Source: Elusimicrobiota bacterium | GTDB lineage: Bacteria > Elusimicrobiota > Elusimicrobia > UBA1565 > UBA9628 | Direction of reading: 5' to 3' | Length of the DNA stretch: 63,079 nt | NCBI GenBank assembly: GCA_030696455.1 | Contig: JAUYSH010000028.1 | Span: forward strand, 1 to 63,079 | Shown: piece after piece, positions 1-63,079 of the stretch | Position numbering within the stretch: the stretch's first letter is position 1 | How the letters are laid out: every line of letters starts with the position of its first letter | The notes under the pieces: generated by a model | What the model saw: only the letters and a program-made list of their open reading frames with translations | Told to the model about the DNA's origin: nothing | Databases searched by the model: none | Translations under genes and position numbers: made by a program

Positions 1-2
1 GC

Positions 3-320
3 CGCCTGAAGAAGGCCGAGGCCCAGCCCGCCGAGGCGCGCGCCCGGGCGGTGGCCCTTCTCGGCGAGGCGCTGACCGGCTATTTCGCCGACAAGTTCGA
101 CCTGCCCGCGGCGAGCCTGACGCTCAAGTCCGTGACGCATCGCCTGCAGAACCGGAAGTCGCCTCCCTCCGCCGCCGAGCTCGCGCGCCTGAAGTCGGTC
201 TGGGGCGAGCTCGACCTGCTGCGCTACGCGCCCGGAGGCGCCGACAAGGCGGAGGTCAAGCGCCTCGCCGACGAGCTCCGCGACCTCACCGCCGCCTTCG
301 ACAGGGAGCTCCGCTCATGA
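3..320 (+). CDS. BatD family protein, C-terminal fragment
   Basis: This is the last 105 codons of a gene that begins before the window; the frame is open from base 3 with no start needed. The segment (ALTGYFADKFDLPAA ... LDLLRYAP ... LADELRDLTAAFDREL) matches the conserved cytoplasmic tail pattern of BatD proteins, which work with BatA, BatB and BatE in aerotolerance or envelope stress systems with MoxR ATPases. Its stop overlaps the ATG of the next gene (ATGA), a TPR/SH3 protein of BatE type, which supports the assignment. An internal GTG at 51 is not a believable start because homology continues upstream of it. Confidence 0.6.
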   Translation, partial: RLKKAEAQPAEARARAVALLGEALTGYFADKFDLPAASLTLKSVTHRLQNRKSPPSAAELARLKSVWGELDLLRYAPGGADKAEVKRLADELRDLTAAFDRELRS

Positions 321-1039
321 TCGCCGCCCTCCTGCTCGCCTTGCTGTCGCTGCCCGCCGCCGCCGCGCCGTACGACGACGCGCGGGCGGCCTACGACTCC
401 GGCGATTTCGAACGCGCCGCCGCCGCCTTCGCCGCGCTGTCCGCCGCGGACCCCGGCGACGCGGCGCTGCACTACGACCTCGGCGGCGCGCTGCTCAAGG
501 CCGGCAAGCTCGGACGCTCCTCCGCGTCGTACCAGCGGGCGTTCGACCTGGATCCGCGCGACGGCGACGTGCGCCACAACCTCGACTTCGTCCTGACGCG
601 CTCCGGAGAGGAGCTGACGCCTCCCGGCGTCCCCAAGCCGGCCTTCGCGGCGTTCACCGCGCTGTCCTCAAGGGAGCTCGCGGGCCTGCATTGGATCGCG
701 GCCTGGACGGCCATGATCCTGGCCGGGCTCGCCCTGCTCGGCGGCGCGGAGCGCCGAGAGAAGCTGAGCGGCTGGCTGATGGGGGCCGCCGCCGCCTGGC
801 TCCTGTTCGGACTTTGGTGGGCCGGGCTGCGCGCGGTGCTCCCGCCCGGACGGGGAGTCATCGTCGCCGGACGCGCGGAGCTGCGTAACGGCCCCGGAGA
901 GAAGTTCACCGTCGGCTACACCGCGCCGGAGGGCCGGCGCGTGCGCGTGCTGTCGCAAAGCGGCGAGTGGCTCGAGGTGGGCCTGCTCAAGGAAGGCGTG
1001 AAGGGCTGGATCCTGGCGGCGTCGGTAGAGAAGCTTTAG
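317..1039 (+). CDS. BatE-like TPR and SH3-domain membrane protein
   Basis: 240 residues. An N-terminal signal sequence (residues 1-17) is followed by tetratricopeptide-like helices at about 18-95. Two hydrophobic segments at 124-143 and 151-173 probably anchor it in the inner membrane. A bacterial SH3-like domain lies at about 180-240 (GRAELRNGPGEKF and GEWLEVG are typical). The order TPR, membrane helices, SH3 is that of BatE. Translation is coupled to the upstream BatD fragment by an ATGA overlap. BatE is thought to scaffold Bat complexes in the envelope; the substrate is unknown. The gene ends 7 nt from a convergent minus-strand gene. Confidence 0.7.
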   Translation: MIAALLLALLSLPAAAAPYDDARAAYDSGDFERAAAAFAALSAADPGDAALHYDLGGALLKAGKLGRSSASYQRAFDLDPRDGDVRHNLDFVLTRSGEELTPPGVPKPAFAAFTALSSRELAGLHWIAAWTAMILAGLALLGGAERREKLSGWLMGAAAAWLLFGLWWAGLRAVLPPGRGVIVAGRAELRNGPGEKFTVGYTAPEGRRVRVLSQSGEWLEVGLLKEGVKGWILAASVEKL

Positions 1040-1046
1040 ACGGCGC

Positions 1047-1610
1047 CTAGGGGTTGCGAGGCGTGATCGGCGTCAGAGGCACCACGGGCGCCGAAGGCCG
1101 GGGGGGCTCCGCGGCGACGACAACGGCCGGCTTCTTTTTCAAGGGCGGCGGCGCCATCTTCCCGGCCGTCTTGGCCTTCACGGCTTTCGCGGCCGGCTTT
1201 CCCTTCGGCGGAGACTTCATCAAGGTGGCCGTGGGGACGACCTTCTTTTTGGGAGGCGCGATTTCGACGCCTTCCTCCTCGTCGTATTCCTCGGGCTCGG
1301 ACGCCGCGGCCTTCACGCTGATGAGAGGCTCTTCCTTCTCCTTGACCGGGCTTGCCGCAGCTTCGTCCGCTTCGGGCTCGGGGGCGGTTTCAGCGGAGGT
1401 TTCAGCGGCGGGTTCAGCGCCGGGCTCGGCGTTGGCCTCGGCGTTGGCCTCGGCGCCGCCCTGCGGCTGAGGGTCCTCTGCTTCGCCTTCGCCCTCCGGA
1501 GGCGCCAACGGCTCCTCCTGCGCGGAGGATTCGGCCTCGCCGTCCTCTTGGGCGCGCAGAGGGGCCGCCAGGAGCAGGAAAAGGACGGGCAAAGGCCATA
1601 GCCGCTTCAT
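1047..1610 (-). CDS. Exported acidic, low-complexity protein
   Basis: 187 residues starting at the ATG whose first base is 1610. That start is chosen because it gives a clean signal peptide (MKRLWPLPVLFLLLAAPLRA) and has a GGAG Shine-Dalgarno 6-7 nt upstream. The mature part is disordered in appearance: Glu/Ala-rich with imperfect repeats of the type EANAEANAEPGAEPAAE (DNA period 12 near 1430-1450), then Lys/Pro-rich. No domain is recognised. A TACAAT -10 (plus-strand ATTGTA at 1650-1655) gives a leader of roughly 33 nt, unlike the leaderless genes nearby. Function unknown; it may act as an envelope linker or charge buffer. Confidence 0.6.
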   Translation of the reverse strand: MKRLWPLPVLFLLLAAPLRAQEDGEAESSAQEEPLAPPEGEGEAEDPQPQGGAEANAEANAEPGAEPAAETSAETAPEPEADEAAASPVKEKEEPLISVKAAASEPEEYDEEEGVEIAPPKKKVVPTATLMKSPPKGKPAAKAVKAKTAGKMAPPPLKKKPAVVVAAEPPRPSAPVVPLTPITPRNP

Positions 1611-1677
1611 GCGACGCTCCGCGCCGCCTGAATATCTTTCATACCCGCGATTGTAGCAAGGACTCATGACTAAAATA

Positions 1678-1706
1678 TTGCGCCCGGGCCGCCAGACTGA
1701 TAGGCT
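1678..1706 (+). promoter_or_regulatory. Sigma-70 type promoter of the fur-like gene
   Basis: TTGCGC (1678-1683), a 17-nt spacer and TAGGCT (1701-1706). The hexamer ends 6 nt before the GTG at 1713, so the transcript should start at or next to the start codon (leaderless). Confidence 0.5.
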
Positions 1707-1712
1707 ATCGTC

Positions 1713-2189
1713 GTGAGAGAGCTCGTCGTCTACGAAAGCGGCCGTGCCACGCACCACGCGGAAAAGATCGTGCGCGTGTTCACCGAGCACCTCGCCAAGA
1801 ACGGACTGCGCCTGACCGGCCAGCGCCGCCTCATCCTCGACTACTTTCTCAAGGCCGACCATCACCTCAGCCAGGATGAGATCTACATCGCCCTGCGCTC
1901 CCACGGGGTCGGCCGCGCCACCGTGTTCCGCACGCTCAAGATGCTCCAGGAGTGCGGCCTCATCTCGCCCGTCGTCGGCCGCGGCGGCACCACGCGCTTC
2001 GAGGTCGAGCACGACCGGCCGCACCACGACCACCTGATCTGCGTCACCTGCGGGCGCATCCAGGAGGTGCGGTGGCCCAAGCTCGAGAAGATCCAGGACG
2101 ACGCCTGCCGCCAGGCGGGGTTCGTGCCGAAGTGGCACCGTCACGAGGTCTTCGGCCAGTGCAGAAGCTGCGCCGCGAAACCCTCCTGA
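1713..2189 (+). CDS. Fur-family metal-dependent transcriptional regulator
   Basis: 158 residues. The N-terminal winged helix (about 30-95) contains RLTGQRRLILDYF and the recognition-helix pattern GRATVFRTLKMLQ. The metal-binding and dimerisation part carries HHDHLICVTCG (104-114), HRHE (142-145) and two CxxC pairs (C110/C113 and C150/C153) that would hold structural zinc. This fits Fur/Zur/PerR proteins, which repress metal or peroxide genes; which metal it senses cannot be read from sequence. The extended N-terminus (about 20 residues before the first helix) is slightly long. A GTG start is used, placed directly behind a promoter with no room for a leader. It stands alone, divergent from the acidic exported protein. 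Confidence 0.9.
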   Translation: MRELVVYESGRATHHAEKIVRVFTEHLAKNGLRLTGQRRLILDYFLKADHHLSQDEIYIALRSHGVGRATVFRTLKMLQECGLISPVVGRGGTTRFEVEHDRPHHDHLICVTCGRIQEVRWPKLEKIQDDACRQAGFVPKWHRHEVFGQCRSCAAKPS

Positions 2190-2215
2190 GCGCCCCAATC
2201 CCCGGCGACAATAGT

Positions 2216-2221
2216 TATAAT
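2216..2221 (+). promoter_or_regulatory. Perfect -10 hexamer for the ASCH gene
   Basis: TATAAT ends 8 nt before the GTG at 2230. No good -35 is seen. The position predicts a leaderless or nearly leaderless mRNA. Confidence 0.55.
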
Positions 2222-2229
2222 CTGACACG

Positions 2230-2595
2230 GTGAAACGTTTCCGTTTCGGCTGGTACGGCGACGGAGGCCTGGGTGAGAAGATGATCCAGGCCATCCTGGC
2301 GGGCCGCAAAACGGCTACCGCCTGCCCGGCCTATGACCCCGAGGACGCCGACCTGAAGGTCGGCGACGCGCTCCAGCTCGTCGACAAGCACGGCAACGTG
2401 AGGGCGCAACTCGTAGTTACGATCGTTGAATTGCGCACCTTCGGCAGCTTCAACGAGGACCTCGCGCAGCGCGAGGGCGTGACCTTGGCGGAGCTGAAGG
2501 ATAAGATGAACTTCGCCAACGGCCGGCAGATCCGAGAAGAGGAAGAGATGCGCGTCGTGCACTTCCGCGTCGTGCATGCGAGGGCCAAGCTTTAG
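2230..2595 (+). CDS. ASCH-domain protein
   Basis: 121 residues filled by one ASCH fold: FGWYGDGGLGEKMIQAILAG, then the diagnostic GRKTATA at 25-31, then a beta-rich part ending in RVVHFRVVHA. ASCH domains bind RNA or modified nucleosides; some members (the YqfB group) are amidohydrolases for N4-acetylcytidine, others may regulate translation. Nothing here distinguishes these. The GTG start sits 8 nt behind a TATAAT hexamer. The gene leads a probable operon with a small basic protein, miaB (tRNA modification) and a PilZ gene, so an RNA-related job is plausible but inferred. Confidence 0.7.
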   Translation: MKRFRFGWYGDGGLGEKMIQAILAGRKTATACPAYDPEDADLKVGDALQLVDKHGNVRAQLVVTIVELRTFGSFNEDLAQREGVTLAELKDKMNFANGRQIREEEEMRVVHFRVVHARAKL

Positions 2596-2603
2596 GAGAC
2601 CCC

Positions 2604-2783
2604 ATGATCCAGAAGAAGACGCTCGCCGCCCTCGAGAAGGTCATCATGGCGTTGGCGCCCCTCGATCCCGAGTCGCGCCGCCAGGTCGTCGAGGCGACGC
2701 ACAACCTCATCGAGATCGGCATGGGACGCCGCCAGGGCCAGGACGGCAAGCCGGCGAAGAAGAAGTCCAAGAGCAAGCGGTAG
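2604..2783 (+). CDS. Small basic protein of unknown function
   Basis: 59 residues: ATG 2604 to TAG 2781-2783, with an AGGAG Shine-Dalgarno just upstream. The first 45 residues look like two amphipathic helices (KKTLAALEKVIMALAPLDPE ... RQVVEATHNLIEIG) and the tail is very basic (KPAKKKSKSKR), which suggests nucleic-acid or ribosome contact. It fits tightly between the ASCH gene and miaB (2 nt to the miaB ATG). Too short for family recognition; the call rests on its start site, tight operon position and coding-like composition. Confidence 0.6.
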   Translation: MIQKKTLAALEKVIMALAPLDPESRRQVVEATHNLIEIGMGRRQGQDGKPAKKKSKSKR

Positions 2784-2785
2784 AC

Positions 2786-4084
2786 ATGCGCCTCCACGTC
2801 GTCACCTTCGGCTGCCAGATGTCGGTCGCCGACGGAGAAGAGCTGGCCTCGCCGCTCACGGGCCGGGGTTTCACCGCCGTCGCCGGGCCGGAGACGGCGG
2901 ACGCGATCGTGCTCAACACCTGCACCGTGCGCCAGCACGCCGAGGACAAGGCGCTGTCCTTCATCGGCCGCCTGCGGGACTGGAAGGAGAAGGACCCCGA
3001 GCGCGTGCTGATCGTCGCGGGCTGCGCGGCCGAGAGGCTCGGCCCCTGGATCCAGAAGCGCTTCCCGTACGTGGACCTCGTCGTCGGCGCCAAATCCATC
3101 GAGGACTATCCGCAGATCGTGGAGGAGGCGCTCGGCGCGCGCTTCGACGCGCTGGCGGAGACCCGCCAGGCGTTCGCGCCGGAGACCCTCGACAAACCCA
3201 CGGGCTGGGCCTCGCCCTGCACCGCCTTCGTCACCATCATGCGCGGCTGCAACTACTCCTGCTCTTACTGCATCGTGCCTTCGGTGCGGGGACGCGAGCT
3301 GTACCGGCCGTATGAGACCGTCATGGACGAGGTGAAGGAGAAGGTCGGGCGCGGAGCGAAGGAGATAACTCTCCTCGGTCAGACCGTCAACAGCTGGCAT
3401 GCCCCGGAGGGGGGAGCGGAGATCCGCTTCCCGGAGCTGCTGAGACGCCTGGGGAAGGTCGAGGGCTTGGAACGGATACGCTTCGAGAGCCCTCACCCTC
3501 ACTTCGTGAACGACGATCTGATCGCGGCGATGGCGACGACAAAGAATATTTGCGAGCAGATCCATCTTCCTCTCCAATCCGGATCGGACCGGCTGTTGAA
3601 GATCATGCGCCGCAACTACGACGCGGCCTCGATCCTGGACAAAACCGCGCGCCTGCGGCGCGCGATACCTTTCGTTGAAGTCACCACGGACATTATCGTA
3701 GGATTCCCCTCAGAGACCGACGAGGATTTCGAGCGGACCCTCGACGTGGTCAAGGCTTTGCGGCCGTCGTGGTCGTACACGTTCAAGTACTCGCCCCGCG
3801 AGGGGACCGAGTCGGCGGGCATGGAGGACGACGTGCCCGACGCGGTGAAAGAAGGGCGCCTGCAAAGGCTCAACGTCCTGTGCGACGCGCTGACCGAGGA
3901 AGCCCTGGCGGCGCGGGTCGGAAAGACCGTGGACGTGCTGGACGAGGGCGGCGGCTTCGGCCGCACGCGGGACGGCTTCAAGGTCTCATGGACCGGGGGC
4001 GGGCCCGCGGGACGGACCGTCAAGGTCCGCGTGACCGGGACGAGCAAACGGATTTTGAAAGGGGAAACAGATGAGCGAGCATAA
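2786..4084 (+). CDS. miaB: tRNA-2-methylthio-N6-dimethylallyladenosine synthase MiaB
   Basis: 432 residues. Radical-SAM methylthiotransferase that adds the 2-methylthio group to isopentenylated A37 of tRNAs. The N-terminal domain has the three auxiliary cluster cysteines C10 (FGCQM), C46 (NTCTV) and C80 (AGCAAE). The radical-SAM motif is C155-x3-C159-x2-C162 (RGCNYSCSYCIVP). The HLPLQSGSDRLLKIMRRNY segment and a C-terminal TRAM domain complete the family order. The motif usually written FGCQMNxxDSE reads FGCQMSVADGE here. Start chosen at ATG 2786, 2 nt after the preceding stop, since residues upstream are not homologous. Its partner enzyme MiaA is encoded at 8105. Confidence 0.93.
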   Translation: MRLHVVTFGCQMSVADGEELASPLTGRGFTAVAGPETADAIVLNTCTVRQHAEDKALSFIGRLRDWKEKDPERVLIVAGCAAERLGPWIQKRFPYVDLVVGAKSIEDYPQIVEEALGARFDALAETRQAFAPETLDKPTGWASPCTAFVTIMRGCNYSCSYCIVPSVRGRELYRPYETVMDEVKEKVGRGAKEITLLGQTVNSWHAPEGGAEIRFPELLRRLGKVEGLERIRFESPHPHFVNDDLIAAMATTKNICEQIHLPLQSGSDRLLKIMRRNYDAASILDKTARLRRAIPFVEVTTDIIVGFPSETDEDFERTLDVVKALRPSWSYTFKYSPREGTESAGMEDDVPDAVKEGRLQRLNVLCDALTEEALAARVGKTVDVLDEGGGFGRTRDGFKVSWTGGGPAGRTVKVRVTGTSKRILKGETDERA

Positions 4085-4538
4085 GAAGACCGGAGCCGAG
4101 CGCCGCAAGCACCGCCGCTTCAGCGTCGTCGAAGGGATGGTCGAGCCGATCACGCTCGAGCTCGAGGGCAGCGACAGCCTGATGCACAAGCAGCCCGCGA
4201 TCATGACCGACCTCTCCGCCGGCGGCATCTCCCTGCTCATGTTCATCGAGCCGCCCCACGCCAAGAGCTTCCAGATGACGCTCAACATCCCCGGGCTCGA
4301 GGGCGTTCCGATCGAGGCCGGCATCGTGCGAGTCCACCAGAAGGGGGAGACCTACAGCGTCGGCCTCGCCTTCCGCAAGATCTCGCGCGAGGCCCAGAAG
4401 GCCATCGAGAAGATGGCCGAGGACAGCGCCGACTGCCAGACGCGCACCTCTCTCGGGCTGCCCGACGCCTGCGGCTCCGACTGTCCTTTTCACTCGCTGT
4501 TCTCCGGGAAGGCGAAGGCCGCGCGCAAGGCGAAGTAA
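4071..4538 (+). CDS. PilZ-domain protein
   Basis: 155 residues. A PilZ domain spans about 8-130: the basic RRKHRR at 11-16 and DLSAGGISL at 47-55 are the two halves of the cyclic-di-GMP binding signature (RxxxR and [D/N]xSxxG), so ligand binding is likely retained. A C-terminal extension has four cysteines (DCQTRTSLGLPDACGSDC) that might bind metal, and a basic tail. The start overlaps the end of miaB by 14 nt. PilZ proteins relay c-di-GMP to motility, pili or polysaccharide machinery; the partner is not evident, though a pilT gene lies at 30.6 kb. Confidence 0.85.
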   Translation: MSEHKKTGAERRKHRRFSVVEGMVEPITLELEGSDSLMHKQPAIMTDLSAGGISLLMFIEPPHAKSFQMTLNIPGLEGVPIEAGIVRVHQKGETYSVGLAFRKISREAQKAIEKMAEDSADCQTRTSLGLPDACGSDCPFHSLFSGKAKAARKAK

Positions 4539-4545
4539 AACCTGG

Positions 4546-7056
4546 GTGAGAAAGGCTCGAGCGGCGCTCGCGCTTCTGCTCGCCTTCGCCGTCCCCGTTC
4601 GCGCCGAGACGACGACCGACCCTCTCTGGTACCTGCTCTCGACCGTCATACTGGCCCCTGACGCCGCGGCTGTCGAGGCGCCCGGCGACGGCCCCGCCGA
4701 CGCGAAGGGACTGGCCGCGCTCCAGGCCGACCTTCTGGTCCTGACCGACGGCCTCGAGGGCTTCCGGGACGAGGCCCAGGTCCAGGATACGCTCGAGCGG
4801 CTCAAGCCGCGGATGTCCCCGGAGCTCAGGCCTTTCTTCAAGGACCGATCTTCGAGCCTCGACGCGATCTATCGCACGCTCGCGATCACCGACTACACCT
4901 GGGCCCTGCGGTTCCCCGAACCGCCGTGCGAGCCGGGCCAGGCTCGCCGCAGGCTCCTGGCCGGCCGAGACGGCTTGTTCCAGGACGAATCCGGCGCGCC
5001 CTCTCCATGGCTTTTATCCTTGCTCGGCCCGCAGACCGAGGGGACGACCGCCGAGCAAGCCCTCGATCAAGCGTCTTCTCTCTCGAACCTGACCGGCGCC
5101 GAGTACGAGAAGCTCCGCGCCCGCGTCCGCAACCTGACCATGGCGCTCGCTTCGCACAAGGCGGTCGGCCCGGCCCGCTCCCGGCTCTACTGCTCCCGTG
5201 CCGCCGCGTTCGCGGATCTCGCCGCCGCACACCGCGAGAAGGACGCCAACCTCATCTCGGCCGGACGCGGCATTGCGCATAAGCCGGAGGAGAGCGTATT
5301 CGTCGTCGTGTGGAAGGGGCAGCGCGCCGCCGCCACTTTGCTGAAAACCAAAGACGGCTCGGTGCTCGTGACCGACGCGTCCGTCGTCGCCGACACCGAC
5401 CATCCCGGCCTTTTCGCGTATTCCGCGAACGCGAAGCCCATCGAGTTCAAGGCGACCGTCGTCCGCCGCCAGTCCGAGCTCGGCGTGGCCGTGCTCACTT
5501 TTGCCAAGTCTCCTGCCGGCCCCGCTCTCAGACTCGCGGACCAAGCCCCCGAGAAAGACGAACTCGTCACCGCCATCGGGCACACGACGATCTCGGGCTT
5601 GTGGACCAAGACCTCCGGTCTCGTGACGAAAGCGGGCGAGATCAGCTTCCAGACGGATGCCGCGATCTCGCCGGAGCTCAGCGGAGGCCCTGTTCTCAAC
5701 GACGCGGGGGAGGTCACTGGGATGCTCGTGCTGCGTCCGGCCGACACGGAGGAGGGCCGCTGGCCCGTCGCCATACCGGCGCCCATCCTCGCACGCTGGC
5801 TCGAGGACCCCTCGTATTCGGTCGCCGCCGGCCCCGTGGAATCCATCGAGGATGACGGCACGGCCGCGATCCTGACTCGGGCCCGTCCCAGCGCACTCAC
5901 GGAAGCAGGGCTTGGCGCGTGGAACATCCCAAGCCTGCCGCCCCCGCCTCCGACGCCGCGCGGCGTCTGCGTCGCCAACTGTGGCGGATCGAGGTCCTCC
6001 GGGTCGTCCTACTCCAGCGGCTTCACAGGCAACGGGGGAGAGGAGTTGGGGAAGGCGCTCGGAGAACTCGGGGCCGTACTTATCCTTAAAGGCATTCCGG
6101 CGCTTTTCCGGGGGATTGGGAAACTATTCAAAGACAGGGACAGGTCATCAAACATCGCTCAGACCAAGCCCGCATCGAGCCCTAAACCAAAAGTTCGATC
6201 CAAGAAACCAGCGCCGCCGCCCCCGCCAGCGGAATGCAGACTCAAGTCTCTCTCCGCACCAAAAGTCGCCGGGGAGGTTCCTTTTGAAATTTCGGTTCAA
6301 TTGTCCTGCGACGATCCGAAGGTTAAGCTCAGCGGCTATCCCGTCACCTTTTCGGTGAGTCTGGACAGCGGAACGCTGACCAAGGCAAAGGTCGTTTACA
6401 CTGACAATCTCGGGATTGCTCGCTTTCCGATTCAAATCGCCAACGAAGAGGTGGCTGTTCATAAGGTCAAAACGACGGCCGAGCGGTTTCATGATGATCT
6501 CGACGAGTACGCCCGAGAAATGGATTCTCCGGCTGACTTAATGCGTGATCCCGGTCTGACTGAGGCCGCCAGTCCAACCACGATCGAGAAGGCGGCTACC
6601 ACGGCGGTAATCGCAAAGAACGCCCGAAGTGCTTCGAAAGCACGCAAAGTCTTTACTGTCGCAAGAGCGGTGCGTCACATACGTGTTGTCGGTGTAATCG
6701 GGGGCGTCGCAACCGGAGGAATCAGCCTCGTCGTTTCGATGATTGCAACGGAGGTCATTTTCGCTCTTGGAGAAAAAGCGCTGGGCGCGCACGCGGATGG
6801 CCAAGATTCGCGTGTGGCAGAGTCGAGGAGTGATGATGATCCGTGCGAAGGACTTCGAGAGCAGTTAAATGCACATATCAGGAAGCTGCAGGAATATATC
6901 GACAACCCCCATGGTCACGACAACAAGGGCTTTCTGGGGCAGGGACGAGATGAAAAGGTAATTGAAGGACGGAAGCGAAGTCTTCAGAAGCAGATTCGAA
7001 ATTTCAGAAGCCTTCTTGAGGAATGCGAGAGACTAAATGAAAAACCAACCGAATGA
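4546..7056 (+). CDS. Exported multidomain protein: degenerate trypsin-like domain, Ig-like domain and polymorphic-toxin-like C-terminus
   Basis: 836 residues from a GTG. Signal peptide 1-20. A helical region (50-235) leads to a trypsin/HtrA-like beta-barrel at about 245-425 in which Ser379 survives (ELSGGP) but the expected His is Ser279 (DASVV) and the Asp is Gly313 (ELGVAVL), so it is probably inactive. Then a polyproline stretch (465-469), a Gly/Ser-rich linker, a second Pro-rich linker, an Ig-like domain (565-645), a glycine-rich hydrophobic segment (714-741) and a C-terminal helical domain (766-836) with LQEYIDNP, DNKGFLGQGR and EGRKRSLQKQIRNF. That last pattern recalls toxin tips of Rhs/CDI-type polymorphic toxins (from memory). 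Base composition turns AT-rich from about 6150, a sign of domain exchange. The downstream gene overlaps by 20 nt and looks like its immunity partner. The toxic activity is unproven. Confidence 0.5.
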   Translation: MRKARAALALLLAFAVPVRAETTTDPLWYLLSTVILAPDAAAVEAPGDGPADAKGLAALQADLLVLTDGLEGFRDEAQVQDTLERLKPRMSPELRPFFKDRSSSLDAIYRTLAITDYTWALRFPEPPCEPGQARRRLLAGRDGLFQDESGAPSPWLLSLLGPQTEGTTAEQALDQASSLSNLTGAEYEKLRARVRNLTMALASHKAVGPARSRLYCSRAAAFADLAAAHREKDANLISAGRGIAHKPEESVFVVVWKGQRAAATLLKTKDGSVLVTDASVVADTDHPGLFAYSANAKPIEFKATVVRRQSELGVAVLTFAKSPAGPALRLADQAPEKDELVTAIGHTTISGLWTKTSGLVTKAGEISFQTDAAISPELSGGPVLNDAGEVTGMLVLRPADTEEGRWPVAIPAPILARWLEDPSYSVAAGPVESIEDDGTAAILTRARPSALTEAGLGAWNIPSLPPPPPTPRGVCVANCGGSRSSGSSYSSGFTGNGGEELGKALGELGAVLILKGIPALFRGIGKLFKDRDRSSNIAQTKPASSPKPKVRSKKPAPPPPPAECRLKSLSAPKVAGEVPFEISVQLSCDDPKVKLSGYPVTFSVSLDSGTLTKAKVVYTDNLGIARFPIQIANEEVAVHKVKTTAERFHDDLDEYAREMDSPADLMRDPGLTEAASPTTIEKAATTAVIAKNARSASKARKVFTVARAVRHIRVVGVIGGVATGGISLVVSMIATEVIFALGEKALGAHADGQDSRVAESRSDDDPCEGLREQLNAHIRKLQEYIDNPHGHDNKGFLGQGRDEKVIEGRKRSLQKQIRNFRSLLEECERLNEKPTE

Positions 7057-7348
7057 GATCGATTTAGCCGAGCTAAAGCGCACCGTAGACGCGATCTTCG
7101 AGCACCTTCTAAATGATGTGGGCGTCAAGAAAGTAACGATCCCCAACGATACTGATTTCTATTGGGAAGTGCCGAGCGACGAGTTATATTCTGTCAGCCA
7201 GGCCCAACCGAAGCTTGATACAGGACGCTTAACCGATGACTGGGAATTTTTGTCCCCGATTCTTAAGGATAATCGCCAGGCGGTCGGGTTAATGTTCACC
7301 CACATAGCCCCGTTGCTTAGGTATATCGGACAAAAGGAAAGCCGATAA
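7037..7348 (+). CDS. Candidate immunity protein for the upstream toxin-like protein
   Basis: 103 residues, acidic, no signal peptide. DFYWEVPSDELYSV and LTDDWEFLSPIL resemble a small-protein pattern I associate with genes directly after DNKG-type toxin tips; this is recall, not a search. It starts inside the end of the 836-residue gene (20-nt overlap), the usual coupling of toxin and immunity genes, and shares its low GC. If correct, it would stay in the cytoplasm and neutralise the C-terminal domain. Alternative: an unrelated small orphan. Confidence 0.45.
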   Translation: MKNQPNEIDLAELKRTVDAIFEHLLNDVGVKKVTIPNDTDFYWEVPSDELYSVSQAQPKLDTGRLTDDWEFLSPILKDNRQAVGLMFTHIAPLLRYIGQKESR

Positions 7349-7397
7349 CTTCCTAGGCGCCGCCTTTGCGCATGCGCCAAGCGTTTCCCAACGAAAG

Positions 7398-7718
7398 ATG
7401 AATATCAAAGAGTTCGAAGCAAAGCATCCCGACTTTGCCGGTCTCGCTGATGATTTCTCGGACCCGCCTCCCTCGCACACCACTGACGAGGCTCTCGCAC
7501 GGTCTGTGCGGAGAGACTGGGATGACGGGGAGCGGATTCGAGCGATCGGCTGCCTACTGAAGGAGGCGCGTTCCATCCGTGCCAACCTCGATGAGGAGTG
7601 GGGTGCCCTGGGTGAGTTTCTGTCGCGCCCGTTTGCGCGGCGTGAGGACGCCGCACGGTGGCTCGACGGAGTGGTGCCGGTGTGGGAAATGGAACTCGCG
7701 CGTTTGGAGCGCGGCTAG
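7398..7718 (+). CDS. Small acidic protein, immunity-like paralogue 1
   Basis: 106 residues starting at ATG 7398. Sequence order: FADDFSDP-like N-terminus (DFAGLADDFSDP), a TDEALARSVRRDW segment, ERIRAIGCLLKEA, then NLDEEWGALGEFLSRPF and EDAARWLDGVVPVWEMEL. The pattern is loosely like CdiI-type immunity proteins of contact-dependent inhibition systems, but I cannot confirm the family. A second, diverged copy follows at 7730-8052. Tandem small acidic paralogues behind a toxin gene are typical of immunity arrays. It lies 49 nt after the first candidate immunity gene; no signal peptide. Confidence 0.5.
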   Translation: MNIKEFEAKHPDFAGLADDFSDPPPSHTTDEALARSVRRDWDDGERIRAIGCLLKEARSIRANLDEEWGALGEFLSRPFARREDAARWLDGVVPVWEMELARLERG

Positions 7719-7729
7719 CCCGGCGAACG

Positions 7730-8052
7730 ATGCGACGAAACGAATACAAAAACAAGTACCGGACCTTCTCGGGCTACCTTCACGACTTCAGTGACCCGTG
7801 TCTGAAGATGCTGTCTCAGATGAGGATATTGCGAGGCGCCTTCGAGCGGACTGGCCCGTGCGCGAGCGTATCAGCATGTTCGAGGAACTTATACCTGAGG
7901 CCGGGCGCATGTTGTCCGGGATTGACGCCGAGTGGCAGGCGTTCTCGGAGACCCTCAACCGCCGGTTCGTCAACTCCCAAGACGCCGCAGACTGGCTCAC
8001 GGGGGTCAGGCGTGCTTGGCAGGAAGAGCTCGCTCATTTAAAAGAGCCTTGA
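7730..8052 (+). pseudogene. Immunity-like paralogue 2, split by a frameshift
   Basis: From ATG 7730 the frame reads NEYKNKYRTFSGYLHDFSDP, matching the start of the 7398 gene (EFEAKHPDFAGLADDFSDP). At about 7796-7800 the frame is lost and the homology continues one frame back in the ORF 7798-8052 (DEDIARRLRADWPVRERI ... ISMFEEL ... DAEWQAFSETLNRRFVNS ... DAADWL). Together the two parts align along the whole length of paralogue 1. Either one base was lost or gained (true decay or sequencing error), or only the 84-residue downstream ORF from GTG 7798 is made. Confidence 0.55.
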
Positions 8053-8104
8053 CCATATATTTCGAACGGTTTAGATGAGGCCCGAGAAGTTTCCGACCGT
8101 TACA

Positions 8105-9064
8105 ATGATGAAAACAGTTGAAATTGCGCGCGGCCGGTCAGTCCTAGTTCTCGCCGGCCCGACGGCCTCCGGCAAGACCGATCTTTCCGTCGCCCTGGCC
8201 GAGCGGATCGGCGCCGAGATCGTCTCCGCCGATTCGCGCCAGGTGTACCGCCGCCTCGACGCCGGCACGGCCAAGCCCTCCGCCGCGCAGCGCGCGCGCG
8301 TGCCTCATTGGTTGCTCGACTGCGCCGATCCCGCTGAAGCCTTCGACGCCGCGCGCTGGGCCAACGAAGCGTCCGCCGCGATCGCGGATATCAAAGCGCG
8401 CGGAAAAATCCCGCTCGTCTGCGGCGGCACCGGTCTTTATCTGCGCGCCTTGCTCGAGGGCCTCTCGCCCCTGCCCCCGCGCGACGAGACCGTCCGCGCG
8501 CGGCTCCACGCCGAGGCGGAGAAGCACGGACGCGAAGCCCTGCACGCGCGCCTGACCGAGGCCGACCCGGAGGCCGCCGCCGGCATACCGCCGGCGAACC
8601 TCCAGCGCGTCGTGCGCGCTCTTGAAGTATTCGAGCTCACCGGCAAGCCGATCTCCCGGCACTGGCGCGAGGGCCGGGGGGGCGGGATGGCCCCCGCGCT
8701 CGCGCTGCGCTTGGAGCTGACGCCGGAGCTCTCGCGCGAGCGGATCGAGGCGCGCGCGAAGGCGATGTGGCCCAATCTCCTCGCGGAGGTGAAAGCGTTG
8801 GTCCCAAATGAGTATATTGGGACCGAGCCCGGGTTCACCAGCCTCGGCTACCGCGAGGCGCTGGCCTGCTCGCGGGGGGAGCTGACGCAGGAGGCGGGCC
8901 TCGCGGAGATGATCCGCGCGACCGTCGCCTACGCCAAGCGCCAACGCACCTGGTTCCGCAACCAGCTCGACGCGCGGGCGCTCGACGCCTCGGCGGGCCC
9001 GGACGAGCTGCTCGCGCGCGCCGTGAGACTTTGGGAGGAAGCACTTGAAAAAACCGCCGCTTAA
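8105..9064 (+). CDS. miaA: tRNA dimethylallyltransferase MiaA
   Basis: 319 residues. Transfers the dimethylallyl group from DMAPP to N6 of A37 in tRNAs reading UNN codons, the substrate step before MiaB. P-loop GPTASGKT at 18-25, SADSRQVYRRLDAGTAKPS, the GGTGLYLRALLEG motif and the C-terminal TWFRNQ segment are characteristic. Start set at ATG 8105 (next ATG 8108) rather than the upstream ATG 8075, because family proteins begin shortly before the P-loop and a TTGACC-17-TAGATG promoter covers 8049-8077. It returns the composition to high GC after the island. The end overlaps the next gene by 20 nt. Confidence 0.93.
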   Translation: MMKTVEIARGRSVLVLAGPTASGKTDLSVALAERIGAEIVSADSRQVYRRLDAGTAKPSAAQRARVPHWLLDCADPAEAFDAARWANEASAAIADIKARGKIPLVCGGTGLYLRALLEGLSPLPPRDETVRARLHAEAEKHGREALHARLTEADPEAAAGIPPANLQRVVRALEVFELTGKPISRHWREGRGGGMAPALALRLELTPELSRERIEARAKAMWPNLLAEVKALVPNEYIGTEPGFTSLGYREALACSRGELTQEAGLAEMIRATVAYAKRQRTWFRNQLDARALDASAGPDELLARAVRLWEEALEKTAA

Positions 9065-10589
9065 GAACCCGCAGCTGCTGCCGCCGTCCGCCACGCCCTA
9101 TATGCTCGGCAGCCTTTTCCTGTCCGGCGCCTCCTGCCTCGTCCTCGAGATCTCGGGCGCGCGCCTGATCAGCCCCTTCTACGGCTCCTCGATCTACACC
9201 TGGTCGGCCATGATCACGGTGACCTTGGTCTCCCTCGCCGCCGGCTACGCCTGGGGAGGCCGCCAGGCCGACCGTCAGCCCTACCTCCTATTGTTCGCGC
9301 GCCTGCTCACCGCCTCGGGGCTGACGGTCGCCGCCGTCCCCTGGTTGCGCGAGCCCGTGCTCAAGGCGACTTTGCCCCTGGGCGTGCAGGCCGGGGCGTT
9401 CGTGAGCGCCGCGGCGCTGATGGGCCCCGCGCTCGTGCTGCTCAGCGCGCTGGGCCCCGTCGCCGTGCGCCTGACCGCCACGGGGGCGTTCGACGCGGGG
9501 CGCAAGTCGGGCGACGCATGGGCGGTCTCCACCACGGGCAGCGTCCTCGGCGCGGTGCTGGCCGGCTTCGTGCTGATCCCGCACCTTCCGATTTCCACGA
9601 TCATCTACGGGACCGCGCTGCTGCTCATGATCCTCGGCGCGCTCGGCTCATGGCTGTCCCAGCGCGCGGCGCCGGTCGCGCAGCTCGCGGCGTGCGCCGC
9701 CTGCGTCGGCCTGATGCTGATGCCCGCGGCGAAGACCCGCCACTCCCTATCGGCGCGCGAGTCGGCCTACGGCCGCATCGTCGTGATGGACACGCCGTCG
9801 CGCCGCTACCTGCTCGTCAGCGGCACGAGCCAGTCGGTGATGGAGAAGGCCGACGGGGAGAGCGAGTCGCAGTACATCCGCGCCCTGGAGTGGCCGCGCG
9901 CGCTGCGCCCCCGGGCCAAGACCGCCTTGGTCGTGGGGCTCGGGGCCGGCCTGCTGCCCAAGGCGCTCGAGCGCCGCGGCCTGACCGTGGACTCCTTCGA
10001 GATCGACCCCATGATCGCCGAAGCGGCCGTCGCCGACTTCGACTTCAAGCCGAAGGGGAAGATCGTCATCGGCGACGGCCGGGCCCTGCTCGAGCAAGGG
10101 CACGGGCCGTGGGACCTGGCCTACCTCGACGCCTTCGGCGCCGAGTCCCCGCCCGCGCACCTGTTCACGACGGAGGCGTTCGCGCGCCTGCGGGATTCCC
10201 TGACGCCGGACGGTGTGTTCGCGATCAACCTCGTCTGCGCGATGACGGGGCCCGACGACCGCCCCTGGAAGGCCGTGTACCGCACCATGGCCGAGGTGTT
10301 CCCGAACGTGCGCGCCTTCATCGCCAGCGAGCCCAACGACGGCCTGGCCAACGTACTGCTCTTCGCGTCAACGGGTCCGCTCCAGGCGGGGCCGCCCGCG
10401 GCGCCCGAGCGCACCTCCAAGGAGGTCGCCTTGATGCTGAGCCGGGAGCTGATCCCGCTGCCCGGCGACCTCGCGGCCGTGCCCCTGCTCACCGATGACT
10501 ACGCGCCGCTCGACACCTTGCTGGCGGGCACCGCGCGCCGCTGGCGGACCCTTCTGCAGCGCTCCATGCCCGAGGTCCTGCTCGACTGA
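9045..10589 (+). CDS. Membrane-bound spermidine synthase-like protein
   Basis: 514 residues from a TTG start, chosen for the GGAGGAAG Shine-Dalgarno and the Lys-rich N-terminus. The first ~225 residues hold 6-7 hydrophobic helices (for example LFLSGASCLVLEISGARLISP, typical of fused MFS/spermidine synthases). The C-terminal half is a Rossmann methyltransferase-like aminopropyltransferase domain: VVGLGAGLLPKAL at about 295, FEIDPMI, GDGRALL and the gatekeeper-like YLDAFGAESPP at about 360, then LTDDYAPLD near the end. Such proteins may make polyamines or bind S-adenosyl compounds at the membrane; the donor/acceptor pair cannot be assigned. Overlaps miaA by 20 nt and hflX by 1 nt. Confidence 0.75.
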   Translation: MKKPPLKNPQLLPPSATPYMLGSLFLSGASCLVLEISGARLISPFYGSSIYTWSAMITVTLVSLAAGYAWGGRQADRQPYLLLFARLLTASGLTVAAVPWLREPVLKATLPLGVQAGAFVSAAALMGPALVLLSALGPVAVRLTATGAFDAGRKSGDAWAVSTTGSVLGAVLAGFVLIPHLPISTIIYGTALLLMILGALGSWLSQRAAPVAQLAACAACVGLMLMPAAKTRHSLSARESAYGRIVVMDTPSRRYLLVSGTSQSVMEKADGESESQYIRALEWPRALRPRAKTALVVGLGAGLLPKALERRGLTVDSFEIDPMIAEAAVADFDFKPKGKIVIGDGRALLEQGHGPWDLAYLDAFGAESPPAHLFTTEAFARLRDSLTPDGVFAINLVCAMTGPDDRPWKAVYRTMAEVFPNVRAFIASEPNDGLANVLLFASTGPLQAGPPAAPERTSKEVALMLSRELIPLPGDLAAVPLLTDDYAPLDTLLAGTARRWRTLLQRSMPEVLLD

Positions 10590-11890
10590 TGGCGCGCAAG
10601 ACGGGCGTCCGCAACGTCTCCCGGGAGACCCGCGCTCCCATCGAACGCGCGGTCCTCGTCGGCGTGGGCCCCAAGTCGCAGACCGACGTGATCCGCGCGA
10701 GCCTCGAAGAGCTCAAGCGCTTGGTCGAGACCGCGGGCGCCCTCGTCGTGGGCGAAACCACCCAGGCGCTCCAGCGCTTCAATTCCTCGACGTTGATCGG
10801 AGAAGGCAAGGTGGAGGAGATCGTCGGAATGTGCGCCGGCCTTCGCGCCGGCACCGTGATCTTCGACCTCGAGCTCAGCGGAGCCCAGCAGAAGAACCTC
10901 GAGAAGGCGATGCCGAAGGTGAAGATCGTCGATCGCACGCGCCTCATCCTCGACATCTTCGCGCGGCGCGCGCGCACGAACGAGGGAAGCCTGCAGGTCG
11001 AGCTGGCGCAGCTCTCCTACATGCTCCCGCGCCTGACCGGCATCCGCGCGTTCTCCCAGCAGGCCGGCGGCATCGGCACGCGCGGCCCCGGCGAGCGCAA
11101 GCTCGAGTATGAGAAGCGCCACATCCAATACCGCATCAAGCACCTGCGCGCCGAGCTCGAGCGCGTTCGCTCCTCGCGCCGCCTGCGCCGCGAGCGCCGC
11201 GCCGGCGTGCCCGTGCCCCAGGTGGCCCTCGTCGGCTACACCAACGTGGGCAAGTCCACTTTATTGAACCAGCTGACGGGCGAGTACGCGGCGTACGCGG
11301 ACGACAAGCTCTTCGCCACGCTCGACCCGACCGCGCGCCGCGTGCGCCTGCCGAGCGGCGGCTGGGCGGTCATGACCGACACCGTCGGCTTCATCCAGCG
11401 CCTGCCGACCTCGCTGATCGCGGCGTTTCGCTCCACGCTCGAGGAGGTGGAGGCCGCCGACTGCCTCCTGGTCGTGCACGACGCGTCCTCGCCCGAGCTC
11501 GACGGCCAGCACGCCTCGGTCAAGCTCACGCTCGAGGAGCTCGCCACGGGCGGCATCCCGCGCGTCGAGGCCTTCAACAAGGCCGACCGCCTGAGCGCCG
11601 CCGAGCGGGACGATCTCGTGAGGCGCTACCCCGACGCGATCTTGATGTCCGCCGCCTCCGGCGACGGCCTCCCCGGGGTGCTCGCCCGCGTCGAAGACGC
11701 GCTCTCGAAGAAATGGCTGCTGCGCGAGATCGACGCTCCCGCGACCCTGGCCGGCTCCTGGACGTCGCGCTTATACGAATCCGCGCAAATCCTCGAGCGG
11801 AAGGTCATCGGGGAGAAGATACGCTTCCGCCTGCGGGTCACGGCGGAAAACTGGAGCCGCCTGCAGTCCTTATTGACTCCGGCCGCTTGA
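10589..11890 (+). CDS. hflX: GTPase HflX
   Basis: 433 residues. HflX rescues or splits stalled 70S ribosomes, especially after heat shock. The N-terminal subdomain has the helical part ending in QLSYMLPRL and the glycine-rich GGIGTRGPGERKLE loop (about 160-173). The G domain has GYTNVGKST (G1, about 215), DTVGFIQRLP (G3), FNKAD (G4) and SAASGDG (G5). Length is usual for the family. Its ATG overlaps the TGA of the preceding gene, so it is co-translated with miaA; the miaA-hflX neighbourhood is also seen in proteobacteria, where hfq lies between them (absent here). Confidence 0.93.
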   Translation: MARKTGVRNVSRETRAPIERAVLVGVGPKSQTDVIRASLEELKRLVETAGALVVGETTQALQRFNSSTLIGEGKVEEIVGMCAGLRAGTVIFDLELSGAQQKNLEKAMPKVKIVDRTRLILDIFARRARTNEGSLQVELAQLSYMLPRLTGIRAFSQQAGGIGTRGPGERKLEYEKRHIQYRIKHLRAELERVRSSRRLRRERRAGVPVPQVALVGYTNVGKSTLLNQLTGEYAAYADDKLFATLDPTARRVRLPSGGWAVMTDTVGFIQRLPTSLIAAFRSTLEEVEAADCLLVVHDASSPELDGQHASVKLTLEELATGGIPRVEAFNKADRLSAAERDDLVRRYPDAILMSAASGDGLPGVLARVEDALSKKWLLREIDAPATLAGSWTSRLYESAQILERKVIGEKIRFRLRVTAENWSRLQSLLTPAA

Positions 11891-11933
11891 CGAGCTAAGC
11901 TCTGGAGTATCCCGCCATAGACATGGTAGGATA

Positions 11934-12551
11934 ATGCTGAAATTCATGATAGATTTCCGCGACGCCGCCCTCATCCTCTTCGGCTACTTCGCCGGAGGCA
12001 TTCCCACGGGCTACCTCGTCGTCAAACGCCTCAAGGGCTACGACATACGGACCAAGGGCTCGGGCAATCCCGGCACGGCGAACGTCTACCGCAACGCGGG
12101 GGCGCTGGCCGGGGCCATCACCCTCGTCGTCGACGCGCTGAAAGGCTACGCCCCGGTCTTTCTCTGCCTCGCCTTGCAGCCGCGGCGTCCCGAATTGGCC
12201 ATCGCCGCGGGCGCGGCCGCGATCGTCGGGCACAATTGGACCCCTTTGCTGGGCTTCAAGGGGGGCAAGGGCGTGGCCACCTCCGCGGGAGTCTTCATGG
12301 CGCTCCTCCCCTCGCCGATGGGCATCACTATCGCCGCCTTCGCCCTCGCCGTCAAGATCTCCGGGCATATCTCGGTGGGGTCGATGACCGCCGCGGTCGT
12401 GCTGCCGATCGCGGCGGCGGCGCTCCACGCCAAGCAGGCGTACTGCATCGCGGCCGGGGTGGCGGGGGCGTTGATCATCTACAAGCACATACCGAATTTG
12501 AAACGGCTACTCGAGAACAAGGAGCTGGGAATCCATGGCCCGTCAGCTTAA
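11934..12551 (+). CDS. plsY: Glycerol-3-phosphate acyltransferase PlsY
   Basis: 205 residues, all membrane. PlsY acylates glycerol-3-phosphate from acyl phosphate in the first step of phospholipid synthesis. The motifs are clear: GYFAGGIPTGYLV, GSGNPGTANVYRNAG (phosphate-binding loop) and GHNWTPLLGFKGGKGVATS. Five hydrophobic helices. The start may be ATG 11934 or ATG 11946; TAGGAT at 11927-11932 is a possible -10 that would favour the later one with a very short leader. The 3' end overlaps gpsA, which makes its substrate, by 17 nt. Confidence 0.92.
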   Translation: MLKFMIDFRDAALILFGYFAGGIPTGYLVVKRLKGYDIRTKGSGNPGTANVYRNAGALAGAITLVVDALKGYAPVFLCLALQPRRPELAIAAGAAAIVGHNWTPLLGFKGGKGVATSAGVFMALLPSPMGITIAAFALAVKISGHISVGSMTAAVVLPIAAAALHAKQAYCIAAGVAGALIIYKHIPNLKRLLENKELGIHGPSA

Positions 12552-13518
12552 GGTCACCGTGCTCGGCGGCGGGATGTGGGGCTGCGTTTTGGCCCAGCAT
12601 CTGGCCAACAAGAGAGCGAAGGTCACGATCTGGGAATTCGTGCCGGAGCTCGCGGCGAGTTTGAAGAAGACTCGTCGTCACGCGCAGATCCCAGGCTTTC
12701 GTTTGGACGGCGCCATCAAGGTTACCCACGACGTTGCCGTTGCCGTTAAAGACGTTGACGTCTTGCTGTTCGTCCTGCCGTCCCGAGCGTTGGCGGCGAC
12801 CGCGAATATGATTCGAAGCTGTGGTTTCCCGAAAAACGCGGTCGCCGTCAACGCGTCCAAGGGCGTAGAACCCCGCACCCTCGCGACGATGGGCGACATC
12901 CTGGCGCGCGAGCTCCCTTCCCTCCGCGGAAACATCTGGACCCTCACCGGCCCGAGCTTCGCTCGGGAGGTCGCGCGCGGGATACCGACGAAACTGCTGC
13001 TGGGCGGTCCAACGAAACCCATCACGAAGACCCTCGTCGCGTTGTTCCACGGAGGAGCCCTGAGCGTCTCGCCCTGGCCCGATCGTCAAGGGGTCGAGCT
13101 CGGAGGCTCGCTCAAAAACGCCATCGCCATCGGCGCCGGCATTTTGGACGGCCTCGGCACCGGAGCCAACACCAAGGCCGCTTTGCTCGTGATGGGGCTC
13201 GAGGAGATGGCCCGCCTTATTCACTCGCGCGGCGGCCGCTACAACACCATTTACGGCCTGGCGGGGTTGGGCGACCTGATCGCCACCGGCACCTCCCCCG
13301 AGTCCCGCAACCGCGGGTTCGGAGAGAAGCTCGGGAAAGGCCTGACGCCCAGGCGCGCGCTCGCCGAGATCCCCACGGTCGTCGAGGGCATCGAGGCCTC
13401 CGCCAGCGCACGCGAGCTGTGCCGGCGCTACAAGGTCAAAGCGCCCCTGCTCGAGGCGATCTGGAAGGCGACTCGCGGCGCGCCCGCGAAAGGCGTGCTG
13501 AAGGCTCTCGGATTTTAA
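12535..13518 (+). CDS. gpsA: NAD(P)-dependent glycerol-3-phosphate dehydrogenase
   Basis: 327 residues. Reduces dihydroxyacetone phosphate to sn-glycerol-3-phosphate for PlsY. The Rossmann loop GGGMWG is at 11-16; VNASKGVEP, LTGPSFAREVARGIPT and the catalytic-lysine segment LKNAIAIGAGILDGLG are all present, as is GLAGLGDLIATGTS. It starts inside plsY (17-nt overlap). The first part (12540-13080) is somewhat less GC-rich than the rest, without other signs of transfer. Confidence 0.94.
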   Translation: MARQLKVTVLGGGMWGCVLAQHLANKRAKVTIWEFVPELAASLKKTRRHAQIPGFRLDGAIKVTHDVAVAVKDVDVLLFVLPSRALAATANMIRSCGFPKNAVAVNASKGVEPRTLATMGDILARELPSLRGNIWTLTGPSFAREVARGIPTKLLLGGPTKPITKTLVALFHGGALSVSPWPDRQGVELGGSLKNAIAIGAGILDGLGTGANTKAALLVMGLEEMARLIHSRGGRYNTIYGLAGLGDLIATGTSPESRNRGFGEKLGKGLTPRRALAEIPTVVEGIEASASARELCRRYKVKAPLLEAIWKATRGAPAKGVLKALGF

Positions 13519-13529
13519 CGGAGAACGAT

Positions 13530-14144
13530 ATGGCCAAGGAAAAGGGCGGCGACAAGGACAAGGATAAGGACAAAGACAAGGCCCCCGAGCCCGCCAAGGC
13601 CGCGACCGGGGAAAAAGAGGTCCGCATCTATTCGCTGGCGACCACGGTCAACGAGTGCATCATCTTTCTCGAGGAGCTGTCGGGGAGCAGGCTCCTCCCG
13701 ATCTGGATCGGCATCACCGAGGGCCAGGCCATCGCGATCCGCTTCTCGGGCATCGTCCTGCCCCGCCCGTTGACCCACGACCTGCTGCTCGCCGCCATCC
13801 AGGAGCTCGGCTTCGAGGTCAAGAAGATCGTCGTCAGCGACATCAAGGAGAACACCTTCTACGCGAAGGTGCACGTCAGCGACGGCAAGAAGACGGCCCA
13901 GCTCGACAGCCGCCCGTCCGACGCGATCGCGATCGCCGTGCGCGCCGGCTGCCCGATCATGGTGCACGAGAGCGTCTTCGAAAGATGCCAGACCCTGCAC
14001 AAGCCGATCTCGGAGGACGAGGTCTCCAAGTTCAAGGAGGACCTCAAGAGCCTCAAGCCCGAGGATATTTTCAAGGATCTCAAGAAGAAGCCCGAAGGCG
14101 GCGAGGAGCCGCCCAAGGGCAAGGAAGGGGGAGACGCCAAATGA
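13530..14144 (+). CDS. Bifunctional nuclease (DUF151) domain protein
   Basis: 204 residues. Start at ATG 13530 with GGAG upstream; the longer open frame to 13419 lies inside gpsA. The first ~25 residues are a charged run of KD repeats (period-6 DNA, likely slippage-prone). The DUF151 domain follows (about 35-165): LPIWIGITEGQAIAI, RPLTHDLLLAAIQELG, FYAKVHV and SRPSDAIAIAVRAGCPI. The tail is Lys/Glu/Pro-rich. DUF151 proteins have been reported as nucleases with DNase and RNase activity in some bacteria and plants; in-cell role here is open. The stop overlaps the start of an HU gene (ATGA). Confidence 0.85.
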   Translation: MAKEKGGDKDKDKDKDKAPEPAKAATGEKEVRIYSLATTVNECIIFLEELSGSRLLPIWIGITEGQAIAIRFSGIVLPRPLTHDLLLAAIQELGFEVKKIVVSDIKENTFYAKVHVSDGKKTAQLDSRPSDAIAIAVRAGCPIMVHESVFERCQTLHKPISEDEVSKFKEDLKSLKPEDIFKDLKKKPEGGEEPPKGKEGGDAK

Positions 14145-14401
14145 ACCGCCTCGACATCATCAAGGCCGTCGCGAAAGTCCTGACCACGAAGGGCGAGGCC
14201 GCCCTCGCGGTCGAGACGACCTTCGAGACGATCCGTGCGTCGCTCAACCAGGGCGACAAGGTCGTCATCTCGAACTTCGGGACCTTCCGCGTGAAGGCCC
14301 GCCAGCCGAGGAACGGCCGCAACCCGAAGACCGGGGAGCAGGTCAGCGTGCCCTCGCGCCGAGGCGTGCGCTTCAAGGCCTCGAAGAATCTCTTGGAATA
14401 G
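14141..14401 (+). CDS. HU-family DNA-binding protein
   Basis: 86 residues. A compact HU/IHF fold with the hallmark GTFRVKARQPRNGRNPKTGEQ arm split as GTFRVKAR, RNGRNPKTGE and a C-terminal VRFKASKNLL. It bends DNA and structures the nucleoid. It lacks features that would separate HU from IHF subunits. The ATG overlaps the TGA of the DUF151 gene, so both are made together, and a MerR regulator follows. Confidence 0.92.
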   Translation: MNRLDIIKAVAKVLTTKGEAALAVETTFETIRASLNQGDKVVISNFGTFRVKARQPRNGRNPKTGEQVSVPSRRGVRFKASKNLLE

Positions 14402-14469
14402 AATATAAAAGGGATTACACCGAGGTCTTTATAGAGCTGCCGTTCCTGCCCGACCGCGATTACTTCACC

Positions 14470-14802
14470 ATGCGCGAGGCCTCCCGCCTCGCGCAGGTCC
14501 CGCCCCACACGCTGCGCTTCTGGGAGAACAAGTTCGGCGAGTTGAAGCCGTCGCGCAGGGACGGCGGACACCGGCGCTACTCGCGCGCCGACCTCGAGTT
14601 GATCCTCGATATCAAAGACCTGCTGCACCGCAAGAAGATGACCGTCGCCGGCGCCCGCCGCGCCCTGATCGACCGCCGCCGCGGCAAGACCGGCTTCGAC
14701 GCGCCGCTGACCGCCCAGACGCCGGGGGACAACTCCCAGGCCAAGCTCCTGCGCGAGGTGCGCAAGGAGCTCAAGGCCATCCTCGACGAGATGGGCCGCT
14801 GA
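14470..14802 (+). CDS. MerR-family transcriptional regulator
   Basis: 110 residues from ATG 14470. A MerR winged helix occupies residues 1-70: REASRLAQVPPHTLRFWENKF, then HRRYSRADLELILDIKDLL. The C-terminal ~35 residues form a short helix instead of an effector domain (KLLREVRKELKAILDEM). The family domain normally begins with YYTI-like residues; here YFT lies just before the ATG in the same open frame (D-R-D-Y-F-T-M), so the true start may be upstream at a rare codon. It follows HU in the same direction; the target is unknown. Confidence 0.85.
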   Translation: MREASRLAQVPPHTLRFWENKFGELKPSRRDGGHRRYSRADLELILDIKDLLHRKKMTVAGARRALIDRRRGKTGFDAPLTAQTPGDNSQAKLLREVRKELKAILDEMGR

Positions 14803-14815
14803 ATCCACGAAACTG

Positions 14816-14845
14816 TTGCGCCGGGGGGGCGCAAAGGATTAAAAT
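14816..14845 (+). promoter_or_regulatory. Hairpin overlapping the tRNA-Pro promoter
   Basis: A 7-bp stem TTGCGCC/GGCGCAA (14816-14834) with a five-G loop could end the merR transcript, although no T-run follows. The same bases supply TTGCGC as -35, 18 nt before TAAAAT (14840-14845), which would start tRNA transcription near 14852. Confidence 0.4.
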
Positions 14846-14874
14846 ACCCCCGACGAGAGTTTCGCGCCCGCGAT

Positions 14875-14946
14875 CGGGGACTGGCTCAATGGTAGAGCGC
14901 TCCCTTGGGGTGGGAGAGGCTACAGGTTCGATTCCTGTGTCCCCGA
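14875..14946 (+). tRNA. tRNA-Pro (anticodon GGG)
   Basis: Cloverleaf with acceptor CGGGGAC/GTCCCCG, D-arm GGCTCAATGGTAGAGC, anticodon loop TTGGGGT (anticodon GGG with G37, usual for proline) on the stem CTCCC/GGGAG, and T-arm ACAGG/CCTGT around TTCGATT. Discriminator A; CCA is not encoded. Confidence 0.92.
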
Positions 14947-14971
14947 TCGCGCGCGTGAGATTGACGGGCCT

Positions 14972-15047
14972 CGGGGTATAGCTCAATTGGCAGAGCGCTT
15001 CGTTCGGGACGAAGAGGTTCCCAGTTCAAGCCTGGGTACCCCGACCA
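14972..15047 (+). tRNA. tRNA-Pro (anticodon CGG)
   Basis: Acceptor CGGGGTA/TACCCCG, anticodon loop TTCGGGA (CGG, G37) on CTTCG/CGAAG, T-arm CCCAG/CTGGG around TTCAAGC. The ACCA end is encoded, unlike the first tRNA 25 nt upstream; the two are probably one transcript. Confidence 0.92.
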
Positions 15048-15052
15048 CTTTT

Positions 15053-15095
15053 AAAAGGACGCGTCCGGGCCGCGAGGCCCCGATGTGTCCTTTTT
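15053..15095 (+). terminator. Intrinsic terminator after the tRNA-Pro pair
   Basis: AAAAGGAC (15053-15060) pairs with GTCCTTTT (15087-15094), with an inner GGGCC-GCGA-GGCCC hairpin (15067-15080) and a T-run at the end. Confidence 0.75.
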
Positions 15096-15134
15096 ATTCT
15101 TGCCCCTTGCACGCCCCCTTGACAAATATTTAGA

Positions 15135-15419
15135 ATGTCAACCTTAGGCCCCTTGACGCGTCGACATTTAATCGTCGCCGGTCGCGTCCAAGGGGTCGGT
15201 TTCCGTTGGTTCACGAAGGAAACGGCCGACGATCTCGGCCTGAAGGGCTGGGTGCGCAACCGGGAAGACGGGACGGTCGAGGCGGAAGCCGAGGGAACCG
15301 AGACGGCGCTGGACGAGTTCGTCGAGCGTCTCAGAACGGGCAATCCCGCGGCGAGAGTGAGCGGGATCGCGACGAAGCCCGCCGCGATGAAGAACGAAAC
15401 TGCCTTCAGGATCATCTAG
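15135..15419 (+). CDS. Acylphosphatase
   Basis: 94 residues. Hydrolyses acyl phosphates. The signature GRVQGVGFRWFTKETADDLGL is spread over residues 17-37, with the catalytic Arg in GFR, and GWVRNREDGTVE carries the catalytic Asn. Length is standard. ATG 15135 lies inside a TAGAAT hexamer (15131-15136); if that is the promoter, a TTG at 15153 could be the real start (LTRRHLIVAGRVQG), which would still keep the whole domain. Confidence 0.88.
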   Translation: MSTLGPLTRRHLIVAGRVQGVGFRWFTKETADDLGLKGWVRNREDGTVEAEAEGTETALDEFVERLRTGNPAARVSGIATKPAAMKNETAFRII

Positions 15420-15426
15420 GAGAGAC

Positions 15427-16455
15427 ATGGAACCCTCAACGGATACAACGAGCCAGTACTTCAAAGGCATTCAGAAGCTGGCGCTCGTCACCCGCGAAGA
15501 GATGCATGAGCTCTGGAAGAAGGCCAAGAAGGGCGACCGCGTCTCCAAGCAGCGGATCATGGAGGCCAACCTGCGCCTGGTCGTGCCCATCGCCAAGAAA
15601 TACCATCGCCAGGGCATCGACTTCATGGACCTCGTCGAGGAGGGCAACCTCGGCCTGATGCACTCCATCGACAAGTTCGAGCCCTCCAAGGGCTACCGCT
15701 TCTCGACCTATTCCTCTTATTGGATCGAGCAGTCCATCCGCCGCGCCGTCGAAGAGACGAGCAAGACGATCCGCATCCCTCCGCACGCCTGGGAAGCCCT
15801 GCGCAAGTGGCTGAAGATGTGGGAGAAGATGCACGTCAAGCTCGGCCGGGATCCGTCGCTCGCCGAGATGGCGCGCGCGATGCACTGGACGGCGCGCCAG
15901 GTGCGCGGGGTGCTCGACGCGGCCGAGGCCGCCAAGGGCATGGGCTCCTTCGACGCCCCGATCGACTCGGGCGACGATAACATCACGGTCGAGGACATGA
16001 TCGCCGAGACCACGGCTCAGTCCCCGGAGAACCTCATCGGCGTGCTGAAGCTGCACGACGAGCTGCACCAGGCCCTGCGCGAGATCGGCGACCGCGAGCG
16101 CATGATTCTTGAATTTAGGCATGGGCTCACGGGGCAGACGCCGATGACGCTCGAGGAGGTGGGCAAGCGCCTCAAGCTGTCGCGCGAGCGCATCCGCCAG
16201 ATCGAGGAACGGGCCTTGCTGCGCCTGCGCCGCGTGGCCAACCGCATGGGCCTCATCGAGGTCGACGAGGGAGGGCGCCGCGGACCGACGAACCTCCAGC
16301 CCGGCTTCTCCGCGCCCAAGCTCAAGACCGACATCCTGGGCCAGACCATCCCGGCCGGCCGCAAGACCGCCCCGACCGCCGCGCAGAACCTGCGCCGCGC
16401 GCCGCGCAAGCTCGTGTTCCTGCCCGCCGCCAAGGCCGGCAAGAAGAAGAAATGA
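15427..16455 (+). CDS. RNA polymerase sigma factor, sigma-70 family (RpoD/RpoS type)
   Basis: 342 residues. Region 1.2 is represented by QYFKGIQKLALVTREEMHEL; region 2 by NLRLVVPIAKKYHRQGIDFMDLVEEGNLGL and the DNA-melting part YRFSTYSSYWIEQSIRRA; region 3 by ETSKTIRIPPHAWEAL onward; region 4 by MTLEEVGKRLKLSRERIRQIEERAL. Region 1.1 is missing, as in group 2 factors. A basic tail of about 65 residues (after 280) ends in GKKKK. An AGGAGAG site precedes the ATG. It could be the housekeeping factor of this lineage or a secondary one; the TTGACA/TATAAT-like promoters of the window fit either. It overlaps apt by 4 nt. Confidence 0.88.
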   Translation: MEPSTDTTSQYFKGIQKLALVTREEMHELWKKAKKGDRVSKQRIMEANLRLVVPIAKKYHRQGIDFMDLVEEGNLGLMHSIDKFEPSKGYRFSTYSSYWIEQSIRRAVEETSKTIRIPPHAWEALRKWLKMWEKMHVKLGRDPSLAEMARAMHWTARQVRGVLDAAEAAKGMGSFDAPIDSGDDNITVEDMIAETTAQSPENLIGVLKLHDELHQALREIGDRERMILEFRHGLTGQTPMTLEEVGKRLKLSRERIRQIEERALLRLRRVANRMGLIEVDEGGRRGPTNLQPGFSAPKLKTDILGQTIPAGRKTAPTAAQNLRRAPRKLVFLPAAKAGKKKK

Positions 16456-16973
16456 ACATGAGCGAGCTCAAGGCCCTGATCAAGGACGTCCCCGATTTCC
16501 CGAAGAAGGGGATCATCTTCAAGGACATCACGCCCCTGCTCGCCGACCCCAAGGGCTTCGACGCCGTCATCGACGGACTGATCGCCCCGTTCAAGCAGGC
16601 GGGCATCACGGTCGTGGCGGGTGTCGAGTCGCGCGGGTTCCTGCTCGCGCCGGCGATGGCGGCGCGCCTCGGCGCGGGCATCGTCCCGCTGCGCAAGAAG
16701 GGCAAGCTGCCGCGCAAGGTCCACTCCGCCTCCTACGACCTCGAGTACGGCACGGACTCCATCGAGGCCCACGCCGACGCCTTCGCCAAGGGCTCCAAGG
16801 TCCTTCTCGTCGACGACGTCCTGGCCACGGGCGGCACCGCCGCCGCCGCCATCTCCCTCATCGAGGCCCTGGGGGGGAACCTGGTGGGCAGCGCCTTCCT
16901 GATCGAGCTCTCCTTCCTTAATGGACGCAAGAAGCTGGACGGCCGGAATATTCATTCGCTCCTGACGTACTGA
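16452..16973 (+). CDS. apt: Adenine phosphoribosyltransferase
   Basis: 173 residues. Salvages adenine to AMP using PRPP. VPDFPKKGIIFKDITPLL at the N-terminus, the VAGVESRGFLLAPAMA core and the PRPP loop VLLVDDVLATGGTAAA at about 116-131 are diagnostic. Length is normal. Translation is coupled to the sigma factor (ATGA), with a second in-frame ATG two codons in. Confidence 0.94.
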   Translation: MNMSELKALIKDVPDFPKKGIIFKDITPLLADPKGFDAVIDGLIAPFKQAGITVVAGVESRGFLLAPAMAARLGAGIVPLRKKGKLPRKVHSASYDLEYGTDSIEAHADAFAKGSKVLLVDDVLATGGTAAAAISLIEALGGNLVGSAFLIELSFLNGRKKLDGRNIHSLLTY

Positions 16974-17008
16974 TAAGCTATTATTGCCTGCCCGTCACAG
17001 GGTCTGAC

Positions 17009-17080
17009 GCCTCGATAGCTCAATGGATAGAGCTACCCTCTCCTAAGGGGTAGATGTGGGTTCGATTCCCTCTCGGGGCA
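17009..17080 (+). tRNA. tRNA-Arg (anticodon CCU)
   Basis: Acceptor GCCTCGA/TCGGGGC (one T-G pair), D-arm GCTCAATGGATAGAGC, anticodon loop CTCCTAA (CCT) on ACCCT/GGGGT, T-arm GTGGG/CCCTC around TTCGATT with one T-T mismatch at the second pair. Discriminator A; CCA not encoded. It reads AGG. Confidence 0.88.
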
Positions 17081-17117
17081 AACGCTCTCTATTCCTCCAT
17101 TAAGGATCAATCACCTC

Positions 17118-17786
17118 ATGTCTACCGAAAAGCACTGGGCCACCCAGCAGGACGCCAAGAAGGACGAGGTCCGTGATTTCTTCGGCCACGTCCTCGACCA
17201 GGCGGTCAAGCACCGGCGCGAGGTCGGCATGGCCGCCGCCGCCGTGGCGGTCCTCGGCGTGCTGATCGGGTTCGGCATCTACTCGAGGGGGGTCAACGAG
17301 AACGAGGCCTGGGACAAGCTGTCGATGGCCGAGGCCTATTCCTATTATGGAAGGCCCGCGGAGGCCGCCACGGCCCTCTCCGAGCTCACCGAGCAGAACG
17401 CGAGCCGCGCGGCCGCCAGCCTCGCCGGCATGATGCAGGGGGAGCTCAAGCAGGCCCAGGGCGAGCACGCCGCCGCCCTGCAGTCCTTCTCCCGCGCCGC
17501 CGAAACGGCTCCCGAGCCGCTGAAGCCCTTCGCCGCGGCCGAGCGGGTCACCGCGCTCGAATTCGCCGGCAAGCACGCCGAGTGCGTCGCCGCCGCGCAG
17601 GCTTTCACGGACGCCAACGCCGATCATTTTCTCGCGCCGCAGGTTCAGGAGACCATGGCCCGCTGCCAAACCGCCGCGGGACAGCCCGACGCGGCGCGCG
17701 CCACCTGGCAGAAGATTTCCCTCCAGTACCCCGACACGCCCTGGGCGGTTCGCGCGAACGCGCGGCTACAATCGCCCTCTAAATAA
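17118..17786 (+). CDS. YfgM-like TPR membrane protein
   Basis: 222 residues. A cytoplasmic N-terminus of about 35 residues, one transmembrane helix (VGMAAAAVAVLGVLIGFGIY, about 37-56), then a helical repeat domain with TPR-like units (EAYSYYGRPAEAATALSEL; AAALQSFSRAAETAPEPLKP; AARATWQKISLQYPDTPWA). This matches PF09976-type proteins, which in E. coli (YfgM) sit beside the BamB lipoprotein gene and touch the Sec translocon. No bam gene is adjacent here, so only the architecture is supported. It stands between tRNA-Arg and the porin gene. Confidence 0.65.
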   Translation: MSTEKHWATQQDAKKDEVRDFFGHVLDQAVKHRREVGMAAAAVAVLGVLIGFGIYSRGVNENEAWDKLSMAEAYSYYGRPAEAATALSELTEQNASRAAASLAGMMQGELKQAQGEHAAALQSFSRAAETAPEPLKPFAAAERVTALEFAGKHAECVAAAQAFTDANADHFLAPQVQETMARCQTAAGQPDAARATWQKISLQYPDTPWAVRANARLQSPSK

Positions 17787-17852
17787 CACTCGATAACACT
17801 GAGTGGACCGCCCAGCCATGTGACGGTTGCGTGCACTCGCCATAACAAACAG

Positions 17853-17882
17853 TTGACAACGCCAAAACACCTTTGCTAGATT
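17853..17882 (+). promoter_or_regulatory. Strong promoter of the porin gene
   Basis: TTGACA (17853-17858), then 17 nt to CTAGAT (17876-17881) or 18 nt to TAGATT (17877-17882). The start would be near 17888, giving a leader of about 135 nt. Confidence 0.6.
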
Positions 17883-17942
17883 CGCTCCGCCGCATTCGTT
17901 CGTGAGGAGCCGCAAAGAACTGGCGCTCCTGTCGTACGTAGG

Positions 17943-17989
17943 CCCCGTCAAAAGCGGGGTATGACGTGAGTATCCCCGCTGAAACGGGG
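17943..17989 (+). promoter_or_regulatory. Mutually exclusive hairpins in the porin leader
   Basis: Two CCCCG/CGGGG stems (17943-17947 with 17955-17959; 17974-17978 with 17985-17989) compete with a longer 7-bp stem AGCGGGG/CCCCGCT (17953-17959 with 17974-17980). This is the form of a two-state RNA switch. No ligand or known riboswitch class is recognised. Confidence 0.4.
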
Positions 17990-18022
17990 CTTACGATACA
18001 AACAAGAGAGGATAAAAGAGCA

Positions 18023-19480
18023 ATGAAAAAGCTCCTGGGAACGACGTTAGCCCTGGCCATGTTCATTCCGGCCGGTGCGAATGCTGAGCTGTTGAAGAAC
18101 CTCAAGGTGTCCGGCAACCTGGACATCCAGACGACCTCCGCCCGCAACGTGACTGACTTCGTGACCCGCCCCACCGGCGCGAACAGCAGCCCCGCCGGCA
18201 CCAACAACAACGACCGCATCGGCCACGCGACGACTCGCGTGATCCTCAAGCTGGACTGGGACCTGCTGGACGACGTGCACGCCCGCGTGACCCTCGTCAA
18301 GGGCGCGGAAGGCGTGGGCGCCGGCGCGGCCCGGACCTACGGCACGGGCGCGCAGTCCGTCAACGGGATCCAGGACACGACGATCGTCCAGGAAGCCAAC
18401 GTCAAGATCGACAAGGTGTTCGGCCATGTCGACCTGACGGCCGGCCGCCAGTTCTACGGTGAAGAGGGCGACCTCGTCATCTACTACGGCCCCCGCAGCG
18501 CCTACGGCCTGCGCGTGGACGCGATCGACATGTTCCGCGCCGACTGGAACGGCGAGCACATGACGGTCACCGGCATCGCCGGCAAGACCGCCGACACCGC
18601 CGTCAACACGGTCGGCAGCGGCAACTCGGCGACGGACCTGCGCGGCGTCATCGTCTCCTGCAAGATGCACGAGATGGTAAAGCCCTCGGTGTACGTCTAC
18701 AACCGCGTGACGCACGGCGTCGCGGGCATCGGTCAGACCCTCGGCAGCGTGGGCACGTCCGCCGATGGTAAGAACTCCAACCTGTGGGTCGCCGGCGCGA
18801 AAGCGAAGGTTACCTCGGGCGGGTTCGACGGCAGCCTCGAAGTCGCGAAGAACTTCGGTGAGGACCGCGCGACCTTCGCGAACGCCGTTGGCGGCGCGCG
18901 CAACGTCAACTTCAAGGGCTACGCCGTTCAGGCCAAGGCCAGCTACAAGATCGATCTTTCCGACGTCGGGATGATCAAGCCTTGGGGCGAGTACGGCATG
19001 GGCACGGGCGACAGCAACTTCGACTACGCGGGCAACAACACGTTCCAGTCCATCAACACGGACTACCGCCCGGGTGGGATCTACGGCCGCTTCGACACTG
19101 GCGCGGCGCTGCAGCTCGCGAACAACGCGAACGGCAACGGCGCGAACTCGTTCGCGTCCAACGGCCTGTCCAACCGCATCATCTGGGGCTTCGGCGTCAA
19201 GGCCACCCCGTCCTCGGTGGAGAAGCTGACGGTCGGCGCGGCGTTCTACCGCTACGCCTACCACCGCGTGGCGCCGTTCAACGCCGCGGGGACCAAGTCT
19301 TCGCGCAACATCGGCTCGGAAGTCAATGTGATGGCGAAGTGGACGCATTCCGAGAACGTGTCCCTCAAGGCGACGGCGGGCTCGTTCAAGCCCGGCGCGG
19401 CCATGGCGGACTTCCGCGCCGCGAACGCGGCGCTCAACCCGGCCGTCATGCTGGCCGGCGACGTCGCGATCAAGTTCTAA
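18023..19480 (+). CDS. Outer-membrane beta-barrel porin
   Basis: 485 residues. Start ATG 18023 is chosen for its signal peptide (MKKLLGTTLALAMFIPAGANA, residues 1-21) and the GAGAGG site upstream. The mature protein is Gly/Asn/Thr-rich with alternating hydrophobic strands throughout (for example HATTRVILKLDWDLL, VDLTAGRQFYGEEGDLVIYYG, GEYGMGTGDSNFDYAG), and it ends in a beta-signal (LAGDVAIKF) with a terminal Phe, as needed for BAM assembly. No close family can be named. A strong TTGACA promoter, a long leader and a strong terminator suggest an abundant surface protein. Its codon use is more C-ending and regular than neighbours, in keeping with high expression. Confidence 0.82.
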   Translation: MKKLLGTTLALAMFIPAGANAELLKNLKVSGNLDIQTTSARNVTDFVTRPTGANSSPAGTNNNDRIGHATTRVILKLDWDLLDDVHARVTLVKGAEGVGAGAARTYGTGAQSVNGIQDTTIVQEANVKIDKVFGHVDLTAGRQFYGEEGDLVIYYGPRSAYGLRVDAIDMFRADWNGEHMTVTGIAGKTADTAVNTVGSGNSATDLRGVIVSCKMHEMVKPSVYVYNRVTHGVAGIGQTLGSVGTSADGKNSNLWVAGAKAKVTSGGFDGSLEVAKNFGEDRATFANAVGGARNVNFKGYAVQAKASYKIDLSDVGMIKPWGEYGMGTGDSNFDYAGNNTFQSINTDYRPGGIYGRFDTGAALQLANNANGNGANSFASNGLSNRIIWGFGVKATPSSVEKLTVGAAFYRYAYHRVAPFNAAGTKSSRNIGSEVNVMAKWTHSENVSLKATAGSFKPGAAMADFRAANAALNPAVMLAGDVAIKF

Positions 19481-19504
19481 AGATCATCTAGAACGAACGT
19501 AAAA

Positions 19505-19559
19505 GGCCCCCTCGGCGCGATTCGCTAAAAGCGAATCGAACCGGGGGGGTTCTTTTTTT
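19505..19559 (+). terminator. Strong intrinsic terminator of the porin gene
   Basis: An outer 9-bp stem CCCCCTCGG/CCGGGGGGG (19507-19515 with 19541-19549) and an inner 7-bp stem GATTCGC/GCGAATC (19519-19525 with 19531-19537) around TAAAA, followed by T7 (19553-19559). Confidence 0.88.
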
Positions 19560-19591
19560 GCGCTCGCGCTCATACGTCGGTAGGATTTTGC

Positions 19592-19597
19592 TAGGAT
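19592..19597 (+). promoter_or_regulatory. -10 hexamer of the second beta-barrel gene
   Basis: TAGGAT ends 8 nt before ATG 19606; another TAGGAT lies at 19581-19586. Predicts a leaderless mRNA and fixes the start at 19606. Confidence 0.5.
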
Positions 19598-19605
19598 TTC
19601 GGTCG

Positions 19606-20979
19606 ATGCGACGCTCACTCGCTCTCGCGATCCTGTTCGCCTCCGCCTCGTCCGCCGCGCACGCGGCGAGCCTGGACGTGACCGCCTCCTACAAGATGAA
19701 GGCGGCGTCCTATTCCAACCTCCACTACGACACGAACGACCGGAACAACCACTCCTTCATCACCAACGACGCGCGCCTGGGCATCGCCGTGCGCCGCATC
19801 CCGCTCGAGACGCGGGGGGGAGAGGACACCACGATGGATCTGGGCATCGTCCTGCGCTCCCTCGGCGTGTCCGGCTCGACGTCCTCGGTCGCTTCACCGT
19901 TCGACCGAGTCGCGTCCTACTACCCGAACGCGGACCTCACCCCCTTCATCGAGAACGCCTACTTGAAGGTTCACCGCCTCTGGGGCTACCCGTGGGAAGC
20001 GACCTTCGGCCGCCAGAGCTACCGCCTCGGCGGCGGCCTGCTGCTCGATGACGACGGCGCCGGCCTGACGGGCGCCTCGGCCCGCGGCGAGCTCCCCTGG
20101 TGGAATATGAAGGTCGAAGGCTTCATCTTCAACGACCGCAATCCCCTGCACGCCTCGGCGCCGAACAGCCTCGACCTCGCCGGCGTATCCGTGGACCTTC
20201 CCGGCGAGGGCGTCTGGCAGCTCAACCAACTCATCGAGCGCGACCGCGCCCAGCAGACCGTCTACGGCTGCAGCTACACCGGCAACCCCCAGGCCAACGG
20301 CTGCCTCGTTTCAAAGGCCGTGCGAAGCTTCACCGGCTTGAGATACCAGATCAGCTACGGCCCGATGGTGTTCGACGGCGAGGCCGCCATGCAGAAAGGC
20401 TACGCGACCCCGACCGGCCCGAACCCCGCAGGCAACCACATCACCTACAACGGCAACGCCCAGGTCGTGCGCATGAAGTGGAAGCAGTCGCTGTGGAAGA
20501 CCGGCCAGGGCATCGCCCGCATGTCGGTCGCGCGCGGCACCGGGGACGATCCCGGCACCGCGACCACCGACGAGGCGTTCTTCCCCAGCCGCGGCCACCG
20601 CCACAACGGCCTCGAGCGCACCGGCTTCGGCGAACTGTTCGCGGCGACCGCGTACGACGCGTTCGGGGGGAACTTCTCCACGACCACCAAGAGCGGGCTG
20701 CGCAACGGCGCCTCCGGCCTCGTGGTGGTCGGCGCGGGCTACACGCCGCCCGCCTACAAGGGCGTCACGCTCGACATCGATTTTTTCCTTTACCAGGCCG
20801 AGCGCATCTCCTCCGGCTCCCGGACCTTGGGCACGGAGTGGGACCTGCGCCTGCGCTACCCGATCCGAGACCAGCTGCAGCTCGCCGCCACCATGGCGTA
20901 CTTCCGCGCCGGCAAGTTCACGGATCCGGGCCGCTCGGTCGCCCGCAAGTACGCCTTCGAAGCCTCCGGCCGCTTCTAA
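19606..20979 (+). CDS. Alginate-export-type outer-membrane beta-barrel protein
   Basis: 457 residues. The start at ATG 19606, not the TTG at 19558, gives a normal signal peptide (MRRSLALAILFASASSAAHA) and lies right behind a -10 hexamer. The mature protein resembles alginate-export family barrels: FIENAYLKVHRLWGYPWEAT, FGRQSYRLGGGLLLDDDGAG (a typical family segment) and a strand-rich C-terminus ending with Phe (FEASGRF). Substrate unknown; such barrels pass anionic polysaccharides or small solutes. It is separated from the first porin by a strong terminator, so it is an independent transcription unit. Confidence 0.72.
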   Translation: MRRSLALAILFASASSAAHAASLDVTASYKMKAASYSNLHYDTNDRNNHSFITNDARLGIAVRRIPLETRGGEDTTMDLGIVLRSLGVSGSTSSVASPFDRVASYYPNADLTPFIENAYLKVHRLWGYPWEATFGRQSYRLGGGLLLDDDGAGLTGASARGELPWWNMKVEGFIFNDRNPLHASAPNSLDLAGVSVDLPGEGVWQLNQLIERDRAQQTVYGCSYTGNPQANGCLVSKAVRSFTGLRYQISYGPMVFDGEAAMQKGYATPTGPNPAGNHITYNGNAQVVRMKWKQSLWKTGQGIARMSVARGTGDDPGTATTDEAFFPSRGHRHNGLERTGFGELFAATAYDAFGGNFSTTTKSGLRNGASGLVVVGAGYTPPAYKGVTLDIDFFLYQAERISSGSRTLGTEWDLRLRYPIRDQLQLAATMAYFRAGKFTDPGRSVARKYAFEASGRF

Positions 20980-21055
20980 GCCCGCCGTGCCCCCGGCGCC
21001 CCCGGTGGCCCCCCCGGTGTCAGGCCTTCAAATTCGTTGAATTCGGCGACCCCGC

Positions 21056-21075
21056 GACTGTTTCCGGAAACAGTC
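21056..21075. repeat. Perfect 20-bp palindrome
   Basis: GACTGTTTCCGGAAACAGTC reads the same on both strands, with no loop. This suits a dimeric DNA-binding protein; there is no T-run, so it is not a terminator. Confidence 0.8.
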
Positions 21076-21370
21076 CGACGCCCGGTCACCAGCCCGATTC
21101 CCGCATAGCGGGATGGGGCTTCACCCCGCCTATAGGGCCCCATCAGGGGTCGAATCCGGGGGCGATAGACGCCTGCCGCTCCCGCGCCCCGCCTAGGGCC
21201 GTTTCCGGCCGTTTTAAGGGCTCCCCGGGGGAGGCCGACAGAGCGAATCCCGGGCATATGGAAGTCGAAGGGCGGGTACGGCGGCATTAAATCATCATCC
21301 CGCTCGCCCCGGTCCGGCGGGGGGAGGAGGGGCGCGGATCCGCCGATTCCTCGTCGAGGATTCCCCGGAG

Positions 21371-21503
21371 TTATCCCCAGGCCTTTCACCGCTGCATGTC
21401 TTTACTCCGTCGTATATGTCTTATCATTCATTCTTGAGTCAGACGATTTGTCCTATATAAGCGGCTATAAATGGTCTGAACGCTTATTCACGACTTATCC
21501 ACA
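21371..21503 (+). promoter_or_regulatory. Cluster of DnaA-box-like 9-mers
   Basis: TTATCCCCA (21371-21379, one mismatch), TTATTCACG (21484-21492, one mismatch) and TTATCCACA (21495-21503, perfect consensus). The last two are in tandem, same strand, 2 nt apart, in the only AT-rich stretch of the region. dnaA itself is not in the window. Confidence 0.5.
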
Positions 21504-21531
21504 GCCGGTAGACCTTTTTGTTGACATATGC

Positions 21532-21537
21532 GATAAT
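21532..21537 (+). promoter_or_regulatory. -10 hexamer of the winged-helix-like gene
   Basis: GATAAT ends 6 nt before ATG 21544, predicting a leaderless mRNA; it supports that start over the ORF beginning at 21448. Confidence 0.45.
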
Positions 21538-21543
21538 CAAGAC

Positions 21544-22050
21544 ATGAACCCCCATCGCGTCAGACTCAAGCTGCCCAACGGAGCCGAGCTCGAGGTCGAA
21601 GGCGACGCGGAGTTCGTGCGCCAGGAGCGCGAGGAGTTCGTGCTACGCCAGACGCCGGCGGCCGGCGCCGAGGCGGCCGGGCCGAGGCGCGAGCCGCGGG
21701 TCGAATGGAACGCGGTGGTGGAGGCCAAGAGCGGGGGGCTGACGCTGCGGGGCAAGATCCCCGGGGGCGACAAGGCGGGCAAGGACGCGTGCCTGGTGCT
21801 CCTGATGGCCTCGGAGAGGCTCCTGAGCCTGCCAAAGCCCACGGCGACCTTGGTGGCCAAGTGGCTGCGGGCGTCGGGGTATCCGATAGGGCGGATGGAT
21901 AGGACGATGCAGGACGCGATCGCGCAGGGCGAGCTGCTGTCTTCGGGGTCGCGCCGGTCGCGGAGATATGAGCTGACCGCAACGGGCAAGATAAAAGCCC
22001 TGCTGCTGGCGGAGCAGCTGACGGCGACGGTGCTGGGCAAGCGGCCGTAA
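21544..22050 (+). CDS. Putative winged-helix DNA-binding protein
   Basis: 168 residues. The N-terminus (VRLKLPNGAELEVEGDAEFV) is a small beta element seen at the start of several bacterial orphan proteins. The C-terminal ~80 residues (ASERLLSLPKPTATLVAKWL, YPIGRMDRTMQDAIAQGELL, SRRYELTATGKIKALLLAEQ) look like a winged helix with a basic wing. I recognise no family. It sits between DnaA-box-like sites and a dif-like site plus A-tract array, so a role at that chromosomal locus is possible but only inferred from position. Leaderless start predicted from GATAAT at 21532. Confidence 0.55.
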   Translation: MNPHRVRLKLPNGAELEVEGDAEFVRQEREEFVLRQTPAAGAEAAGPRREPRVEWNAVVEAKSGGLTLRGKIPGGDKAGKDACLVLLMASERLLSLPKPTATLVAKWLRASGYPIGRMDRTMQDAIAQGELLSSGSRRSRRYELTATGKIKALLLAEQLTATVLGKRP

Positions 22051-22156
22051 CGGATTAACGACAACGGATCGGGCGCGGCGAATGACGGACATTATGACGG
22101 CCTCGCGCCTGAGTTAGACTTGGAGCTTGGCGGCCTTCGGCCGCCGGACGGCGAAT

Positions 22157-22198
22157 GGCCTAACGGCCTAACGGCCTTAACGGCCCAACGGCTTTACG
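22157..22198 (+). repeat. Short tandem repeat, unit GGCCTAAC
   Basis: Five units of 8-9 bp: GGCCTAAC twice, GGCCTTAAC, GGCCCAAC and GGCTTTAC. The core GGCCTAACGG also occurs in both arms of the inverted repeat at 35.8 kb. Confidence 0.75.
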
Positions 22199-22256
22199 CA
22201 GCCTTGCGGGGGGCCCGGAAATCAGCGATCGATGCGAAACGGCTTCGGCTTACATT

Positions 22257-22284
22257 ACTATTGATAATATTTATTATGTTGCTT
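22257..22284 (+). other. Candidate dif (XerC/XerD recombination) site
   Basis: 28 bp in dif layout: a left 11-mer ACTATTGATAA, a central hexamer TATTTA and a right 11-mer TTATGTTGCTT. The inner part (ATAAT ... ATTATGTT) is close to the general bacterial dif consensus; the outer ends differ. It is AT-rich inside GC-rich DNA and lies where long leftward and rightward gene runs converge. No xer gene is present in the window. Confidence 0.45.
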
Positions 22285-22429
22285 ACAGATAGGGGAGCGC
22301 CGCCCGGGCATAACCGATAGTCCCGCGCAAGTTCGAGCGATTTACCTCGTACGGATAACGTGAATTCGCGTCAAACGCCACGGTTTGTGAGATATTCTAA
22401 ATTGGCAGTCGACGCCCCCCTGGAAGTTG

Positions 22430-23045
22430 GCAAAAATCCGGGTGGAGCTCGGCTGCGCCGGCCGGAAATCAGCCCAAAAGTCGGCAAGAATCCGGAGATC
22501 CTGGGGCAGCTTGGGAGAGCCGAAAAAACCATGAAAGGGCCAGGGGTAGGATACCCCCGGATCGGCCGGGCAGCCGAAAAAACCATCGGAGCCGGCGGGA
22601 AACTTGGCAACTTTTTGGGGACCGGGCAGCCGGTAATCGGGGCGTCAAAAAAACCACCTCAGGCCCTAGGGTAAACGACGCGAAAAACCAGCCAAGATCC
22701 GGGCGGTTTCCGGAAAAACAGGGATGGCCGAAAACACCATGAAAGACCTGGGGCCGCGGCAGCCAAAAAACCTGGCAAGTTTCCGGGAATCCCGGTGGAC
22801 CCGAAAAAACCAGGTAAGAGACCGGCGGCTGGAGGCCGAAAAACCAGGCAAGAAATCACCCGACTCCGAAGGATCCGGTGATGCGAAAAAGACTATGGAA
22901 AGAAAAAAGGGCCGGGAGGCGTCGAACGAAAAAAACCATCGAAGACCCCGGGATCGGGAGGCGGTCCGCGGAATCCGAAAAAACACCGAACGCCGGAGCT
23001 CAAAAACGGGAGCTCCGGGCCTGAGATGGTTTTTTCGGTTTTAAG
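22430..23045. repeat. A-tract array (about 16 copies of CCGAAAAAACCA-like units)
   Basis: Runs of 4-7 A flanked by CCG and CCA recur at 22432, 22475, 22523, 22577, 22647, 22684, 22714, 22731, 22766, 22804, 22840, 22886, 22903, 22930, 22979 and 23002, all on one strand, followed by an inverted copy (TGGTTTTTTCGG, 23027-23038). The fuller unit is close to CCGAAAAAACCATGAAAG. Spacers of 17-70 nt are GC-rich and include small palindromes such as CCGGGAATCCCGG and the GGAGCTC/GAGCTCC stem at 22995-23016. Confidence 0.75.
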
Positions 23046-23301
23046 CGGAGGGAGGGGCGGGAGGGAGGGAGGGCAGGAAAAGGCCGACGCCGATCGCGGC
23101 ATAGCCGCCGATCAGGAGGAATGGGGAGACCAGAGCGGGAAGGTTGCGGCCGAGGGGATCGGCGAAGGAGAGGATGACGAAGCCGGCGATCACGAGAGCT
23201 CCCCCCATCCCTATCAACCGCTTTCCCACGGCCGAGAGCGGCTCATAGGAGAGGGGCGGCGCGGGACGATCCTTCTTCGCGGTGTTTTTGTTCCTGGCCA
23301 C
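23041..23301 (-). CDS. Small two-helix membrane protein
   Basis: 86 residues from a GTG. A basic N-terminus (ARNKNTAKKDR) precedes two hydrophobic segments (LIGMGGALVIAGFVILSFA at about 29-47 and ALVSPFLLIGGYAAIGVGLFL at about 56-76) and a Pro-rich end, so both ends should face the cytoplasm. It is the last gene of the long minus-strand operon, 1 nt after lysA. No family recognised. Its stop codon touches the end of the A-tract array. Confidence 0.65.
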   Translation of the reverse strand: MARNKNTAKKDRPAPPLSYEPLSAVGKRLIGMGGALVIAGFVILSFADPLGRNLPALVSPFLLIGGYAAIGVGLFLPSLPPAPPSA

Positions 23302-23302
23302 T

Positions 23303-24502
23303 CTAGAGCTCCCCCCTCGTGAGGTCCCGATACGTCTCTCTGCGCCGCGCCAGCCTGGACTTCCCCCCGTCCACGAGCACCTCGGCGGCGCGAGGGCGGG
23401 AGTTGTACTGGCTGCTCATGGCGAAGCCGTAGGCCCCGGCCTTGAGCACGGCGAGAAGGTCCCCCCTCTCGAGGGGCGGCAGGGGCCTCTGGCGAGCGAG
23501 GAAGTCTCCCGACTCGCAGACGGGCCCCACGACGTCCGCCATGGTCTTTTTTCCTTTGCGGGGTGCCACGACCATCACGGGGTGCCAGGCGTCGTACAGC
23601 GCGGGCCTGGGCAGGTCCGTCATGGCCGCGTCGACGATGACGAAGCGCCGCTTCGAGGTGCGCTTACGGTAGAGCACCGCCGTCAGCAGCAGCCCGGCGT
23701 CGGCGACGAGATAGCGTCCCGGCTCGACGAGCAGCTCGAGCTCCGGCTGCCCCGCGAAGGCCGCTTCCAGGGTCTTCACGAGGGCGCGCGGGTCCAGAGG
23801 CCTCTCGTCCTTGTAGGTGATGCCCAGGCCCCCGCCCACGTCCGCGAAATCGAGCGGGATGCCTTGCGCCTTCAGGGAGGCCGCCAGACGCGCCACGGCG
23901 GCCGCCGCGCGCGCGTAGGGCGTCAGGGAGGTGATCTGCGAGCCGATGTGGCACTGGAGGCCCGTGACGCGCAGGCGACGGTCCTGGGCGGCGCGGCGGT
24001 ACAGCGCCAGCGCCTCCCCTGTCTCCACCCCGAACTTGTTCTCCGCCCTCCCGGTGGTGATGTGAGGGTGGGTCTTCGCGTTGATGTCGGGGTTCAGGCG
24101 TATGGAGACGGGAGCCCTCTTTCCCAGGCGACCGGCGACGCGCGCGAGCGCGTCGAGCTCCTCGGACGACTCCACGTTGAAGGCCTTCACGCCGGCGCGG
24201 AGTCCGGCGGTCATCTCCGCCTCGGTCTTTCCGACGCCGGAGAACACGACGCGCGACGGCCGGAATCCCGCGCGCAAGGCGCGCCCCAGCTCCCCGCCGG
24301 AAACGATGTCGGCGCCGGCGCCCTCGCGCGCGAGCACGGAGGCGACGGCCCGGCTCGAGTTGGCCTTCAGCGCGTAGCAGACGAGCGCGGGGCGGGTGAA
24401 GGCTCCCTGGAGGGCGCGGTAGCGGTCGCGCACGACGGCGGCGTCGTAGACGTACAGGGGGGTGCCGTAACGGCGCGCGAGCGCCGCGAGGAGCCCCTTC
24501 AC
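23303..24502 (-). CDS. lysA: Diaminopimelate decarboxylase
   Basis: 399 residues. Makes lysine from meso-diaminopimelate with PLP. The PLP lysine is K46 (CYALKANSS); HIGSQI (185-190), DVGGGLGI (221-228), EPGRYLVADAG (260-270) and the active-site CESGD (329-333) are all intact. The start is the GTG at 24502, which overlaps the upstream stop as GTGA; the open frame continues further back but only into the neighbour gene's repeats. Partner enzyme DapB is encoded at 48962. Confidence 0.93.
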   Translation of the reverse strand: MKGLLAALARRYGTPLYVYDAAVVRDRYRALQGAFTRPALVCYALKANSSRAVASVLAREGAGADIVSGGELGRALRAGFRPSRVVFSGVGKTEAEMTAGLRAGVKAFNVESSEELDALARVAGRLGKRAPVSIRLNPDINAKTHPHITTGRAENKFGVETGEALALYRRAAQDRRLRVTGLQCHIGSQITSLTPYARAAAAVARLAASLKAQGIPLDFADVGGGLGITYKDERPLDPRALVKTLEAAFAGQPELELLVEPGRYLVADAGLLLTAVLYRKRTSKRRFVIVDAAMTDLPRPALYDAWHPVMVVAPRKGKKTMADVVGPVCESGDFLARQRPLPPLERGDLLAVLKAGAYGFAMSSQYNSRPRAAEVLVDGGKSRLARRRETYRDLTRGEL

Positions 24503-25524
24503 TTCTTCTTCGCCTCGGCGGCAGCCGCGGCCTTCGCGGCTTTCTCGGCGGCCCGCCGCTCTTTTTCGGCGGCGGCGTCGGCGGCCTTCTTGGCGGCGGC
24601 GGCGCGGCGCGTCGCTTCCTTGAGGGAGGCCTTGGCCTTCGCGTCGCCGGGCGCGGCCTTGAGCGCCAGCTCCCACGCGGCACGCGCCTCCTCCCACTTT
24701 CCGAGCTTCTGCGCGGCCATGGCGAGGCCCGTGGGCGCGCGCTGGGCATCGAGGCCGGGGAGAGCGTCCGGGCCGACCGCGATGAAATGATCATAGGCTT
24801 CCTGATACCGGCCGGCCTCGAGCGCGATCTGCCCGAGGTAGAAGTCCGACCGCCGGGCGTAATCGCCGCCCACGCTCTTCAGCGAGGCGAAGGAGGCCGC
24901 CGCCCGATCGACCAGCTTACCCCCCCAGAGGCTGAGGCCGAGGTTCTCCTCGATCAGCGGATCGGAAGGATCCTGGAACTTCAGCCGCTCGTACTCGCCG
25001 ACGGCATCGCGGAACAGGCCCATGCGATAATAGAGCTTCGCGGTCAGCATCCGCACTTCCTTGTCCTCCGGGTAGTGGCGCAGGAAGCGCCTGTACTCGG
25101 TGAGCGCAAAAGGCAGAAGCCCTTCTTCCTGATACATGATCCCGAGGCAGTAGAAGATGCGCGGATCGAGCGCGCCGAGCTCGCGCGCCTCCTCGAGGTC
25201 GCCGATCGCCTCGACATAATGCTCCCGTCCCTTCTCGAACTTCAGCGTGCCGAGCTCGACGAGCGCCGCGATGTCCTGCGGGTTGGCCCTGAGGCGCTCC
25301 TGCGCCGCCGCGATCTGCGAGGCGACCTGGGGAGGCGGCGGGAAGTCCGCCCGGCGCTTGGGCAAAGGCTTCTCCCGGAGCATGAAGATCAGCGCCCCGA
25401 ACAGCAGGACGATGACGACCCCCGCCGCGACGGCGACGGCCCGGGGGCTGAGCCAGCCGCCGGCCAAGGCCCAGGGGGACTTGACCGGCTTCAGGCGGGC
25501 ATCGTCGCCGACGCGCAAGGTCAC
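24499..25524 (-). CDS. Membrane-anchored TPR protein
   Basis: 341 residues from a GTG with GGAAGG upstream, overlapping the preceding stop (GTGA). Short cytoplasmic part, one transmembrane helix (AVAVAAGVVIVLLFGALIFML, about 29-49), then at least five TPR-like repeats (for example PRIFYCLGIMYQEEGLLPFA and DAVGEYERLKFQDPSDPLIE). The last 45 residues are an Ala/Lys/Glu helix, strongly charged and repetitive. It should present its repeats in the periplasm as a scaffold. Partners unknown; operon context is translation and wall/lysine synthesis. Confidence 0.72.
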   Translation of the reverse strand: MTLRVGDDARLKPVKSPWALAGGWLSPRAVAVAAGVVIVLLFGALIFMLREKPLPKRRADFPPPPQVASQIAAAQERLRANPQDIAALVELGTLKFEKGREHYVEAIGDLEEARELGALDPRIFYCLGIMYQEEGLLPFALTEYRRFLRHYPEDKEVRMLTAKLYYRMGLFRDAVGEYERLKFQDPSDPLIEENLGLSLWGGKLVDRAAASFASLKSVGGDYARRSDFYLGQIALEAGRYQEAYDHFIAVGPDALPGLDAQRAPTGLAMAAQKLGKWEEARAAWELALKAAPGDAKAKASLKEATRRAAAAKKAADAAAEKERRAAEKAAKAAAAAEAKKK

Positions 25525-26729
25525 CCTTCCTCATCCTCCGGCGACAGTATCTGGCCGAGCGTCAGGGGCGGCGGCGCCTTCATGTACTGCGCGACGCGCT
25601 TGCGGTCCTTGATCTCGTTGAACCGCGCCAGAGAGACGCGGACCTCGAACGCCTGCGAGTCGATGCCCGTGACGATGCCCGTGATCTCGTCGCCGAGCTT
25701 GTAGATCACGTCGGCGTCGCACTCCGCGGCGGGCGCGAAGGCGACCGTCTTCGGGTCCACCTGGAAGCGCACGCCGTGGGCGCCGACCTCGGTGATCTTG
25801 CCGCTGACCGTGGACTTGGGAGCGAACTTCTTGCGCATCGCGTCCGACGGATTCGGCTGAAGCTGCTTGATGCCGAGGTAGACGGGATCGCCGGCCTTCT
25901 CGGGCTTGGAGAGGACCTTGACCTTGAGCTTCTGGCCGCGCTCGAAGGCGCCGGGCTTCGCGGCGCCCCAGGCCATGTCGACGGGACGGACGGTGCCCTC
26001 GAGCCCGCCGATATCGATAAGAAGACCATCGGCGGAGACCCGGACGATGCGGCCGATCCGGACCTCTCCGCCCCGGAGCTCCTCCATGATCTTGACCTTG
26101 CGCTTGCCCGCCTCGTCCTCGAGGACGGCCTTGCGGGAGAGCACGAGCTGGCGCTTGGACTGATTGACTTCGATGACGAGGCAGCGCACGCCGGTCCCGA
26201 TCATCTTCTCGGGCTGGCGCACGGGGCGCAGGTCCGCGAGCGAAGAAGGCAGGAAGGCCTGAACGCCCTGGACGTCGACGATGAAGCCGCCCTTGACCGA
26301 GGATTTCACGATGCCGCGCACCCGCTGCTTCTCCGCGTGCGCCTTGGTCGCCATCTCCCAGCCGAGCTCGGTCTTCGCCTTGAGGTGGGAAAGCACCACG
26401 TGCCCGGCCTTGTTGCGCCCGCCCTGCTTGATGACGGGAACGCGCTGACCCGCCTGAGGCGCCGGCGCCTTCGGGTCCGCGAGGTCCGACACGAACTCGA
26501 CGAGCGGCACGGTGCCCTCGTTCTTCTCGCCCACATCGACGAGCACCGCGTCCTTGGTCACGGTGATGACCTTGACCCAGGCGACCTTCTTGTCGGCGAG
26601 CTTGTCCACCGTCGCCGACTGCTGAGCGAGGAGCGACTCCATCGTCTCTCCGCCGGTTTCGGCGGCGTCGCCCTCTTCGGGCTCCGCGGCTTCCCAGGCC
26701 TTCTCGTTCAAGTTCGTGTTCTGATCCAT
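25521..26729 (-). CDS. S1-domain RNA-binding protein (ribosomal protein S1-like)
   Basis: 402 residues. An acidic N-terminus of about 45 residues is followed by four S1 (OB-fold) repeats, e.g. VKVITVTKDAVLVDVGEKNE, VRGIVKSSVKGGFIVDVQGV (the best conserved, with AFLPSS following), IGRIVRVSADGLLIDIGGLE and VSGKITEVGAHGVRFQVD. Four repeats are fewer than the six of E. coli S1 but normal for many phyla. It sits after cmk and plsC, the classic neighbourhood of rpsA. AGGAGAGG precedes the ATG. It would bind mRNA at the 30S subunit; leaderless mRNAs, common in this window, do not need S1. Confidence 0.82.
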   Translation of the reverse strand: MDQNTNLNEKAWEAAEPEEGDAAETGGETMESLLAQQSATVDKLADKKVAWVKVITVTKDAVLVDVGEKNEGTVPLVEFVSDLADPKAPAPQAGQRVPVIKQGGRNKAGHVVLSHLKAKTELGWEMATKAHAEKQRVRGIVKSSVKGGFIVDVQGVQAFLPSSLADLRPVRQPEKMIGTGVRCLVIEVNQSKRQLVLSRKAVLEDEAGKRKVKIMEELRGGEVRIGRIVRVSADGLLIDIGGLEGTVRPVDMAWGAAKPGAFERGQKLKVKVLSKPEKAGDPVYLGIKQLQPNPSDAMRKKFAPKSTVSGKITEVGAHGVRFQVDPKTVAFAPAAECDADVIYKLGDEITGIVTGIDSQAFEVRVSLARFNEIKDRKRVAQYMKAPPPLTLGQILSPEDEEG

Positions 26730-26754
26730 AATCGGTACCTCTCCTAGTTTATCG

Positions 26755-27351
26755 TCAAAGCGAGTAGATTCTTTCCATCAACGCCTTAGCGTACGCCAGA
26801 CCGGTCTCCCGGTCCTCCGACTTCGGCGGCGCCAGCGGCGCGCCGATACGCACTTCCAAAGGGAATCTTCGCGGGAACTCGTCGGTGCCCAGCACGCGCA
26901 CCGGCACGACGGGCGCCCCCGTGCGGGCCGACAGGAAGGAGACCCCGGCCTTCGGAACGCGCTTCTCCCCGGGCTTGACGCGCGTGCCCTCCGGATAGAT
27001 GAACAAGGCCCCTCCCTTCCCGAGGATCTCGAGCGCGGCGCGCATCGCCGACGTCGCGTCGCCCTGACGGTCGATCGGGAACGACCCGGTCTCCCGCAGC
27101 CACCAGCCGAGGAGCGGCTTCTCGAACAGCTCCTTCTTGCCGATGCCGAACGGCCGGCGGCGGGACGCCACCGCCACGGCGACCAGCGGCGGATCGACGA
27201 GGCTCACGTGATTCGGAGAGAGGATGACCGGACCTTCGAGCGGGATGTTCTCCAGGCCCGTCACCTTGACGCCCCAGATCGCGGACAGCATGCCGCGGAC
27301 GACACCCTCCGACCAGAGCCGCATCGGGAAGTTGGCGTCGGCGGAGTTCAT
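26755..27351 (-). CDS. plsC: 1-acyl-sn-glycerol-3-phosphate acyltransferase
   Basis: 198 residues. Second acylation step of phosphatidic acid synthesis, at the inner membrane. NHVSLVDPP (HX4D) and FIYPEGTR are the catalytic and phosphate-binding motifs, and GAPVVPVRVLGT closes the family signature. Length is typical for short PlsC. It overlaps the end of cmk (ATGA). With plsY and gpsA at 12 kb, the window encodes three consecutive phospholipid steps. Confidence 0.9.
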   Translation of the reverse strand: MNSADANFPMRLWSEGVVRGMLSAIWGVKVTGLENIPLEGPVILSPNHVSLVDPPLVAVAVASRRRPFGIGKKELFEKPLLGWWLRETGSFPIDRQGDATSAMRAALEILGKGGALFIYPEGTRVKPGEKRVPKAGVSFLSARTGAPVVPVRVLGTDEFPRRFPLEVRIGAPLAPPKSEDRETGLAYAKALMERIYSL

Positions 27352-28055
27352 TTTCCACGGCCGTTCGCTTTCGCGCCCTTGCGGATGCGGCGCAGGATCT
27401 TGTCGGCGACCTGGTGCATCGTCAGCTTCGTCGAATCGATGACGAGAGCGTCGGGCGCCTGCTTCAAGGGGTTGATCTCGCGCTTGAGGTCGTTGAGGTC
27501 GCGCTTGAGGATCGCGGCGAGGATCTTGTCGCGGTCGGCTTCCTGCCCCGCGGCCTTGAGCTGGCGGTAGCGCCGGTCCGCGCGTTCTTCGGGCGACGCG
27601 TCGAGATAAATCTTCACGTCGGCGTCGGGGAACACGTTGGTCGTGATGTCACGTCCTTCCATCACGATCGAGCCGCCCTCGCCGAGGTCGCGCTGGAGTT
27701 TGGATAAAAATCTCCGTACGCCGGGATTTCCGGCGACCAGAGACGAGTTGACGCTCACCCGTTCTTCCCGGATCTGCTGGGTGACTCCGGTGCCGTTGAT
27801 GAAGGTCTTCAAGGTCGTGCCGGCGTCGTCGACGGGCTTAAACTCCCAATCGAGGGATTTCGCCAGAAGGAGTACCGCTTCGTTGTCGTTCAGATCGAGG
27901 CCGTCTTCAAGCGCCTTCCAGGTGAGAGCCCGATACATCTCACCCGTATTGATGAACTTGTAGCCGAGGCTCTTCGCCACAAGCCCGCCCACCGTGGACT
28001 TGCCCACCCCGGCGGGGCCGTCCATCGCGATCACCAGGCCCTTGCGTCTCGTCAC
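27348..28055 (-). CDS. cmk: Cytidylate kinase
   Basis: 235 residues from a GTG. Phosphorylates CMP and dCMP. P-loop GPAGVGKS at 13-20, FINTGEMYRALT, GRDITTNVFPDADVKIYLDAS and the LID-region RRYRQLKAAGQEAD are characteristic; VIDSTKLT precedes the C-terminus. The tail is basic (RRIRKGAKANGRGK). It overlaps hisC upstream and plsC downstream, both by 4 nt. Confidence 0.93.
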   Translation of the reverse strand: MTRRKGLVIAMDGPAGVGKSTVGGLVAKSLGYKFINTGEMYRALTWKALEDGLDLNDNEAVLLLAKSLDWEFKPVDDAGTTLKTFINGTGVTQQIREERVSVNSSLVAGNPGVRRFLSKLQRDLGEGGSIVMEGRDITTNVFPDADVKIYLDASPEERADRRYRQLKAAGQEADRDKILAAILKRDLNDLKREINPLKQAPDALVIDSTKLTMHQVADKILRRIRKGAKANGRGK

Positions 28056-29155
28056 GCGGGCACCTTGGCGAGAACGGTTTTGAGAGCGGCAAAAAGGGCC
28101 TTATTCTGCAGCGGCGTCCCGATCGAGATGCGGACGTGGTGCGGCAGGCCGTACTCATCGAGCGGGCGGATGATGACGCCCAGGCGGAGCAGCGCCTTGA
28201 ACAGCTCGCGCCCGGGAAGCGGCGAGCGGGCGAAAACGAAATTGACGGCCGATTCGCCGACGCCGAAGCCGAGCTCGCCCAGCATGCGCGCGACCACGAC
28301 CCGCTGCGCGTCATTGGCGGAAACCGCTCGCGTGACGAAGGCCTCGTCCTTGAGCGCCTCAAGGCAGGCCCGCTGAGCCGGGAGGTTCACGTTGAACGGC
28401 ATGCGGATGCGGTCGAGCCAGCCGATGATCTCGGGATCCGCGACGCCGTAGCCGACCCGGAGGCCGGCAAGACCGTAGGCCTTCGAGAAGGTGCGCATGA
28501 CGACGAGGTTGTCGTGCGCGCGGACCAGCCCGGGAAGGCTGTCCGGGTAGCCGGGGATGCAGCGCGCGTACTGGAAATAGGCCTCATCGAGGACGACGAG
28601 CGCGTTCTTGGGCGCCGCCGCGAGCAGGCCGGAGAGCTCCTCGAGAGTGTTGTAGGTCCCCGTCGGATTGTTCGGGTTGGCGACAAAAACCAATTTAGTC
28701 CGGGGGCTCGTGGCCTTGCCCATCAGCGCGAGATCGTGGGTCCAGTCGGTCATCGGCACCTCGATGACGCGGGCGCCCATCATCGAAGCCTGCTGCTTGA
28801 AGCGGATGAACGCGTGCTGGGAGACGACCACCTCATCCTCCGGATCGAGGAAGGCCTCGCACAGGAGGCGGATGATCTCGTCGGAGCCGTTGCCGACGAT
28901 CACCGACTCGGGCTCGACCTGGTGGAAGCGGGCGAGGCCTTCGCGCAGCTCGGGGCTCGTGCCCTCGGGATACAGGGCGAGCGCCTTCTCCGCCTTGCGG
29001 TAGGCGGCCATCGCGCGCGGCGACGCTCCGATGGGGTTCTCGTTGGATGCGAGCTTGACCACCGACTTCAGTCCCAGCTCGCGCTGGACGGAGGCGATGG
29101 ACTTTCCGGGCTGATACGGGAATACGTCGCGCAGGGCGCGTCGGGGTGCGATCAT
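28052..29155 (-). CDS. hisC: Histidinol-phosphate aminotransferase
   Basis: 367 residues starting at ATG 29155, which overlaps the pgeF stop. PLP-dependent transaminase of fold type I. KLASNENPIGASPRA, the VVLDEAYFQYA segment (Asp and Tyr at the cofactor) and TFSKAYGLAGLRVGYG with the Schiff-base lysine are present, and RISIGT near the end holds the carboxylate-binding Arg. Other histidine genes are absent, so a broader aromatic or histidinol-phosphate specificity cannot be excluded. Confidence 0.88.
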   Translation of the reverse strand: MIAPRRALRDVFPYQPGKSIASVQRELGLKSVVKLASNENPIGASPRAMAAYRKAEKALALYPEGTSPELREGLARFHQVEPESVIVGNGSDEIIRLLCEAFLDPEDEVVVSQHAFIRFKQQASMMGARVIEVPMTDWTHDLALMGKATSPRTKLVFVANPNNPTGTYNTLEELSGLLAAAPKNALVVLDEAYFQYARCIPGYPDSLPGLVRAHDNLVVMRTFSKAYGLAGLRVGYGVADPEIIGWLDRIRMPFNVNLPAQRACLEALKDEAFVTRAVSANDAQRVVVARMLGELGFGVGESAVNFVFARSPLPGRELFKALLRLGVIIRPLDEYGLPHHVRISIGTPLQNKALFAALKTVLAKVPA

Positions 29156-29898
29156 GCGGGCCTCCGGTCGAGCGACAAGAAGGCGAGCATCCGGGCCCCG
29201 TCTTTCTGACGGCGGAACGAGTGGTACGCGTCTTCGTTGGATAAGGTGCACGGCGCCGCGGGGCCGATCATGCGGGCGGGCACGCCCGCGGCCTCGAGCT
29301 GGCGGCGGGCGTCGGCGTCGAGATCTAGAAATATTTCGTTGCCAGTCCGCCGGAGAGAGGTCGCCGGGAACGAGTTCTCCACGTCTTCTCCGACATTGTA
29401 GACGTTGACGCTGATGTGAGGGCCGAACGCGGCCTGCAGCCGCGACGCCTTCGCTCCGCGCTCGACGAGAGCCGCCACCGCCTTCGCCGGCATCCCCGCG
29501 GCCATCCCCCGCCATCCGGCGTGGAACACGCCGCCGTACTTGCCGTCGTCGGTCCACAGATAAAGAGGCATGCAGTCGGCGACGTAGACGGCGACGCAGA
29601 GACCTTCGTCCCCGGGGCCCATGGTCCATCCATCGCCTTCGAGACCGTTCGCGGAATGGGCCGCGCGATGGATGGTCGTCCCGTGCACTTGTTTCAACAG
29701 CAACGGATCGGGCAGCTCGAGAACAGCGGATGCGGCGACCCGCTGGGACGCCTCTTTCATGGGGCCTTTCCGGCGAGTGGTGAATCCGTGCTTCAGCCCT
29801 AAAGCCGAAAGACGCGGCTCGAACAGGAAACCATCCCGTTCGATCCAGGCGCCGGCGGCGAGCGCCGAGTTAGACAGGGGCCTTCTCCTGATTCGCAA
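29152..29898 (-). CDS. pgeF: Peptidoglycan editing factor PgeF / YfiH-type purine nucleoside phosphorylase
   Basis: 248 residues by the longest frame, starting at a TTG inside the upstream gene (29-nt overlap). Family features: LLKQVHGTTIH, YVADCMPLYL (ADCxP metal site) and VFHAGWRG. Members act on purine nucleosides and, in E. coli, remove wrongly placed L-Ser from peptidoglycan precursors. The gene often lies near ftsZ, as here. The true start could lie about seven codons downstream, at a CTG, since AGGAG lies inside the present N-terminus. Confidence 0.85.
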   Translation of the reverse strand: MRIRRRPLSNSALAAGAWIERDGFLFEPRLSALGLKHGFTTRRKGPMKEASQRVAASAVLELPDPLLLKQVHGTTIHRAAHSANGLEGDGWTMGPGDEGLCVAVYVADCMPLYLWTDDGKYGGVFHAGWRGMAAGMPAKAVAALVERGAKASRLQAAFGPHISVNVYNVGEDVENSFPATSLRRTGNEIFLDLDADARRQLEAAGVPARMIGPAAPCTLSNEDAYHSFRRQKDGARMLAFLSLDRRPA

Positions 29899-30589
29899 GC
29901 GCCTTGGCCTTCATCGCGGGCGTGCGCCTCAGCGGGCGGACCCACTTCGTGAAGCTCGACGGCTTGAGCGAATACTCATGAACCATCCGCACGACTTCGC
30001 TCACGGGCTGGAACGTCTCCCACTTGATGCGCAGGATACGCACGCCCGCCTGCTCCATCTCGCCGATGAACTGATCGTAGTTCTCCTTCAGCATGCGCAG
30101 GTAATCGAGGCTGACCGCCGACTCCATCATGCGTCCGCGCGAGTTGATGCGCTTGATCGCGGTTTCCGGGCTGCAGTCGAGGTAGATCATGATCTGGGGG
30201 AACACCAGCTCGCGCAGGACCATGTTGTCGAAGAGGTCGAGGTAGGTGTTGTAGTCCATGTCCGTGATGATCTTATCGGGATGTTGGTTGAGCATGCGGG
30301 CGAAGATCGTGTCCTCCCAGATCGTGCGGTCCTGGACGACGCCCCGGATCTTCCCGAGGCTGATGCGGGTGACGAACTCCCGGTGCTGCCGGAAGCGGTG
30401 GTTGAGCAGCCACACCTGCATCATGGTGCCGTACTGCTTCATGTCCCCGTAGAAGGGCTCGAGATAGGGATTGCCGTCGACCTCTTCGAGGATGGGCTCG
30501 AAGTTGAGCGCGTTGGCAAGGTCCTGCGTCAGCGTCGACTTGCCGACTCCGATGGTTCCCGCGATTCCGATATAGCCTTCAGCGAACAT
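29870..30589 (-). CDS. Deoxynucleoside kinase (deoxyadenosine/deoxyguanosine type)
   Basis: 239 residues. P-loop GTIGVGKS at 11-18, a DRTIWEDTIFA segment (the DR[S/T] motif that reads the base and sugar), FPQIMIYLDCSPE, then the LID arginines in AIKRINSRGR. Phosphorylates deoxynucleosides for salvage. Substrate choice among dA, dG and dC cannot be fixed from sequence. The C-terminal ~35 residues are a basic extension (KWVRPLRRTPAMKAKAL). It follows pilT after 14 nt. Confidence 0.85.
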   Translation of the reverse strand: MFAEGYIGIAGTIGVGKSTLTQDLANALNFEPILEEVDGNPYLEPFYGDMKQYGTMMQVWLLNHRFRQHREFVTRISLGKIRGVVQDRTIWEDTIFARMLNQHPDKIITDMDYNTYLDLFDNMVLRELVFPQIMIYLDCSPETAIKRINSRGRMMESAVSLDYLRMLKENYDQFIGEMEQAGVRILRIKWETFQPVSEVVRMVHEYSLKPSSFTKWVRPLRRTPAMKAKALANQEKAPV

Positions 30590-30603
30590 GGTGAAAAACC
30601 TCT

Positions 30604-31683
30604 CTAGGCCGGCTTGATTTCCTGCTCGATGCCCCGCAGCGCGAGCTTCAGGTCGTCCGGGCTCGACGCGGCAGCGAGGACCTCGGCCTCGGTGGCGAGG
30701 CCGTCCTTGAACAGCTTGACCAGCGACTGGTTGAACGTGATCATCCCGTAGAACTGACCCTTCTGGAGGGCCTGAACGATATCGACGGACTTGTTGTCCT
30801 CGATCTGCTTGCGGACATGCGGCGTGTTGATGAGGATTTCCACGGCCGGAACTCGTCCGCCCTTAGTCGACGGCAGCAGACGCTGGCTGACGATCGCGCG
30901 CAGGCTCTCGGCGAGCTGGATGCGGATCAGCGGCTGCTGGTGCGGCGGGAACAGGTCGACGATGCGGCCGATGGTTTGGATCGCGTCCGTCGTGTGCAAG
31001 GTGCCGAAAACGAGATGGCCGGTCAGGGCCGCGGTGAGGGCCGCCTGGGTCGTCTCGAGGTCGCGCATCTCGCCGATCAGGATGACGTCGGGGTCCTGGC
31101 GCATCGCCATCTTGAGGCCGTCGGTGTACGTCGCCGTGTCCTCGCCGATCTCGCGCTGGCTGACGATCGCCTTCTTGTCCTTGTGCACGAACTCGATCGG
31201 GTCCTCGATCGTGATGATGTGCTCGGAGCGGTTCTCGTTGATGTAGTCGATCATCGCCGCCAGGGTCGAGGACTTGCCGGCGCCGGTGATGCCGGTGACG
31301 AGCACGAGGCCGCGGCTGTTGTCGGATATCTTCTTCAGCGTCGCGACGGGCAGGCGCAGGTCCTGCAAGGTCGGGATCTGGGTCGTGATGAAGCGCACGG
31401 CGAGGCAGAGCTTCTGGCGCTGCTTATACGCGTTGACGCGAAAGCGCGCGACGTCACCCGCCTGAAACGAGAAGTCGCATTCCCCCCGCTCCTCGAAGAT
31501 CTTCTGCGCGCGCGCCGGCGCGACCTGCTTGAGCATCGCCTCGACCTGATCGGCCGGTATGGGATCCGCAGCCGCCTGGATGAGCTCTCCATCGACACGG
31601 ATGTACGCGGGTCCGCCCGCGCGGACATGAAGGTCGCTGCCGTGCTTATTGACGAGGACTTGAAGCAGTTCTTGTAAAGTCAT
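30604..31683 (-). CDS. pilT: Twitching-motility ATPase PilT
   Basis: 359 residues. Retraction ATPase of type IV pili. An N-terminal PAS-like part (GSDLHVRAGGPAYIRVDGEL), Walker A GITGAGKSS at 131-139, Asp box (ITIEDPIEFVH), Walker B DVILIGEMRD at 199-208, His box (GTLHTTDA) and the C-terminal VPAVEILINTPHVRKQI are in order. No other pil gene is in the window. SD AGAGGT precedes the ATG. It lies 19 nt downstream of ftsZ inside the division operon. Confidence 0.93.
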   Translation of the reverse strand: MTLQELLQVLVNKHGSDLHVRAGGPAYIRVDGELIQAAADPIPADQVEAMLKQVAPARAQKIFEERGECDFSFQAGDVARFRVNAYKQRQKLCLAVRFITTQIPTLQDLRLPVATLKKISDNSRGLVLVTGITGAGKSSTLAAMIDYINENRSEHIITIEDPIEFVHKDKKAIVSQREIGEDTATYTDGLKMAMRQDPDVILIGEMRDLETTQAALTAALTGHLVFGTLHTTDAIQTIGRIVDLFPPHQQPLIRIQLAESLRAIVSQRLLPSTKGGRVPAVEILINTPHVRKQIEDNKSVDIVQALQKGQFYGMITFNQSLVKLFKDGLATEAEVLAAASSPDDLKLALRGIEQEIKPA

Positions 31684-31690
31684 TACCTCT

Positions 31691-31725
31691 GTTTCCTCAC
31701 TTTCACCGCAGTTTCCTCACTTTCA
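31691..31725. repeat. 20-bp-period direct repeat over the ftsZ stop codon
   Basis: The 15-mer GTTTCCTCACTTTCA occurs at 31691-31705 and 31711-31725. One copy encodes the last FtsZ residues and the other covers the stop codon and the ftsZ-pilT gap. Confidence 0.8.
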
Positions 31726-32833
31726 TGCGCAGGTAGGCGGGCTTGGTCCAGCGGTCCGTCTCGTTGAGGTTCTTGAGCAGCTGCGCGTCGGACGGTTCGG
31801 CCGCGTCCGCCGGCGAGGCGCGGCCGATCTGAGAGCGGCCGCCGGAGCGCATGATGCCGCGGGTGCGCTTCGACGGGAAGCCCGTCGCGATGACGGTCAC
31901 GCGGATCGCGTCGCCGAGAGATTCGTTGTAGACGTTGCCCATCTTGAAATTGACCTCGGGGCTGGCCGTGCCCTGGATCGTCGCCACGATCTCCTCGATC
32001 TCGGCGGTCTTCAACGTGGCCTGGCGGCCGGCGATGTTGACGATGAGGCCCTTCGCGCCGTCGATGACGACGTTCTCGAGCAACGGGGAGCTCATCGCCT
32101 CGCGGGCGGCGCTCAGCGCGCGGCCGGGGCCCGAGGCCTCGCCGATGCCGATGAGGGCCTCCCCCGCGTCCTTCATCACGGCGCGCAGGTCCATCATATC
32201 GAGGTTGATCAACCCCGGCACGGTGATCAGGTCCGAGATGGACTGGACCGACTTGCGCAGGACGTCGTCGGCGAGACGGAAGGCGCTCTCGTGGCTGCTG
32301 TCGGCGTCGATGACGTCGAAGAGCCGCTGGTTCGGGATGACGAGCAAGGTGTCGACCGACTGACGCATCTCCTGGATGCCCTGCTCGGCGATCGTGGTCC
32401 GGCGCAGCCCTTCGAAATCGAACGGCTTCGTGACGATGCCGACGGTCAAGGCGCCGAGCTCCTTGGCCAGGCGCGCGACGACGGGAGCGCCGCCGGTTCC
32501 GGTGCCGCCGCCCATGCCGGTGGTGACGAAGACCATGTCCGCGCCCTGAAGCACCTCGCGCAGCTGGCCCTCGCTCTCGAGCGCCGCCGCGCGGCCCTTG
32601 GCCGAGTCGCCGCCGACGCCGAGGCCGCGCGCCGACTGCTCGCCGAGCTGGATGCAGACGTGCGCCTGGCACTTGCGCAGCACCTGAGCGTCGGAGTTCG
32701 CGGCGATGAGCTCGGTGCCCGCCAGCCCCGCCTCCACCATGCGGTTGATGGCGTTGCAGCCCGCGCCGCCGACGCCGACGACCTTGATGACGGTGCGCTT
32801 TTCGTCGAAGTCTTCGGCGAGCTGGATGCGCAC
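31703..32833 (-). CDS. ftsZ: Cell-division protein FtsZ
   Basis: 376 residues from the GTG at 32833. This start is set by AGGAG 8 nt upstream and by the TAG/GTG overlap with ftsA; the longer frame would run into ftsA. Tubulin-like GTPase of the Z ring. [13 protein letters not shown] and the GGGTGTG loop (108-114) bind GTP; NSDAQ and the T7-like [11 protein letters not shown] segment are present. After a short linker the C-terminal peptide reads [13 protein letters not shown]: the conserved PAxLR core for FtsA binding followed by a basic end. A partial duplication borders the stop codon. Confidence 0.95.
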
Positions 32834-34089
32834 TAGAAGAGCTCCTGGAGCACAGCGGAGATCTTGCGCAGCCACAGCGGCTTCTGTCTCTTAAGAAAGC
32901 GGCCTTCGGCCGCGCCCCATCGGGGCTGGGCGCCGTACAGCAGGAGGCCCAGAGCGGTGGAGTAGACCGGCGAGAGCCACTTCTCTTCTTCCGTATGCAC
33001 CATGTCGGGATGCGGGACGCCGTGGCGCACGGGCACGCCGAGGATCTGGTGGGCGGCCTCGATCGTGCCGCGCATCAGCGAACCGCCTCCGGTGAGGATC
33101 GCCCCGCCCGGCGCGATGACGTCGGCGTAGGATGAGTTCTGGAGGTCTTCGGCGACGACGGAGAATATCTCCTCGACCCGCGGCAGGATGATGCCCATCA
33201 TCGTGCTGGTCTTGATGCGCAGCGGCGTCCTGCCGTCGATGCCGTGGCAGTCCACGTCCGCGTCGCCGTTGAGCAAGGAAGGGTGCGCGATGCCGTGCTC
33301 GATCTTGATGCGGTCGGCGGTCGCGATCGAGGTCTTCAGCCCGACGGCGAGGTCGCGCGTGATGAAATCAGAGCCGATCGGGATCTCCTTGGAGTACTTG
33401 ATCGCCCCCTCGCAGTACACGCCGATCGACAGGGATTGGCCGCCGAGATCTATCAGCACCGAGCCGAGCTCCTTCTCCTCGGGCGTCACGAGCAGCTCGC
33501 CGGCGGCGAGCAGGCCGTACACGGGCTCGACGACCTGGAAGCCGGCCTGGCCGACGGTCTTCATGATGTTGTTGAGATGCGCGCTCGAGGCGGTGACGAT
33601 GTGCACGTCGACTTCGAGCAGGGACGCTTCCATGCCCACGGGATGCGGCACGCCGCGCTGGCGGTCGAGGGAAAAGCCCTGGGGCACGACATGGAGGATC
33701 TCCCGGTCGGAGGAAAGCGGGATGGCCTTCGCGCTGCCCACGACGGAATCCACGTCCGCCGCCGTGATCTCGCGGTCCGTGCGGGCGATGTTGAACGCGC
33801 CCCGGTTGTTGAACGATTGGAGATGGCTGCCGCGCACGCCGAGCCAGACCTGGGACACGGTGGCGCCGACGGCCGCCTCCGCCTCCTCGACGGCGCGCGT
33901 CGCCGCGGCGGCCGCCTCGAGTATGTTGATGACGACCCCGCCCTTGACGCCGCGGCACACGACGCTGGCCCCGCCGAGGACCCTGACCGTGCCGGTCGAG
34001 GCGTCCGGGGCGCCGATCAGGCAGGTGATGCGTCCGCTGCCGACGTCGAGCCCCGCCACCAGATCCTGCTTCGTCTGCCTCTTGGTCAT
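32833..34089 (-). CDS. ftsA: Cell-division protein FtsA
   Basis: 418 residues, start ATG 34089 overlapping the ftsQ stop. Actin-like membrane tether of the Z ring. VAGLDVGSGRITCLIGAPD (phosphate 1), the FtsA-specific 1C region (VSQVWLGVRGSHLQSFNNRG), SVLIDLGGQSLSIGVY (phosphate 2) and APGGAILTGGGSLMRG (adenosine) are seen. The C-terminal amphipathic helix (LWLRKISAVLQELF) would bind the membrane. Gene order ftsQ-ftsA-ftsZ is the universal dcw order. Confidence 0.94.
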   Translation of the reverse strand: MTKRQTKQDLVAGLDVGSGRITCLIGAPDASTGTVRVLGGASVVCRGVKGGVVINILEAAAAATRAVEEAEAAVGATVSQVWLGVRGSHLQSFNNRGAFNIARTDREITAADVDSVVGSAKAIPLSSDREILHVVPQGFSLDRQRGVPHPVGMEASLLEVDVHIVTASSAHLNNIMKTVGQAGFQVVEPVYGLLAAGELLVTPEEKELGSVLIDLGGQSLSIGVYCEGAIKYSKEIPIGSDFITRDLAVGLKTSIATADRIKIEHGIAHPSLLNGDADVDCHGIDGRTPLRIKTSTMMGIILPRVEEIFSVVAEDLQNSSYADVIAPGGAILTGGGSLMRGTIEAAHQILGVPVRHGVPHPDMVHTEEEKWLSPVYSTALGLLLYGAQPRWGAAEGRFLKRQKPLWLRKISAVLQELF

Positions 34090-34886
34090 CTCAGTTTCCC
34101 CACTTGCACGGCGGCCGGCTTCAGCAGGACTTTCCCGTCTTCGAACCAGCGCAGATCCGCGGAGAACGCGCCCGGCTCCTTGGAGCGGGCGTCGGCGACG
34201 GCCTCGGACAGGCGCGAGAGCTTTTCGCGCGTCCACTCGAGGCGTCCCCACAGGACCTTCGTCCCGTCGGACAAGGTCGCTTCCCAGCCGTTCTCGGGAG
34301 AGCCGTAGGCCATGCCGGTCAGCTCCGCCGGAAAGGAGCCGGACGCCGCGAGGATCGGCCACTCGCGCGCGAGCGCCGAGAGCTCGGCCGGCGACGCGCC
34401 GGCGACCTCGACGGAAGGGCCGGTCAGCATGAACGCGCCCTGCGGCGCTTCGAACACCACGCCGTCGTCGCCGAGGAAGCCCGACGGCTTGCCGCGACGG
34501 GTGGCGGAGGCGACCGCGCGGCGGACGACGAGGGTCAGCGTCGCCGTCTTCTCCGTCCAATTGCGGCGCACGCGAACGTCCGAGATCGACGGGAACCGCG
34601 CCTTGAGGACCTCCGCCTTGTCACCGGCGGTGCCGGAGACCGCGTCGGCCGCGGCCTGCGCGAGGGAACGAAGGGGCTCGGGGCCCTCGACGAGCGCGGC
34701 GTCGGCGGCGCCCGAGACGGGAGCGAACGGGAGACGGAAGTCGGAGGCGAGCTTGCGGACGGTGACGAAGGCGACGCCGCCGAGCGCGGCGACGACGAGG
34801 AACGCCGCGGCGACGCGCGCCCGGCGGGCCTTCTGCTTGGGCCGGGTTAAGACGCGGAATCGACGCCGGCCGTTGGGGTTATTCAC
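34086..34886 (-). CDS. ftsQ: Cell-division protein FtsQ/DivIB
   Basis: 266 residues. A basic cytoplasmic N-terminus, one transmembrane helix (VAAAFLVVAALGGVAFVTV, about 25-43), then a POTRA-like region with FPSISDVRVRRNWTEKTATL, the usual FtsQ landmark, and a beta domain ending in LRWFEDGKVLLKP. Sequence is weakly conserved; the place between murB and ftsA makes the call firm. It links periplasmic FtsB/FtsL to the ring. Overlaps murB by 8 nt. Confidence 0.87.
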   Translation of the reverse strand: MNNPNGRRRFRVLTRPKQKARRARVAAAFLVVAALGGVAFVTVRKLASDFRLPFAPVSGAADAALVEGPEPLRSLAQAAADAVSGTAGDKAEVLKARFPSISDVRVRRNWTEKTATLTLVVRRAVASATRRGKPSGFLGDDGVVFEAPQGAFMLTGPSVEVAGASPAELSALAREWPILAASGSFPAELTGMAYGSPENGWEATLSDGTKVLWGRLEWTREKLSRLSEAVADARSKEPGAFSADLRWFEDGKVLLKPAAVQVGKLR

Positions 34887-35787
34887 CGACGATCCTCATC
34901 TCGAGCTCGAGCTTCACGCCGCTGGCCGCGCGGACCCGCTCCGAGATGAGGTCGACGAGAGCGAGGACATCGGAGGCCTTGGCCCCGGCGAAGTTCTCGA
35001 TAAAGTTGGCGTGCATGGGGGAGACACGGGCGCCGCCGACGACATGGCCTTTCAAGCCCGATTGCTCGATCATTTGCGCGGCGAAATGACCGGGTGGATT
35101 TTTAAAAGTGGAGCCAACATTAAAGGTATGGATGGGCTGGGTCTGTAAACGCTTCTGCTGCTGACGGGCGACGACGGCCATTATATCAGCTTTGACCCCG
35201 CGCTTCAACCGGAGCAAGGCCGACAAAACGAGCGATTTCCCCAGATTACTAGAACGATATTCAAAGACGAGCTCTTCACGGAGCAAGGTCATCGGAGCGC
35301 CGTGCGGATCGAGCGCCTCGACCTCCTCCACGAACGGCCCGATCTCCCCTTCGCGCGTCCCGGCGTTCATGACCAAGGCGCCGCCGACCGCGCCGGGAAC
35401 TCCCACGATCGGCTCGAGCCCCGACAACCCATTTTCCGCGCAGCTGACCACCAACTGAGGCACGCGCGCCGCCGCGCCCGCGCGCACGAGCTCAGGCCCG
35501 GGAAATTCGATCTTCTCGAAATCGCCGCCGAGCGCGAGCACCAAGCCGCGTATCCCGCCGTCGCGCACCAGAAGGTTCGACCCCCAGCCGAGGAAGAAGA
35601 CCGGGACGTCCGCCGCGCGCGCGATCCGCAGCGACGCCCCCGCCTGCTCCCTGCTCCGGGCGGTCACGAAGGCGTCCGCCGGCCCGCCGATCTTGAAGCT
35701 GGTGTGCCGGGCCAGGGGCTCGTCGCGCAGCGGCGACAACCCCGCCCGCTCGAGCTCCGCGATCCAGTCCATGACTTCATTGAACAA
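34879..35787 (-). CDS. murB: UDP-N-acetylenolpyruvoylglucosamine reductase MurB
   Basis: 302 residues by the TTG at 35787; ATG 35772 gives 297 residues and is equally likely. FAD enzyme that makes UDP-MurNAc. HTSFKIGGPADAFV, FLGWGSNLLVRDGGIRG, EPIVGVPGAVGGALVMNAG, EYRSSNLG (catalytic Arg/Ser region, with the Ser acid in GSTFKNP) and PMHANFIEN are all in place. The loop order suggests a type II-like short form. It is the first gene of the long minus-strand operon; a 31-bp inverted repeat lies directly upstream. Confidence 0.93.
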   Translation of the reverse strand: MFNEVMDWIAELERAGLSPLRDEPLARHTSFKIGGPADAFVTARSREQAGASLRIARAADVPVFFLGWGSNLLVRDGGIRGLVLALGGDFEKIEFPGPELVRAGAAARVPQLVVSCAENGLSGLEPIVGVPGAVGGALVMNAGTREGEIGPFVEEVEALDPHGAPMTLLREELVFEYRSSNLGKSLVLSALLRLKRGVKADIMAVVARQQQKRLQTQPIHTFNVGSTFKNPPGHFAAQMIEQSGLKGHVVGGARVSPMHANFIENFAGAKASDVLALVDLISERVRAASGVKLELEMRIVGE

Positions 35788-35790
35788 AAT

Positions 35791-35874
35791 ATGGTGTCAG
35801 GCCTAACGGTAATGACAGTATTCTGATCAGTTTACCCTTACGGATACTGTCATTACCGTTAGGCCTGACACCAT
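35791..35874. repeat. Perfect 31-bp inverted repeat (REP/MITE-like)
   Basis: Arms 35791-35821 and 35844-35874 are exact reverse complements around a 22-nt loop that itself contains CTGATCAG. Each arm carries GGTGTCAGGCCTAACGG. It fills the gap between divergent murB and the rhomboid-like gene. A long stem in both transcripts' upstream zone is not a normal terminator (no T-run). Confidence 0.85.
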
Positions 35875-35892
35875 TTCGAAATGCGGTTATGC

Positions 35893-35898
35893 TATTCT
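35893..35898 (+). promoter_or_regulatory. -10 hexamer of the rhomboid-like gene
   Basis: TATTCT ends 7 nt before ATG 35906 (TATGCT overlaps it at 35889). Leaderless mRNA predicted. Confidence 0.45.
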
Positions 35899-35905
35899 GG
35901 CCGCC

Positions 35906-36529
35906 ATGGACGGAGCGTGGGTCGATCGTCTTGAAAAGCGTTTCGGATTTCTGGCCGTGCCGGGGCTGCCCGGCCTGCTGACGGCGATGACCGCGGCGGC
36001 CGCGCTGTTCGCCTCCGCCAAGCCGGAGTTCGTCGGCGCCCTCGCGCTCGACCCGGAGGGGCTGCTCCTAGGCCAGGTCTGGCGCGTCGCCACGTTCCTG
36101 ATCGTGCCGCCCCGCTCGAGCATCCTTTGGATGCTGCTGTGGCTCGCCATGATCTACGCCGTCCTCAGCGCGCTGGAGGCCGCGTGGGGCGAATTCAAGC
36201 TCACCGTTTTCCTCGCGATCGCCGCGGCGATGTCGACGGCCTCGGCGCTGGTGACCGGGGCTCCCGGAGACAACGGCCCCGTGCATCTGGCCAATTTCCT
36301 CGCCTTCGCGCGCCTGGCGCCCGACCGCGAGGTCCTCCTCATGTTCGTTTTTCCCGTCAAGCTGCGCTGGATCGCCGCGGTCGCGGCCGCGCTGACCGCG
36401 ATTCAGCTTCTCGGCGGCGACAACGCCTCGCGGATGCGCCTGCTCGCCGGCCTTTCCGCCTACCTGCTCTACTTCGCCCCGGGCCACTGGCGGGATATCA
36501 CCCTCGCCTGGCGCCGCCGGGGGCTGTGA
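35906..36529 (+). CDS. Rhomboid-like membrane protein, probably without protease activity
   Basis: 207 residues, about six hydrophobic helices. GQVWRVATFLIVPP followed by MIYAVLSALEAAWGEFKLTVFL follows the helix 1 - L1 loop - helix 2/3 pattern of rhomboid and Derlin-like proteins. The catalytic GxSG serine and the helix-6 histidine are not found, so it is likely a pseudoprotease. Stop overlaps the ATG of the next gene by one base (TGATG), giving a two-gene operon with the glycosidase-like protein. Confidence 0.6.
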   Translation: MDGAWVDRLEKRFGFLAVPGLPGLLTAMTAAAALFASAKPEFVGALALDPEGLLLGQVWRVATFLIVPPRSSILWMLLWLAMIYAVLSALEAAWGEFKLTVFLAIAAAMSTASALVTGAPGDNGPVHLANFLAFARLAPDREVLLMFVFPVKLRWIAAVAAALTAIQLLGGDNASRMRLLAGLSAYLLYFAPGHWRDITLAWRRRGL

Positions 36530-38091
36530 TGAGGGCGCCGCTTCCGGCTCTGTTCGCCGCCTTTCTCGCCGCCGCGCCCGCGGACGCGGCCTCGCTCAAG
36601 CTGTTAGCGTTCGACGAAAAGGGACGGCCGCTCGACGCCGAGGGCCTTGCCCGGCGGCTTTCCCGCGCCGACGACAAGGCGCCCGACCTCGAACACCTGC
36701 CCCTTTGGGCCGCGGCGATCGACGGCAAGATCCCCCGCCAGCGCGTGAAGCTCTCTCGGCAGGGAAAGCTCGTGCTCGCCACCTGGGAGAAGGCCGAGCG
36801 CGTCCGGCTCGAGCTCGTGTGGCCGGTCGACGAGGACGGCTTCAACGCCGTCGCCGCGGACAAGGGCGGCGCGGGCTTCGGCGACGGGGAGCTGGTTTTC
36901 CTCGACGAGGAGATCGCCGCCACGCAGTACGCGCGCTTCCGAGCCTCCTGGAAGCGCCGGCTCAGCGACTGGCTGCCCCTGTACAAGCCGGGGAAGAGGG
37001 CCAAGGACCTCGCCGAGACCGCCCAGGAGGCGATGGCGGAGGCCGCGCGGCAGAAGGAAACCCCGGCGAGGGTCAAGGCTTATCAGAAGGCCCTGCAGCA
37101 CATCGCCCTCGCGTGGGAGAAGATGCTCTTCGAGCACGGGCTGCAGCACGCTCTCGATGAGCGGCGGGCGCCGGGCCTGCGCTTCGGCCTGACCCTCGAC
37201 GAGAGCATCCTCAACCGCCTCGACGATCTGGAGTGGATCGCGGAGGCCGTGCGCCGCTCGGGCGCGGATTGGGTGCGCCTCGTCTTCCGCGCGAACCCCT
37301 CGGATTTCCTCTATGCCTCCCTGCGCTCGTTCAACGAATACGACGGAGTCGTTGACGAGCTCGTCCGAAACAAGATCAAGGTGATGGGCGGCGTGCTCGA
37401 CTCGACGCAATGGCCCAAGACGATGACGCCCGAACTGTACGCGGAGCGCACCAAGAACCTCGTGCTCCACTACCGCGGGAAAATCTCCAGTTGGGAGGTC
37501 GGCTCCGAGCTCAACGGCGATTGGATCGGCGGCGTGAGCGCGCCGTTTACGACCGAGCAGGTTTACCGCACCTACGCGGCGGGCGTCGACAAGGTCAAGG
37601 AGCTCGACCCCGGCCTGGAGACGGTCGCGACTCTTTACGCCTGGGAGGAGACCGCCCCCGACCGGGAGCACGCTCTGTCGGATTGGCTCGCGGTCCAGGT
37701 CAAGCGCGGGTTCGGCCGGAACCTCGACGTCGTAGGCCTCAGCGTCCAGCCCGAGGAGAACCCGCTCGGGATGGGCTTCGAGCGCGTCTTCGACGCGACG
37801 GGCGACGCCCTTCCCCGGCAGAAGCTGATGATCTCAAGCCTCGGCTACGTCGAGAAGGAGGAGGTCGCCGGCTATTGGTGGCTGGCGCCCGATGACGCGG
37901 ACGGCGCCCGCAAGGACATCGCGATCCTCTACACGACCGCCTCCTGCGCGATGCCCCGCTCGCTGTGCGGCGGCTTCTGGTGGCAGACACTCGACCAGAT
38001 GCTCCCCCCAGGACGCCGCAAGGCCACCGACCTCTACAAGGTCCACCGCCGCACGCTCGATCAGCTCGGCCGCCGCGAAAGCCGGGACTAG
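36529..38091 (+). CDS. Exported glycoside-hydrolase-like TIM-barrel protein
   Basis: 520 residues. Signal peptide MRAPLPALFAAFLAAAPADA. A beta-rich N-terminal part (about 25-140) is followed by a charged helical segment and a TIM-barrel-like C-terminal part (about 215-500). SSWEVGSELNGDWIGG looks like the strand-4 acid/base glutamate of clan A hydrolases (usually NE), VVGLSVQPEENPLG lies on a later strand and GGFWWQTLDQM near the end fits a substrate-lining strand 8. I cannot assign a GH family or a nucleophile, so substrate is unknown. Start ATG 36529 overlaps the previous stop. Confidence 0.5.
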   Translation: MRAPLPALFAAFLAAAPADAASLKLLAFDEKGRPLDAEGLARRLSRADDKAPDLEHLPLWAAAIDGKIPRQRVKLSRQGKLVLATWEKAERVRLELVWPVDEDGFNAVAADKGGAGFGDGELVFLDEEIAATQYARFRASWKRRLSDWLPLYKPGKRAKDLAETAQEAMAEAARQKETPARVKAYQKALQHIALAWEKMLFEHGLQHALDERRAPGLRFGLTLDESILNRLDDLEWIAEAVRRSGADWVRLVFRANPSDFLYASLRSFNEYDGVVDELVRNKIKVMGGVLDSTQWPKTMTPELYAERTKNLVLHYRGKISSWEVGSELNGDWIGGVSAPFTTEQVYRTYAAGVDKVKELDPGLETVATLYAWEETAPDREHALSDWLAVQVKRGFGRNLDVVGLSVQPEENPLGMGFERVFDATGDALPRQKLMISSLGYVEKEEVAGYWWLAPDDADGARKDIAILYTTASCAMPRSLCGGFWWQTLDQMLPPGRRKATDLYKVHRRTLDQLGRRESRD

Positions 38092-38148
38092 GCGCGCTGC
38101 CCCGCCCCCGCGTTCCGACGCGCCGGTCGCGCGGCCCGCATCTTTAGG

Positions 38149-38154
38149 TATAAT
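38149..38154 (+). promoter_or_regulatory. -10 hexamer of tRNA-Lys
   Basis: TATAAT, 13 nt before the tRNA 5' end at 38168. Confidence 0.6.
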
Positions 38155-38167
38155 GGACGTTCCACGC

Positions 38168-38239
38168 GAGCCGGTAGCTCAGGGGTAGAGCATGTGCCTT
38201 TTAAGCATGGGGTCGTGGGTTCGATTCCCACCCGGCTCA
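38168..38239 (+). tRNA. tRNA-Lys (anticodon UUU)
   Basis: Acceptor GAGCCGG/CCGGCTC, D-arm GCTCAGGGGTAGAGC, anticodon loop CTTTTAA (TTT) on TGTGC/GCATG, T-arm GTGGG/CCCAC around TTCGATT. Discriminator A, no encoded CCA. Confidence 0.93.
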
Positions 38240-38261
38240 CAGTTTTAGTTTCCGTTTTTTC

Positions 38262-38333
38262 GCCTCCTTCGTCTAACGGTTAGGACGCGGCCCTTTCAAG
38301 GCTGAAACACGAGTTCGATTCTCGTAGGGGGCA
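38262..38333 (+). tRNA. tRNA-Glu (anticodon UUC)
   Basis: Acceptor GCCTCCT/AGGGGGC (one T-G pair), anticodon loop CTTTCAA (TTC) on CGGCC/GGCTG, T-arm ACGAG/CTCGT around TTCGATT. Discriminator A, no encoded CCA. 22 nt after tRNA-Lys, probably co-transcribed. Confidence 0.93.
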
Positions 38334-38342
38334 TGTTTTTCG

Positions 38343-38579
38343 TTAAAGGCCGGGGCGCCGGCGCGCGACGCGCTCGGTGCCGCGGGCCTTGCGGCGCGGC
38401 TTCGCCTTGCGGCGCCCCGCGATGGTCGCCTCCGGGTCCCGGCGGCTGCCGTCGTAAGCGCTCCCGCCGGCGGGCGTTCTCGGCGCCCGCGCCGGTCCGA
38501 AATCCCCCGCGAGCAGGCGCTCGTGCGCGGCATTGACGAACGGGCGTCCCTTCACGGCCGTTTCGATTTCGTCGTTCAT
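38343..38579 (-). CDS. Small basic protein of unknown function
   Basis: 78 residues. MNDEIETAVKGRPFVNAAHERLLAGD forms a short helical start (split here as MNDEIETAVKG and FVNAAHERLLAGD), then a disordered Arg/Pro/Gly-rich tail (RRKAKPRRKARGTERVARRR) likely to bind nucleic acid. The gene is supported by a TATCAT hexamer exactly 6 nt upstream of the ATG, the spacing seen at other leaderless genes in the window. It ends 10 nt from the end of tRNA-Glu. Confidence 0.5.
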   Translation of the reverse strand: MNDEIETAVKGRPFVNAAHERLLAGDFGPARAPRTPAGGSAYDGSRRDPEATIAGRRKAKPRRKARGTERVARRRPGL

Positions 38580-38585
38580 GGCCCT

Positions 38586-38591
38586 ATGATA
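38586..38591 (-). promoter_or_regulatory. -10 hexamer of the 78-residue gene
   Basis: TATCAT on the minus strand ends 6 nt before ATG 38579; leaderless layout. Confidence 0.4.
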
Positions 38592-38660
38592 GACCCCGCG
38601 GCCGCGCGCGTCGATGAACGCGGCGTCACGTCCTCGTCACCATCCGATGGCTTGCGGGCG

Positions 38661-39788
38661 TCACTCCGGCCGTTGGCTGCGACGGAAATCCCAAGGCGGG
38701 ACGGGATTCGGATCGGCCCACAGGCCGAGGCGGGCGGCGCGGGCGCGCTCCTGCTTGCGGCCCAGCTCGCCTAGGCCGGGATAATATCGCTCGTACCACC
38801 AGGCCCAGCCTTCCTCGACGAGGATCTCATTGAGCGTGGCGCCGCCGCGGCTGCGCAGGCGGATCCAACCCACCAGGCGGCCATAGGGGTCGACGTCCTC
38901 GATCTCCACCTGGATCTTCATGCCCTCGGCCGCGACGAGCTCCGCGGCGCGCGCCCCCGCCTCCGGGCCGTAGGGCTGCCCGGGCTTGATGCGGCCGTGC
39001 GAGACTTCGGGGGCGTCGACGCCGGCCAGGCGGATGTAGTCGTAGACGGGCTGCTTGGTGCCGAGCGCGGCGGTGTCGGCGTCGGGCATGTGCTTGACGG
39101 TGAAAGTGATGACCTCGCCGGGCAGGATGCGGCGTATGCCCGCGGACTCGCGCCGGCGGAAAACCCAAGGCGCCTCGGGCCAGTAGGCGCCCCCGCGCGC
39201 CTTGCCGGCCCACAGCCCGCGGCCGGCGGCCACGGCCTCGTTCTCGAGCTTGTTGAGCGCCTCTTCCTTGTTGAAGAAGAAGTTCCACCAGGCCCAGCCG
39301 TTGCGAAGAATCTCCTCCTGAAGCGAGCGCCCGCCGGGCAAGGTCACCGCGCCGATGAAGCGCCCGTACTTATCGAGCTCCTTGATATGGACCGTGACGG
39401 TCTTGCCCTCGGCGAGGCCGCGGACGAAGGCGGCGGCCTCCTCTCCGTAAGGCTGCCCCTTCTTTCCGTGCTCGGGATGCGGCGTCTCGGGGGCGTCCAC
39501 GGCGTCGAGGCGGATCTGCGCCTCACCGTCCTTGGCCATCACGACCAAGGTGTCGGCGTCGAGAACCTTGAGGACCTTGCCCTTGAACACGTCGCCGGGC
39601 GCGAACCGGGGCGGGACGGGCACGCCGCCGGGAACCGGAAGAGGCGAGGCGGGAGACGGGAGCGCGCCGCCGAACAAGGCCTGAAACTCTCCGCGGGAGG
39701 CGAGTTCGTCCAAGCGCCCGGGCGGCTGGGCCGACGCGGCGGCCGCGCATAAGAGGAGACCGGCCAGAGCCCTCGCGGTCCGAGTCAT
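38661..39788 (-). CDS. Exported protein with two staphylococcal-nuclease-like domains
   Basis: 375 residues. Signal peptide MTRTARALAGLLLCAAAASA. SNase domain 1 (about 66-195): VLDADTLVV, IRLDAVDAPET, ELDKYGRFIG. SNase domain 2 (about 220-370): MPDADTAAL, IRLAGVDAPEV, DVDPYGRLVG. The Asp, Arg, Glu and second Arg that form the calcium site and active centre of Staphylococcus nuclease are kept in both copies, so each may be active. Both end with the same NGWAWW / EGWAWW pattern, showing internal duplication. Likely a periplasmic or secreted DNase/RNase for nucleic-acid scavenging. Start fixed by TATACT 6 nt upstream. Confidence 0.85.
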   Translation of the reverse strand: MTRTARALAGLLLCAAAASAQPPGRLDELASRGEFQALFGGALPSPASPLPVPGGVPVPPRFAPGDVFKGKVLKVLDADTLVVMAKDGEAQIRLDAVDAPETPHPEHGKKGQPYGEEAAAFVRGLAEGKTVTVHIKELDKYGRFIGAVTLPGGRSLQEEILRNGWAWWNFFFNKEEALNKLENEAVAAGRGLWAGKARGGAYWPEAPWVFRRRESAGIRRILPGEVITFTVKHMPDADTAALGTKQPVYDYIRLAGVDAPEVSHGRIKPGQPYGPEAGARAAELVAAEGMKIQVEIEDVDPYGRLVGWIRLRSRGGATLNEILVEEGWAWWYERYYPGLGELGRKQERARAARLGLWADPNPVPPWDFRRSQRPE

Positions 39789-39794
39789 AGCGCG

Positions 39795-39800
39795 AGTATA
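39795..39800 (-). promoter_or_regulatory. -10 hexamer of the double-SNase gene
   Basis: TATACT on the minus strand ends 6 nt before ATG 39788; leaderless layout. Confidence 0.55.
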
Positions 39801-39867
39801 GCACGCGCATCGCGCGCGGGTAAGGGCTGCTTTCGAAGAAAAGGAGATTATTTTTTGGGGGGGCCGC

Positions 39868-40830
39868 TCAGCGGCTGCGCGCGAGCGCGACGGCGCCGAG
39901 CACGACCGCGTCGTCGCCGAGGCGGGAGCGGGTCACGCGGCAGGGGCCGATGCCGCGGAACAGAGGATCGGCCGCCAGGCGGCGCTTGACGATGGGCAGG
40001 ATGAAGTCCCCGCAGGCCTCGATCACGCCGCCGCCCAGGACGAAAAGCTCCGGATCGAAGCAGTGGCGCAGGCTCACGCAGCCGTCGCCGAGGCGCTCGG
40101 CGGCGGCGCGCATGACGCGCGTCACGAGCGGATCGCGGTGGCGCAGCGCGCGGGCGAGGACCTTGCTCTTGATCTGCTCGAGACCTCCGCCGTTCAGGGC
40201 GACGATGCCGGTCTTCTCCCGCGCCTTGACCCCGGCGCGTATGTCGCGCTCGATCGCGGTGCGGCTCGCGTAGGCCTCGAGGCAGCCGCGCGCGCCGCAG
40301 CCGCACCTGGGGCCGGCCGGGTCCAGCATGATGTGGCCCAGCTCCGCGGCCGCGCCGTGCGAGCCGAGAAGGAGGCGGCCGCCGGCGATCACGCCGCCGC
40401 CGACCCCCGTGCCCGGGAAAATGCCGACGAAATCGTCCACGCCCCGGCCCGCGCCGCGCCAGGCCTCGCCGAGCACGCCGAGGTTCACGTCGTTGCCGAT
40501 GGCCACGGGCACGCCGAAGCGGCGCTCGAGCTCCGCCGCGATGGGATAGCCCGCGAGCGGGATGTTCGGCGCGACGAGGACCTTGCCGCTCACGGCGTCC
40601 ACAAGGCCGGGCACGCCGATGCCGAGGCCGCGCAGGCGGCGAGTCTTGAGGCCCGCGTCGGAGATCACGTCGCGCACGGCGCGCACGATGACCTTCATCA
40701 CCTCGCCTGCGCTTTTCGCCCGCGGGGTGGACGCCTTCTCCCAGCCGACGATCTCGCCGCCGGGGGTCACCAGCCCCGCGGCGATCTTGGTGCCGCCGAC
40801 GTCGACGCCGACGTAGAACTTCTTGGCCAT
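39868..40830 (-). CDS. ROK-family sugar kinase (glucokinase-like)
   Basis: 320 residues. GVDVGGTKIAAGLV (ATP phosphate 1), GIGVPGLVD, GNDVNLGVLGE (catalytic Asp), GTGVGGGVI, and the ROK zinc motif in which AAAELGH supplies ExGH and CGCGARGCLEAYAS the three cysteines. LFVLGGGV is the adenosine motif. The full set marks an active cytoplasmic kinase, most likely for glucose or an N-acetyl sugar; not a repressor, since no helix-turn-helix is present. TAGAAT lies 6 nt before the ATG. Confidence 0.9.
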   Translation of the reverse strand: MAKKFYVGVDVGGTKIAAGLVTPGGEIVGWEKASTPRAKSAGEVMKVIVRAVRDVISDAGLKTRRLRGLGIGVPGLVDAVSGKVLVAPNIPLAGYPIAAELERRFGVPVAIGNDVNLGVLGEAWRGAGRGVDDFVGIFPGTGVGGGVIAGGRLLLGSHGAAAELGHIMLDPAGPRCGCGARGCLEAYASRTAIERDIRAGVKAREKTGIVALNGGGLEQIKSKVLARALRHRDPLVTRVMRAAAERLGDGCVSLRHCFDPELFVLGGGVIEACGDFILPIVKRRLAADPLFRGIGPCRVTRSRLGDDAVVLGAVALARSR

Positions 40831-40836
40831 GCGCCG

Positions 40837-40842
40837 ATTCTA
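40837..40842 (-). promoter_or_regulatory. -10 hexamer of the ROK kinase gene
   Basis: TAGAAT on the minus strand ends 6 nt before ATG 40830; leaderless layout. Confidence 0.55.
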
Positions 40843-41021
40843 GCACTTCGACGGCGCATCGCCCGCGTCACGCCCCGGCAACGGTTCGTAGACGTCCAGT
40901 CCATTCCCCCGCGGGAGTCGCACGCCTACAATTTCTCCCGTGGGCCCTTTCCAGGGAACCGCGGCGCATTATCATGGAGCGACTATGAGCCTTCTTTGCC
41001 GGATGACGCCCGCATGAGGCG

Positions 41022-41828
41022 GTGATGAGGCGTTCCTGCGGCCTGCTCGTCGCGGTTTTCCTGGCGCTGGCGCTGCCCGCGGCGGCGGTCAAGGTCTGCG
41101 TCGTGGTCACCACGAGCCAGGCGCGCGGCGCCGCCGCCCGCGCGGGCAAGGACGTCAGCGTGCTGGCCTTCGATCGCGCGCGCCTGGCCGATCCCCTCGA
41201 GAAAGGACGCTTCCTCGCCGCCTTGCAGGCCTCGGACCGCGTCATCGCCGTCGCGGACGGCCAAGCCTGCGGCTGGCTCGGACGGGAGGTCGACGGAGTC
41301 GCCGTAAGCTGCGTCATGCCTTACGACGCGGCGCAGATCCTCGACTTCGCGCGGTCCGTCGGGTGGTCCCGGATCGCCGCGGTGCACATGACGGGCTACG
41401 AAAAGGTGTACGCGCGTCTGCGCATCCTCGCCAGAGCGAGGGACATCGAGCTCGACTCCGTCCGTCTCGTGGGGACCCGGGACCTGACGCGCGCCCTGCC
41501 GCGCGCCCTGGAAACCGCCAAGGCCGTGTGGATCCTCGGTGACACGAGGCTCACCGAAGGCGCGGCCTTCGACCATCTCATCGAGGCCACCTTGCCCCGG
41601 CGCATCCCGCTGATCGTGCCGGACTCCGGGCTCGTCGCGCGCGGCGCTTTTCTCGGCTCCGAGGTCGACCGCTCGGCCCTGACCCGCCACGCCGTCGACG
41701 CGGCGAACCTCGCGGCCGCCGGGGCGCCGACGGTCGCGGCCCTGACGACGGCCCCGGGCGCACGCCTCGTCATCAACCGAATCCTCGCCCGCCGCTGGGG
41801 CGTGCGCGTCCCGGGAGAGGCGAGATGA
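41022..41828 (+). CDS. Periplasmic ABC-type substrate-binding protein (PF04392-like)
   Basis: 268 residues from GTG 41022 (ATG 41025 equally possible). Signal peptide ending near LALALPAAA. Two-lobed binding protein fold: KVCVVVTTSQARG opens lobe 1, SRIAAVHMTGYEKVYARL opens lobe 2, and the C-terminal INRILARRWGVRVP matches the closing motif of the PF04392 group. No ABC permease or ATPase is next to it; instead it overlaps a histidine kinase gene by 4 nt. It may therefore act as the periplasmic sensor subunit for that kinase. Confidence 0.7.
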   Translation: MMRRSCGLLVAVFLALALPAAAVKVCVVVTTSQARGAAARAGKDVSVLAFDRARLADPLEKGRFLAALQASDRVIAVADGQACGWLGREVDGVAVSCVMPYDAAQILDFARSVGWSRIAAVHMTGYEKVYARLRILARARDIELDSVRLVGTRDLTRALPRALETAKAVWILGDTRLTEGAAFDHLIEATLPRRIPLIVPDSGLVARGAFLGSEVDRSALTRHAVDAANLAAAGAPTVAALTTAPGARLVINRILARRWGVRVPGEAR

Positions 41829-43123
41829 CCCCGTCCTCGACCCAGGAGGCCCTGCGCTGGGAGGCCTTCGCGCGCCGGCTCATGCTGCTCTTCTCCCTTC
41901 TGACCGTGATTCTGGGCGGCGGCACGACCGCGCTGTCCGCCCTGCGCTTGAGGTCCTTGCTCGAAACTTCCCTGACCCAGCGCGGCGAGGCCATCGCGGA
42001 GGCCGCGGCCCGCTCCGCCTTCGTCCCCTTGAGCCTGGAGGACCGCGATTCGCTGGCGAGCATCGCCTCGTATTACGAGGGCCAGTCCGCCCTCGCCTCC
42101 CTGCGCATACTCGACGACCGCGGCGGCGAATGGGCGCGCTTCTCGCGCCCGGGGGCTCCGAGCGAAGGCCTCATCACGGTGACCGCGCCCGTCGCCGCCC
42201 GCGGCGCGCTTGAGTCCGACCCGCCGGTCGGCAGCGTCGTGATCCTCCTGGACCCGAGCGGCATCCGGGCGACTTTGGCGTGGCAGGTCACCGTGATCCT
42301 CGGCTTCAACGGCATGTTCGCGGCCGCCATCCTGCTCAGCGGGCTGTTCATCATCCGCCGGCTGACCGGCGGGATGCATGAGCTCGCGCGCCAGGCCGCG
42401 CGGGCCGAGGATCTCGCGCGCTCCAACCGCGAGCTCGAGGAGTTCGCCTACATCGCCTCGCACGATCTGCAGGCGCCCCTGCGCCGCATCACCGGGTTCT
42501 CCCAGCTGCTCGCGAAGCGCTATAAAGGGAAGATCGACGCCGAGGCCGACGACTTCATCGGCCGCATCGGGCTCAGCACCGAGCGCATGCAGAACCTCAT
42601 TCAGGACCTGCTGACCTACTCCCGCGCCGGCTCGCGCACGCTCGAGCCCATCCTCACCGACCTCAACCGGCTCCTGCGCGACGTGCTGTCGGACCTCGAA
42701 GCGCCGCTGAAGGAGGCCGGCGTCCGCGTGATCTGCGGCCCGCTGCCCTCCTTGGTCGTCGACGCCGGGCTCGTCGCGCGGCTGCTCGAGAACCTCCTCG
42801 GCAACGCCGTCAAGTTCCGCGGCGAACGCCCCCCCGAGATCCGGGTTTCGGCGAGACGGGAGCGCGACGAGTGGATCTTCTCGGTCGCCGACAACGGGAT
42901 CGGCATCGAGCCGAAATTCATCGAGGACGTCTTCAAGATGTTCCGCCGCCTGCACCCCGCCTCGTCGTATGCGGGAACGGGCATCGGCCTGGCCGTCGCG
43001 CGCAAGGTCGTCGAGCGCCACGGCGGGAGAATCTGGGTCGAGTCGGCGCCCGGTCATGGCGCGACGTTTCATTTCACGCTCGGCGCCTCGCGCGCGGCGG
43101 ATAAGGAGGAGAAAAATGTCTAA
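41825..43123 (+). CDS. Membrane sensor histidine kinase
   Basis: 432 residues. TM1 (about 19-40), a periplasmic sensor region (about 41-155) and TM2 (VTVILGFNGMFAAAILLSGLFII, about 157-179), then a short linker and HisKA with FAYIASHDLQAPLRRITGFSQLL (phospho-His near 213), as in phytochrome-type kinases. The ATPase domain has LLGNAVKF (N box), VADNGIGIE (G1), FKMFRRLHP (F box) and GTGIGLAVARKV (G2). It is co-translated with the binding protein upstream and the response regulator downstream. Confidence 0.9.
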   Translation: MTPSSTQEALRWEAFARRLMLLFSLLTVILGGGTTALSALRLRSLLETSLTQRGEAIAEAAARSAFVPLSLEDRDSLASIASYYEGQSALASLRILDDRGGEWARFSRPGAPSEGLITVTAPVAARGALESDPPVGSVVILLDPSGIRATLAWQVTVILGFNGMFAAAILLSGLFIIRRLTGGMHELARQAARAEDLARSNRELEEFAYIASHDLQAPLRRITGFSQLLAKRYKGKIDAEADDFIGRIGLSTERMQNLIQDLLTYSRAGSRTLEPILTDLNRLLRDVLSDLEAPLKEAGVRVICGPLPSLVVDAGLVARLLENLLGNAVKFRGERPPEIRVSARRERDEWIFSVADNGIGIEPKFIEDVFKMFRRLHPASSYAGTGIGLAVARKVVERHGGRIWVESAPGHGATFHFTLGASRAADKEEKNV

Positions 43124-43592
43124 GCCCCTGGAAGTGCTGCTGGTGGAGGACGACGAGGACGACGTGCTGCTCACCCGGGAGGCCCTCAAGGACTCCAAGG
43201 TGATCGTGAGCATGGCGGTCGCGCAGGACGGCGAGGAGGCGCTCAAGCGCCTGCGGCGCCTGCCCCCGTTCGAGGCCGCGCCCGTGCCGGACCTGATCCT
43301 GCTCGACCTGAACCTTCCCCGCGTCAGCGGGCGGGAGGTCCTCAAGGAGCTCAAGGCCGATCCGGTGCTCAAGAAGATTCCCGTGGTCGTGCTCACGACG
43401 TCCGCCGCCGACACCGACGTGCTCAGGTGCTACGATCTCGGCGCGAACTGCTACATCACCAAGCCCGTCGACTTCGAGCAGTTCCAGCGCATCATCAAGG
43501 TCATCGACGAGTTCTGGCTCACCATCGTGAAGCTGCCGCGCATCGAGGCCCAGTCGCGAAAGCCGGCGAAAAATAATACCTCGCCGCGATAG
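43116..43592 (+). CDS. Single-domain response regulator (Rcp1 type)
   Basis: 158 residues. Start ATG 43116 has GGAGGA upstream and overlaps the kinase gene by 8 nt. A receiver domain only: acidic pocket VEDDEDDVLLT, phospho-Asp in LILLDLNLPRVSG, Thr/Ser in VVLTTSAAD and Lys in YITKPVDF. The asparagine-rich DDEDDVLLTREAL start and long beta3-alpha3 loop are typical of regulators paired with phytochrome-like kinases. No output domain, so it passes phosphate or binds a partner protein. Confidence 0.9.
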   Translation: MSKPLEVLLVEDDEDDVLLTREALKDSKVIVSMAVAQDGEEALKRLRRLPPFEAAPVPDLILLDLNLPRVSGREVLKELKADPVLKKIPVVVLTTSAADTDVLRCYDLGANCYITKPVDFEQFQRIIKVIDEFWLTIVKLPRIEAQSRKPAKNNTSPR

Positions 43593-43612
43593 GCGTCGAA
43601 GCGCTTTCCGTC

Positions 43613-43618
43613 TATACT
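43613..43618 (+). promoter_or_regulatory. -10 hexamer of the BON gene
   Basis: TATACT ends 7 nt before ATG 43626 (4 nt before ATG 43623), favouring the second ATG as start of a leaderless mRNA. Confidence 0.5.
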
Positions 43619-43625
43619 GCGGATG

Positions 43626-43997
43626 ATGGCTCGAGGACGTCTTGCGACGGCGGCCGCCTTCCTCCTGGCCTTCCCGGCCGGGGCCGGCGCGGCCCGCTCG
43701 CCGGAGGGTGCGGCCTTCACCGGCGCGGCGGACGCGTGGCCCTACCCGGCACGTTCATCGGTCGGGCTCGAGCGCGACCTGAAGATCGCCCAGGAGATCC
43801 GAGACCAGCTGCTGCGGAGCCGGTTCGTGGATTCCGACAAGGTCGGCGTCCTCGTGCTCGACGGCACGGCGATCCTGACCGGAGACGTCGACACCGCGGC
43901 CGAGCGCTCATCGGCGGAGCAGAACGCCTTTGAAGGAGGAGCGGTGCGCGTCCGCAACCGCCTGACGGTCCGCGGCCGCGGCCGCTTCCCATATTGA
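43626..43997 (+). CDS. Exported BON-domain protein
   Basis: 123 residues from ATG 43626 (or one more from 43623). Signal peptide to about AGAGAA. One BON domain (about 50-115): ERDLKIAQEIRDQLLRSRFVD, then VLVLDGTAILTGDVDTAAER and VRVRNRLTV. BON domains sit in the periplasm, bind phospholipid or protect the envelope under osmotic stress (OsmY type has two; this has one). It meets the minus-strand MFS gene tail to tail with a 4-nt gap. Confidence 0.75.
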   Translation: MARGRLATAAAFLLAFPAGAGAARSPEGAAFTGAADAWPYPARSSVGLERDLKIAQEIRDQLLRSRFVDSDKVGVLVLDGTAILTGDVDTAAERSSAEQNAFEGGAVRVRNRLTVRGRGRFPY

Positions 43998-44001
43998 GCG
44001 G

Positions 44002-45885
44002 TCAGCGCCGTCGAGACGACATCCAGAAGAAGACGGAGGCCGCGCTCAGCGCGACCGCGAGCGCCAGCATGCCGGCCGTGCCGCCGAAGCCGTCGAATAT
44101 CCAGCCCATGGCCAGCAGCGCCGCCATCCCGACCGTGGTCGCCAGCGAGTAGACGAAGCCGGTCACCGCGCCGACGTCCTCCTTGGAGGCCGCGGACTGG
44201 AAGTAGGACGCGAGCGCCAGTTCGTTGCCGAGCATGGCCATCGCCATCAGGAAGATCACCGGGGCGGCGACGTAGACGCTCGGAAAAAGCCACAGCAGCC
44301 AGGCGCCCAGGACCGCCGCCGCGGCGTAGCGCTGCCAGCCTTTGCCTGACGAGGCGTTCTCCCCGCGGCGCGCGGCCTGGCGGCGCAGGAGGAGAGCGGC
44401 GGCGAACTCCCCCAGGTTCCAGGCGCCGAGCAGGACGGCCGCGGCGGCGGGCGAGCCGAGGACCTTCGCGGCGTAGACGACCGCCAGCATCTGATGGAAT
44501 AGGTTGTGAAGCGTGATGACCGGGATATTCAGCAGGGCGGAGCGCCGCAGTTCGGGGCTCGACCAGACCAGGCGAGCCCCGCGCGTGAGGCTCTTGAGGG
44601 CCGCGAGGGCGCTCCCGCGCTTCTTCGCGGGGGCGGGCTCCCCCGCCGCGGCGGCGGGAGCGGCCTCGGTGCGGCGGAAGGCCAGTCGGGCGAAGAGCAG
44701 CGCGGCGATGAAATAGGCGGCGGGATGGATGCCGAGCGTCGCGAGATAGCCGAGCTTGTCGAGGAGAAGTCCGGTCCCGAAGATGCCCGCCATGGCGGCG
44801 AGCTCGCGCGCGATGTAGATCTTCGCGTTGTGCGCGTTGAGGACGCGCTCATCTCGCCCGAGGATCTGGGGCAGGGCCGCGCGCCGGGCGATGTCGAAGG
44901 CCCCGCCGAGCAGTCCGTTGACCGTGAACAAGGCGAAGATGGCGGGCAGGCCGAGCGTGGTGCCGAAGGCGAAGGCGAGCGGGATGGCGCCGATGGCCGT
45001 GATCTGAAGGATGGCGGTCACGGCCAGGACCTTCGCGGGGCTGAAGCGGTCCACGAGGGGCCCGGCGACCCAGCCGGCGACCAGGCCGGCGAGCTGCGAC
45101 GACAGGAACAAGGCCCCGACGAGGCTGGCCGCGCCGTACTGAGTCAGCAGCAGCGCGGGCACGACGAGGTTGAGCGCCTCGATGCCCACCTTGACGACGG
45201 AGATGCCGCCCGCGTAGAGAAGGAAGCCCCGGCGGGCCGGCGCGGGAATCTCCGGCATCGGCGCGGCGGGCTCGGAGGCCGGAGCCTCGAGGGACGCCTG
45301 CGCGGGACGCAAGGCCGCGCCCAGGTTCGAGTCCCCCGCCTCGAGGAATCCCGAGACGCCGTTCGAGGGCCGGACCTGCGTCTCGCCGCTGAGAATGCCC
45401 TCCAGCTCGTCGCCGGAGCGCCGCAGATCGGCGCGAGAGGAGGCGGCCGAGGAGACATTCTCCAGCGCCCGGGCCGCGGACTCGGACAACGCGGCGACGC
45501 GGCCGGAGGCGCCGTCGGCGGGAACCGCCTTCGCGGGCGAGGAGCGCAGCGACGGCACGGCTAAGGCGAGGGCGCGCGCAGGAGCGGCGACGGGACGCGC
45601 GAGCGCGGCCGCCGGCGCGACGGGAGCGGCGACGGCGGGGAGCAGCGACGGGACAGGCGCCGGCGCGGCGAGCGCCGAGGCGAGGCCCGGCGCCGACGGA
45701 GCCAGGCCGGGCGGAGAGAACCGGAGAAGCGCGGGGACGGCCGCGGCGGCCGCCGCGGAAACACCCGCCGGGGCGGATGCCGATGCCGCCCGGAGGGCCG
45801 CCTGGCCCCACGCGGACGGGCCGAGGGTCTCCAGGAATAGGAGAACGCAAAGGGTTGAGGCGAGGCCGCGGCGAACGGAGCTCAT
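44002..45885 (-). CDS. MFS transporter with an N-terminal signal peptide and Ala/Pro-rich extension
   Basis: 627 residues. Start ATG 45885 is supported by TACAAT 7 nt upstream and by a signal peptide (VRRGLASTLCVLLFLETLGPSAWG). About 200 residues of Ala/Pro/Ser-rich, probably disordered sequence follow before a 12-helix MFS domain (about 235-627) with GWVAGPLVDRFSPAKVL (the A-motif loop between helices 2 and 3) and GGAFDIARRAALPQI. The carrier resembles MFS_3-type exporters (EntS group). Two peaks of Ala/Pro between domains could span the periplasm. Substrate unknown. Confidence 0.72.
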   Translation of the reverse strand: MSSVRRGLASTLCVLLFLETLGPSAWGQAALRAASASAPAGVSAAAAAAVPALLRFSPPGLAPSAPGLASALAAPAPVPSLLPAVAAPVAPAAALARPVAAPARALALAVPSLRSSPAKAVPADGASGRVAALSESAARALENVSSAASSRADLRRSGDELEGILSGETQVRPSNGVSGFLEAGDSNLGAALRPAQASLEAPASEPAAPMPEIPAPARRGFLLYAGGISVVKVGIEALNLVVPALLLTQYGAASLVGALFLSSQLAGLVAGWVAGPLVDRFSPAKVLAVTAILQITAIGAIPLAFAFGTTLGLPAIFALFTVNGLLGGAFDIARRAALPQILGRDERVLNAHNAKIYIARELAAMAGIFGTGLLLDKLGYLATLGIHPAAYFIAALLFARLAFRRTEAAPAAAAGEPAPAKKRGSALAALKSLTRGARLVWSSPELRRSALLNIPVITLHNLFHQMLAVVYAAKVLGSPAAAAVLLGAWNLGEFAAALLLRRQAARRGENASSGKGWQRYAAAAVLGAWLLWLFPSVYVAAPVIFLMAMAMLGNELALASYFQSAASKEDVGAVTGFVYSLATTVGMAALLAMGWIFDGFGGTAGMLALAVALSAASVFFWMSSRRR

Positions 45886-45892
45886 CCCGTTA

Positions 45893-45898
45893 ATTGTA
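45893..45898 (-). promoter_or_regulatory. -10 hexamer of the MFS gene
   Basis: TACAAT on the minus strand ends 7 nt before ATG 45885; leaderless layout. Confidence 0.5.
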
Positions 45899-46101
45899 CG
45901 GCGCCGACGTCGGACGGGGGTAGGAGCATTGGACCCACGCGAGCCTGGGCCGAACGACTCTCCGGACTCCGCCATCCCTCGGCGTCACGAGACCTATAAC
46001 AATAATTCATCGCCTCTCAATCGACTCCGCGACGGCCAAATCTTAACATCCTGCCGACGCAACGGCCCTCGGGGCCGAAGACATGATTCACGGAGGACGC
46101 A

Positions 46102-46893
46102 ATGCCCGAAGTCATCAACAAGAAAGTCGTCGCGATCGAGTATCCGCGGCACGAAGAGACGATCGAGTCGAACAATTACACCTTTCGCGTGGCCGCGATG
46201 CCCGGCGCCAAGGCGGTCGAGGTGTCGGTGAACGAGTCCGGCTGGCTGCCCTGCCGCAAGAGCGGCGGGTTCTGGTGGTACGACTGGTCCGGCTACGGCT
46301 CTGGAGAGCACGGCGTCGCCGCCCGCGTCCAGCTCGCCGACGGGCGCCAGCTCATCACCGAGAACCGCTTCTTCAAAGTGGAGCTCGACCGCGAGGGCCT
46401 CAACCGCACCGGCGGGGAGCGCCGCTCGCTGTCCCCCCGCCAGGCCCGCCAGTACCTCGTGCGGCCGGATCTGCACAAGCACCAGGCGCGAAAGTTCGTC
46501 GTGACCGTGCCCAACCAGCCGCCCGTCGTGCGCCGGCTGACGGAGCTGCTCTCCCAGGAGGGCGTCAACATCGACAGCCTTCTCATGGAGACGTCCGGCG
46601 ACGTCGCGTCCTTCCGGTTCCTGCTCGAGGAGGCCGACGGCCTGCGCGAGACCCTCGAGAACGAGGGTTTCCACGTCGTCGACGACCGGGTGTTCCGCCT
46701 GGACCTGCCCAACCGACCCGGCGAGATCGACCGGCTGACCCGCCGGCTCGTCGATCTGGGGGTCAGCATCCGCTACCTGTACGGGACCTCGCACGGCAAG
46801 ACGACGAAGGTCGTCTTCGCCGTCGATCGCCCCGAAGCCGCCGCCGAGGCGGTCAAGGAACTCGACCGCCGCGCCTCCGCCGTCGCGGCCTGA
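46102..46893 (+). CDS. Ig-like/carbohydrate-binding-like domain fused to two ACT domains
   Basis: 263 residues, cytoplasmic (no signal). The N-terminal ~95 residues form a beta-sandwich resembling E-set or CBM domains (YTFRVAAMPGAKAVEVSVNE, GFWWYDWSGYGSGEHGVAAR). After a basic linker come two ACT domains: FVVTVPNQPPVVRRLTELLS (about 132-190) and FRLDLPNRPGEIDRLTRRLV (about 195-255). ACT domains bind small ligands, usually amino acids, and regulate enzymes; here no enzyme is attached. It has a clear GGAGG site and a leader, ending in a strong hairpin terminator. Confidence 0.7.
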   Translation: MPEVINKKVVAIEYPRHEETIESNNYTFRVAAMPGAKAVEVSVNESGWLPCRKSGGFWWYDWSGYGSGEHGVAARVQLADGRQLITENRFFKVELDREGLNRTGGERRSLSPRQARQYLVRPDLHKHQARKFVVTVPNQPPVVRRLTELLSQEGVNIDSLLMETSGDVASFRFLLEEADGLRETLENEGFHVVDDRVFRLDLPNRPGEIDRLTRRLVDLGVSIRYLYGTSHGKTTKVVFAVDRPEAAAEAVKELDRRASAVAA

Positions 46894-46913
46894 CGCCGTT
46901 GCGCCGTACGTAA

Positions 46914-46947
46914 AAGGGGGCGCGTTCCATGAGGAACGCGCCCCCTT
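46914..46947. terminator. Bidirectional hairpin terminator
   Basis: A perfect 15-bp stem (46914-46928 with 46933-46947) around ATGA, with AA before and TT-rich sequence after, between convergent genes; it can serve both. Confidence 0.85.
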
Positions 46948-46955
46948 CGTTTCGC

Positions 46956-47576
46956 CTAGAACCGGACGGCCGAGCTGCTCCGCGCGTCCTCCAGAATCCT
47001 CTCGACCTTCGGCCAGTCGACGTTCTTGAGAAACGCCTCCACATAGGCGCCGCGCCCGTCGACCCCCGCGTCGACCATATAGGCGTGCTCCCATGCGTCG
47101 AGGACCAGGATCGGGATGAAGCCGGCCGGGTGGCCGTCCTCGTGCAGTCCGATCCAATGGTTGGTCAAGGTCTCGGCCCGAGGATCGAAATAGAGGATCG
47201 CCCAGCCGACCCCGCGCATCTTGCCGATGGCGGTGAATTCCTGCAGCCAGGCGGACCAGCCTCCGAACGATTTCTTCAGCAGCTTGACCGTCTCGGAGCC
47301 CTCCCCCAAGGGCTTCTGGCCGGCCTTCAAGATCCCGAAGTAATGCTCATGCAGGATCATCCCGTCGTACTCGAAGCCGAGCCGCCGCTTCAACTCCGCG
47401 AACTCCGGCCCGAAGCTCTTCTTCTCGGACAGCGCGGCGAGCTTATCGTTGAGAAGGTTGACGTTCTTGACGTAGCCCTCGTACAACGACCAGTGCTGCG
47501 CGATCTGCTCCTCGCCGATCCCGGACAGGCGCTTCGGCCTCAATTCCTCGCGAACCTGATATTTATGATGGTGCAT
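46956..47576 (-). CDS. Superoxide dismutase, Fe/Mn family
   Basis: 206 residues. Metal ligands are H28 (AQHWSLYEGYVKNVN), H76 or H78 (LHEHYFG), D160 and H164 (DAWEHAYMVD). The usual GGxxNH helix and QY motif are modified, so this belongs to a divergent branch, and Fe versus Mn cannot be told. No signal peptide: cytoplasmic. GAGGAGGG precedes the ATG, and a TATCGT hexamer (plus-strand ACGATA at 47598-47603) gives a leader of about 15 nt. Confidence 0.82.
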   Translation of the reverse strand: MHHHKYQVREELRPKRLSGIGEEQIAQHWSLYEGYVKNVNLLNDKLAALSEKKSFGPEFAELKRRLGFEYDGMILHEHYFGILKAGQKPLGEGSETVKLLKKSFGGWSAWLQEFTAIGKMRGVGWAILYFDPRAETLTNHWIGLHEDGHPAGFIPILVLDAWEHAYMVDAGVDGRGAYVEAFLKNVDWPKVERILEDARSSSAVRF

Positions 47577-47661
47577 GCGCCCTCCTCATGAGGCCCCACG
47601 ATAGCAGGCGGGCCCCGCCGTCTCCCACTGAGGAAGCGTAAAAGTTATGCTAACATCCGGC

Positions 47662-48951
47662 ATGCTCAAGCGCCTCGTTGGAGCGTTCGGCCCGTCGGAA
47701 CGGGCCGCCGGCGCCGTGGCCGGCGGCTACGCCCTGGCCTCGGGGGTTTGGATCATCGCCTCGGACCGGCTCCTCGCCGCGGCGCCGATCGACGTCGGAA
47801 CGCTGACGCGGCATCAGACGCTCAAGGGCTGGTTCTTCGTCGCGACCACGGCGCTGCTGCTGTTCGTCTTCATCCGCCGCGCGCTCGAGCGCCTGCGGGC
47901 CAGCGAGGAGAAGTTCCGGACCTTGGTCGAGCGCTCTCTGGCGGGCATCTACATCATCCAGGACGGACGCTTCGCCTACGTCAACTCCCGCTTCGGCGAG
48001 GTGTTCGGCTACCCGCCCGAGGTCATCACGGGGCGGCTAACCGTCGACGATCTCGTCGCCCCGGCCGACCGCCCGGTGGTGCGCGAGAACCTGCGCCGGC
48101 GTACGGCCGGCGAGATCCAGCACCTGAACTACGCCTTCACCGGGGCGCGCGCCGACGGCGCGTCCATCGACGTCGAGGTCGCCGGCGAGATGACGACCCT
48201 GAGCGGCCGCCCGGCCGTGATCGGGACCTTGCTCGACCAGACCGAGAGGAACAGGCTCCAGCGTCGCGCCCTCGAGGATCAGAAGGTCGAGACCTTGGGC
48301 CTGCTGGCCGGTGGCCTCGTCCACGATTTCGGGAACGTCGTCGCGGCCGTCATCGGCCACGCCGAGCTGCTCGCGCTCGGGCTCCCGAAGGGCTCCGCCG
48401 CCCGCCGCGACGCCGAGATCATCCAGGACTGCGCCCGGCACGCCTCGGACCTGACCCGTCAGCTCCTCACCTTCAGCCGCCGGCAGAAGCCGGCGCCCGT
48501 TTCCCTCGACCTCAACGCGACCGTGCGCGGCTGCGAGGCCATGCTGCGCAGCGCCGCCGGCTCCCTGATCCGGCTCGACCTGCTCCTCGAGGACGGCCTC
48601 GGCTCCGTCCGCGCCGCGCCGGGGCAGCTCGAGCAGGCCATGATGAACCTGGTCATCAACGCGCGCGACGCGATGCCGCGCGGCGGCGTCGTCGTCGTTT
48701 CCACGGCGCGCGGCGGCCTGAGCGGCAAGCCCTGCGCCGTCCTCGCCGTGCGCGACATGGGCGCGGGCATGGAGCCGGAGACCTTGGCCCGGGTCTTCGA
48801 GGTGTTCTTCACGACGAAGGGAGACAAGGGCACGGGCCTGGGACTGCCCACGGTGCAGCGCATCGCCGAGAACGCCGGAGGCCGCGTGGAGCTCGTCAGC
48901 TCTCCCGGCGTCGGCACCACGGCGCGCGTTCTTCTGCCGCTTATCCTATAA
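47662..48951 (+). CDS. PAS-domain sensor histidine kinase
   Basis: 429 residues from ATG 47662; ATG 47647 would overlap the TATGCT hexamer (47646-47651). Two hydrophobic segments (about 20-35 and 58-74), a PAS domain (about 84-205: FRTLVERSLAGIYIIQDGRF), then HisKA with LAGGLVHDFGNVVAAVIGHAELL (HDFxN type, phospho-His in VHDF) and an ATPase domain: MMNLVINARDAMP (N box), VRDMGAGME (G1), FFTTKGDKGTGLGLPTV (F and G2). No regulator is adjacent, so it is an orphan kinase. Confidence 0.88.
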   Translation: MLKRLVGAFGPSERAAGAVAGGYALASGVWIIASDRLLAAAPIDVGTLTRHQTLKGWFFVATTALLLFVFIRRALERLRASEEKFRTLVERSLAGIYIIQDGRFAYVNSRFGEVFGYPPEVITGRLTVDDLVAPADRPVVRENLRRRTAGEIQHLNYAFTGARADGASIDVEVAGEMTTLSGRPAVIGTLLDQTERNRLQRRALEDQKVETLGLLAGGLVHDFGNVVAAVIGHAELLALGLPKGSAARRDAEIIQDCARHASDLTRQLLTFSRRQKPAPVSLDLNATVRGCEAMLRSAAGSLIRLDLLLEDGLGSVRAAPGQLEQAMMNLVINARDAMPRGGVVVVSTARGGLSGKPCAVLAVRDMGAGMEPETLARVFEVFFTTKGDKGTGLGLPTVQRIAENAGGRVELVSSPGVGTTARVLLPLIL

Positions 48952-48952
48952 T
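48947..48952 (+). promoter_or_regulatory. Perfect -10 hexamer upstream of dapB
   Basis: TATAAT ends 9 nt before ATG 48962 and overlaps the stop of the kinase gene. Leaderless or 2-3 nt leader. Confidence 0.55.
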
Positions 48953-48961
48953 CCCCTCACC

Positions 48962-49654
48962 ATGGCATCTCCCCTCAAGATCGCGGTGTGCGGAGCGTCG
49001 GGACGGACGGGCTCGCGCGTGGCCGCGCTCGCCTGCGTGGATTCCCGGTTTCACCTGCTGGCCCGGGTCGGACGGGCGCAGGCCGCGTCGTTCGAGGACG
49101 AGGCCGGAGCCTGCGGCGCGGTCATCGACTTCACCACGCCCGACTCCTGCGTCCGGTTCGCGGCCGCGTGCGGCCGGAACAAGGTTCCCTTCGTGACCGG
49201 CACCACCGGGCTCACCGTCGTGCAGCGCGCCCAGGTCGCCGCCGCCGCGCGCAAGACCGCGGTGTTCATGGCCCCCAATTTCAGCCGCGGCGTGACGATG
49301 CTGCTTCATCTCGCCGAGGCCGCCGCGCGGCGTCTTCCCGATTACGACGCCGCCATCGTCGAGACCCACCACAAAGGGAAGAAGGACGCCCCTTCCGGCA
49401 CGGCGCTGCGCCTGGCGCAAGCGGTCGCCGAGGGCCGGCGCGACGATGCGGCCGTTCCCACCTCCTCCCTGCGCGTGGGCGGCGTCGTCGGCGATCACAG
49501 CCTGACCTTGGCCGGCTCGTTCGAACGGCTCACGCTTTCGCATACCGCGGACTCGCGCGACGCGTTCGCGCTCGGCGCGCTCGAGGCGGCGCTCTGGACG
49601 GCGCGCAAGAAGCCGGGACTATACGACATGCTCGACCTGATGGGGCTGAGATGA
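48962..49654 (+). CDS. dapB: 4-hydroxy-tetrahydrodipicolinate reductase
   Basis: 230 residues, at the short end of the family. Reduces HTPA in the diaminopimelate/lysine pathway. GASGRTGSR (11-19) binds NAD(P)H; IDFTTPD, VTGTTGL and ETHHKGKKDAPSGTA (catalytic H136/H137 and K141) are intact. The C-terminal half has the tetramer strand LRVGGVVGDHSLTLAG. First gene of a rightward operon ending with panC. Confidence 0.93.
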   Translation: MASPLKIAVCGASGRTGSRVAALACVDSRFHLLARVGRAQAASFEDEAGACGAVIDFTTPDSCVRFAAACGRNKVPFVTGTTGLTVVQRAQVAAAARKTAVFMAPNFSRGVTMLLHLAEAAARRLPDYDAAIVETHHKGKKDAPSGTALRLAQAVAEGRRDDAAVPTSSLRVGGVVGDHSLTLAGSFERLTLSHTADSRDAFALGALEAALWTARKKPGLYDMLDLMGLR

Positions 49655-49920
49655 GGCTCTGGAAGGCCTGGATCGAATTTTTCGAGGAGGAAAGCCCCGA
49701 GGCCCCGCGCTTCGATCCGGTCCACCTCGCCGTCGTGCTCGTGGCGTGCCAGGCCGCCGTCGGCATCCTGTTCTGGCTGCTGTGGACCGCGATGGTCTAC
49801 GAAGGAGGCTTCGCCTCGGGCGAGGGGAAGTTCGGAAATTCGCTCGCCCTGCTCCTCCTCGCCGCGATCGTCGAGGCCTTGCGGCGCGCGGACCGGCGTC
49901 ACGCGCGCAAATCGAAGTGA
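49651..49920 (+). CDS. Small two-helix membrane protein
   Basis: 89 residues, ATG overlapping the dapB stop (ATGA). A helical amphipathic start (RLWKAWIEFFEEESPEA) precedes two hydrophobic segments (VHLAVVLVACQAAVGILFWLL and FGNSLALLLLAAIVEAL) and a basic end (RRADRRHARKSK). No family recognised. Its stop overlaps folK. Confidence 0.65.
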   Translation: MRLWKAWIEFFEEESPEAPRFDPVHLAVVLVACQAAVGILFWLLWTAMVYEGGFASGEGKFGNSLALLLLAAIVEALRRADRRHARKSK

Positions 49921-50414
49921 AGCCGCGCAAGGCGCTGCTGCTGCTCGGCGCCAATCTCGGAGACCGCGCCGCCGCCTTGCGCCGCGCCGTCGCGGGCCTG
50001 AAGGTCCTCGAAGGGGTGCGCGTGCTCAAAACCTCGAGGATCTACGAGACCGCGCCGGTCGGCCCCAGCGACAAGCCCTACCTGAATCAGGCCGTCGAGC
50101 TGTCGACGGACCGCACCGCGATCGGGCTGCTCATCGAGGCGAAGCGGCTCGAGGCCCTCGCGGGACGCCGTCCCGGGATCCGCTGGGGCGCCCGCGCCCT
50201 CGACGTCGACCTGCTCGCCTTGGGGCGCGAGAGGATAAGGACGCCTTGGCTGAGCGTGCCTCATCTCGCGACGGCCGGACGGGCCTTCGCCCTGGCGCCG
50301 CTGAGCGACGTGGCCCCCTCGTTCCGCCCGGACGGGCGCCGGACCGTAAGCGCCCTGCTCGCGGCTATGAAGCCGGACCCGCGAATTGTTAAGCTTTGGC
50401 GAAATGGCCGATAA
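49917..50414 (+). CDS. folK: 2-amino-4-hydroxy-6-hydroxymethyldihydropteridine pyrophosphokinase
   Basis: 165 residues from the GTG at 49917, which overlaps the previous TGA. Folate pathway enzyme using ATP. LLLLGANLGDRAAALRRAV, SRIYETAPVG, LNQAVEL, and RWGARALDVDLLALG with the two Mg-binding Asp residues, then LSVPH. The pattern usually ending in R[W/F]GPRxxDxDxL has A for P. Other folate genes are not in the window. It overlaps panB by 11 nt. Confidence 0.9.
   Translation: MKPRKALLLLGANLGDRAAALRRAVAGLKVLEGVRVLKTSRIYETAPVGPSDKPYLNQAVELSTDRTAIGLLIEAKRLEALAGRRPGIRWGARALDVDLLALGRERIRTPWLSVPHLATAGRAFALAPLSDVAPSFRPDGRRTVSALLAAMKPDPRIVKLWRNGR
50390..50395 (+). promoter_or_regulatory. Possible internal promoter for panB
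   Basis: TAAGCT ends 8 nt before ATG 50404, inside the end of folK; fits the leaderless layout and argues against the TTG at 50386 as start. Confidence 0.4.
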
Positions 50415-51252
50415 AACGAAGCCCGCCGCCTACGCCGGCGCCGCCAAGACCGTGACGATCTCCACCTTGCTCGATCTCAAGCGCAAGGGCGTCAAGATCG
50501 CGATGCTCACCGCCTACGATTTTCCGACCGCGCGCCTGGCGGAGGAGGCCGGGGTGGACGTGCTCCTCATCGGCGACTCCGTCGGCATGACCAAGCTCGG
50601 CTACGAGAGCACCTTGCCCGTCACCATCGACGAGATGGTGCACCACGTCAAAGCGGTCAAGCGCGGCTCCTCGCGCGCCCTGCTCGTGGCCGACATGCCT
50701 TACCTGTCCTATGAGATCGACCCCAAGGAGGCCGTGCGCAACGCCGGCCGCCTGCTGAAGGAAGGCGGCGCGCACGCCGTCAAGGTCGAGGGCGGGATGG
50801 AGGTGGCCTCGACCATCAAGGAATTCCTGAAGATCAACGTGCCCGTGTTCGGCCACCTCGGCCTCACGCCCCAGGCCGTCAACCGGCTCGGAGGCTACAA
50901 GGTGCAGGGCCGCAGCCCCGAGGCCGCCGAGAAGATCCTGACCGAGGCGCGGATATTGGAGGGCGCGGGCTGCGCCGCGGTGGTGCTCGAGTGCGTGCCC
51001 GCCGACCTCGCAAAGGAGATCACCAAGCGCCTGCAGATCCCCACCATCGGCATCGGCGCCGGGCCGCACTGCGACGGCCAGGTGCTCGTCAGCGACGACA
51101 TGCTGGGCCTGACGGAGTCCGGACCGACCAAGTTCGTGAAACGGTACGCTGATATGCGGTCGCTGTCGCTCAAGGCCATCGGCGACTACTGCCGCGAAGT
51201 CCGGGACGGCTCCTTCCCCGGCCCCGAGCACTCCTTCACCTCCCAAAAATGA
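50404..51252 (+). CDS. panB: 3-methyl-2-oxobutanoate hydroxymethyltransferase
   Basis: 282 residues. Makes ketopantoate from alpha-ketoisovalerate and methylene-THF. KIAMLTAYDFPTARLAEEAG, LIGDSVGMTKLGYEST, ADMPYLSYE, HLGLTPQAVN and VVLECVPADL (catalytic Glu) are all present, then GIGAGPHCDGQVLV. Fully normal length. Separated from panC by one hydrolase gene. Confidence 0.95.
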   Translation: MADKTKPAAYAGAAKTVTISTLLDLKRKGVKIAMLTAYDFPTARLAEEAGVDVLLIGDSVGMTKLGYESTLPVTIDEMVHHVKAVKRGSSRALLVADMPYLSYEIDPKEAVRNAGRLLKEGGAHAVKVEGGMEVASTIKEFLKINVPVFGHLGLTPQAVNRLGGYKVQGRSPEAAEKILTEARILEGAGCAAVVLECVPADLAKEITKRLQIPTIGIGAGPHCDGQVLVSDDMLGLTESGPTKFVKRYADMRSLSLKAIGDYCREVRDGSFPGPEHSFTSQK

Positions 51253-52127
51253 TCTGGCTGGCCGCCGCGATCATCTTCGCCGCCGCCGTCTACGCTCTGT
51301 GCTGGTGGGGCGCGGGCATCATCCTGCATCCGCCGGCCATGTCGCCGATGTGGATTTTTCCCGAGCAATTCGGTCTTCGATATGAGAAGGTCGCCTTCAA
51401 GACGCGCGACGGCCTGGAGCTCAAGGGCTGGTTCATCCCCTCGACCGCGGGCGAGAAGCGCACGATCGTCATGTGCCACGGCTGGGGCGACAACAAGGGC
51501 GAGCTGCTCAAGCAGACCTACTTCCTCAACGAGTACGGCGGCTTCAACCTGCTGTACTTCGACTTCCGCTCGCACGGCGAGAGCGAAGGCGAGATCACGA
51601 CCATCGGCGGCCTCGAGATGATCGACTTCGACGCGGCGATCGAGTGGCTGCGCAAGGCCAAGCCCGAGCTGTCCGATTCGATCGGCGTGTTCGGCCTGTC
51701 CATGGGGGCGGCGGTGACCGTCGCCTCGCTGCCGAAGCATCCCGATCTGCGCTGCGCCGTCGTCGAGAGCCCGTTCTCCGACTACCGCACGGTGATCAAG
51801 CGCTGGGCGTGGAACAACATGAAGCTTCCCTACTACCCGCTCGTCGCGATCACCTTGCTCATCCTGCGCTCGCGCGTGAAGGACCCCGAGATCGACCTCT
51901 TCAACCCCGTCGAGGCCGCGCCGAAGATCGCCCCCCGGCCGCTGTTCGTGATCGGAGGAGAGTTCGACCGGCTGATGACTCCCGAGGACGTGCGCAAGAT
52001 CTTCGATTCGGCGCGCGAGCCCAAGCAGCTCTGGATGGTGCCGGAGGCCTGGCACGCGAAATGCCGCGAGGCCGCGGGGATGGAGTACGACACGCGGGTG
52101 ATCGGGTTCTTCTCGAGGAATCTGTGA
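51249..52127 (+). CDS. Alpha/beta hydrolase with an N-terminal membrane anchor
   Basis: 292 residues, ATG overlapping the panB stop. One N-terminal hydrophobic helix (LAAAIIFAAAVYALCWWGAGIIL) probably anchors it facing the periplasm. Hydrolase core: oxyanion CHGWGDNKGE, nucleophile elbow GLSMGAA (Ser near 150), Asp in GGEFDRLMTPED, His in PEAWHAKC. This is the BAAT/YqkD-like group of membrane hydrolases with unknown substrate. It is inserted between the two pantothenate genes in one operon. Confidence 0.78.
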   Translation: MIWLAAAIIFAAAVYALCWWGAGIILHPPAMSPMWIFPEQFGLRYEKVAFKTRDGLELKGWFIPSTAGEKRTIVMCHGWGDNKGELLKQTYFLNEYGGFNLLYFDFRSHGESEGEITTIGGLEMIDFDAAIEWLRKAKPELSDSIGVFGLSMGAAVTVASLPKHPDLRCAVVESPFSDYRTVIKRWAWNNMKLPYYPLVAITLLILRSRVKDPEIDLFNPVEAAPKIAPRPLFVIGGEFDRLMTPEDVRKIFDSAREPKQLWMVPEAWHAKCREAAGMEYDTRVIGFFSRNL

Positions 52128-52176
52128 CCGAACATATGCGAGGAAATGGTCGCATCGATAGCCGTTGGAAGCGACC

Positions 52177-52980
52177 ATGACTGTTCCGGTCGTCCGGACG
52201 AAGAGGGCCCTGCGGACGCTCGTCGCGGCCTGGCGCGCCAAGGGCCTCTCCGTCGGGTTCGTGCCCACGATGGGCGCCCTGCATCGAGGGCATGCGGCGC
52301 TCGTGAAACGCTCAGCCCTCGAAAACGGCAAAACAATAGTGTCCGTCTTCGTCAACCCCCTCCAGTTCGGCCCGAACGAGGACTACGGCCGCTACCCGCG
52401 CGCGCTTCCCGCCGACCGCACGCTCGTCGCGGCCGCCGGGGCCGACGCGGTGTACGCGCCCTCCGCGAAGGAGATGTATCCGAAAGGCTTTCGGACTTAT
52501 GTCGAGGTCGAGGGCCTGTCGGACCTTTATTGCGGGAAGTACCGTCCGGGGCATTTTCGGGGCGTCGCGACCGTCGTACTGAAATTATTCAACCAGGTCC
52601 GGGCCGACCGCGCCTATTTCGGCGAGAAGGATTGGCAGCAGGTACGGATACTCGAAGACATGATCCGCGACCTCGACATGAACATACGGCTTGTTCGCGT
52701 CCCGATCGTGCGCGAGGCCGACGGCCTGGCGCTGTCGAGCCGGAACGCCTATTTGTCGCCCGCCGAGCGCCGCGCCGCGCCGGCCCTGCGGGCGGCGCTT
52801 GAAGCGGGCAAAATGGAAGCGCGCCGCCGCAACTCCCGGCCCGAGACCATCGGCGCCTCCGTGCGCCTCGCCCTCGCGGGCTCCGGACTCAAGCTCCAAT
52901 ACGCCTCCGTCCTGGACGGCCGCCTGCTCGCCGCCGCCTATCTGGGCCGCACGCGGCTGATTGACAACATTAGACTCTAA
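52177..52980 (+). CDS. panC: Pantothenate synthetase
   Basis: 267 residues. Joins pantoate and beta-alanine with ATP. VGFVPTMGALHRGHAAL (HIGH-like motif at 36-39), SVFVNPLQFGPNEDYGRYPR, YRPGHFRGVATVVLKLFN, YFGEKDWQQ and LALSSRNAYLS (KMSKS-like loop) are complete. Start ATG 52177 is preferred over a TTG at 52165. PanD is not seen, so beta-alanine comes from elsewhere. Confidence 0.95.
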   Translation: MTVPVVRTKRALRTLVAAWRAKGLSVGFVPTMGALHRGHAALVKRSALENGKTIVSVFVNPLQFGPNEDYGRYPRALPADRTLVAAAGADAVYAPSAKEMYPKGFRTYVEVEGLSDLYCGKYRPGHFRGVATVVLKLFNQVRADRAYFGEKDWQQVRILEDMIRDLDMNIRLVRVPIVREADGLALSSRNAYLSPAERRAAPALRAALEAGKMEARRRNSRPETIGASVRLALAGSGLKLQYASVLDGRLLAAAYLGRTRLIDNIRL

Positions 52981-52989
52981 AGTTACTAT
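52961..52989 (+). promoter_or_regulatory. Consensus promoter of the HAMP gene
   Basis: TTGACA (52961-52966), exactly 17 nt, then TACTAT (52984-52989). The hexamer ends 8 nt before ATG 52998, so the best promoter of the window specifies a leaderless mRNA. The -35 lies within the end of panC. Confidence 0.7.
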
Positions 52990-52997
52990 AAACCCAC

Positions 52998-53585
52998 ATG
53001 ACCTCCAAAGGACACGCCCACGAGACGGCCGCCCCCGCGAAGCCTTCCTATAAGAGGCAGCAGTACTGGGTCGACGCCCCGCTCCAGCTCCAGATGGTCG
53101 GGTTCGTCCTGCTCCTGATCGCGGCGAGCCTCCTGCTGACCGCGTTCTCGGTTTTCCGCGGCGTCCAGGAATCCTCGATCGCCTCGCGCCAGATCTTCCA
53201 CTCCATCGAATGGATCAAGGGCGCCCTGCGCGCCCCGCTGCTGCTCGCCTCGGCGATCTCCTTGCTGGCCGGAGGCCTCGTCACCTTGTTCTGGTCGCAC
53301 CGCTTCGCGGGCCCCCTGCGCGTGATCTCCGCCGGAATCGCCCGCGTGCGCCACGGCAACCTCGCCGTGCCCGTGCGGATCCGGACGACGGACGCCCATC
53401 AGGAGTTCGCCCGGGAATTCCAGCTCATGCAGGACGAGCTGCGCAAGCTGGTCGCCGCCGACCGCGCCCATCTGGCCGAGGCCGTCACCTTGCTCGAGGC
53501 CTCCGAAAAATCCTCGCCTTCGGACGAGAACATCCCCAAGGCGCTGGATCACCTGCGCCAGACCTGCGCGAAGTACCACCTTTGA
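52998..53585 (+). CDS. HAMP-domain membrane protein
   Basis: 195 residues. Cytoplasmic start, TM1 (MVGFVLLLIAASLLLTAFSVF, about 34-54), a short periplasmic loop, TM2 (APLLLASAISLLAGGLVTLFW), then a HAMP domain (SHRFAGPLRVISAGIARVRHGNLAVPVRIR) and a coiled-coil-like end. There is no kinase, cyclase or methyl-acceptor domain, so it may regulate a partner in trans. It is co-translated with the next, exported protein and shows a textbook TTGACA promoter. Confidence 0.78.
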   Translation: MTSKGHAHETAAPAKPSYKRQQYWVDAPLQLQMVGFVLLLIAASLLLTAFSVFRGVQESSIASRQIFHSIEWIKGALRAPLLLASAISLLAGGLVTLFWSHRFAGPLRVISAGIARVRHGNLAVPVRIRTTDAHQEFAREFQLMQDELRKLVAADRAHLAEAVTLLEASEKSSPSDENIPKALDHLRQTCAKYHL

Positions 53586-55792
53586 ACCGCAGCCTCGTCG
53601 TCGCGGCGTTCCTGGCCACCCGGGCCTTCGGGGCGGACGCGCCGGCGCCCTCCGCGCAGGTCAACGCGGCCCCTCTCGCCCTCCTGACCGAGACCTTCGG
53701 CGAGCCCGGCGTGGAGACGCTCGGCTCTCGCGGCGTCCTCGTGCTGCACGGCAAGCGCGGGGCCCGGGGATTGGCCGCGGTTCACTGGAAGGGCTTCGGG
53801 GAGCTCTCGCGCGCCGCGACGTCCTGCCTCGCCCTGGCCTCCTCCGCCGACGCGCTGGGCCGGGAGCCGGAGCCCTCCGGCCCCGACCTGGGGCTGGGGG
53901 CCTGCCGCGCCCTGCCGCCGGAAGGCATGATGACCCCGTCCCTGCACGCGGCGGCCTCCTTGCTCCAAGCCGGCCACGAGGAGCGCTGGGCGCTGAAACT
54001 CGCGAAAGCCCCATTCTCCGGGCCGGCAGGACGACCCAACCTCTTCGAGACCGCCTGGGGCAAGGATCTGATCCAGCGCCGCCACGCCGACGCCCTTGAG
54101 AACGGCGCCGGCCTGGCCAAGCTGGTGTTCGACGAATTCCTCGCCGGTCCCCGCCCCGACAAGGACGCTGCGGCCCACTTCGCGGCCGAGGCCGCGGCCC
54201 GCGGCGCGTCGTCGCCGGAGAAGCTCATCGCCCGCGACGCCTCCCGCGGCGCGCTCTCCGACGAACTGCGGGAGCAGCTTCGGCGCACGCTCGTCAACGA
54301 GCGCCGCCGCTGGGCCGCCGCGAAGGCGCGCGCCGCGGCCGCGGACCTTCTCGGCAAGGCCGCCGTGAAGCGCGAGCTCGAGGACCTGCGCGGCATCGCC
54401 AAAGGCCTGTCCTCCCGTCCCGACCTCCTCCCGGCCCTCGAGGCGGCCGCGGGCCGCGACGCCGCCGCCCCGGGCGGAGCGAAGCTGCGCTCGGCCGGCA
54501 TTCACCTGCAGGAGCCCACCCGCCTCGGCCAGCACGAGCTCGGAGACGAGGTCCTCGTCTCCGGCGCCTACTGGATCGACGGCCTCAAGGAGAACGAGTC
54601 CGTCGCCGTCGACGAAACCGTGGCCGTCGAAACAGAGCGCGGCTTCGACCTCATCGAAACCCGCTCGCACAAACGGCGCAACGGAGGCCCTTACACGTTC
54701 GCGCGCAAGCTCCGGGTCGAGGAGCCCCGGGCTTTCGGAGTTCGCGCCCTGGTGTCGGCGAGCGGCGTCCTACTCAACGAGCGCGTCGACGTTCCCCTCG
54801 CCCGCGACTTCGAGCTCGCGCTGCTCAAGGAGTCGGAGGCCGCGGGCCTGCTCGCCGCCTGCCGCCCGAAGGACGCCGAGGCGGCCTACCTCGCGCTCGA
54901 GATCTTGGTCGCCGAACCGGCCAAGGTCAAGCCCCAGTACAAGAAGCTCTCGGAGAGAGCCCGAAAGGCTCGCGACGCCGCGAAGCGCGGCGCGGAGACC
55001 CTCATCAAGCTCGAGGAGTCCCTGACGGCGGCCCGCGCCGACTCCTCCCCCCAACTGTGCAAATACGAGACCGGCAACGTCGACGCCGCGCTGAAGCTCC
55101 TCCGAGGCCTGCCCCCCGGCTGCGACCGGAATCTGCCCGAGCTTCACGCCCTGCGCGCGACGATAAAGCGGCGCGCCGTCGATCAGAGCTGGTTCCTGAA
55201 GGCCTCCGCCGACGCGCGCTCCAAGCGCAAGTCCTGCCAGCTCGACGCCGCGCGCCGGCGCTGGTCGGACGCGCTGGCCTCGCTCGACGCCGATCCGGGC
55301 GCGCGCTGCGGCCGCGTCGCCGAGGAAGAGGCTCTCGCGAAGACCGATTTCGCCGAGCTCACCCGCGACATCGCCTGGAGCGACGAGCTCGACAAGGCCC
55401 TCGCCCGGGCCGAGGCGGAAACCGCCCCGGGCCGCCGCCTGGACATCCTGCGTCCGGTGACCTCGCGCCTCGGCGCGCTGAACGCGAAGTGCTTCGGCGC
55501 CCACGCCAAGCGCGCGTCCGCGCTGTCCCTGGCGGCCGCCAAGTCCCTGACGGCCCCCTCCGAAAGCGAGGCGGAGCGCCGCCTGCCCGCCGACGCCGCG
55601 ATCGCCTCCGTCGTCGCGGAGGTCCGGACCGAACGCGCGCGGCGCCTCGAGGCCGCCGGCGCCGCCGAGAGGGCCGCCGCCCCTCCTCCGGCCCCGAAGG
55701 CCGAGGCGCCCGCCCTCCCGCCGAAGCCTTCCGTGAAGAAGCCCGCAAAGCGTCCCGCGCGCAACTCGAAGCAGGCCGAGGCGAACCAATGA
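53582..55792 (+). CDS. Large exported helical protein of unknown function
   Basis: 736 residues from a TTG that overlaps the previous stop (TTGA). Signal peptide LNRSLVVAAFLATRAFGA (the initiator is Met in the cell). Most of the protein is Ala/Glu/Arg-rich helix with no recognised domain; a small beta section lies at about 325-425 (GDEVLVSGAYWIDGLKENES, then VAVETERGFDLIETR), and Cys residues are paired in the C-terminal half (CRPKDAEA, CKYETG, CDRNLPE), possibly helical repeats with disulfides. The tail is Pro/Lys-rich. Operon with a HAMP and a PDZ protein suggests an envelope complex. Confidence 0.6.
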   Translation: MNRSLVVAAFLATRAFGADAPAPSAQVNAAPLALLTETFGEPGVETLGSRGVLVLHGKRGARGLAAVHWKGFGELSRAATSCLALASSADALGREPEPSGPDLGLGACRALPPEGMMTPSLHAAASLLQAGHEERWALKLAKAPFSGPAGRPNLFETAWGKDLIQRRHADALENGAGLAKLVFDEFLAGPRPDKDAAAHFAAEAAARGASSPEKLIARDASRGALSDELREQLRRTLVNERRRWAAAKARAAAADLLGKAAVKRELEDLRGIAKGLSSRPDLLPALEAAAGRDAAAPGGAKLRSAGIHLQEPTRLGQHELGDEVLVSGAYWIDGLKENESVAVDETVAVETERGFDLIETRSHKRRNGGPYTFARKLRVEEPRAFGVRALVSASGVLLNERVDVPLARDFELALLKESEAAGLLAACRPKDAEAAYLALEILVAEPAKVKPQYKKLSERARKARDAAKRGAETLIKLEESLTAARADSSPQLCKYETGNVDAALKLLRGLPPGCDRNLPELHALRATIKRRAVDQSWFLKASADARSKRKSCQLDAARRRWSDALASLDADPGARCGRVAEEEALAKTDFAELTRDIAWSDELDKALARAEAETAPGRRLDILRPVTSRLGALNAKCFGAHAKRASALSLAAAKSLTAPSESEAERRLPADAAIASVVAEVRTERARRLEAAGAAERAAAPPPAPKAEAPALPPKPSVKKPAKRPARNSKQAEANQ

Positions 55793-57102
55793 GAATCATC
55801 ACCTTCGTCCTGCTGTCCTTCCTCCCGCTCTGCGCGCAAGCCGCGGCCGTGCGACCCAAGCGTCCCGCGGGCAAAGCCGCCGCCGCGAAGCCGGCCGCGG
55901 CCGTCCAGGCTTCGGCGCCCCACCCCGCCGCCGCGCCGAAGCCCGAGAGCGCCGCGCTCGATGAAATCGCGCTGTTCGGCCTGGGGACCGACCTCGTCGC
56001 CCAGGGGGACGGCCTCGTCGTCTCCTTCGTCCGCGCCGGCTCGCGGGCCGAGAAGGCGGGGCTCAAGGCCGGCGATCAGCTGCTGCGACTGGACGGCGCC
56101 GCCGCCTCCCGCCCGCAGGTCGCCGCGGCGCTGCGCGCCTGGACTCCGGGCACGCGGCTGCCGCTCATCGTGCGGCGCGGGCTCGAGGTCCTTTCCCTCG
56201 AAACCGCCCCGATCCCGGCGGGCCGCGACTACGCGCGCGGAGACAAGGACCTCTCCGAGCACGAGAAGTCCCTGGCCGCCGAGCGCTCCGCCCAGGCCGC
56301 CTCCGGCGGCCGCGCCGTCGTCAAGGCGATGGCCCCGCTCACCGTCCCGGTCCGCGCCGACCAGGGCCTGTGGCTGCGCTTTCCCAAGGGCCTGCCCGCG
56401 GGCCTCAAAAAGGGCGACGAGCTCGTCGCCGAGTCCGCGACGGGGCTGACGGTGGACGCCTCCCTCGATTTTCTCGCCGTGCCCCCCGGCTCCAAGGTCC
56501 GCGGCCGCGTCTTCGACGCCGTGGACGACGGACAGACGCGCACGGTGCGCCTGGCGTTCTACGCGCTCGACCTCGCCGGCGGCGGGACCTACACGACGCT
56601 CGGCTACGCGACCGCCGTCTCGGGCGACCAGCGCATGGCCCGCGTCGGTCCGGGCGGCACCCTCGTCGCGGCCGCTCCCCTTCCCGACGCCAAGCGCCGC
56701 GGCCCCGAGCCCGTGCTCGATATGGACGCGCGTCTGCGCGTGCGTCTCCTGGATCCTCTCGTCATCGACGAGCCGCCCTCCTTCTGGCGCGCGGGCCCCG
56801 GGATGTGGGTCAAGACGTCGGAGACCGGCGGACGCCGCCTTTACGAGATCACGCACGCGATCGCCGGCCGTTCGGCGGAGAGCGCGGGCCTCAAGGTCGG
56901 CGACCGCCTCGACGCGATCGGCGGGCGCTCCACGGAGAAGATGGACTTCGCCGAGGCCGTAGACCGTCTCTACGGCAAGCCCGGCTCCGACGTCGAGGTC
57001 TCCGTGGTGCGCGGCAAGAGCCAGGTCCTCAAGCTCAAGCGCGGCATGCGCTGGACCGGCGGCAAGTCCGAGCCTTTGCCCCTCGCCTACAACGTTCAGT
57101 AA
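55789..57102 (+). CDS. Exported protein with two PDZ domains
   Basis: 437 residues, ATG overlapping the previous stop. Signal peptide MRIITFVLLSFLPLCAQA, then a Lys/Ala/Pro linker. PDZ 1 (about 70-145: FVRAGSRAEKAGLKAGDQLLRLDG), a beta-rich middle (about 175-340) and PDZ 2 (about 355-425: ITHAIAGRSAESAGLKVGDRLDAIGG). No protease domain, so it likely binds C-termini of other envelope proteins. Forms a three-gene unit with the HAMP and helical proteins; it ends 3 nt from a convergent gene. Confidence 0.8.
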   Translation: MRIITFVLLSFLPLCAQAAAVRPKRPAGKAAAAKPAAAVQASAPHPAAAPKPESAALDEIALFGLGTDLVAQGDGLVVSFVRAGSRAEKAGLKAGDQLLRLDGAAASRPQVAAALRAWTPGTRLPLIVRRGLEVLSLETAPIPAGRDYARGDKDLSEHEKSLAAERSAQAASGGRAVVKAMAPLTVPVRADQGLWLRFPKGLPAGLKKGDELVAESATGLTVDASLDFLAVPPGSKVRGRVFDAVDDGQTRTVRLAFYALDLAGGGTYTTLGYATAVSGDQRMARVGPGGTLVAAAPLPDAKRRGPEPVLDMDARLRVRLLDPLVIDEPPSFWRAGPGMWVKTSETGGRRLYEITHAIAGRSAESAGLKVGDRLDAIGGRSTEKMDFAEAVDRLYGKPGSDVEVSVVRGKSQVLKLKRGMRWTGGKSEPLPLAYNVQ

Positions 57103-57105
57103 GGC

Positions 57106-58941
57106 CTAAGGGCGGGCTTCCAGCTTCGAGAGGAGCGCCCTCGCCTCGGCGAGGTTCTCCGGATACTCCGCCGGATCGGCGGGGTCCTTCGTCTCCTCGA
57201 CCATCTTAAGGACCCGGATCGCGTCGTCCTTGCGCTTGAAGTGCAGGTAGGCCTCGGCCAGCGGCAGGTGGTTGGCGGTGTAGCGCGGCGAGAGGCGCAG
57301 CGCCGTCTCGAACTCCTCGAGAGCCTTCTTCTTGCTGCCCCCCGCGAAGCCCGGCACCTGCCACAGGATCTCGGCCAGGACGTTGTGCGCGCCGCCATGA
57401 GACGGATCGAGCCGGATCACCTCGGCCATCTCTTTTTTGAGGGGCTTGATGATGAACAGAGCATTCATCAGGCCCTTCGTCTCGCCCCAGCGCCCGAGCG
57501 CCACGCCAAGCCAGAAATGGGCCTCCGCGGTCACCGAGGACAGCGCCACGGACTTCTCGCAATCGGCCTTGGCCGACTCGTACAAGGCGAGCTTATCGGC
57601 GCGCTTCTCTTTTTTTTCCGCGAGCCGGACCTTGGCCCGGCACAGCCGCCACAGATAGGGCGCCTTCCACGCCTCGGACTCGCCGATGATCTCGCTTTTG
57701 AACGTCTCATTGAGACCGGCGATGTTCTTGTCGAGATTGTCTCCGAGGTGGCGCTGGAAATACTGCGCGTCGAACGACTCCGGCGAAGCGAGCTTGTTCG
57801 CCCGCGCGGGCAGGGCCAAAACTGAAAATACCGCAATGCCTGACACCGCCATCGCGGCGGCCTTGGCGGCCCAGTGGGCGGCGCGGGTCATCGAGTCGCT
57901 CATGGTTTTGGCTCCGGCGTCCGCGAAGGAGACGGTCTTCTTGAAAGGCAGAGCGGCGGGCGACACCTGGCCGGCGACGGCGACGCAGGGCACGCCGGCT
58001 TTCCTCGCCGCGCGGGCCAGGGCCACGGGGGCCTTGCCGAACAGGCTCGTCTTGTCGAGGCGGCCTTCGGCCGTGACGACGATATCGGAGATCTTGAGCG
58101 CCTTGAGCGCGCCCGTCTTGTCCAGGATCCAGGCGGCGCCGGGCACGAGCTCCGCGCCCGCGAAGGCGAGCAGGCCCGCGCCCAGGCCGCCCGCGGCCCC
58201 CGCGCCCGGCACGGCGGCCACCGAAACGCCCAGGTCCCGGTGCAGCGCCCGGGCCCAGACGGCCAGCGCGCGGTCGATCCGCGCGACCTGCGCGGGCGTC
58301 GCTCCTTTCTGCGGGCCGAACACGCGCGCCGAGCCCTTGGGCCCGAGCAGCGGGTTGGTCACGTCGGACAGCGCGATCACCTTCACGCCCGAGAGCAGGA
58401 CGCGGACCGCGCGCGCGTCGACCGAGCACAGCCGGGACAGGTCCGCGGCGCCGTCGGGCAGCTCGCGGCCGTCGCAGTCGAGCAGGCGCGCGCCGAGGGC
58501 CCGGGCCATGCCCGCGCCGCCGTCGCTCGACGCGGTGCCGCCCATGCCCACGATGACCGTGCGCGCGCCCCGGCGGACCGCGTCGCGGATCAGATCGCCG
58601 GTGCCGCGAGAGGTCGCGGCCATGGGCCGCCGCTTGCCCGCGGGCACGAGGGCCAGGCCCGAGGCGCGGGCCATCTCGATGACCGCTATTTTATTCGGGG
58701 CGATCCAGAGGTAGGACGCGCGCCGGCGCTCGCCGAGAGGACCGCGCGCGGGGGCCGAGACGACGGCGCCGCCCATGGAGACCTTGAGAGCGTCGATCAG
58801 GCCGTCGCCGCCGTCGGCCACGGGAATCTCGACGATCTCGGCATCCTTGAAAACGGAGCGGACGCCGCGGGCCAAGGCCCGAGCGGCGTCCACGCACGAC
58901 AGGCTCCCTTTAAAGGCGTTGGGAGCGACAAGAACCCTCAT
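57106..58941 (-). CDS. Glycerate 2-kinase fused in frame to an exported-type TPR protein
   Basis: 611 residues without a stop. Residues 1 to about 365 are a complete GarK/GlxK-type glycerate kinase: VLVAPNAFKGSLSCVDAARA, VADGGDGLIDAL, TSRGTGDLIRDA, GMGGTASSDGGAGMARALG, SDVTNPLLG, FGPQKGATP, VTAEGRLDKTSLFGKAP. Residues about 347-382 then read like a signal peptide (MTRAAHWAAKAAAMAVSG, IAVFSVLALPARA) followed by a TPR-like domain (AHFWLGVALGRWGETKG, EFETALRLSPRYTANHLPLA). The second part may be a separate overlapping gene starting at ATG 57852 or slightly upstream (57888 or 57900). TACGGT 6 nt before ATG 58941 fits the leaderless pattern. Confidence 0.7.
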   Translation of the reverse strand: MRVLVAPNAFKGSLSCVDAARALARGVRSVFKDAEIVEIPVADGGDGLIDALKVSMGGAVVSAPARGPLGERRRASYLWIAPNKIAVIEMARASGLALVPAGKRRPMAATSRGTGDLIRDAVRRGARTVIVGMGGTASSDGGAGMARALGARLLDCDGRELPDGAADLSRLCSVDARAVRVLLSGVKVIALSDVTNPLLGPKGSARVFGPQKGATPAQVARIDRALAVWARALHRDLGVSVAAVPGAGAAGGLGAGLLAFAGAELVPGAAWILDKTGALKALKISDIVVTAEGRLDKTSLFGKAPVALARAARKAGVPCVAVAGQVSPAALPFKKTVSFADAGAKTMSDSMTRAAHWAAKAAAMAVSGIAVFSVLALPARANKLASPESFDAQYFQRHLGDNLDKNIAGLNETFKSEIIGESEAWKAPYLWRLCRAKVRLAEKKEKRADKLALYESAKADCEKSVALSSVTAEAHFWLGVALGRWGETKGLMNALFIIKPLKKEMAEVIRLDPSHGGAHNVLAEILWQVPGFAGGSKKKALEEFETALRLSPRYTANHLPLAEAYLHFKRKDDAIRVLKMVEETKDPADPAEYPENLAEARALLSKLEARP

Positions 58942-58947
58942 CGAGGA

Positions 58948-58953
58948 ACCGTA
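58948..58953 (-). promoter_or_regulatory. Weak -10 hexamer of the glycerate kinase gene
   Basis: TACGGT on the minus strand ends 6 nt before ATG 58941; same spacing as the stronger leaderless promoters, but a poorer hexamer. Confidence 0.3.
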
Positions 58954-58995
58954 TCAGGCCGTTTATTAAGAAAGGAGATCCGCGGCCCTGTACGT

Positions 58996-60303
<1,308 letters not shown>

Positions 60304-60309
60304 GGGCCG

Positions 60310-60337
60310 ATTCTACATAAAAACATCACCCCGTCAA
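60310..60337 (-). promoter_or_regulatory. Promoter of the glutamate dehydrogenase gene
   Basis: Minus strand: TTGACG (60337-60332), 16 nt, TAGAAT (60315-60310). The hexamer ends 6 nt before ATG 60303; a clear leaderless arrangement. Confidence 0.68.
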
Positions 60338-60381
60338 ATGATTCCGAACGCCGTCGGGGGCGGGCGGTATTGTTCAAATGA

Positions 60382-60387
60382 TAGAAT
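60382..60387 (+). promoter_or_regulatory. -10 hexamer of the CBM48 gene
   Basis: TAGAAT ends 8 nt before ATG 60396. It makes the earlier ATG 60378 unusable and so fixes the start. Confidence 0.55.
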
Positions 60388-60395
60388 CGAATCGG

Positions 60396-60845
60396 ATGAA
60401 CTGGCGAAGCAAGTGGGCGTTCTGGGCGACGGTCGCGGCCGTGCTGGCCTTGATCAGCGTGCCCTCGTACACCTGGGTATCCGCGCTCAACGACTACCGG
60501 CGCTTCCTCTCGGGCTGGGAGCCCGCGCCGCTCAAGAACACGGGCACGACCTTCACTCCTCACGGAGGCGGAAGAGAAAGCCTCCCCACCTTGACCTCGG
60601 TCGAGTTCCGCCACCGTGCTCCGAAGGCCCGATCGGTGGAGCTCGTCGGGGATTTCAACGCGTGGCGGCCGGGCCTGCTGCGGATGGGCCGCGACGGGGA
60701 CGGCATATGGACCGTCTCGGTCCCCGTCGTGAAAGGACGGCATAAATATCTATTTCTGGTCGACGGAGAGCCCAAGGTCGACGACCGCGCGGACACGGCG
60801 GACGGCCCCGAGGGGCGCCGCGTGTCGGTGAGGATCGTCAAGTGA
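60396..60845 (+). CDS. Membrane-anchored CBM48 (glycogen-binding-like) protein
   Basis: 149 residues from ATG 60396. One N-terminal membrane helix (WAFWATVAAVLALISVPSY), a linker, then an early-set/CBM48 domain (about 68-149): VEFRHRAPKARSVELVGDFNAW is the family signature, followed by GIWTVSVPVVKGRHKYLFLVDG. Such domains bind alpha-glucans in branching enzymes and AMPK-beta. Its stop overlaps the next gene (GTGA), a GH57-like protein, so the pair may handle alpha-glucan at the envelope. Confidence 0.8.
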   Translation: MNWRSKWAFWATVAAVLALISVPSYTWVSALNDYRRFLSGWEPAPLKNTGTTFTPHGGGRESLPTLTSVEFRHRAPKARSVELVGDFNAWRPGLLRMGRDGDGIWTVSVPVVKGRHKYLFLVDGEPKVDDRADTADGPEGRRVSVRIVK

Positions 60846-62512
60846 GCTTCGCCCTGTTCCTCACGCTGCTTGCCGGGAGCGCCTCAGGCCAGACGCTTCC
60901 CGGCGCGCTGGTTTGGCTGCCGCCGGAAGGCTTCAAGCAATGGAGCGGCGTGGACGCGCTCATGAGGAACGACCGGGACCTTATGCTCACGATCGGAGTT
61001 TCGCCGGCGATGGCGACGCCGCTGGTGAAGGCCGCGTTGGCTCCATGGATCGAGAAAGGACGCCTCGAGGTGGCCGCGCGCATCGACGGAGATCCCATCC
61101 TGACGATGATCGCCGGCCATCCCGCCGCGCCCCGGCCCCAGGACCCGCTCGAGCGGGTGGTCCACGCGCGCGAACGCCTCGAGAAGGCGCTGGGCTCCCT
61201 CCCGTCGGGCTTCGTGCCCGGCGCCGGAGCGGTGGACGCGGCCGTAGCCTCCTCTCTGGGCCAAAGCGGAGCGGCGTGGATCCTGGCCGGCCCTTACGCC
61301 GGACCCGAGGAGCCCTGGTCCCAGACGGGGACCGCGGTCCTCGTGCCCTCCGGCGCGACGGCCCTCTACGACGAGAGCGCGTCGACGTCCTCGGTTTTCC
61401 TCGCGGCCGCGGCCTCCATTGCGCGTCCCTCGCAGGGTTGGGCGACCGTCGGCGCCCTGGCCCGCGCCCGGGCCGACCTCCACGGCGAACCCTCCCCCGA
61501 CGCGGCCTGGCCCGCCTGGGATTCCGAGGCCGCGGCTTCCCCGCCCGCAGGGGAAGGCGCCCGGGCGGCGTGGGAGGCGTACGGCGCGGCGGCGGAAACC
61601 CTGCAGCGCTACCAGAACTCCGGCTCGGCCGACCTCCGCACGCTCGACGCGGCCATCGACCTGCTCCGACGCTGCCAGGCCGCCCGGTATTACCGCGCCG
61701 CCGATGACGAGAACGTCCCCGCGGGGCTGAGGACGGCCTTGGTCGCCGTCTACAAGCGCTTGAAGCTGCCCGCGCCCCATGCGCTGTACGGCAGCGGTCC
61801 CTCCATCTCCGCCGCGACCGCGGCCGCCGGCCCGAGCGACGGGCCCACGGGCGTGCGCGCGCTGTCGGGGCCGTCCTGGTTCGAGTTCCGCGCCCCGCCG
61901 GGCACCATCGCACTTCTCCCGACCCTGACGCCGGGCGCCACCGCGGCCATCGCGGACGGCGGAACGGCCGCCGATCCATGGCGCATCCTGAGCCTGCGGG
62001 GCGACTGGGACGACGCCGAGGTCCGCTTGACCGTGCGCGTGGGCCGCGCCTCGCATGCCGCGCCGCGCCCGGTCTACGAGCTCTACACTGATTTCAACCG
62101 GGTGCTCGGCGCCGGCCGCGTGCCCCTGCTCGAGGGCCGGGCAGCCGTCGTCCTCGCTCGAGATGCCTGGGAGCTGGCGCTGTCCATCGCCGGCGACGAG
62201 GCGCGGCTGTTCCGAGCGCGCGGCGGCGGCGAGCCGGATGAGATCGCCGTGTTCAAAGCTCATTGGAAATCCGACCGGGGAGAAGTCGTCGTCTCGGTGC
62301 CGCGCTCCTTCATGCGCGGCAATCCGGCGCGATGGGGCTGGGCCGCGGTCGCGCTCGCGGAGGATCCGGCGCGCCCCGGGCGCAGTCCCGCCGCTTCGCT
62401 GGTCGGCGCCGACGGCACCATCCTGCTCGGGGTCCTAGCCCCCGCGGGGCAGCAGAAGCCGATACTCTCGCGCGCGAACGCGCGCGTCCCCGCCGCCCGC
62501 CTCGACCCCTAG
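60842..62512 (+). CDS. Exported protein with degenerate GH57-like and beta-sandwich domains
   Basis: 556 residues from a GTG overlapping the CBM48 stop. Signal peptide to about SASG. Residues 17-320 look like a shortened GH57 (alpha-amylase/amylopullulanase) barrel with LMLTIGVSPAMATPLV near the start and LLRRCQAARYYRAADDEN ... LRTALVAVYKRLKLPAP where GH57 proteins have their helical region. The catalytic Glu/Asp segments are not evident, so it may bind rather than cut glucan. Residues 340-540 are a beta-sandwich like the glucodextranase C-terminal module (ELYTDFNRVLGAGR, VYELY). Confidence 0.5.
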   Translation: MSFALFLTLLAGSASGQTLPGALVWLPPEGFKQWSGVDALMRNDRDLMLTIGVSPAMATPLVKAALAPWIEKGRLEVAARIDGDPILTMIAGHPAAPRPQDPLERVVHARERLEKALGSLPSGFVPGAGAVDAAVASSLGQSGAAWILAGPYAGPEEPWSQTGTAVLVPSGATALYDESASTSSVFLAAAASIARPSQGWATVGALARARADLHGEPSPDAAWPAWDSEAAASPPAGEGARAAWEAYGAAAETLQRYQNSGSADLRTLDAAIDLLRRCQAARYYRAADDENVPAGLRTALVAVYKRLKLPAPHALYGSGPSISAATAAAGPSDGPTGVRALSGPSWFEFRAPPGTIALLPTLTPGATAAIADGGTAADPWRILSLRGDWDDAEVRLTVRVGRASHAAPRPVYELYTDFNRVLGAGRVPLLEGRAAVVLARDAWELALSIAGDEARLFRARGGGEPDEIAVFKAHWKSDRGEVVVSVPRSFMRGNPARWGWAAVALAEDPARPGRSPAASLVGADGTILLGVLAPAGQQKPILSRANARVPAARLDP

Positions 62513-62573
62513 GAGCAACGCTTCGCGACGACCCGGCGGACGGCTTCGCGACGGCCCGGCACGGCTTCGTGAC

Positions 62574-62701
62574 GGCCCGGCGGCGGTTTCATGTCCTTCG
62601 GGGCCGCTCGGCATTGAGCCTCGCTTGGGGTCGACCGCGATCGACGGAGCAAACATAGCGGCGACCCCACACCCCTCAGGACATGAAACCGCCGCCGGGC
62701 C
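62574..62701. repeat. Perfect 24-bp inverted repeat
   Basis: Arms 62574-62597 and 62678-62701 are exact reverse complements (core GGTTTCATGTCCT / AGGACATGAAACC) separated by 80 bp that also contain smaller inverted segments. Confidence 0.85.
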
Positions 62702-62720
62702 TTATGAAGGTCATCAAGGA

Positions 62721-63079
62721 ATCGCCCCGCCTGCTTCCTCGCCGTTGCGCGCAGGCGAAGAAGCCCATCGCCGCAGGCGATAAATCCGTTGCCGTTGCCG
62801 TTGCCGTGCGCACGCGAGGCTGACCTGACGGGTCATCGGGGAGGAGGATCGACCCGCGCCGGGGCGGAGGGTCCGCCGCGACAAGGGTTCTTCATACGTC
62901 GCGGACGGACCCGAGAGTGAGGTCAATCCGAACGCCCCCGGCGAGGGTCGATCCTCCTCCCCGATGACCCGTCAGGTCAGCCTCGCGTGCGCACGGCAAC
63001 GGCAACGGCAACGGATTTATCGCCTGCGGCGATGGGCTTCTTCGCCTGCGCGCAACGGCGAGGAAGCAGGCGGGGCGAT
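62721..63079. repeat. Perfect 135-bp inverted repeat at the window end
   Basis: Arms 62721-62855 and 62945-63079 match base for base as reverse complements. The 89-nt middle continues pairing imperfectly (62869-62882 with 62899-62913, one extra base). Each arm has a (GTTGCC)n run and a GC-rich end. The right arm stops exactly at the window edge. Confidence 0.88.

What the first reader, a model, noticed from the sequence alone, without database searches (positions are those of the whole stretch)
22257..22284. dif-like Xer recombination site at a point of converging transcription
The left 11-mer ACTATTGATAA and right 11-mer TTATGTTGCTT, around a 6-bp centre, reproduce the inner core of the bacterial dif consensus. 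Genes 1.7-22 kb run right and genes 23-35.8 kb run left, so this is where replication-aligned transcription would end. The window may therefore contain the chromosome terminus.
Basis: partly seen in the sequence, partly recalled or inferred. Interest (0 to 1): 0.65.

Follow-up and report, generated by a model that had tools for sequence, protein, structure and literature searches.

The report
Chromosome dimer site with phased flank

Summary
The 28-mer at 22257-22284 is real, unique in its 4.01-Mb genome, and is the chromosomal dif of an Elusimicrobia bacterium. It is conserved in 39 loci of relatives, and XerC- and XerD-type recombinases are present. A KOPS-like heptamer, GGGGGAG, points at the site from both sides and flips there in the window (+10/-1 left, +1/-9 right), in a one-contig congener and in a one-contig distant relative. 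The new part lies right of dif, on the XerD side: a conserved 23-bp element C at a fixed 101-104 bp (39 of 39 loci), then a non-coding array of directional boxes (AAAAAACCATGAAAGG) and palindromes (AAAGTTGSCAACTTT). Box spacings are multiples of about 10.5 bp (33 genera, R 0.51, reached by 0 of 2000 jittered controls). A winged-helix gene lies directly left of dif in 127 of 128 genomes compared. I read this as a nucleoprotein complex in register with XerCD-dif, for dimer resolution or terminus anchoring. Protein binding and function are inferred. dif itself is known; the module was not found described in what I searched.

The parts
22257..22284 (+). dif: XerC arm ACTATTGATAA, centre TATTTA, XerD arm TTATGTTGCTT
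   Evidence: arm names by resemblance to known dif (recalled)
22285..22387 (+). spacer of near-fixed length (103 bp) between dif and element C, variable in sequence, with a few conserved A/T positions
22388..22410 (+). element C, TGAGATATTCTAAATTGGCAGTC (consensus TTAGATTTTCAAAATTAGCAGTC)
   Evidence: 19 of 23 here; 39 of 39 dif loci at offset 101-104
22523..22945 (+). array of box B (AAAAAACCATGAAAGG); starts by profile at 22523, 22577, 22648, 22682, 22731, 22765, 22804, 22838, 22887, 22930
22600..22614 (.). palindrome A (near AAAGTTGSCAACTTT)
   Evidence: offset 315 from the end of dif
23020..23035 (-). inverted copy of box B at the far end of the array
21544..22050 (+). gene X, 168 aa, winged-helix protein, directly left of dif
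23303..24697 (-). lysA-type diaminopimelate decarboxylase, right neighbour of the array
3410..21326 (+). left-arm GGGGGAG polar motifs (10 on +, 1 on -), last before dif at 21320
23200..61499 (-). right-arm GGGGGAG polar motifs (9 on -, 1 on +), first after dif at 23206

Best explanation
This is the chromosomal dif at the replication terminus of an Elusimicrobia chromosome. XerC and XerD act on the 28-mer, and FtsK is guided to it by polar G-rich motifs (GGGGGAG). Unlike textbook dif, it carries a conserved accessory module on its XerD side: element C at a fixed 101-104 bp, then an array of directional boxes B and palindromes A on one face of the helix. The most likely working: a sequence-specific protein (candidate: the winged-helix protein encoded directly left of dif, or an unidentified one) binds C and the phased boxes, bends or wraps the right flank in register with the XerCD-dif complex, and so builds a polar higher-order complex that either licenses XerD/FtsK recombination or holds dif at the division site. 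Shown: sequences, spacing, phase, one-sidedness, conservation, gene linkage. Inferred: the action of XerCD and FtsK here, protein binding by the module, which protein, and function.
For: dif; XerD over the curated cut-off (337.4 against 329.6), XerC-type best hit. Terminus: GGGGGAG polarity in the window, G010 and G134 and in 56 other dif loci (left +64/-16, right +14/-68; Fisher p 3.5e-16). Module: C at 101-104 bp in 39 of 39 loci chosen by dif alone, score 16-23 of 23 against 13-16 for the best match elsewhere in the same locus; 19 of 78 testable loci from the named collection have it at 101-104, and none of the other 59 reaches 16. Box B: 276 on +, 44 on - right of dif, 11 left, in 59 loci; in 1.6 Mb of G010 all 5 hits at up to 2 mismatches lie beside dif. 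Palindrome A: 41 right, 0 left, 0 in 252 kb further right. Phase: and separately in four groups of genomes (R at 10.5 bp 0.615, 0.596, 0.682, 0.423); first boxes lie at about 228, 238, 249 and 260 bp from dif. Gene X left of dif in 127 of 128. In G036 a 9.4-kb element sits exactly between the two halves of dif, as an Xer-integrated element would.
Against: No protein binding was shown. Of the 146 genomes whose dif row was printed, 14 have no gene X match at all, and the loci of other classes have none, so gene X may not be the binder of C. Box B is weak or absent in some families (none by exact pattern in G134, G071, G075). The 20 loci and 8 were chosen with a model that contains C. Related genomes are not independent, though phase holds in separate clades. 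FtsK gamma is divergent (18.7 bits against a cut-off of 30.6). GC skew does not support the terminus in the window or in G010.
Confidence: 0.62

Rival explanations
1. The 28-mer is an ordinary dif, and the array beside it is an independent polar replication fork barrier, with the winged-helix protein acting as RTP does in Bacillus subtilis.
For: One-sided, directional boxes at the terminus; neighbouring winged-helix gene; RTP is a dimer that binds paired half-sites, and terminator genes are autoregulated with a ter site in the promoter (PMC10331603, passages).
Against: Fixed 101-104 bp and helical phase from dif through the array are not needed for a fork barrier; mostly one polarity is present, so mainly one fork could be stopped; RTP is not among the 50 structural matches shown, which is inconclusive.
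Confidence: 0.18
2. The boxes are loading sites for FtsK (a KOPS cluster) next to dif.
For: They are directional and lie on the XerD side; FtsK gamma is divergent, so an unusual motif is possible.
Against: A different G-rich motif, GGGGGAG, already shows genome-wide KOPS-like polarity; box B is not genome-wide; loading followed by translocation would not need fixed spacing.
Confidence: 0.07
3. The flank is a transcription feature: tandem terminators for the right-hand gene, or a non-coding RNA.
For: The opposite strand of box B ends in T6 and lysA is read towards it; one promoter-like match overlaps dif.
Against: No hairpin before the T-runs (149 sites, mean z -0.03); terminator-like sites at chance level (3 against 2.8); no Rfam match; no consensus pairs in dif-to-C; by a rough ORF rule the right neighbour is on - in 25 and on + in 11 of 36 loci (the rule is wrong for the window itself, where lysA is on -).
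Confidence: 0.06
4. The site is the attachment site or remnant of an Xer-using mobile element rather than the host's dif.
For: G036 has such an element in it.
Against: One match per genome in the 158 class genomes that have one, conserved neighbours, motif polarity flipping there; no element was seen at the site in the window.
Confidence: 0.02

Closest known systems
Chromosomal dif / XerCD / FtsK (Escherichia coli, Bacillus)
   Same: 28-bp site with 11-6-11 layout, one per chromosome, at the terminus, with two Xer recombinases and an FtsK; polar motifs point to it
   Different: Known chromosomal dif sites need no conserved flank (recalled; none was met in the passages of PMC5357621); here a fixed-distance element and a phased array flank it; FtsK gamma is divergent
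cer of plasmid ColE1 (and psi of pSC101, recalled), Xer sites with accessory sequences
   Same: Xer core plus adjacent accessory DNA (about 180 bp at cer) bound by proteins (ArgR, PepA) that control the reaction (PMC5357621, passages)
   Different: Plasmid, not chromosome; accessory DNA on the XerC side (recalled); here the module runs about 700 bp on the XerD side with directional boxes, and no ArgR/PepA link was tested
RTP/Ter fork trap of Bacillus subtilis
   Same: Winged-helix protein (recalled), polar sites in the terminus, gene next to its site (recalled)
   Different: No homology shown; array tied to dif at fixed spacing
Plasmid centromere arrays bound by winged-helix proteins (AspA of pNOB8)
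   Same: Repeated boxes; the gene X domain resembles AspA apo structure 4rs8 (Z 9.4, rmsd 3.2, 84 aligned)
   Different: Z values of 9 to 11 are shared with MarR, PadR and F93 proteins, so this is a generic winged helix

Membership tests
chromosomal dif | 11-6-11 site with GATAA/TTATG inner arms | tested here: met
chromosomal dif | single copy per chromosome | tested here: met
   one match in each of the 158 genomes with a match, of 235 searched
chromosomal dif | conserved among relatives | tested here: met
   43 of 58 genomes match the pattern; 39 kept as dif-like
chromosomal dif | XerC and XerD encoded in the genome | tested here: met
   XerD over its cut-off; the XerC-type protein has XerC as best hit but is under that equivalog cut-off (310.6 against 335.15)
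chromosomal dif | FtsK with gamma domain | tested here: inconclusive
   FtsK present; gamma-like tail below cut-off
chromosomal dif | lies where polar motifs flip | tested here: met
chromosomal dif | lies at the GC-skew switch | tested here: inconclusive
   no in the window and G010; within about 40-100 kb in G134
chromosomal dif | supports XerCD recombination | not testable with these tools
   indirect only: insertion between the arms in G036
Xer site with accessory sequences (cer type) | conserved accessory DNA at fixed geometry to the core | tested here: met
Xer site with accessory sequences (cer type) | ArgR/PepA or similar proteins bound and needed | not testable with these tools
   needs binding and recombination assays
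RTP fork trap | RTP homologue binding Ter sites | tested here: inconclusive
   winged helix only; RTP not in the 50 rows shown

The most novel reading that the evidence does not exclude
Elusimicrobiota carry a dedicated terminus complex: a dif-anchored, helically phased array that acts as a centromere-like tether or recombination switch on the XerD side, in most families with its own winged-helix protein encoded next door. It would be a third way, besides bare dif/FtsK and MatP-type organisers, to couple the terminus to division.
Probability: 0.35. Interest if true: 0.85.

Novelty: new variant of a known kind. Interest (0 to 1): 0.66.

Why it matters
Chromosomal dif is usually described as a bare 28-bp site whose control comes from FtsK. 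A conserved, fixed-geometry accessory module on one side of dif, kept across a class and seen in other classes of the phylum, suggests that some bacteria added a DNA-bound regulator or anchor to dimer resolution. The spacing rules make it directly testable: half-turn insertions should break it and full-turn insertions should not. It also gives a ready marker of the terminus in fragmented genomes of a little-studied phylum.

Tried and rejected
GC skew as the terminus test: weak and inconsistent in the window and in 1.6 Mb of G010 (cumulative maximum near 1.9-1.96 Mb, not at dif). Exact 28-mer in viral contigs: 0. A profile started from palindrome A drifted into the complement of box B and was dropped; A was counted by pattern instead. 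RNA readings: RNAalifold 0 pairs, Rfam 0, terminator hairpins none above chance. Gene X: 0 Pfam, 0 NCBIfam, 0 PHROGs, no plasmid match, no credible PDB sequence match; Foldseek best E 2e-3, winged helix of MarR/F93/AspA type; RTP absent from the rows shown, which excludes nothing. Box B as KOPS: dropped because GGGGGAG is the genome-wide polar motif. That motif was picked from G010 arms defined by dif and dnaA, so G010 is partly circular; G134 was also in the k-mer scan; the window and 56 other loci were tested afterwards. Half-CIRCE resemblance of C (TTAGCACTC variants; recalled): not followed.

Rows dropped: of the 43 genomes with a pattern match, four (G047, G052, G055, G057) were left out as not dif-like, and second hits in G000, G025, G029, G032 and G045 were ignored. 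In one search only the printed rows were used (146 of 158 genomes, and 128 of 173). In one search, L053 and L066 were untestable (flank too short); one search found 92 stretches, of which 80 were held as loci.

Full report
WHAT IS THERE. The window is a whole contig (C12, 63,079 bases) of a 4.01-Mb genome in 147 contigs. Named contigs that carry the same site, such as MGTX01000004.1 (length 224,547, the same as G018:C4, same genus), are titled Elusimicrobia. The 28-mer ACTATTGATAA-TATTTA-TTATGTTGCTT is at 22257-22284 and occurs once in the genome. No better dif is found: ATAANNNNNNTTATGTNAA with up to 1 mismatch gives 0.

IT IS dif. ATAANNNNNNTTATGTTNCTT with up to 1 mismatch is found in 43 of 58 genomes searched. 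In 39 of them the site has the same make-up, with GATAA and TTATGT invariant in all 39. The genome has nine integrase-family hits. The one after recA is over the XerD cut-off, and the one after topA is best matched by XerC though under its curated cut-off (the names recA and topA are recalled from the sequences). Kono et al. 2011 predicted dif in the one Elusimicrobia genome they had (PMC3025954, passages), so dif in this phylum is known.

IT IS AT THE TERMINUS, BUT GC SKEW DOES NOT SAY SO HERE. Window skew is weak and has a local minimum near 22 kb. In G010, one contig of 3.80 Mb with dif at 2,508,438 and dnaA at 3,598,626, the sampled cumulative skew peaks near 1.9-1.96 Mb. A search for polar words found GGGGGAG and AGGGGGA in G010 and related G-rich words in G134. 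GGGGGAG in G010 fits two breakpoints with 118 of 124 copies, terminus 2.49-2.52 Mb and origin 3.60 Mb; the copies next to dif are at 2,507,632 (+) and 2,509,365 (-). In the window there are 10 + and 1 - on the left, 1 + and 9 - on the right, the flip lying between 21,320 and 23,206 (Fisher p 3.5e-4). In G134 (one contig, 1.64 Mb, another family) the counts are 20/1 and 0/12, the flip lies between 917,147 and 919,448 with the dif match starting at 917,172, and GC skew is positive up to about 820 kb and negative from 880 kb. In 56 other dif loci the counts are 64/16 left and 14/68 right. If origin and dif are right, the arms of G010 are 1.09 and 2.71 Mb. Unequal arms with segregation ending at dif are known in Pseudomonas aeruginosa (PMC6199493, title and abstract start in the listing).

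THE MODULE TO THE RIGHT. Scanning 200 bp right of dif for TTAGATTTTCAAAATTAGCAGTC gave the best match at offset 101-104 in 39 of 39 loci, 16-23 of 23 identical, against 13-16 for the best match elsewhere in the same locus. The consensus came from these same loci, so the independent points are the constant offset and the control by the named collection: of 80 loci found there by dif pattern, 19 have C at 101-104 (14 titled Elusimicrobia, 5 titled only 'bacterium'), 59 have nothing above 15, and 2 were untestable. A sequence-only profile of dif-to-C finds one match per genome in 158 of 235 class genomes and a match in 169 of 340 phylum genomes; not every weak match was checked for C. In 20 loci from more distant families C is best at 102-105 in 18 (exceptions G137, G216). 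In 8 further loci, six of them outside the class, it is at 103-106 in 7 (exception G258). These 28 were chosen with the profile and so lean towards C.

Beyond C lies a non-coding array. Box B, by refined profile: 276 + and 44 - hits right of dif, 11 left, in 59 loci. By the plain pattern AAAA[AG]ACCA on the + strand: 139 right, 2 left. In 1.6 Mb of G010 all 5 copies within 2 mismatches of AAAAAACCATGAAAGG lie beside dif. Palindrome A: 41 right, 0 left, 0 in 251,997 bases further right, in 27 of 59 loci. Box spacings cluster at multiples of the helical repeat: one genome per genus, 33 genera, 124 spacings, R = 0.512 at 10.55 bp, 0 of 2000 jittered sets as high. With the plain pattern R = 0.669, n = 38, 0 of 2000. 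Four non-overlapping groups each show it. First boxes lie near 228, 238, 249 and 260 bp from dif, so indels appear to be tolerated in whole turns.

GENE X. A 168-aa protein (21544-22050) with an N-terminal beta-beta-alpha piece of low confidence and a C-terminal winged helix (model pLDDT 77.3; Foldseek best E 2e-3; best Z 10.8, rmsd 2.1, 86 aligned, AF1382). No family in Pfam, NCBIfam or PHROGs. Its profile hits 173 of 235 class genomes. Where both rows were printed it is directly left of dif on the same strand in 127 of 128 genomes, median gap 182 bp. The exception, G036, has a 9.4-kb insertion exactly between the halves of dif, with a packaging-ATPase-like ORF (phrog_2666, E 6.5e-9). Gene X has no match in 14 of the 146 genomes whose dif row was printed, so it is a candidate binder, not an established one.

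HOW IT MOST LIKELY WORKS. Shown: conserved dif; fixed-distance C; phased, one-sided boxes; linked gene; polar motifs converging on dif; one natural Xer-type insertion. Inferred: a protein occupies C and the boxes on one face of the helix, in register with XerCD, and the complex controls recombination or tethers dif. Fixed spacing argues against an FtsK loading site. Missing hairpins, Rfam matches and conserved pairing argue against a terminator or RNA. A polar fork barrier remains the main rival.

NOVELTY. dif itself is known. Searches for the flank ('Elusimicrobia' + 'dif site'; 'Elusimicrobi' + FtsK; dif/XerD with accessory, phased, array or centromere-like terms) listed no paper that describes it by title or abstract start. 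I read passages of PMC3025954, PMC5357621, PMC9765430 and PMC10331603 only. Most subscription papers, and preprints, were not searched.

Noticed in passing
L334 (G036:C41:194000-207000): A 9.4-kb phage-like element is inserted exactly between the two halves of dif, leaving gene X on its left and C plus the array on its right; one ORF resembles a packaging ATPase.
   Followed up: partly
window 3410-61499; G010; G134: GGGGGAG is a KOPS-like polar motif of this lineage, flipping at dif.
   Followed up: yes
G010:C1: dif and dnaA divide the chromosome very unequally (1.09 and 2.71 Mb), with polar motifs agreeing with both.
   Followed up: partly
L176-L185 (FtsK loci): FtsK has a divergent gamma-like tail, 18.7 bits against a cut-off of 30.6; the family cut-off is reached in 0 of 10 genomes.
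   Followed up: partly
window 22388-22410: The core of C in several families reads TTAGCACTC, the half-site of the CIRCE heat-shock operator (recalled); the other half was not seen beside it.
   Followed up: no
window 23020-23035: An inverted copy of box B closes the array in the window; minus-strand copies also occur in relatives, e.g. G003 and G006.
   Followed up: no
window 22285-22387: The spacer has conserved A/T positions (about 62, 72 and 83 from the start of dif) roughly a helical turn apart.
   Followed up: no

What the first reader, a model, noticed from the sequence alone, without database searches (positions are those of the whole stretch)
22430..23045. Array of about 16 one-sided A-tract repeats
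Units close to CCGAAAAAACCATGAAAG recur across 600 non-coding bp, always on the same strand, at irregular 17-70-nt steps, ending in one inverted copy beside the next gene's stop. GC-rich spacers include small palindromes. This is not a CRISPR, tandem satellite or gene. A-tracts bend DNA and can bind nucleoid proteins; an array next to a dif-like site could be a macrodomain, partition or fork-arrest element. I know of no described element like it.
Basis: partly seen in the sequence, partly recalled or inferred. Interest (0 to 1): 0.72.

Follow-up and report, generated by a model that had tools for sequence, protein, structure and literature searches.

The report
Helix-phased protein-site array beside dif
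Next to the site where bacteria of the phylum Elusimicrobiota untangle joined chromosomes (dif), there is an ancient row of short DNA motifs spaced by whole turns of the double helix, which looks like a docking strip for an unknown protein complex and has not been described before as far as I could find.

Summary
The window is Elusimicrobiota. The units (consensus CCNAAAANACCATGAAAGG) lie on the XerD side of a chromosomal dif site (22257-22284). A fixed core (TTCTAAATTGGCAGTC, 22395) follows dif at 132 bp, and at 130-135 bp in 78 loci across the phylum. Steps are not irregular: gaps between units are whole helical turns. Best period is 10.45 bp; 88% of gaps fall within 2.6 bp of a multiple (50% expected). 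A held-out test on 43 other dif loci gave 86%, R=0.64, period 10.50. Unit positions are also phased to dif itself. Near-exact units are concentrated there: 50 of 62 hits in 56 whole genomes lie at this locus, and the backward control gives none. RNA structure (no covariation), intrinsic curvature and a mobile array are not supported. The winged-helix gene before dif is absent from several genomes that have arrays, so it is probably not the binder. Best reading: a polar array of same-face protein sites forming an accessory or architectural arm of chromosomal dif, working like the accessory DNA of plasmid cer/psi but on the other arm and much longer. The binding protein and the function are inferred, not shown.

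The parts
21544..22050 (+). 168-aa winged-helix protein gene, always just upstream of dif on the same strand in class Elusimicrobia; neighbour, probably not the array binder
   Evidence: 37 homologues, dif downstream in nearly all with enough flank; fold, Foldseek; absent from G036, G158, G259 and others, several of which carry arrays
22257..22284 (+). chromosomal dif: XerC arm ACTATTGATAA, centre TATTTA, XerD arm TTATGTTGCTT
   Evidence: hybrid dif sites flanking an integrated element in G024
22395..22410 (+). core motif TTCTAAATTGGCAGTC at +132 from dif; phylum-wide consensus TTCAAAGTTAGCAGTC
   Evidence: 130-133 bp from dif in 35 loci, 131-135 bp in 43 further loci
22459..22489 (+). weaker type II units (AAAAGTYGGCAAG), starts 22459 and 22470, in the same helical register
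   Evidence: +207 recurs in most genomes of the first set
22519..22538 (+). first type I unit, +256 from GATAA of dif
   Evidence: +254 to +257 in 20 of 36 loci, +265 to +269 in 11, +237 or +247 in 2
22573..22592 (+). type I unit
22644..22663 (+). type I unit
22678..22697 (+). type II unit, 34 bp after a type I unit
22727..22746 (+). type I unit
22761..22780 (+). type II unit
22800..22819 (+). type I unit
22834..22853 (+). type II unit
22883..22902 (+). type I unit (divergent)
22926..22945 (+). type I unit, 94 bp before the inverted copy
22974..22993 (+). weak type I unit
23020..23039 (-). terminal inverted unit
   Evidence: 94 bp (start to start) from a forward unit in 15 loci, 104 or 105 bp in three more
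23041..23301 (-). 86-aa membrane-like protein gene, then lysA (23303-24490, -): conserved neighbours
   Evidence: tblastn synteny; LysA domains

Best explanation
This is the accessory arm of the chromosomal dif site of Elusimicrobiota. Shown by sequence: dif is followed on its XerD side by a core at a fixed distance, then by a polar array of about 15-bp units whose spacings, and whose distances from dif, are whole turns of B-DNA, closed by one inverted unit. Inferred: a conserved sequence-specific protein binds each unit, so that all copies sit on one face of the helix and build a cooperative filament or loop (0.85 for 'same-face protein-binding DNA array'). Further inferred: this nucleoprotein arm contacts XerCD bound at dif and gives the reaction its geometry, by pairing sister dif sites and favouring resolution or timing it at division, as ArgR/PepA-bound accessory DNA does at plasmid cer (0.45 for this role).
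For: Position: dif, core and array are conserved in place over the class, with dif and core over the phylum. Fixed dif-core distance of 130-135 bp in 78 loci although the sequence between is poorly conserved. Helical phasing of gaps: period 10.45, R=0.52 for 170 gaps; a jitter control of 1000 reaches at most 0.24. It holds in 19 genomes below 75% identity (R=0.59, p<=0.0005) and 11 below 62% (p<=0.0005). Held-out test on 43 other dif loci: R=0.64, period 10.50, phase 0.6 bp, 119 forward hits against 21 reverse-complement and 10 reversed-control hits; 86-88% of gaps within 2.6 bp of a multiple. Phase is kept relative to dif itself (R=0.46 training, 0.31-0.41 held-out at threshold 12). One orientation with a cap at a fixed 94 or 104 bp. 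Units are concentrated here genome-wide. dif is an active Xer site by its use for integration in G024. XerC/D-type recombinases and FtsK are present.
Against: No binding protein is identified. The obvious candidate, the neighbouring winged-helix protein, is missing from G036, G158, G259, G189 and G182 although arrays of the same motif are present there. No effect on recombination has been shown. Some lineages (several host-associated-size genomes such as G056, G071 and G060) keep dif, and a core in at least two of them, but no recognisable units, so the array is not essential for dif. FtsK with a gamma-like C-terminus is present, so the usual control of dif may already exist. In G010 dif is 1.09 Mb from dnaA on one side and 2.71 Mb on the other, with weak skew.
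Confidence: 0.45

Rival explanations
1. Terminus centromere or anchor: the array binds a protein that tethers or organises the terminus (at the septum, or to a division or segregation protein), and sits beside dif because both act at the terminus, without acting on Xer recombination.
For: Phased same-face arrays are typical of plasmid centromeres and of architectural sites (general knowledge). Terminus position. Once per genome in nearly all. One Foldseek hit of the neighbouring protein is the AspA centromere-binding protein (weak).
Against: The exact dif-core distance and the phase of the array to dif suggest coupling to dif itself. No ParA-like partner or septal protein was looked for or seen next to it.
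Confidence: 0.25
2. Polar replication fork barrier: clustered one-way sites that stop forks beside dif (Tus/Ter-like or RTP-like).
For: Strict polarity and location next to dif.
Against: Fork traps need no helical phasing over 4-12 turns nor a phase to dif. Both arms of the terminus would need opposing sets, but units stand on one side only.
Confidence: 0.1
3. FtsK-related signal: the units load, orient or stop FtsK (KOPS-like) next to dif.
For: The array lies on the XerD side, the recombinase that FtsK activates (PMC5357621). The FtsK gamma region of the phylum is divergent.
Against: KOPS are short and spread over the chromosome; these units are about 15 bp and concentrated at one locus. FtsK loading does not predict helical phasing.
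Confidence: 0.08
4. Long structured non-coding RNA transcribed from the dif side and ending at the inverted, terminator-like copy.
For: Many small palindromes; the last unit and the inverted copy could pair; hairpins in L099 and L100.
Against: RNAalifold covariation term is unfavourable (+9.06). Consensus energy is at least as good for the reverse strand. The final hairpin of the window is lost in L019 and L065. No Rfam match of note. Spacing follows the B-DNA repeat.
Confidence: 0.05
5. Intrinsically curved DNA from phased A-tracts, without a specific protein.
For: A-tracts recur in helical phase.
Against: Predicted curvature is not greater than in phase-jittered copies (wedge values from memory). 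Conservation extends to ACCATGAAAGG, and the array is strand-polar.
Confidence: 0.04

Closest known systems
Plasmid Xer accessory sites (cer of ColE1, psi of pSC101)
   Same: A Xer core site with adjoining non-coding DNA bound by architectural proteins (ArgR or ArcA, and PepA) that wrap DNA and control recombination (PMC5357621)
   Different: Here the site is the chromosomal dif. The array is on the XerD side, extends about 500-760 bp from dif (cer accessory DNA is about 180 bp) and consists of 5-12 repeated phased units. ArgR/PepA binding is not known here.
Chromosomal dif with FtsK/KOPS (E. coli type)
   Same: 28-bp two-arm dif near the terminus; XerC/D-type recombinases and FtsK present
   Different: Known chromosomal dif sites are described as needing only the 28-bp site plus FtsK; no adjoining phased array is described in the papers found
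Predicted dif of Elusimicrobia (Kono et al. 2011, PMC3025954)
   Same: dif predicted for one Elusimicrobia genome
   Different: The core and the array are not mentioned in the passages found
Plasmid centromeres / iteron arrays
   Same: Repeated protein-binding sites in helical register
   Different: Those have short regular spacing beside partition or replication genes; this has spacing of 4-12 turns, is locked to dif and has no such genes adjacent

Membership tests
chromosomal dif (XerCD) | 28-bp site with two recombinase arms and 6-bp centre | tested here: met
chromosomal dif (XerCD) | one per chromosome, near the replication terminus | tested here: met
   one R1 match in nearly every positive genome; dif at 56% and 44% of the circle from dnaA in two complete genomes; asymmetric (29%) in G010
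chromosomal dif (XerCD) | Xer recombinases and FtsK in the genome | tested here: met
cer/psi-type accessory site | architectural DNA adjoining the Xer core on the XerC side (general knowledge) | tested here: not met
   array always on the XerD (TTATGTTA) side
cer/psi-type accessory site | binding of ArgR or ArcA and PepA | not testable with these tools
   no binding data
cer/psi-type accessory site | fixed spacing between core site and accessory sites | tested here: met
   dif-core 130-135 bp; unit phase to dif
KOPS / FtsK orienting sequences | short motif spread over the chromosome, pointing to dif | tested here: not met
   units concentrated at the dif locus
Tus-Ter / RTP fork trap | opposing polar sites on both sides of the terminus | tested here: not met
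   units on one side of dif with one orientation plus one cap; distant sites not searched systematically
structured ncRNA | covarying base pairs | tested here: not met
CRISPR / tandem satellite | near-identical repeats with regular spacing | tested here: not met

The most novel reading that the evidence does not exclude
A phylum-wide nucleoprotein machine of a new kind at chromosomal dif: a dedicated, still unidentified DNA-binding protein assembles on helically phased sites and controls chromosome dimer resolution or terminus segregation in Elusimicrobiota, a layer of dif control not known in any other bacteria.
Probability: 0.5. Interest if true: 0.9.

Novelty: categorically new. Interest (0 to 1): 0.84.

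Why it matters
Chromosomal dif is taught as a bare 28-bp site governed by FtsK; accessory DNA is thought to be a plasmid trick. An ancient, helically phased array fixed to dif across a whole phylum says that chromosome dimer resolution or terminus handling can use a large dedicated nucleoprotein complex. It also gives a precise, testable unit (AAAANACCATGAAAGG) with which to fish for the protein.

Tried and rejected
RNA gene: unfavourable covariation term, reverse strand as good, no Rfam match. Intrinsic curvature: no excess over phase-jittered copies. Neighbouring winged-helix protein as binder: absent from genomes that have arrays. Replacement of FtsK control: Pfam FtsK_gamma missed three of four genomes, but the FtsK proteins end in a gamma-like winged-helix stretch, so I dropped the idea. 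Array as part of a mobile element: no genes inside and conserved synteny; the one element found at dif (G024) lies next to the array and did not bring it. Tandem duplication of one module as the cause of spacing: gaps occupy many different multiples (4 to 12 turns), with few or none between 55-59, 66-69, 76-81 and 87-92. Skew of G010 was too weak to place the terminus. Paper searches on Elusimicrobia/dif/arrays gave nothing matching; the library lacks most subscription papers.

Full report
What was claimed. I checked the observation, then looked for the same feature in other genomes.

The observation. The repeats are there. A position matrix built over related arrays finds 8 type I units (consensus CCNAAAANACCATGAAAGG), several weaker type II units (AAAANNNGGCAAG) and one inverted unit, which closes the array at 23020-23039. 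In the 63-kb window all 7 strong forward hits lie in the array. The 18-mer with up to 3 mismatches has 5 matches in the 4.0-Mb genome, all here. In 56 genomes of the order, 50 of 62 near-exact hits lie on array contigs (two of them, in G015, without a confirmed dif), and the backward control gives none. A few single or paired units do occur elsewhere (e.g. G029:C184, 62 bp apart); most of those checked lie in long open frames.

Identity and conservation. The genome is an Elusimicrobiota MAG. The array recurs once per genome, in the same gene order (winged-helix gene, dif, array, 86-aa gene, lysA), in most of the relatives fetched. Nearly all of the 37 loci found by the winged-helix gene follow the same plan where enough flank is held; one genome (G024) has an insertion in dif. 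Before the array there is a dif: XerC arm ACTATTGATAA, centre TATTTA, XerD arm TTATGTTGCTT, window 22257-22284. A sequence-only model of dif plus the following 135 bp matches 181 of 295 Elusimicrobiota genomes, with a single match in nearly all.

dif is probably the real dif. In a complete genome of 1,643,562 bp (the size, from memory, of Elusimicrobium minutum Pei191) the match is at 917,171 with dnaA at 889. In another of 1,588,979 bp it is at 626,154 (a weak match, E=0.03) with dnaA at 1,331,316. In G024 a roughly 9.4-kb element is integrated exactly at dif, leaving two hybrid sites. Xer-type recombinases and FtsK are present. In G010 dif is asymmetric to dnaA and skew is too weak to decide.

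Fixed geometry. From GATAA of dif to the core TTCTAAATTRGCAGTC is 130-133 bp in 35 loci and 131-135 bp in 43 others from further families and classes, although the sequence between is poorly conserved. Caveat: in the most divergent loci the core match tolerates up to 7 mismatches and was sought only in a short range around that distance. The first type I unit is at +254 to +257 in 20 of 36 loci, at +265 to +269 in 11, and at +237 or +247 in two: shifts of one or two turns.

Helical phasing. Gaps between neighbouring type I units cluster at about 43, 53, 63, 73, 84, 94 and 104 bp. The best period between 6 and 20 bp is 10.45 (R=0.52, n=170; the highest of 1000 jittered controls is 0.24). Common ancestry does not explain it: with 19 genomes below 75% identity R=0.59 (p<=0.0005), with 11 below 62% p<=0.0005. 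As a held-out test I applied the matrix from the first set to 43 loci from other genomes, many from other families and classes: gaps R=0.64, period 10.50, phase 0.6 bp, with 119 forward, 21 reverse-complement and 10 reversed-control hits. Within 2.6 bp of a multiple of 10.45 lie 88% (training) and 86% (held-out) of gaps, against 50% expected. Positions relative to dif are also phased (R=0.46 and 0.31-0.41). The inverted unit is 94 bp from a forward unit in 15 loci and 104 or 105 bp in three. This is the signature of DNA sites recognised on one face of B-DNA.

What it is not. RNAalifold on six close arrays gives an unfavourable covariation term. A wedge model shows no extra curvature compared with phase-jittered copies (parameters from memory). 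It is not a KOPS set (concentrated at one locus) and not a gene. The winged-helix protein (fold) is absent from G036, G158, G259, G189 and G182, which have arrays of the same motif. So it is unlikely to be the general binder.

Mechanism. Shown: a polar, capped, phased array locked to dif. Inferred: a conserved protein binds each unit and the copies align on one face, forming a filament or loop. Further inferred: this arm acts with XerCD at dif, as ArgR/PepA-bound DNA does at cer (PMC5357621). Rivals are a terminus anchor or centromere, a fork barrier and an FtsK signal. Lineages with small genomes (e.g. G056, G071, G060) keep dif but show no units, so the array can be lost.

Novelty. Paper searches found dif prediction for one Elusimicrobia genome (PMC3025954) and nothing on an array at dif. 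It fails tested features of cer-type sites (side), KOPS and fork traps, so I file it under none of these families.

Noticed in passing
L028 (G024:C41), reverse strand 311-9690: A roughly 9.4-kb element integrated at dif with hybrid dif sites at both ends; it encodes a packaging-type ATPase (PHROG terminase-like, E=2e-9) and a glucosaminidase/endolysin: probably a Xer-integrating phage of Elusimicrobiota.
   Followed up: partly
window 21544-22050: Winged-helix protein family without any Pfam or NCBIfam model, fixed just upstream of dif on the same strand throughout class Elusimicrobia.
   Followed up: partly
L168, L170, L153, L099, window 22555-22570: Second recurrent motif in the spacers: palindromes of the type GGGTATCC/GGATACCC, seen in widely separated families; perhaps sites of another protein.
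   Followed up: no
G071:C1:904549-905211: In the 1,643,562-bp complete genome the winged-helix gene lies about 12 kb from dif and its reading frame holds a stop codon.
   Followed up: no
L224-L227, FtsK C-termini: FtsK of Elusimicrobiota ends in a divergent gamma-like stretch (RRRVSQDLLKxxFGSSARATNILS) that Pfam FtsK_gamma misses or scores low; its KOPS may differ.
   Followed up: partly
L009 / G029:C184:14443-14523: Two strong units 62 bp apart outside any long ORF in a genome whose dif was not found on that contig.
   Followed up: no
window 21448-21543: Stretch before the winged-helix start codon is conserved in related loci (..TTYPQPVDLF.. if translated): possibly a leader or another conserved DNA element.
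   Followed up: no

Follow-up and report, generated by a model that had tools for sequence, protein, structure and literature searches.

Two adjacent genes of an Elusimicrobiota contig, encoding a 736-residue protein (HEL) and a double-PDZ protein (PDZ2), behave as a pair: they are strictly paired among related genomes, share an overlapping junction and diverge in a correlated manner. The best reading of the two is a lineage-restricted exported scaffold and its adaptor. The preceding HAMP gene stands apart from the two and has occupied this site for longer.

The window, by which we denote the whole analysed stretch of 63,079 nucleotides, belongs to a genome of 4.0 Mb assembled in 147 contigs. 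On its plus strand the order is folK-like, panB, alpha/beta hydrolase, panC, and then HAMP, HEL and PDZ2, so that the last three form the end of a folK-panB-hydrolase-panC operon (Table 1). An earlier note on this DNA had reported three overlapping same-strand genes at 52998-57102, and they were found as reported, with 4-nt overlaps at both the HAMP/HEL and the HEL/PDZ2 junction. All three are true genes rather than chance frames because dN/dS lies at 0.11-0.65 in each of the 14 comparisons of a gene with its counterpart in a close relative, which indicates purifying selection. HEL (0.30-0.65 versus five close relatives) and PDZ2 (0.32-0.58 versus four) show similar, faster evolution, while HAMP (0.11-0.23 versus five) is under tighter constraint.

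Table 1 Features of the HAMP-HEL-PDZ2 locus and its host operon. Positions are those of the window.
Feature	Position	Strand	Remarks
folK-like HPPK	49746..50414	+	PF01288 E 4.6e-28; host operon, outside module
panB	50386..51252	+	host operon
alpha/beta hydrolase	51249..52127	+	host operon
panC	52165..52980	+	host operon; -35 box within its last codons
promoter-like site TTGACA-17-TACTAT	52961..52989	+	matches 10/12; end 8 nt before HAMP ATG
HAMP gene, 195 aa	52998..53585	+	two TM segments and HAMP; separable neighbour, not fixed member
HEL gene, 736 aa	53582..55792	+	TTG start at 53582, signal peptide
PDZ2 gene, 437 aa	55789..57102	+	signal peptide, two PDZ domains

Pairing of HEL and PDZ2

A profile of HEL matched 23 of 58 relatives and, in a sample of 294 genomes from across the phylum, 21, and the matches were restricted to three families of one order. 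Scanning 84,980 species with one motif only, a procedure that distant kin could escape, returned 22 stretches and 15 confirmed loci, all of the latter in Elusimicrobia/Elusimicrobiota (15/15). Since HEL had no match in the plasmid collection, spread by plasmids was rejected. The profile of the PDZ2 barrel (described below) matched 24 of the 58 relatives, and it hit PDZ2 alone in these genomes, with one match each. Both proteins are present in 22 genomes, neither in 33, and one only in 3, which corresponds to a Fisher p of 1e-12 over the 58 genomes when kinship is ignored. In the HEL-only genome (G044) the contig ends inside HEL, and in the two PDZ2-only genomes (G002 and G005) the contigs break off within PDZ2 or immediately before it. 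Because the contigs end there, G002, G005 and the split case of G039 were rejected as real cases of PDZ2 without HEL.

A start codon permitting the 4-nt HEL/PDZ2 overlap is found in 18 of 20 readable relative loci and in the window (exceptions L033 and L030); given that HEL starts were chosen near the end of HAMP or panC and those of PDZ2 close to the stop codon of HEL, this count shows only that such a start codon exists. In L030 (genome G010, 8239-11745) the HEL frame extends across the PDZ2 region and reaches 1169 aa, probably owing to an assembly frameshift. Across the 16 genomes for which all three data sets were available, HEL and PDZ2 protein distances have a correlation of 0.93 with each other and of 0.78 and 0.79 with those of the host operon; the partial correlation is 0.62, with no permutation test behind the values of 0.93 and 0.62.

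These results bear on the explanation that HEL and PDZ2 have no joint function and merely stay adjacent in a conserved operon. The entire neighbourhood is indeed conserved, panB, hydrolase and panC included; clustering the surroundings of 21 loci yielded many clusters without labels, some of which are antisense frames. However, the two genes are present or missing jointly while the operon remains, and their divergence correlation exceeds that with the operon. In the host-operon tree, built only from matches above 60% of query length, locus L064, which has HAMP only, lies inside a clade having all three genes (support 0.98), and loss of both HEL and PDZ2 is therefore indicated there. We consider mere adjacency quite unlikely. 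Genomes with the pair are also larger than those without it (medians 3.8 versus 2.65 Mb, 25 versus 22 genomes, p 4e-4; within family f1, 3.4 versus 2.65 Mb, 15 versus 20 genomes, p 0.015), a comparison that ignores kinship and assembly completeness and plays no part in our conclusions.

Domain layout of HEL and PDZ2

The earlier note had described HEL as a 736-residue exported helical protein of no known family. The length, a signal peptide and the absence of any Pfam match bear this out, and no name for the family came up in the databases and literature searched; the description as helical has to be amended for a predicted beta sandwich. A signal-like N-terminal sequence, which would direct export, is seen in the window and in most of the orthologs printed. 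In the model (from 16 sequences, pLDDT 85.5, pTM 0.57; full-length residue number equals model number plus 18) a helical part at about 29-291 with a small beta hairpin is followed by an Ig-like sandwich of 7 strands at about 301-404, a second helical part at about 409-699 and, after about 699, an Ala/Pro/Lys-rich C-terminal tail of low confidence. The sandwich compares to Ig-like domains with Z of about 12 (5x7g with Z 12.1 over 100 residues, RbmA with Z 11.0), a match that tells little about function.

Other fold and sequence searches gave little for HEL. Its two Foldseek matches at E 0.001 or better were to AlkC, a DNA glycosylase, with TM of only 0.12-0.13, and this candidate was rejected; by VIA-align the similarity to AlkC falls mostly on the Ig-like part. 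Viral fold matches at E 0.001 or better were absent, and the PDB sequence search gave weak ribosomal S7-like and other matches only (best 0.012), which we regarded as chance. A TPR model matched 1 of 21 HEL orthologs (E 0.006), the helical parts being barely compared by fold.

In the alignment of HEL (A1; 20 of 22 relative loci and the window, excluding L030, whose frame runs on, and L044, at a contig end), Cys 427, 493, 514, 552, 576 and 637 are conserved without exception (21 of 21 sequences); all six belong to the C-terminal helical part, where the model puts them close to the ends of helices. Cys 82 and 108 co-occur in the same 8 of 21 sequences. The spacing of the cysteines suggests that they staple two helices, 493-514 and 552-576. 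VKOR, one possible disulfide maker, has matches in 5 of the 58 genomes and 4 of the 23 HEL genomes, the window's genome not being among them; this scarcity speaks against ready disulfide formation but forms no clear pattern, and a link to a disulfide oxidase via VKOR was rejected.

PDZ2 had been called an exported double-PDZ protein. The signal peptide and the two PDZ domains, the latter confirmed by Pfam scan, are present, but a third folded domain is predicted to sit between the PDZs. As in HEL, a signal-like N-terminal sequence, pointing to export, is seen in the window and most orthologs printed. According to the model (from 14 sequences, pLDDT 73.5, pTM 0.44), the signal peptide and an Ala/Pro/Lys-rich linker are followed by a PDZ domain (about 61-144), a helix (about 157-180), a barrel (about 184-333) and a CTP-type PDZ domain (about 334-423). 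The nearest fold to the first PDZ is HtrA2 (Z 11.9) and that to the last is CtpA (Z 13.8, 30% identity over 87 residues). Neither an S41 catalytic domain, with only PDZ models above Pfam cut-offs, nor a trypsin-like protease domain (Pfam, NCBIfam) was found in PDZ2; NCBIfam protease models match over the PDZs, far below cut-off. Orthologs of family f2 have a C-terminal extension resembling a third PDZ. The alignment of PDZ2 (A2) excludes L030, L033 (start unclear), L036 and L044 (gene off contig).

The barrel resembles, in the model, the C-terminal domain of VirB10, TrbI, ComB10 and CagY (Z 10.8-12.5 over 118-135 residues). It was aligned to CagY (6odi, Z 11.8, 135 residues, rmsd 4.6), to ComB10 (2bhv, Z 10.8, 124 residues, rmsd 3.7) and to the type IV secretion core entries 6gyb (Z 12.5) and 7o3j (Z 12.0), whose matched chains are presumably VirB10, the row titles naming no chain. 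VirB10 chains were absent among the 50 Foldseek matches listed for PDZ2 and surfaced after realignment. On the sequence side, TrbI (PF03743) is among the families listed for 0 of 19 PDZ2 orthologs, hhalign of the barrel against Elusimicrobiota TrbI gave 15% probability (E 0.0018, 52 columns), and the PDB sequence search with the barrel gave no match. Kinship of the barrel with VirB10 would thus agree with the structure comparison and has no support from sequence.

In VirB10/TrbI, antenna helices cross the outer membrane. The PDZ2 model (pLDDT 73.5) contains no helix of at least 4 residues within model residues 166-310, and so no antenna helices. Unlike the VirB10 group, the PDZ2 barrel has no TrbI Pfam match, appears to have no helices inside it and is flanked by PDZs, and its locus has no type IV secretion genes that were recognised. 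Among the literature searched there is no described example of a PDZ/VirB10-like/PDZ layout. Separately, short TrbI-like proteins (open frames of about 208-297 aa) occur in conjugation-like clusters of other Elusimicrobiota (L081-L089).

The HAMP gene and its promoter

Hydropathy and profile searches gave the HAMP protein two hydrophobic segments and a HAMP domain. The window's protein scores 17.1 bits against the Pfam HAMP model, below the cut-off of 25; PF00672 is matched by 12 of 13 orthologs (best E 6.5e-6), and a PDB profile match links the protein to the sensory rhodopsin II transducer HtrII (E 1.1e-5). No output domain (kinase, MA, GGDEF) was found in Pfam and NCBIfam scans, in which weak full-length kinase models match only across the TM-HAMP part. 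The earlier description as a HAMP protein without output domain therefore holds. As in HAMP-bearing transducers such as that of sensory rhodopsin II, a TM segment is followed by HAMP, whereas the signalling output domain of those transducers was not detected here. The HAMP alignment (A3) excludes L027, a fragment, and L029, whose start is unclear.

The earlier note had expected all three genes to co-occur in relatives and had read them as sensor, scaffold and adaptor of the envelope. The co-occurrence holds for HEL and PDZ2 in 22 of 58 genomes, but HAMP is separable. At a threshold of at least 129 bits, HAMP orthologs are present in 29 of the 58 genomes, 15 with and 14 without the pair; a further 10 genomes have the pair only and 19 have neither (Fisher p 0.29). 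At the 14 pair-less loci (L064-L077) HAMP still adjoins the hydrolase or panC, and at the f2 loci (n=8) there is no HAMP match and HEL comes after panC or the hydrolase. Some HAMP match occurs in 55 of 58 genomes, and distant HAMP-only relatives are common across the phylum. An obligate three-gene unit was rejected, as HAMP occurs without the pair and the pair without HAMP. The HAMP gene is independent and more widely kept, and in some lineages it is on the shared transcript.

A three-part system of HAMP sensor, HEL scaffold and PDZ adaptor is consistent with the three genes being adjacent in family f1 and in genus g16 of f3 and with their shared promoter; set against the 14 genomes with HAMP but not the pair, the 8 loci with the pair but not HAMP, and the tighter dN/dS of HAMP, it seems to us very unlikely. 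What stands of the sensor-scaffold-adaptor proposal is an exported, scaffold-like HEL and a co-occurring, PDZ adaptor-like partner; HAMP as the sensor of one three-part system is not supported. A 204-aa HAMP-only protein also adjoins one of the TrbI-like clusters mentioned above (L087, 800-1411, minus strand).

The site upstream of HAMP had been named the best promoter of the window. A promoter-like site is present (Table 1), but three further sites in the window score 10 too, and it is therefore one of four joint best. Its score alone is not above chance, with 1 site found in 48000-60000 compared to 0.4 in shuffles (sd 0.6). Recurrence in relatives is better evidence for a promoter than the score itself. 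Of 36 related stretches, 30 carry TTGACA upstream (23 of 28 before HAMP, and 7 of 8 before HEL in f2), the unusable stretch L027 being counted as a miss, and the strict two-box pattern is satisfied in 14 of the 36. TTGACA mostly coincides with the panC codons of a conserved Leu-Ile-Asp-Asn end, and its conservation there is therefore confounded. At the five loci without panC upstream, TTGACA is kept in three (L032, L033, L038) and absent in two (L074, L075). Given the short distance between the site and the HAMP ATG, the HAMP-HEL-PDZ2 message could be nearly leaderless.

Possible roles of the pair

Our tentative proposal, which we hold to be a serious possibility rather than a probable one, is that a HEL scaffold and a tail-binding PDZ2 adaptor are two halves of one exported device for envelope clients. 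Both proteins would be exported, most likely to the periplasm, and would form a physical complex. HEL would serve as a rigid multi-domain scaffold consisting of a helical domain, the Ig-like sandwich and a helical region braced by disulfides between its cysteines. PDZ2 would be its adaptor, whose two PDZ domains, on either side of the VirB10-like barrel, may bind protein tails, and the barrel may self-associate. The pair would then hold or organise envelope client proteins. In agreement with the earlier note, which saw no obvious counterpart, no named counterpart of the set was found, and the literature searches listed no paper recognisable as a description of it; arrangements in which a helical scaffold of the periplasm has a PDZ partner are already known.

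One such arrangement is that of Pseudomonas aeruginosa, where the TPR lipoprotein LbcA is the client selector for CtpA (PMC11021448). Like CtpA-LbcA, HEL/PDZ2 would combine a helical-repeat periplasmic partner with a CTP-type PDZ protein (PMC11021448). The two differ in that PDZ2 has no S41 protease domain, unlike CtpA, and in that HEL, unlike LbcA, has no TPR match noted above the Pfam cut-off and has the Ig-like sandwich and conserved cysteines. HEL and PDZ2 could be imagined to act in the same way as LbcA does for CtpA, choosing clients for a carboxyl-terminal processing protease that is a separate protein. The last PDZ of PDZ2 is closest to the PDZs of CtpA and CtpB, the LbcA-CtpA logic of helical repeat plus PDZ is a precedent (PMC11021448), and every relative has S41 proteases (58 of 58). 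Yet they are equally present where HEL and PDZ2 are absent, and there is therefore no co-occurrence signal; PDZ2 has PDZs of its own; and the named families at the locus include no recurrent protease gene. We regard client selection for a protease as rather unlikely.

The second arrangement is that of the Campylobacter flagellar motor, in which PflC, a degenerate protease, bears two PDZ domains and PflA consists of a beta sandwich and a TPR superhelix (PMC12222027). PflA/PflC would resemble HEL/PDZ2 in placing a sandwich and helical-repeat scaffold beside a protease-less protein that has two PDZ domains and a proline-rich linker (PMC12222027); PflC keeps a degenerate trypsin domain where PDZ2 has a VirB10-like barrel. 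PflA and PflC serve the flagellum, whereas FlgI was not found in the HEL genomes, which presumably have no flagellum.

PDZ2 barrels might then form a ring like VirB10 with HEL as spokes like PflA/PflC, the type IV pilus being a candidate for the machine in question. The fold matches to CagY and ComB10, the PflC/PflA precedent (PMC12222027) and the presence of PilM in 58 of 58 genomes are in line with this. PilM, being universal, does not discriminate; the antenna helices of VirB10 are absent from the PDZ2 model; the neighbours at the locus are folate and pantothenate genes, with no recognised secretion gene among them; and FlgI, one flagellar marker, is found in 0 of 23 HEL genomes and 1 of 58 overall. 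A flagellar motor role is therefore unlikely and a flagellar scaffold was rejected, and a ring scaffold of this kind is in our estimation unlikely. More specifically, VirB10-like barrels without membrane-crossing helices might form an envelope ring with disulfide-braced HEL as spokes and PDZs capturing client tails, which we find improbable; if true, a part of a secretion ring would be reused as a client-sorting or assembly platform, previously undescribed in Elusimicrobiota.

Returning to the scaffold and adaptor reading, exported scaffolds and PDZ adaptors are poorly known beyond model bacteria, and most Elusimicrobiota have yet to be cultured. A two-gene module with strict pairing that joins an unnamed 736-residue family to an unusual PDZ/VirB10-like/PDZ layout is a small, expressible target, and if the PDZ2 barrel oligomerises it would represent a secretion-ring fold at work outside secretion.

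Two further frames lie beyond PDZ2 in the window. At 57106-58941 on the minus strand is a single 611-aa frame in which residues 3-363 form a glycerate kinase (PF02595), fused to a hydrophobic segment and a TPR domain. One alignment covers both parts in L024, L025, L026, L028, L031, L041 and L042, and in L065 the TPR protein is a 240-aa gene of its own with a separate signal-like start. At 60842-62512 on the plus strand, a 556-aa protein with no Pfam match at E 0.01 is conserved at the same distance in several relatives.
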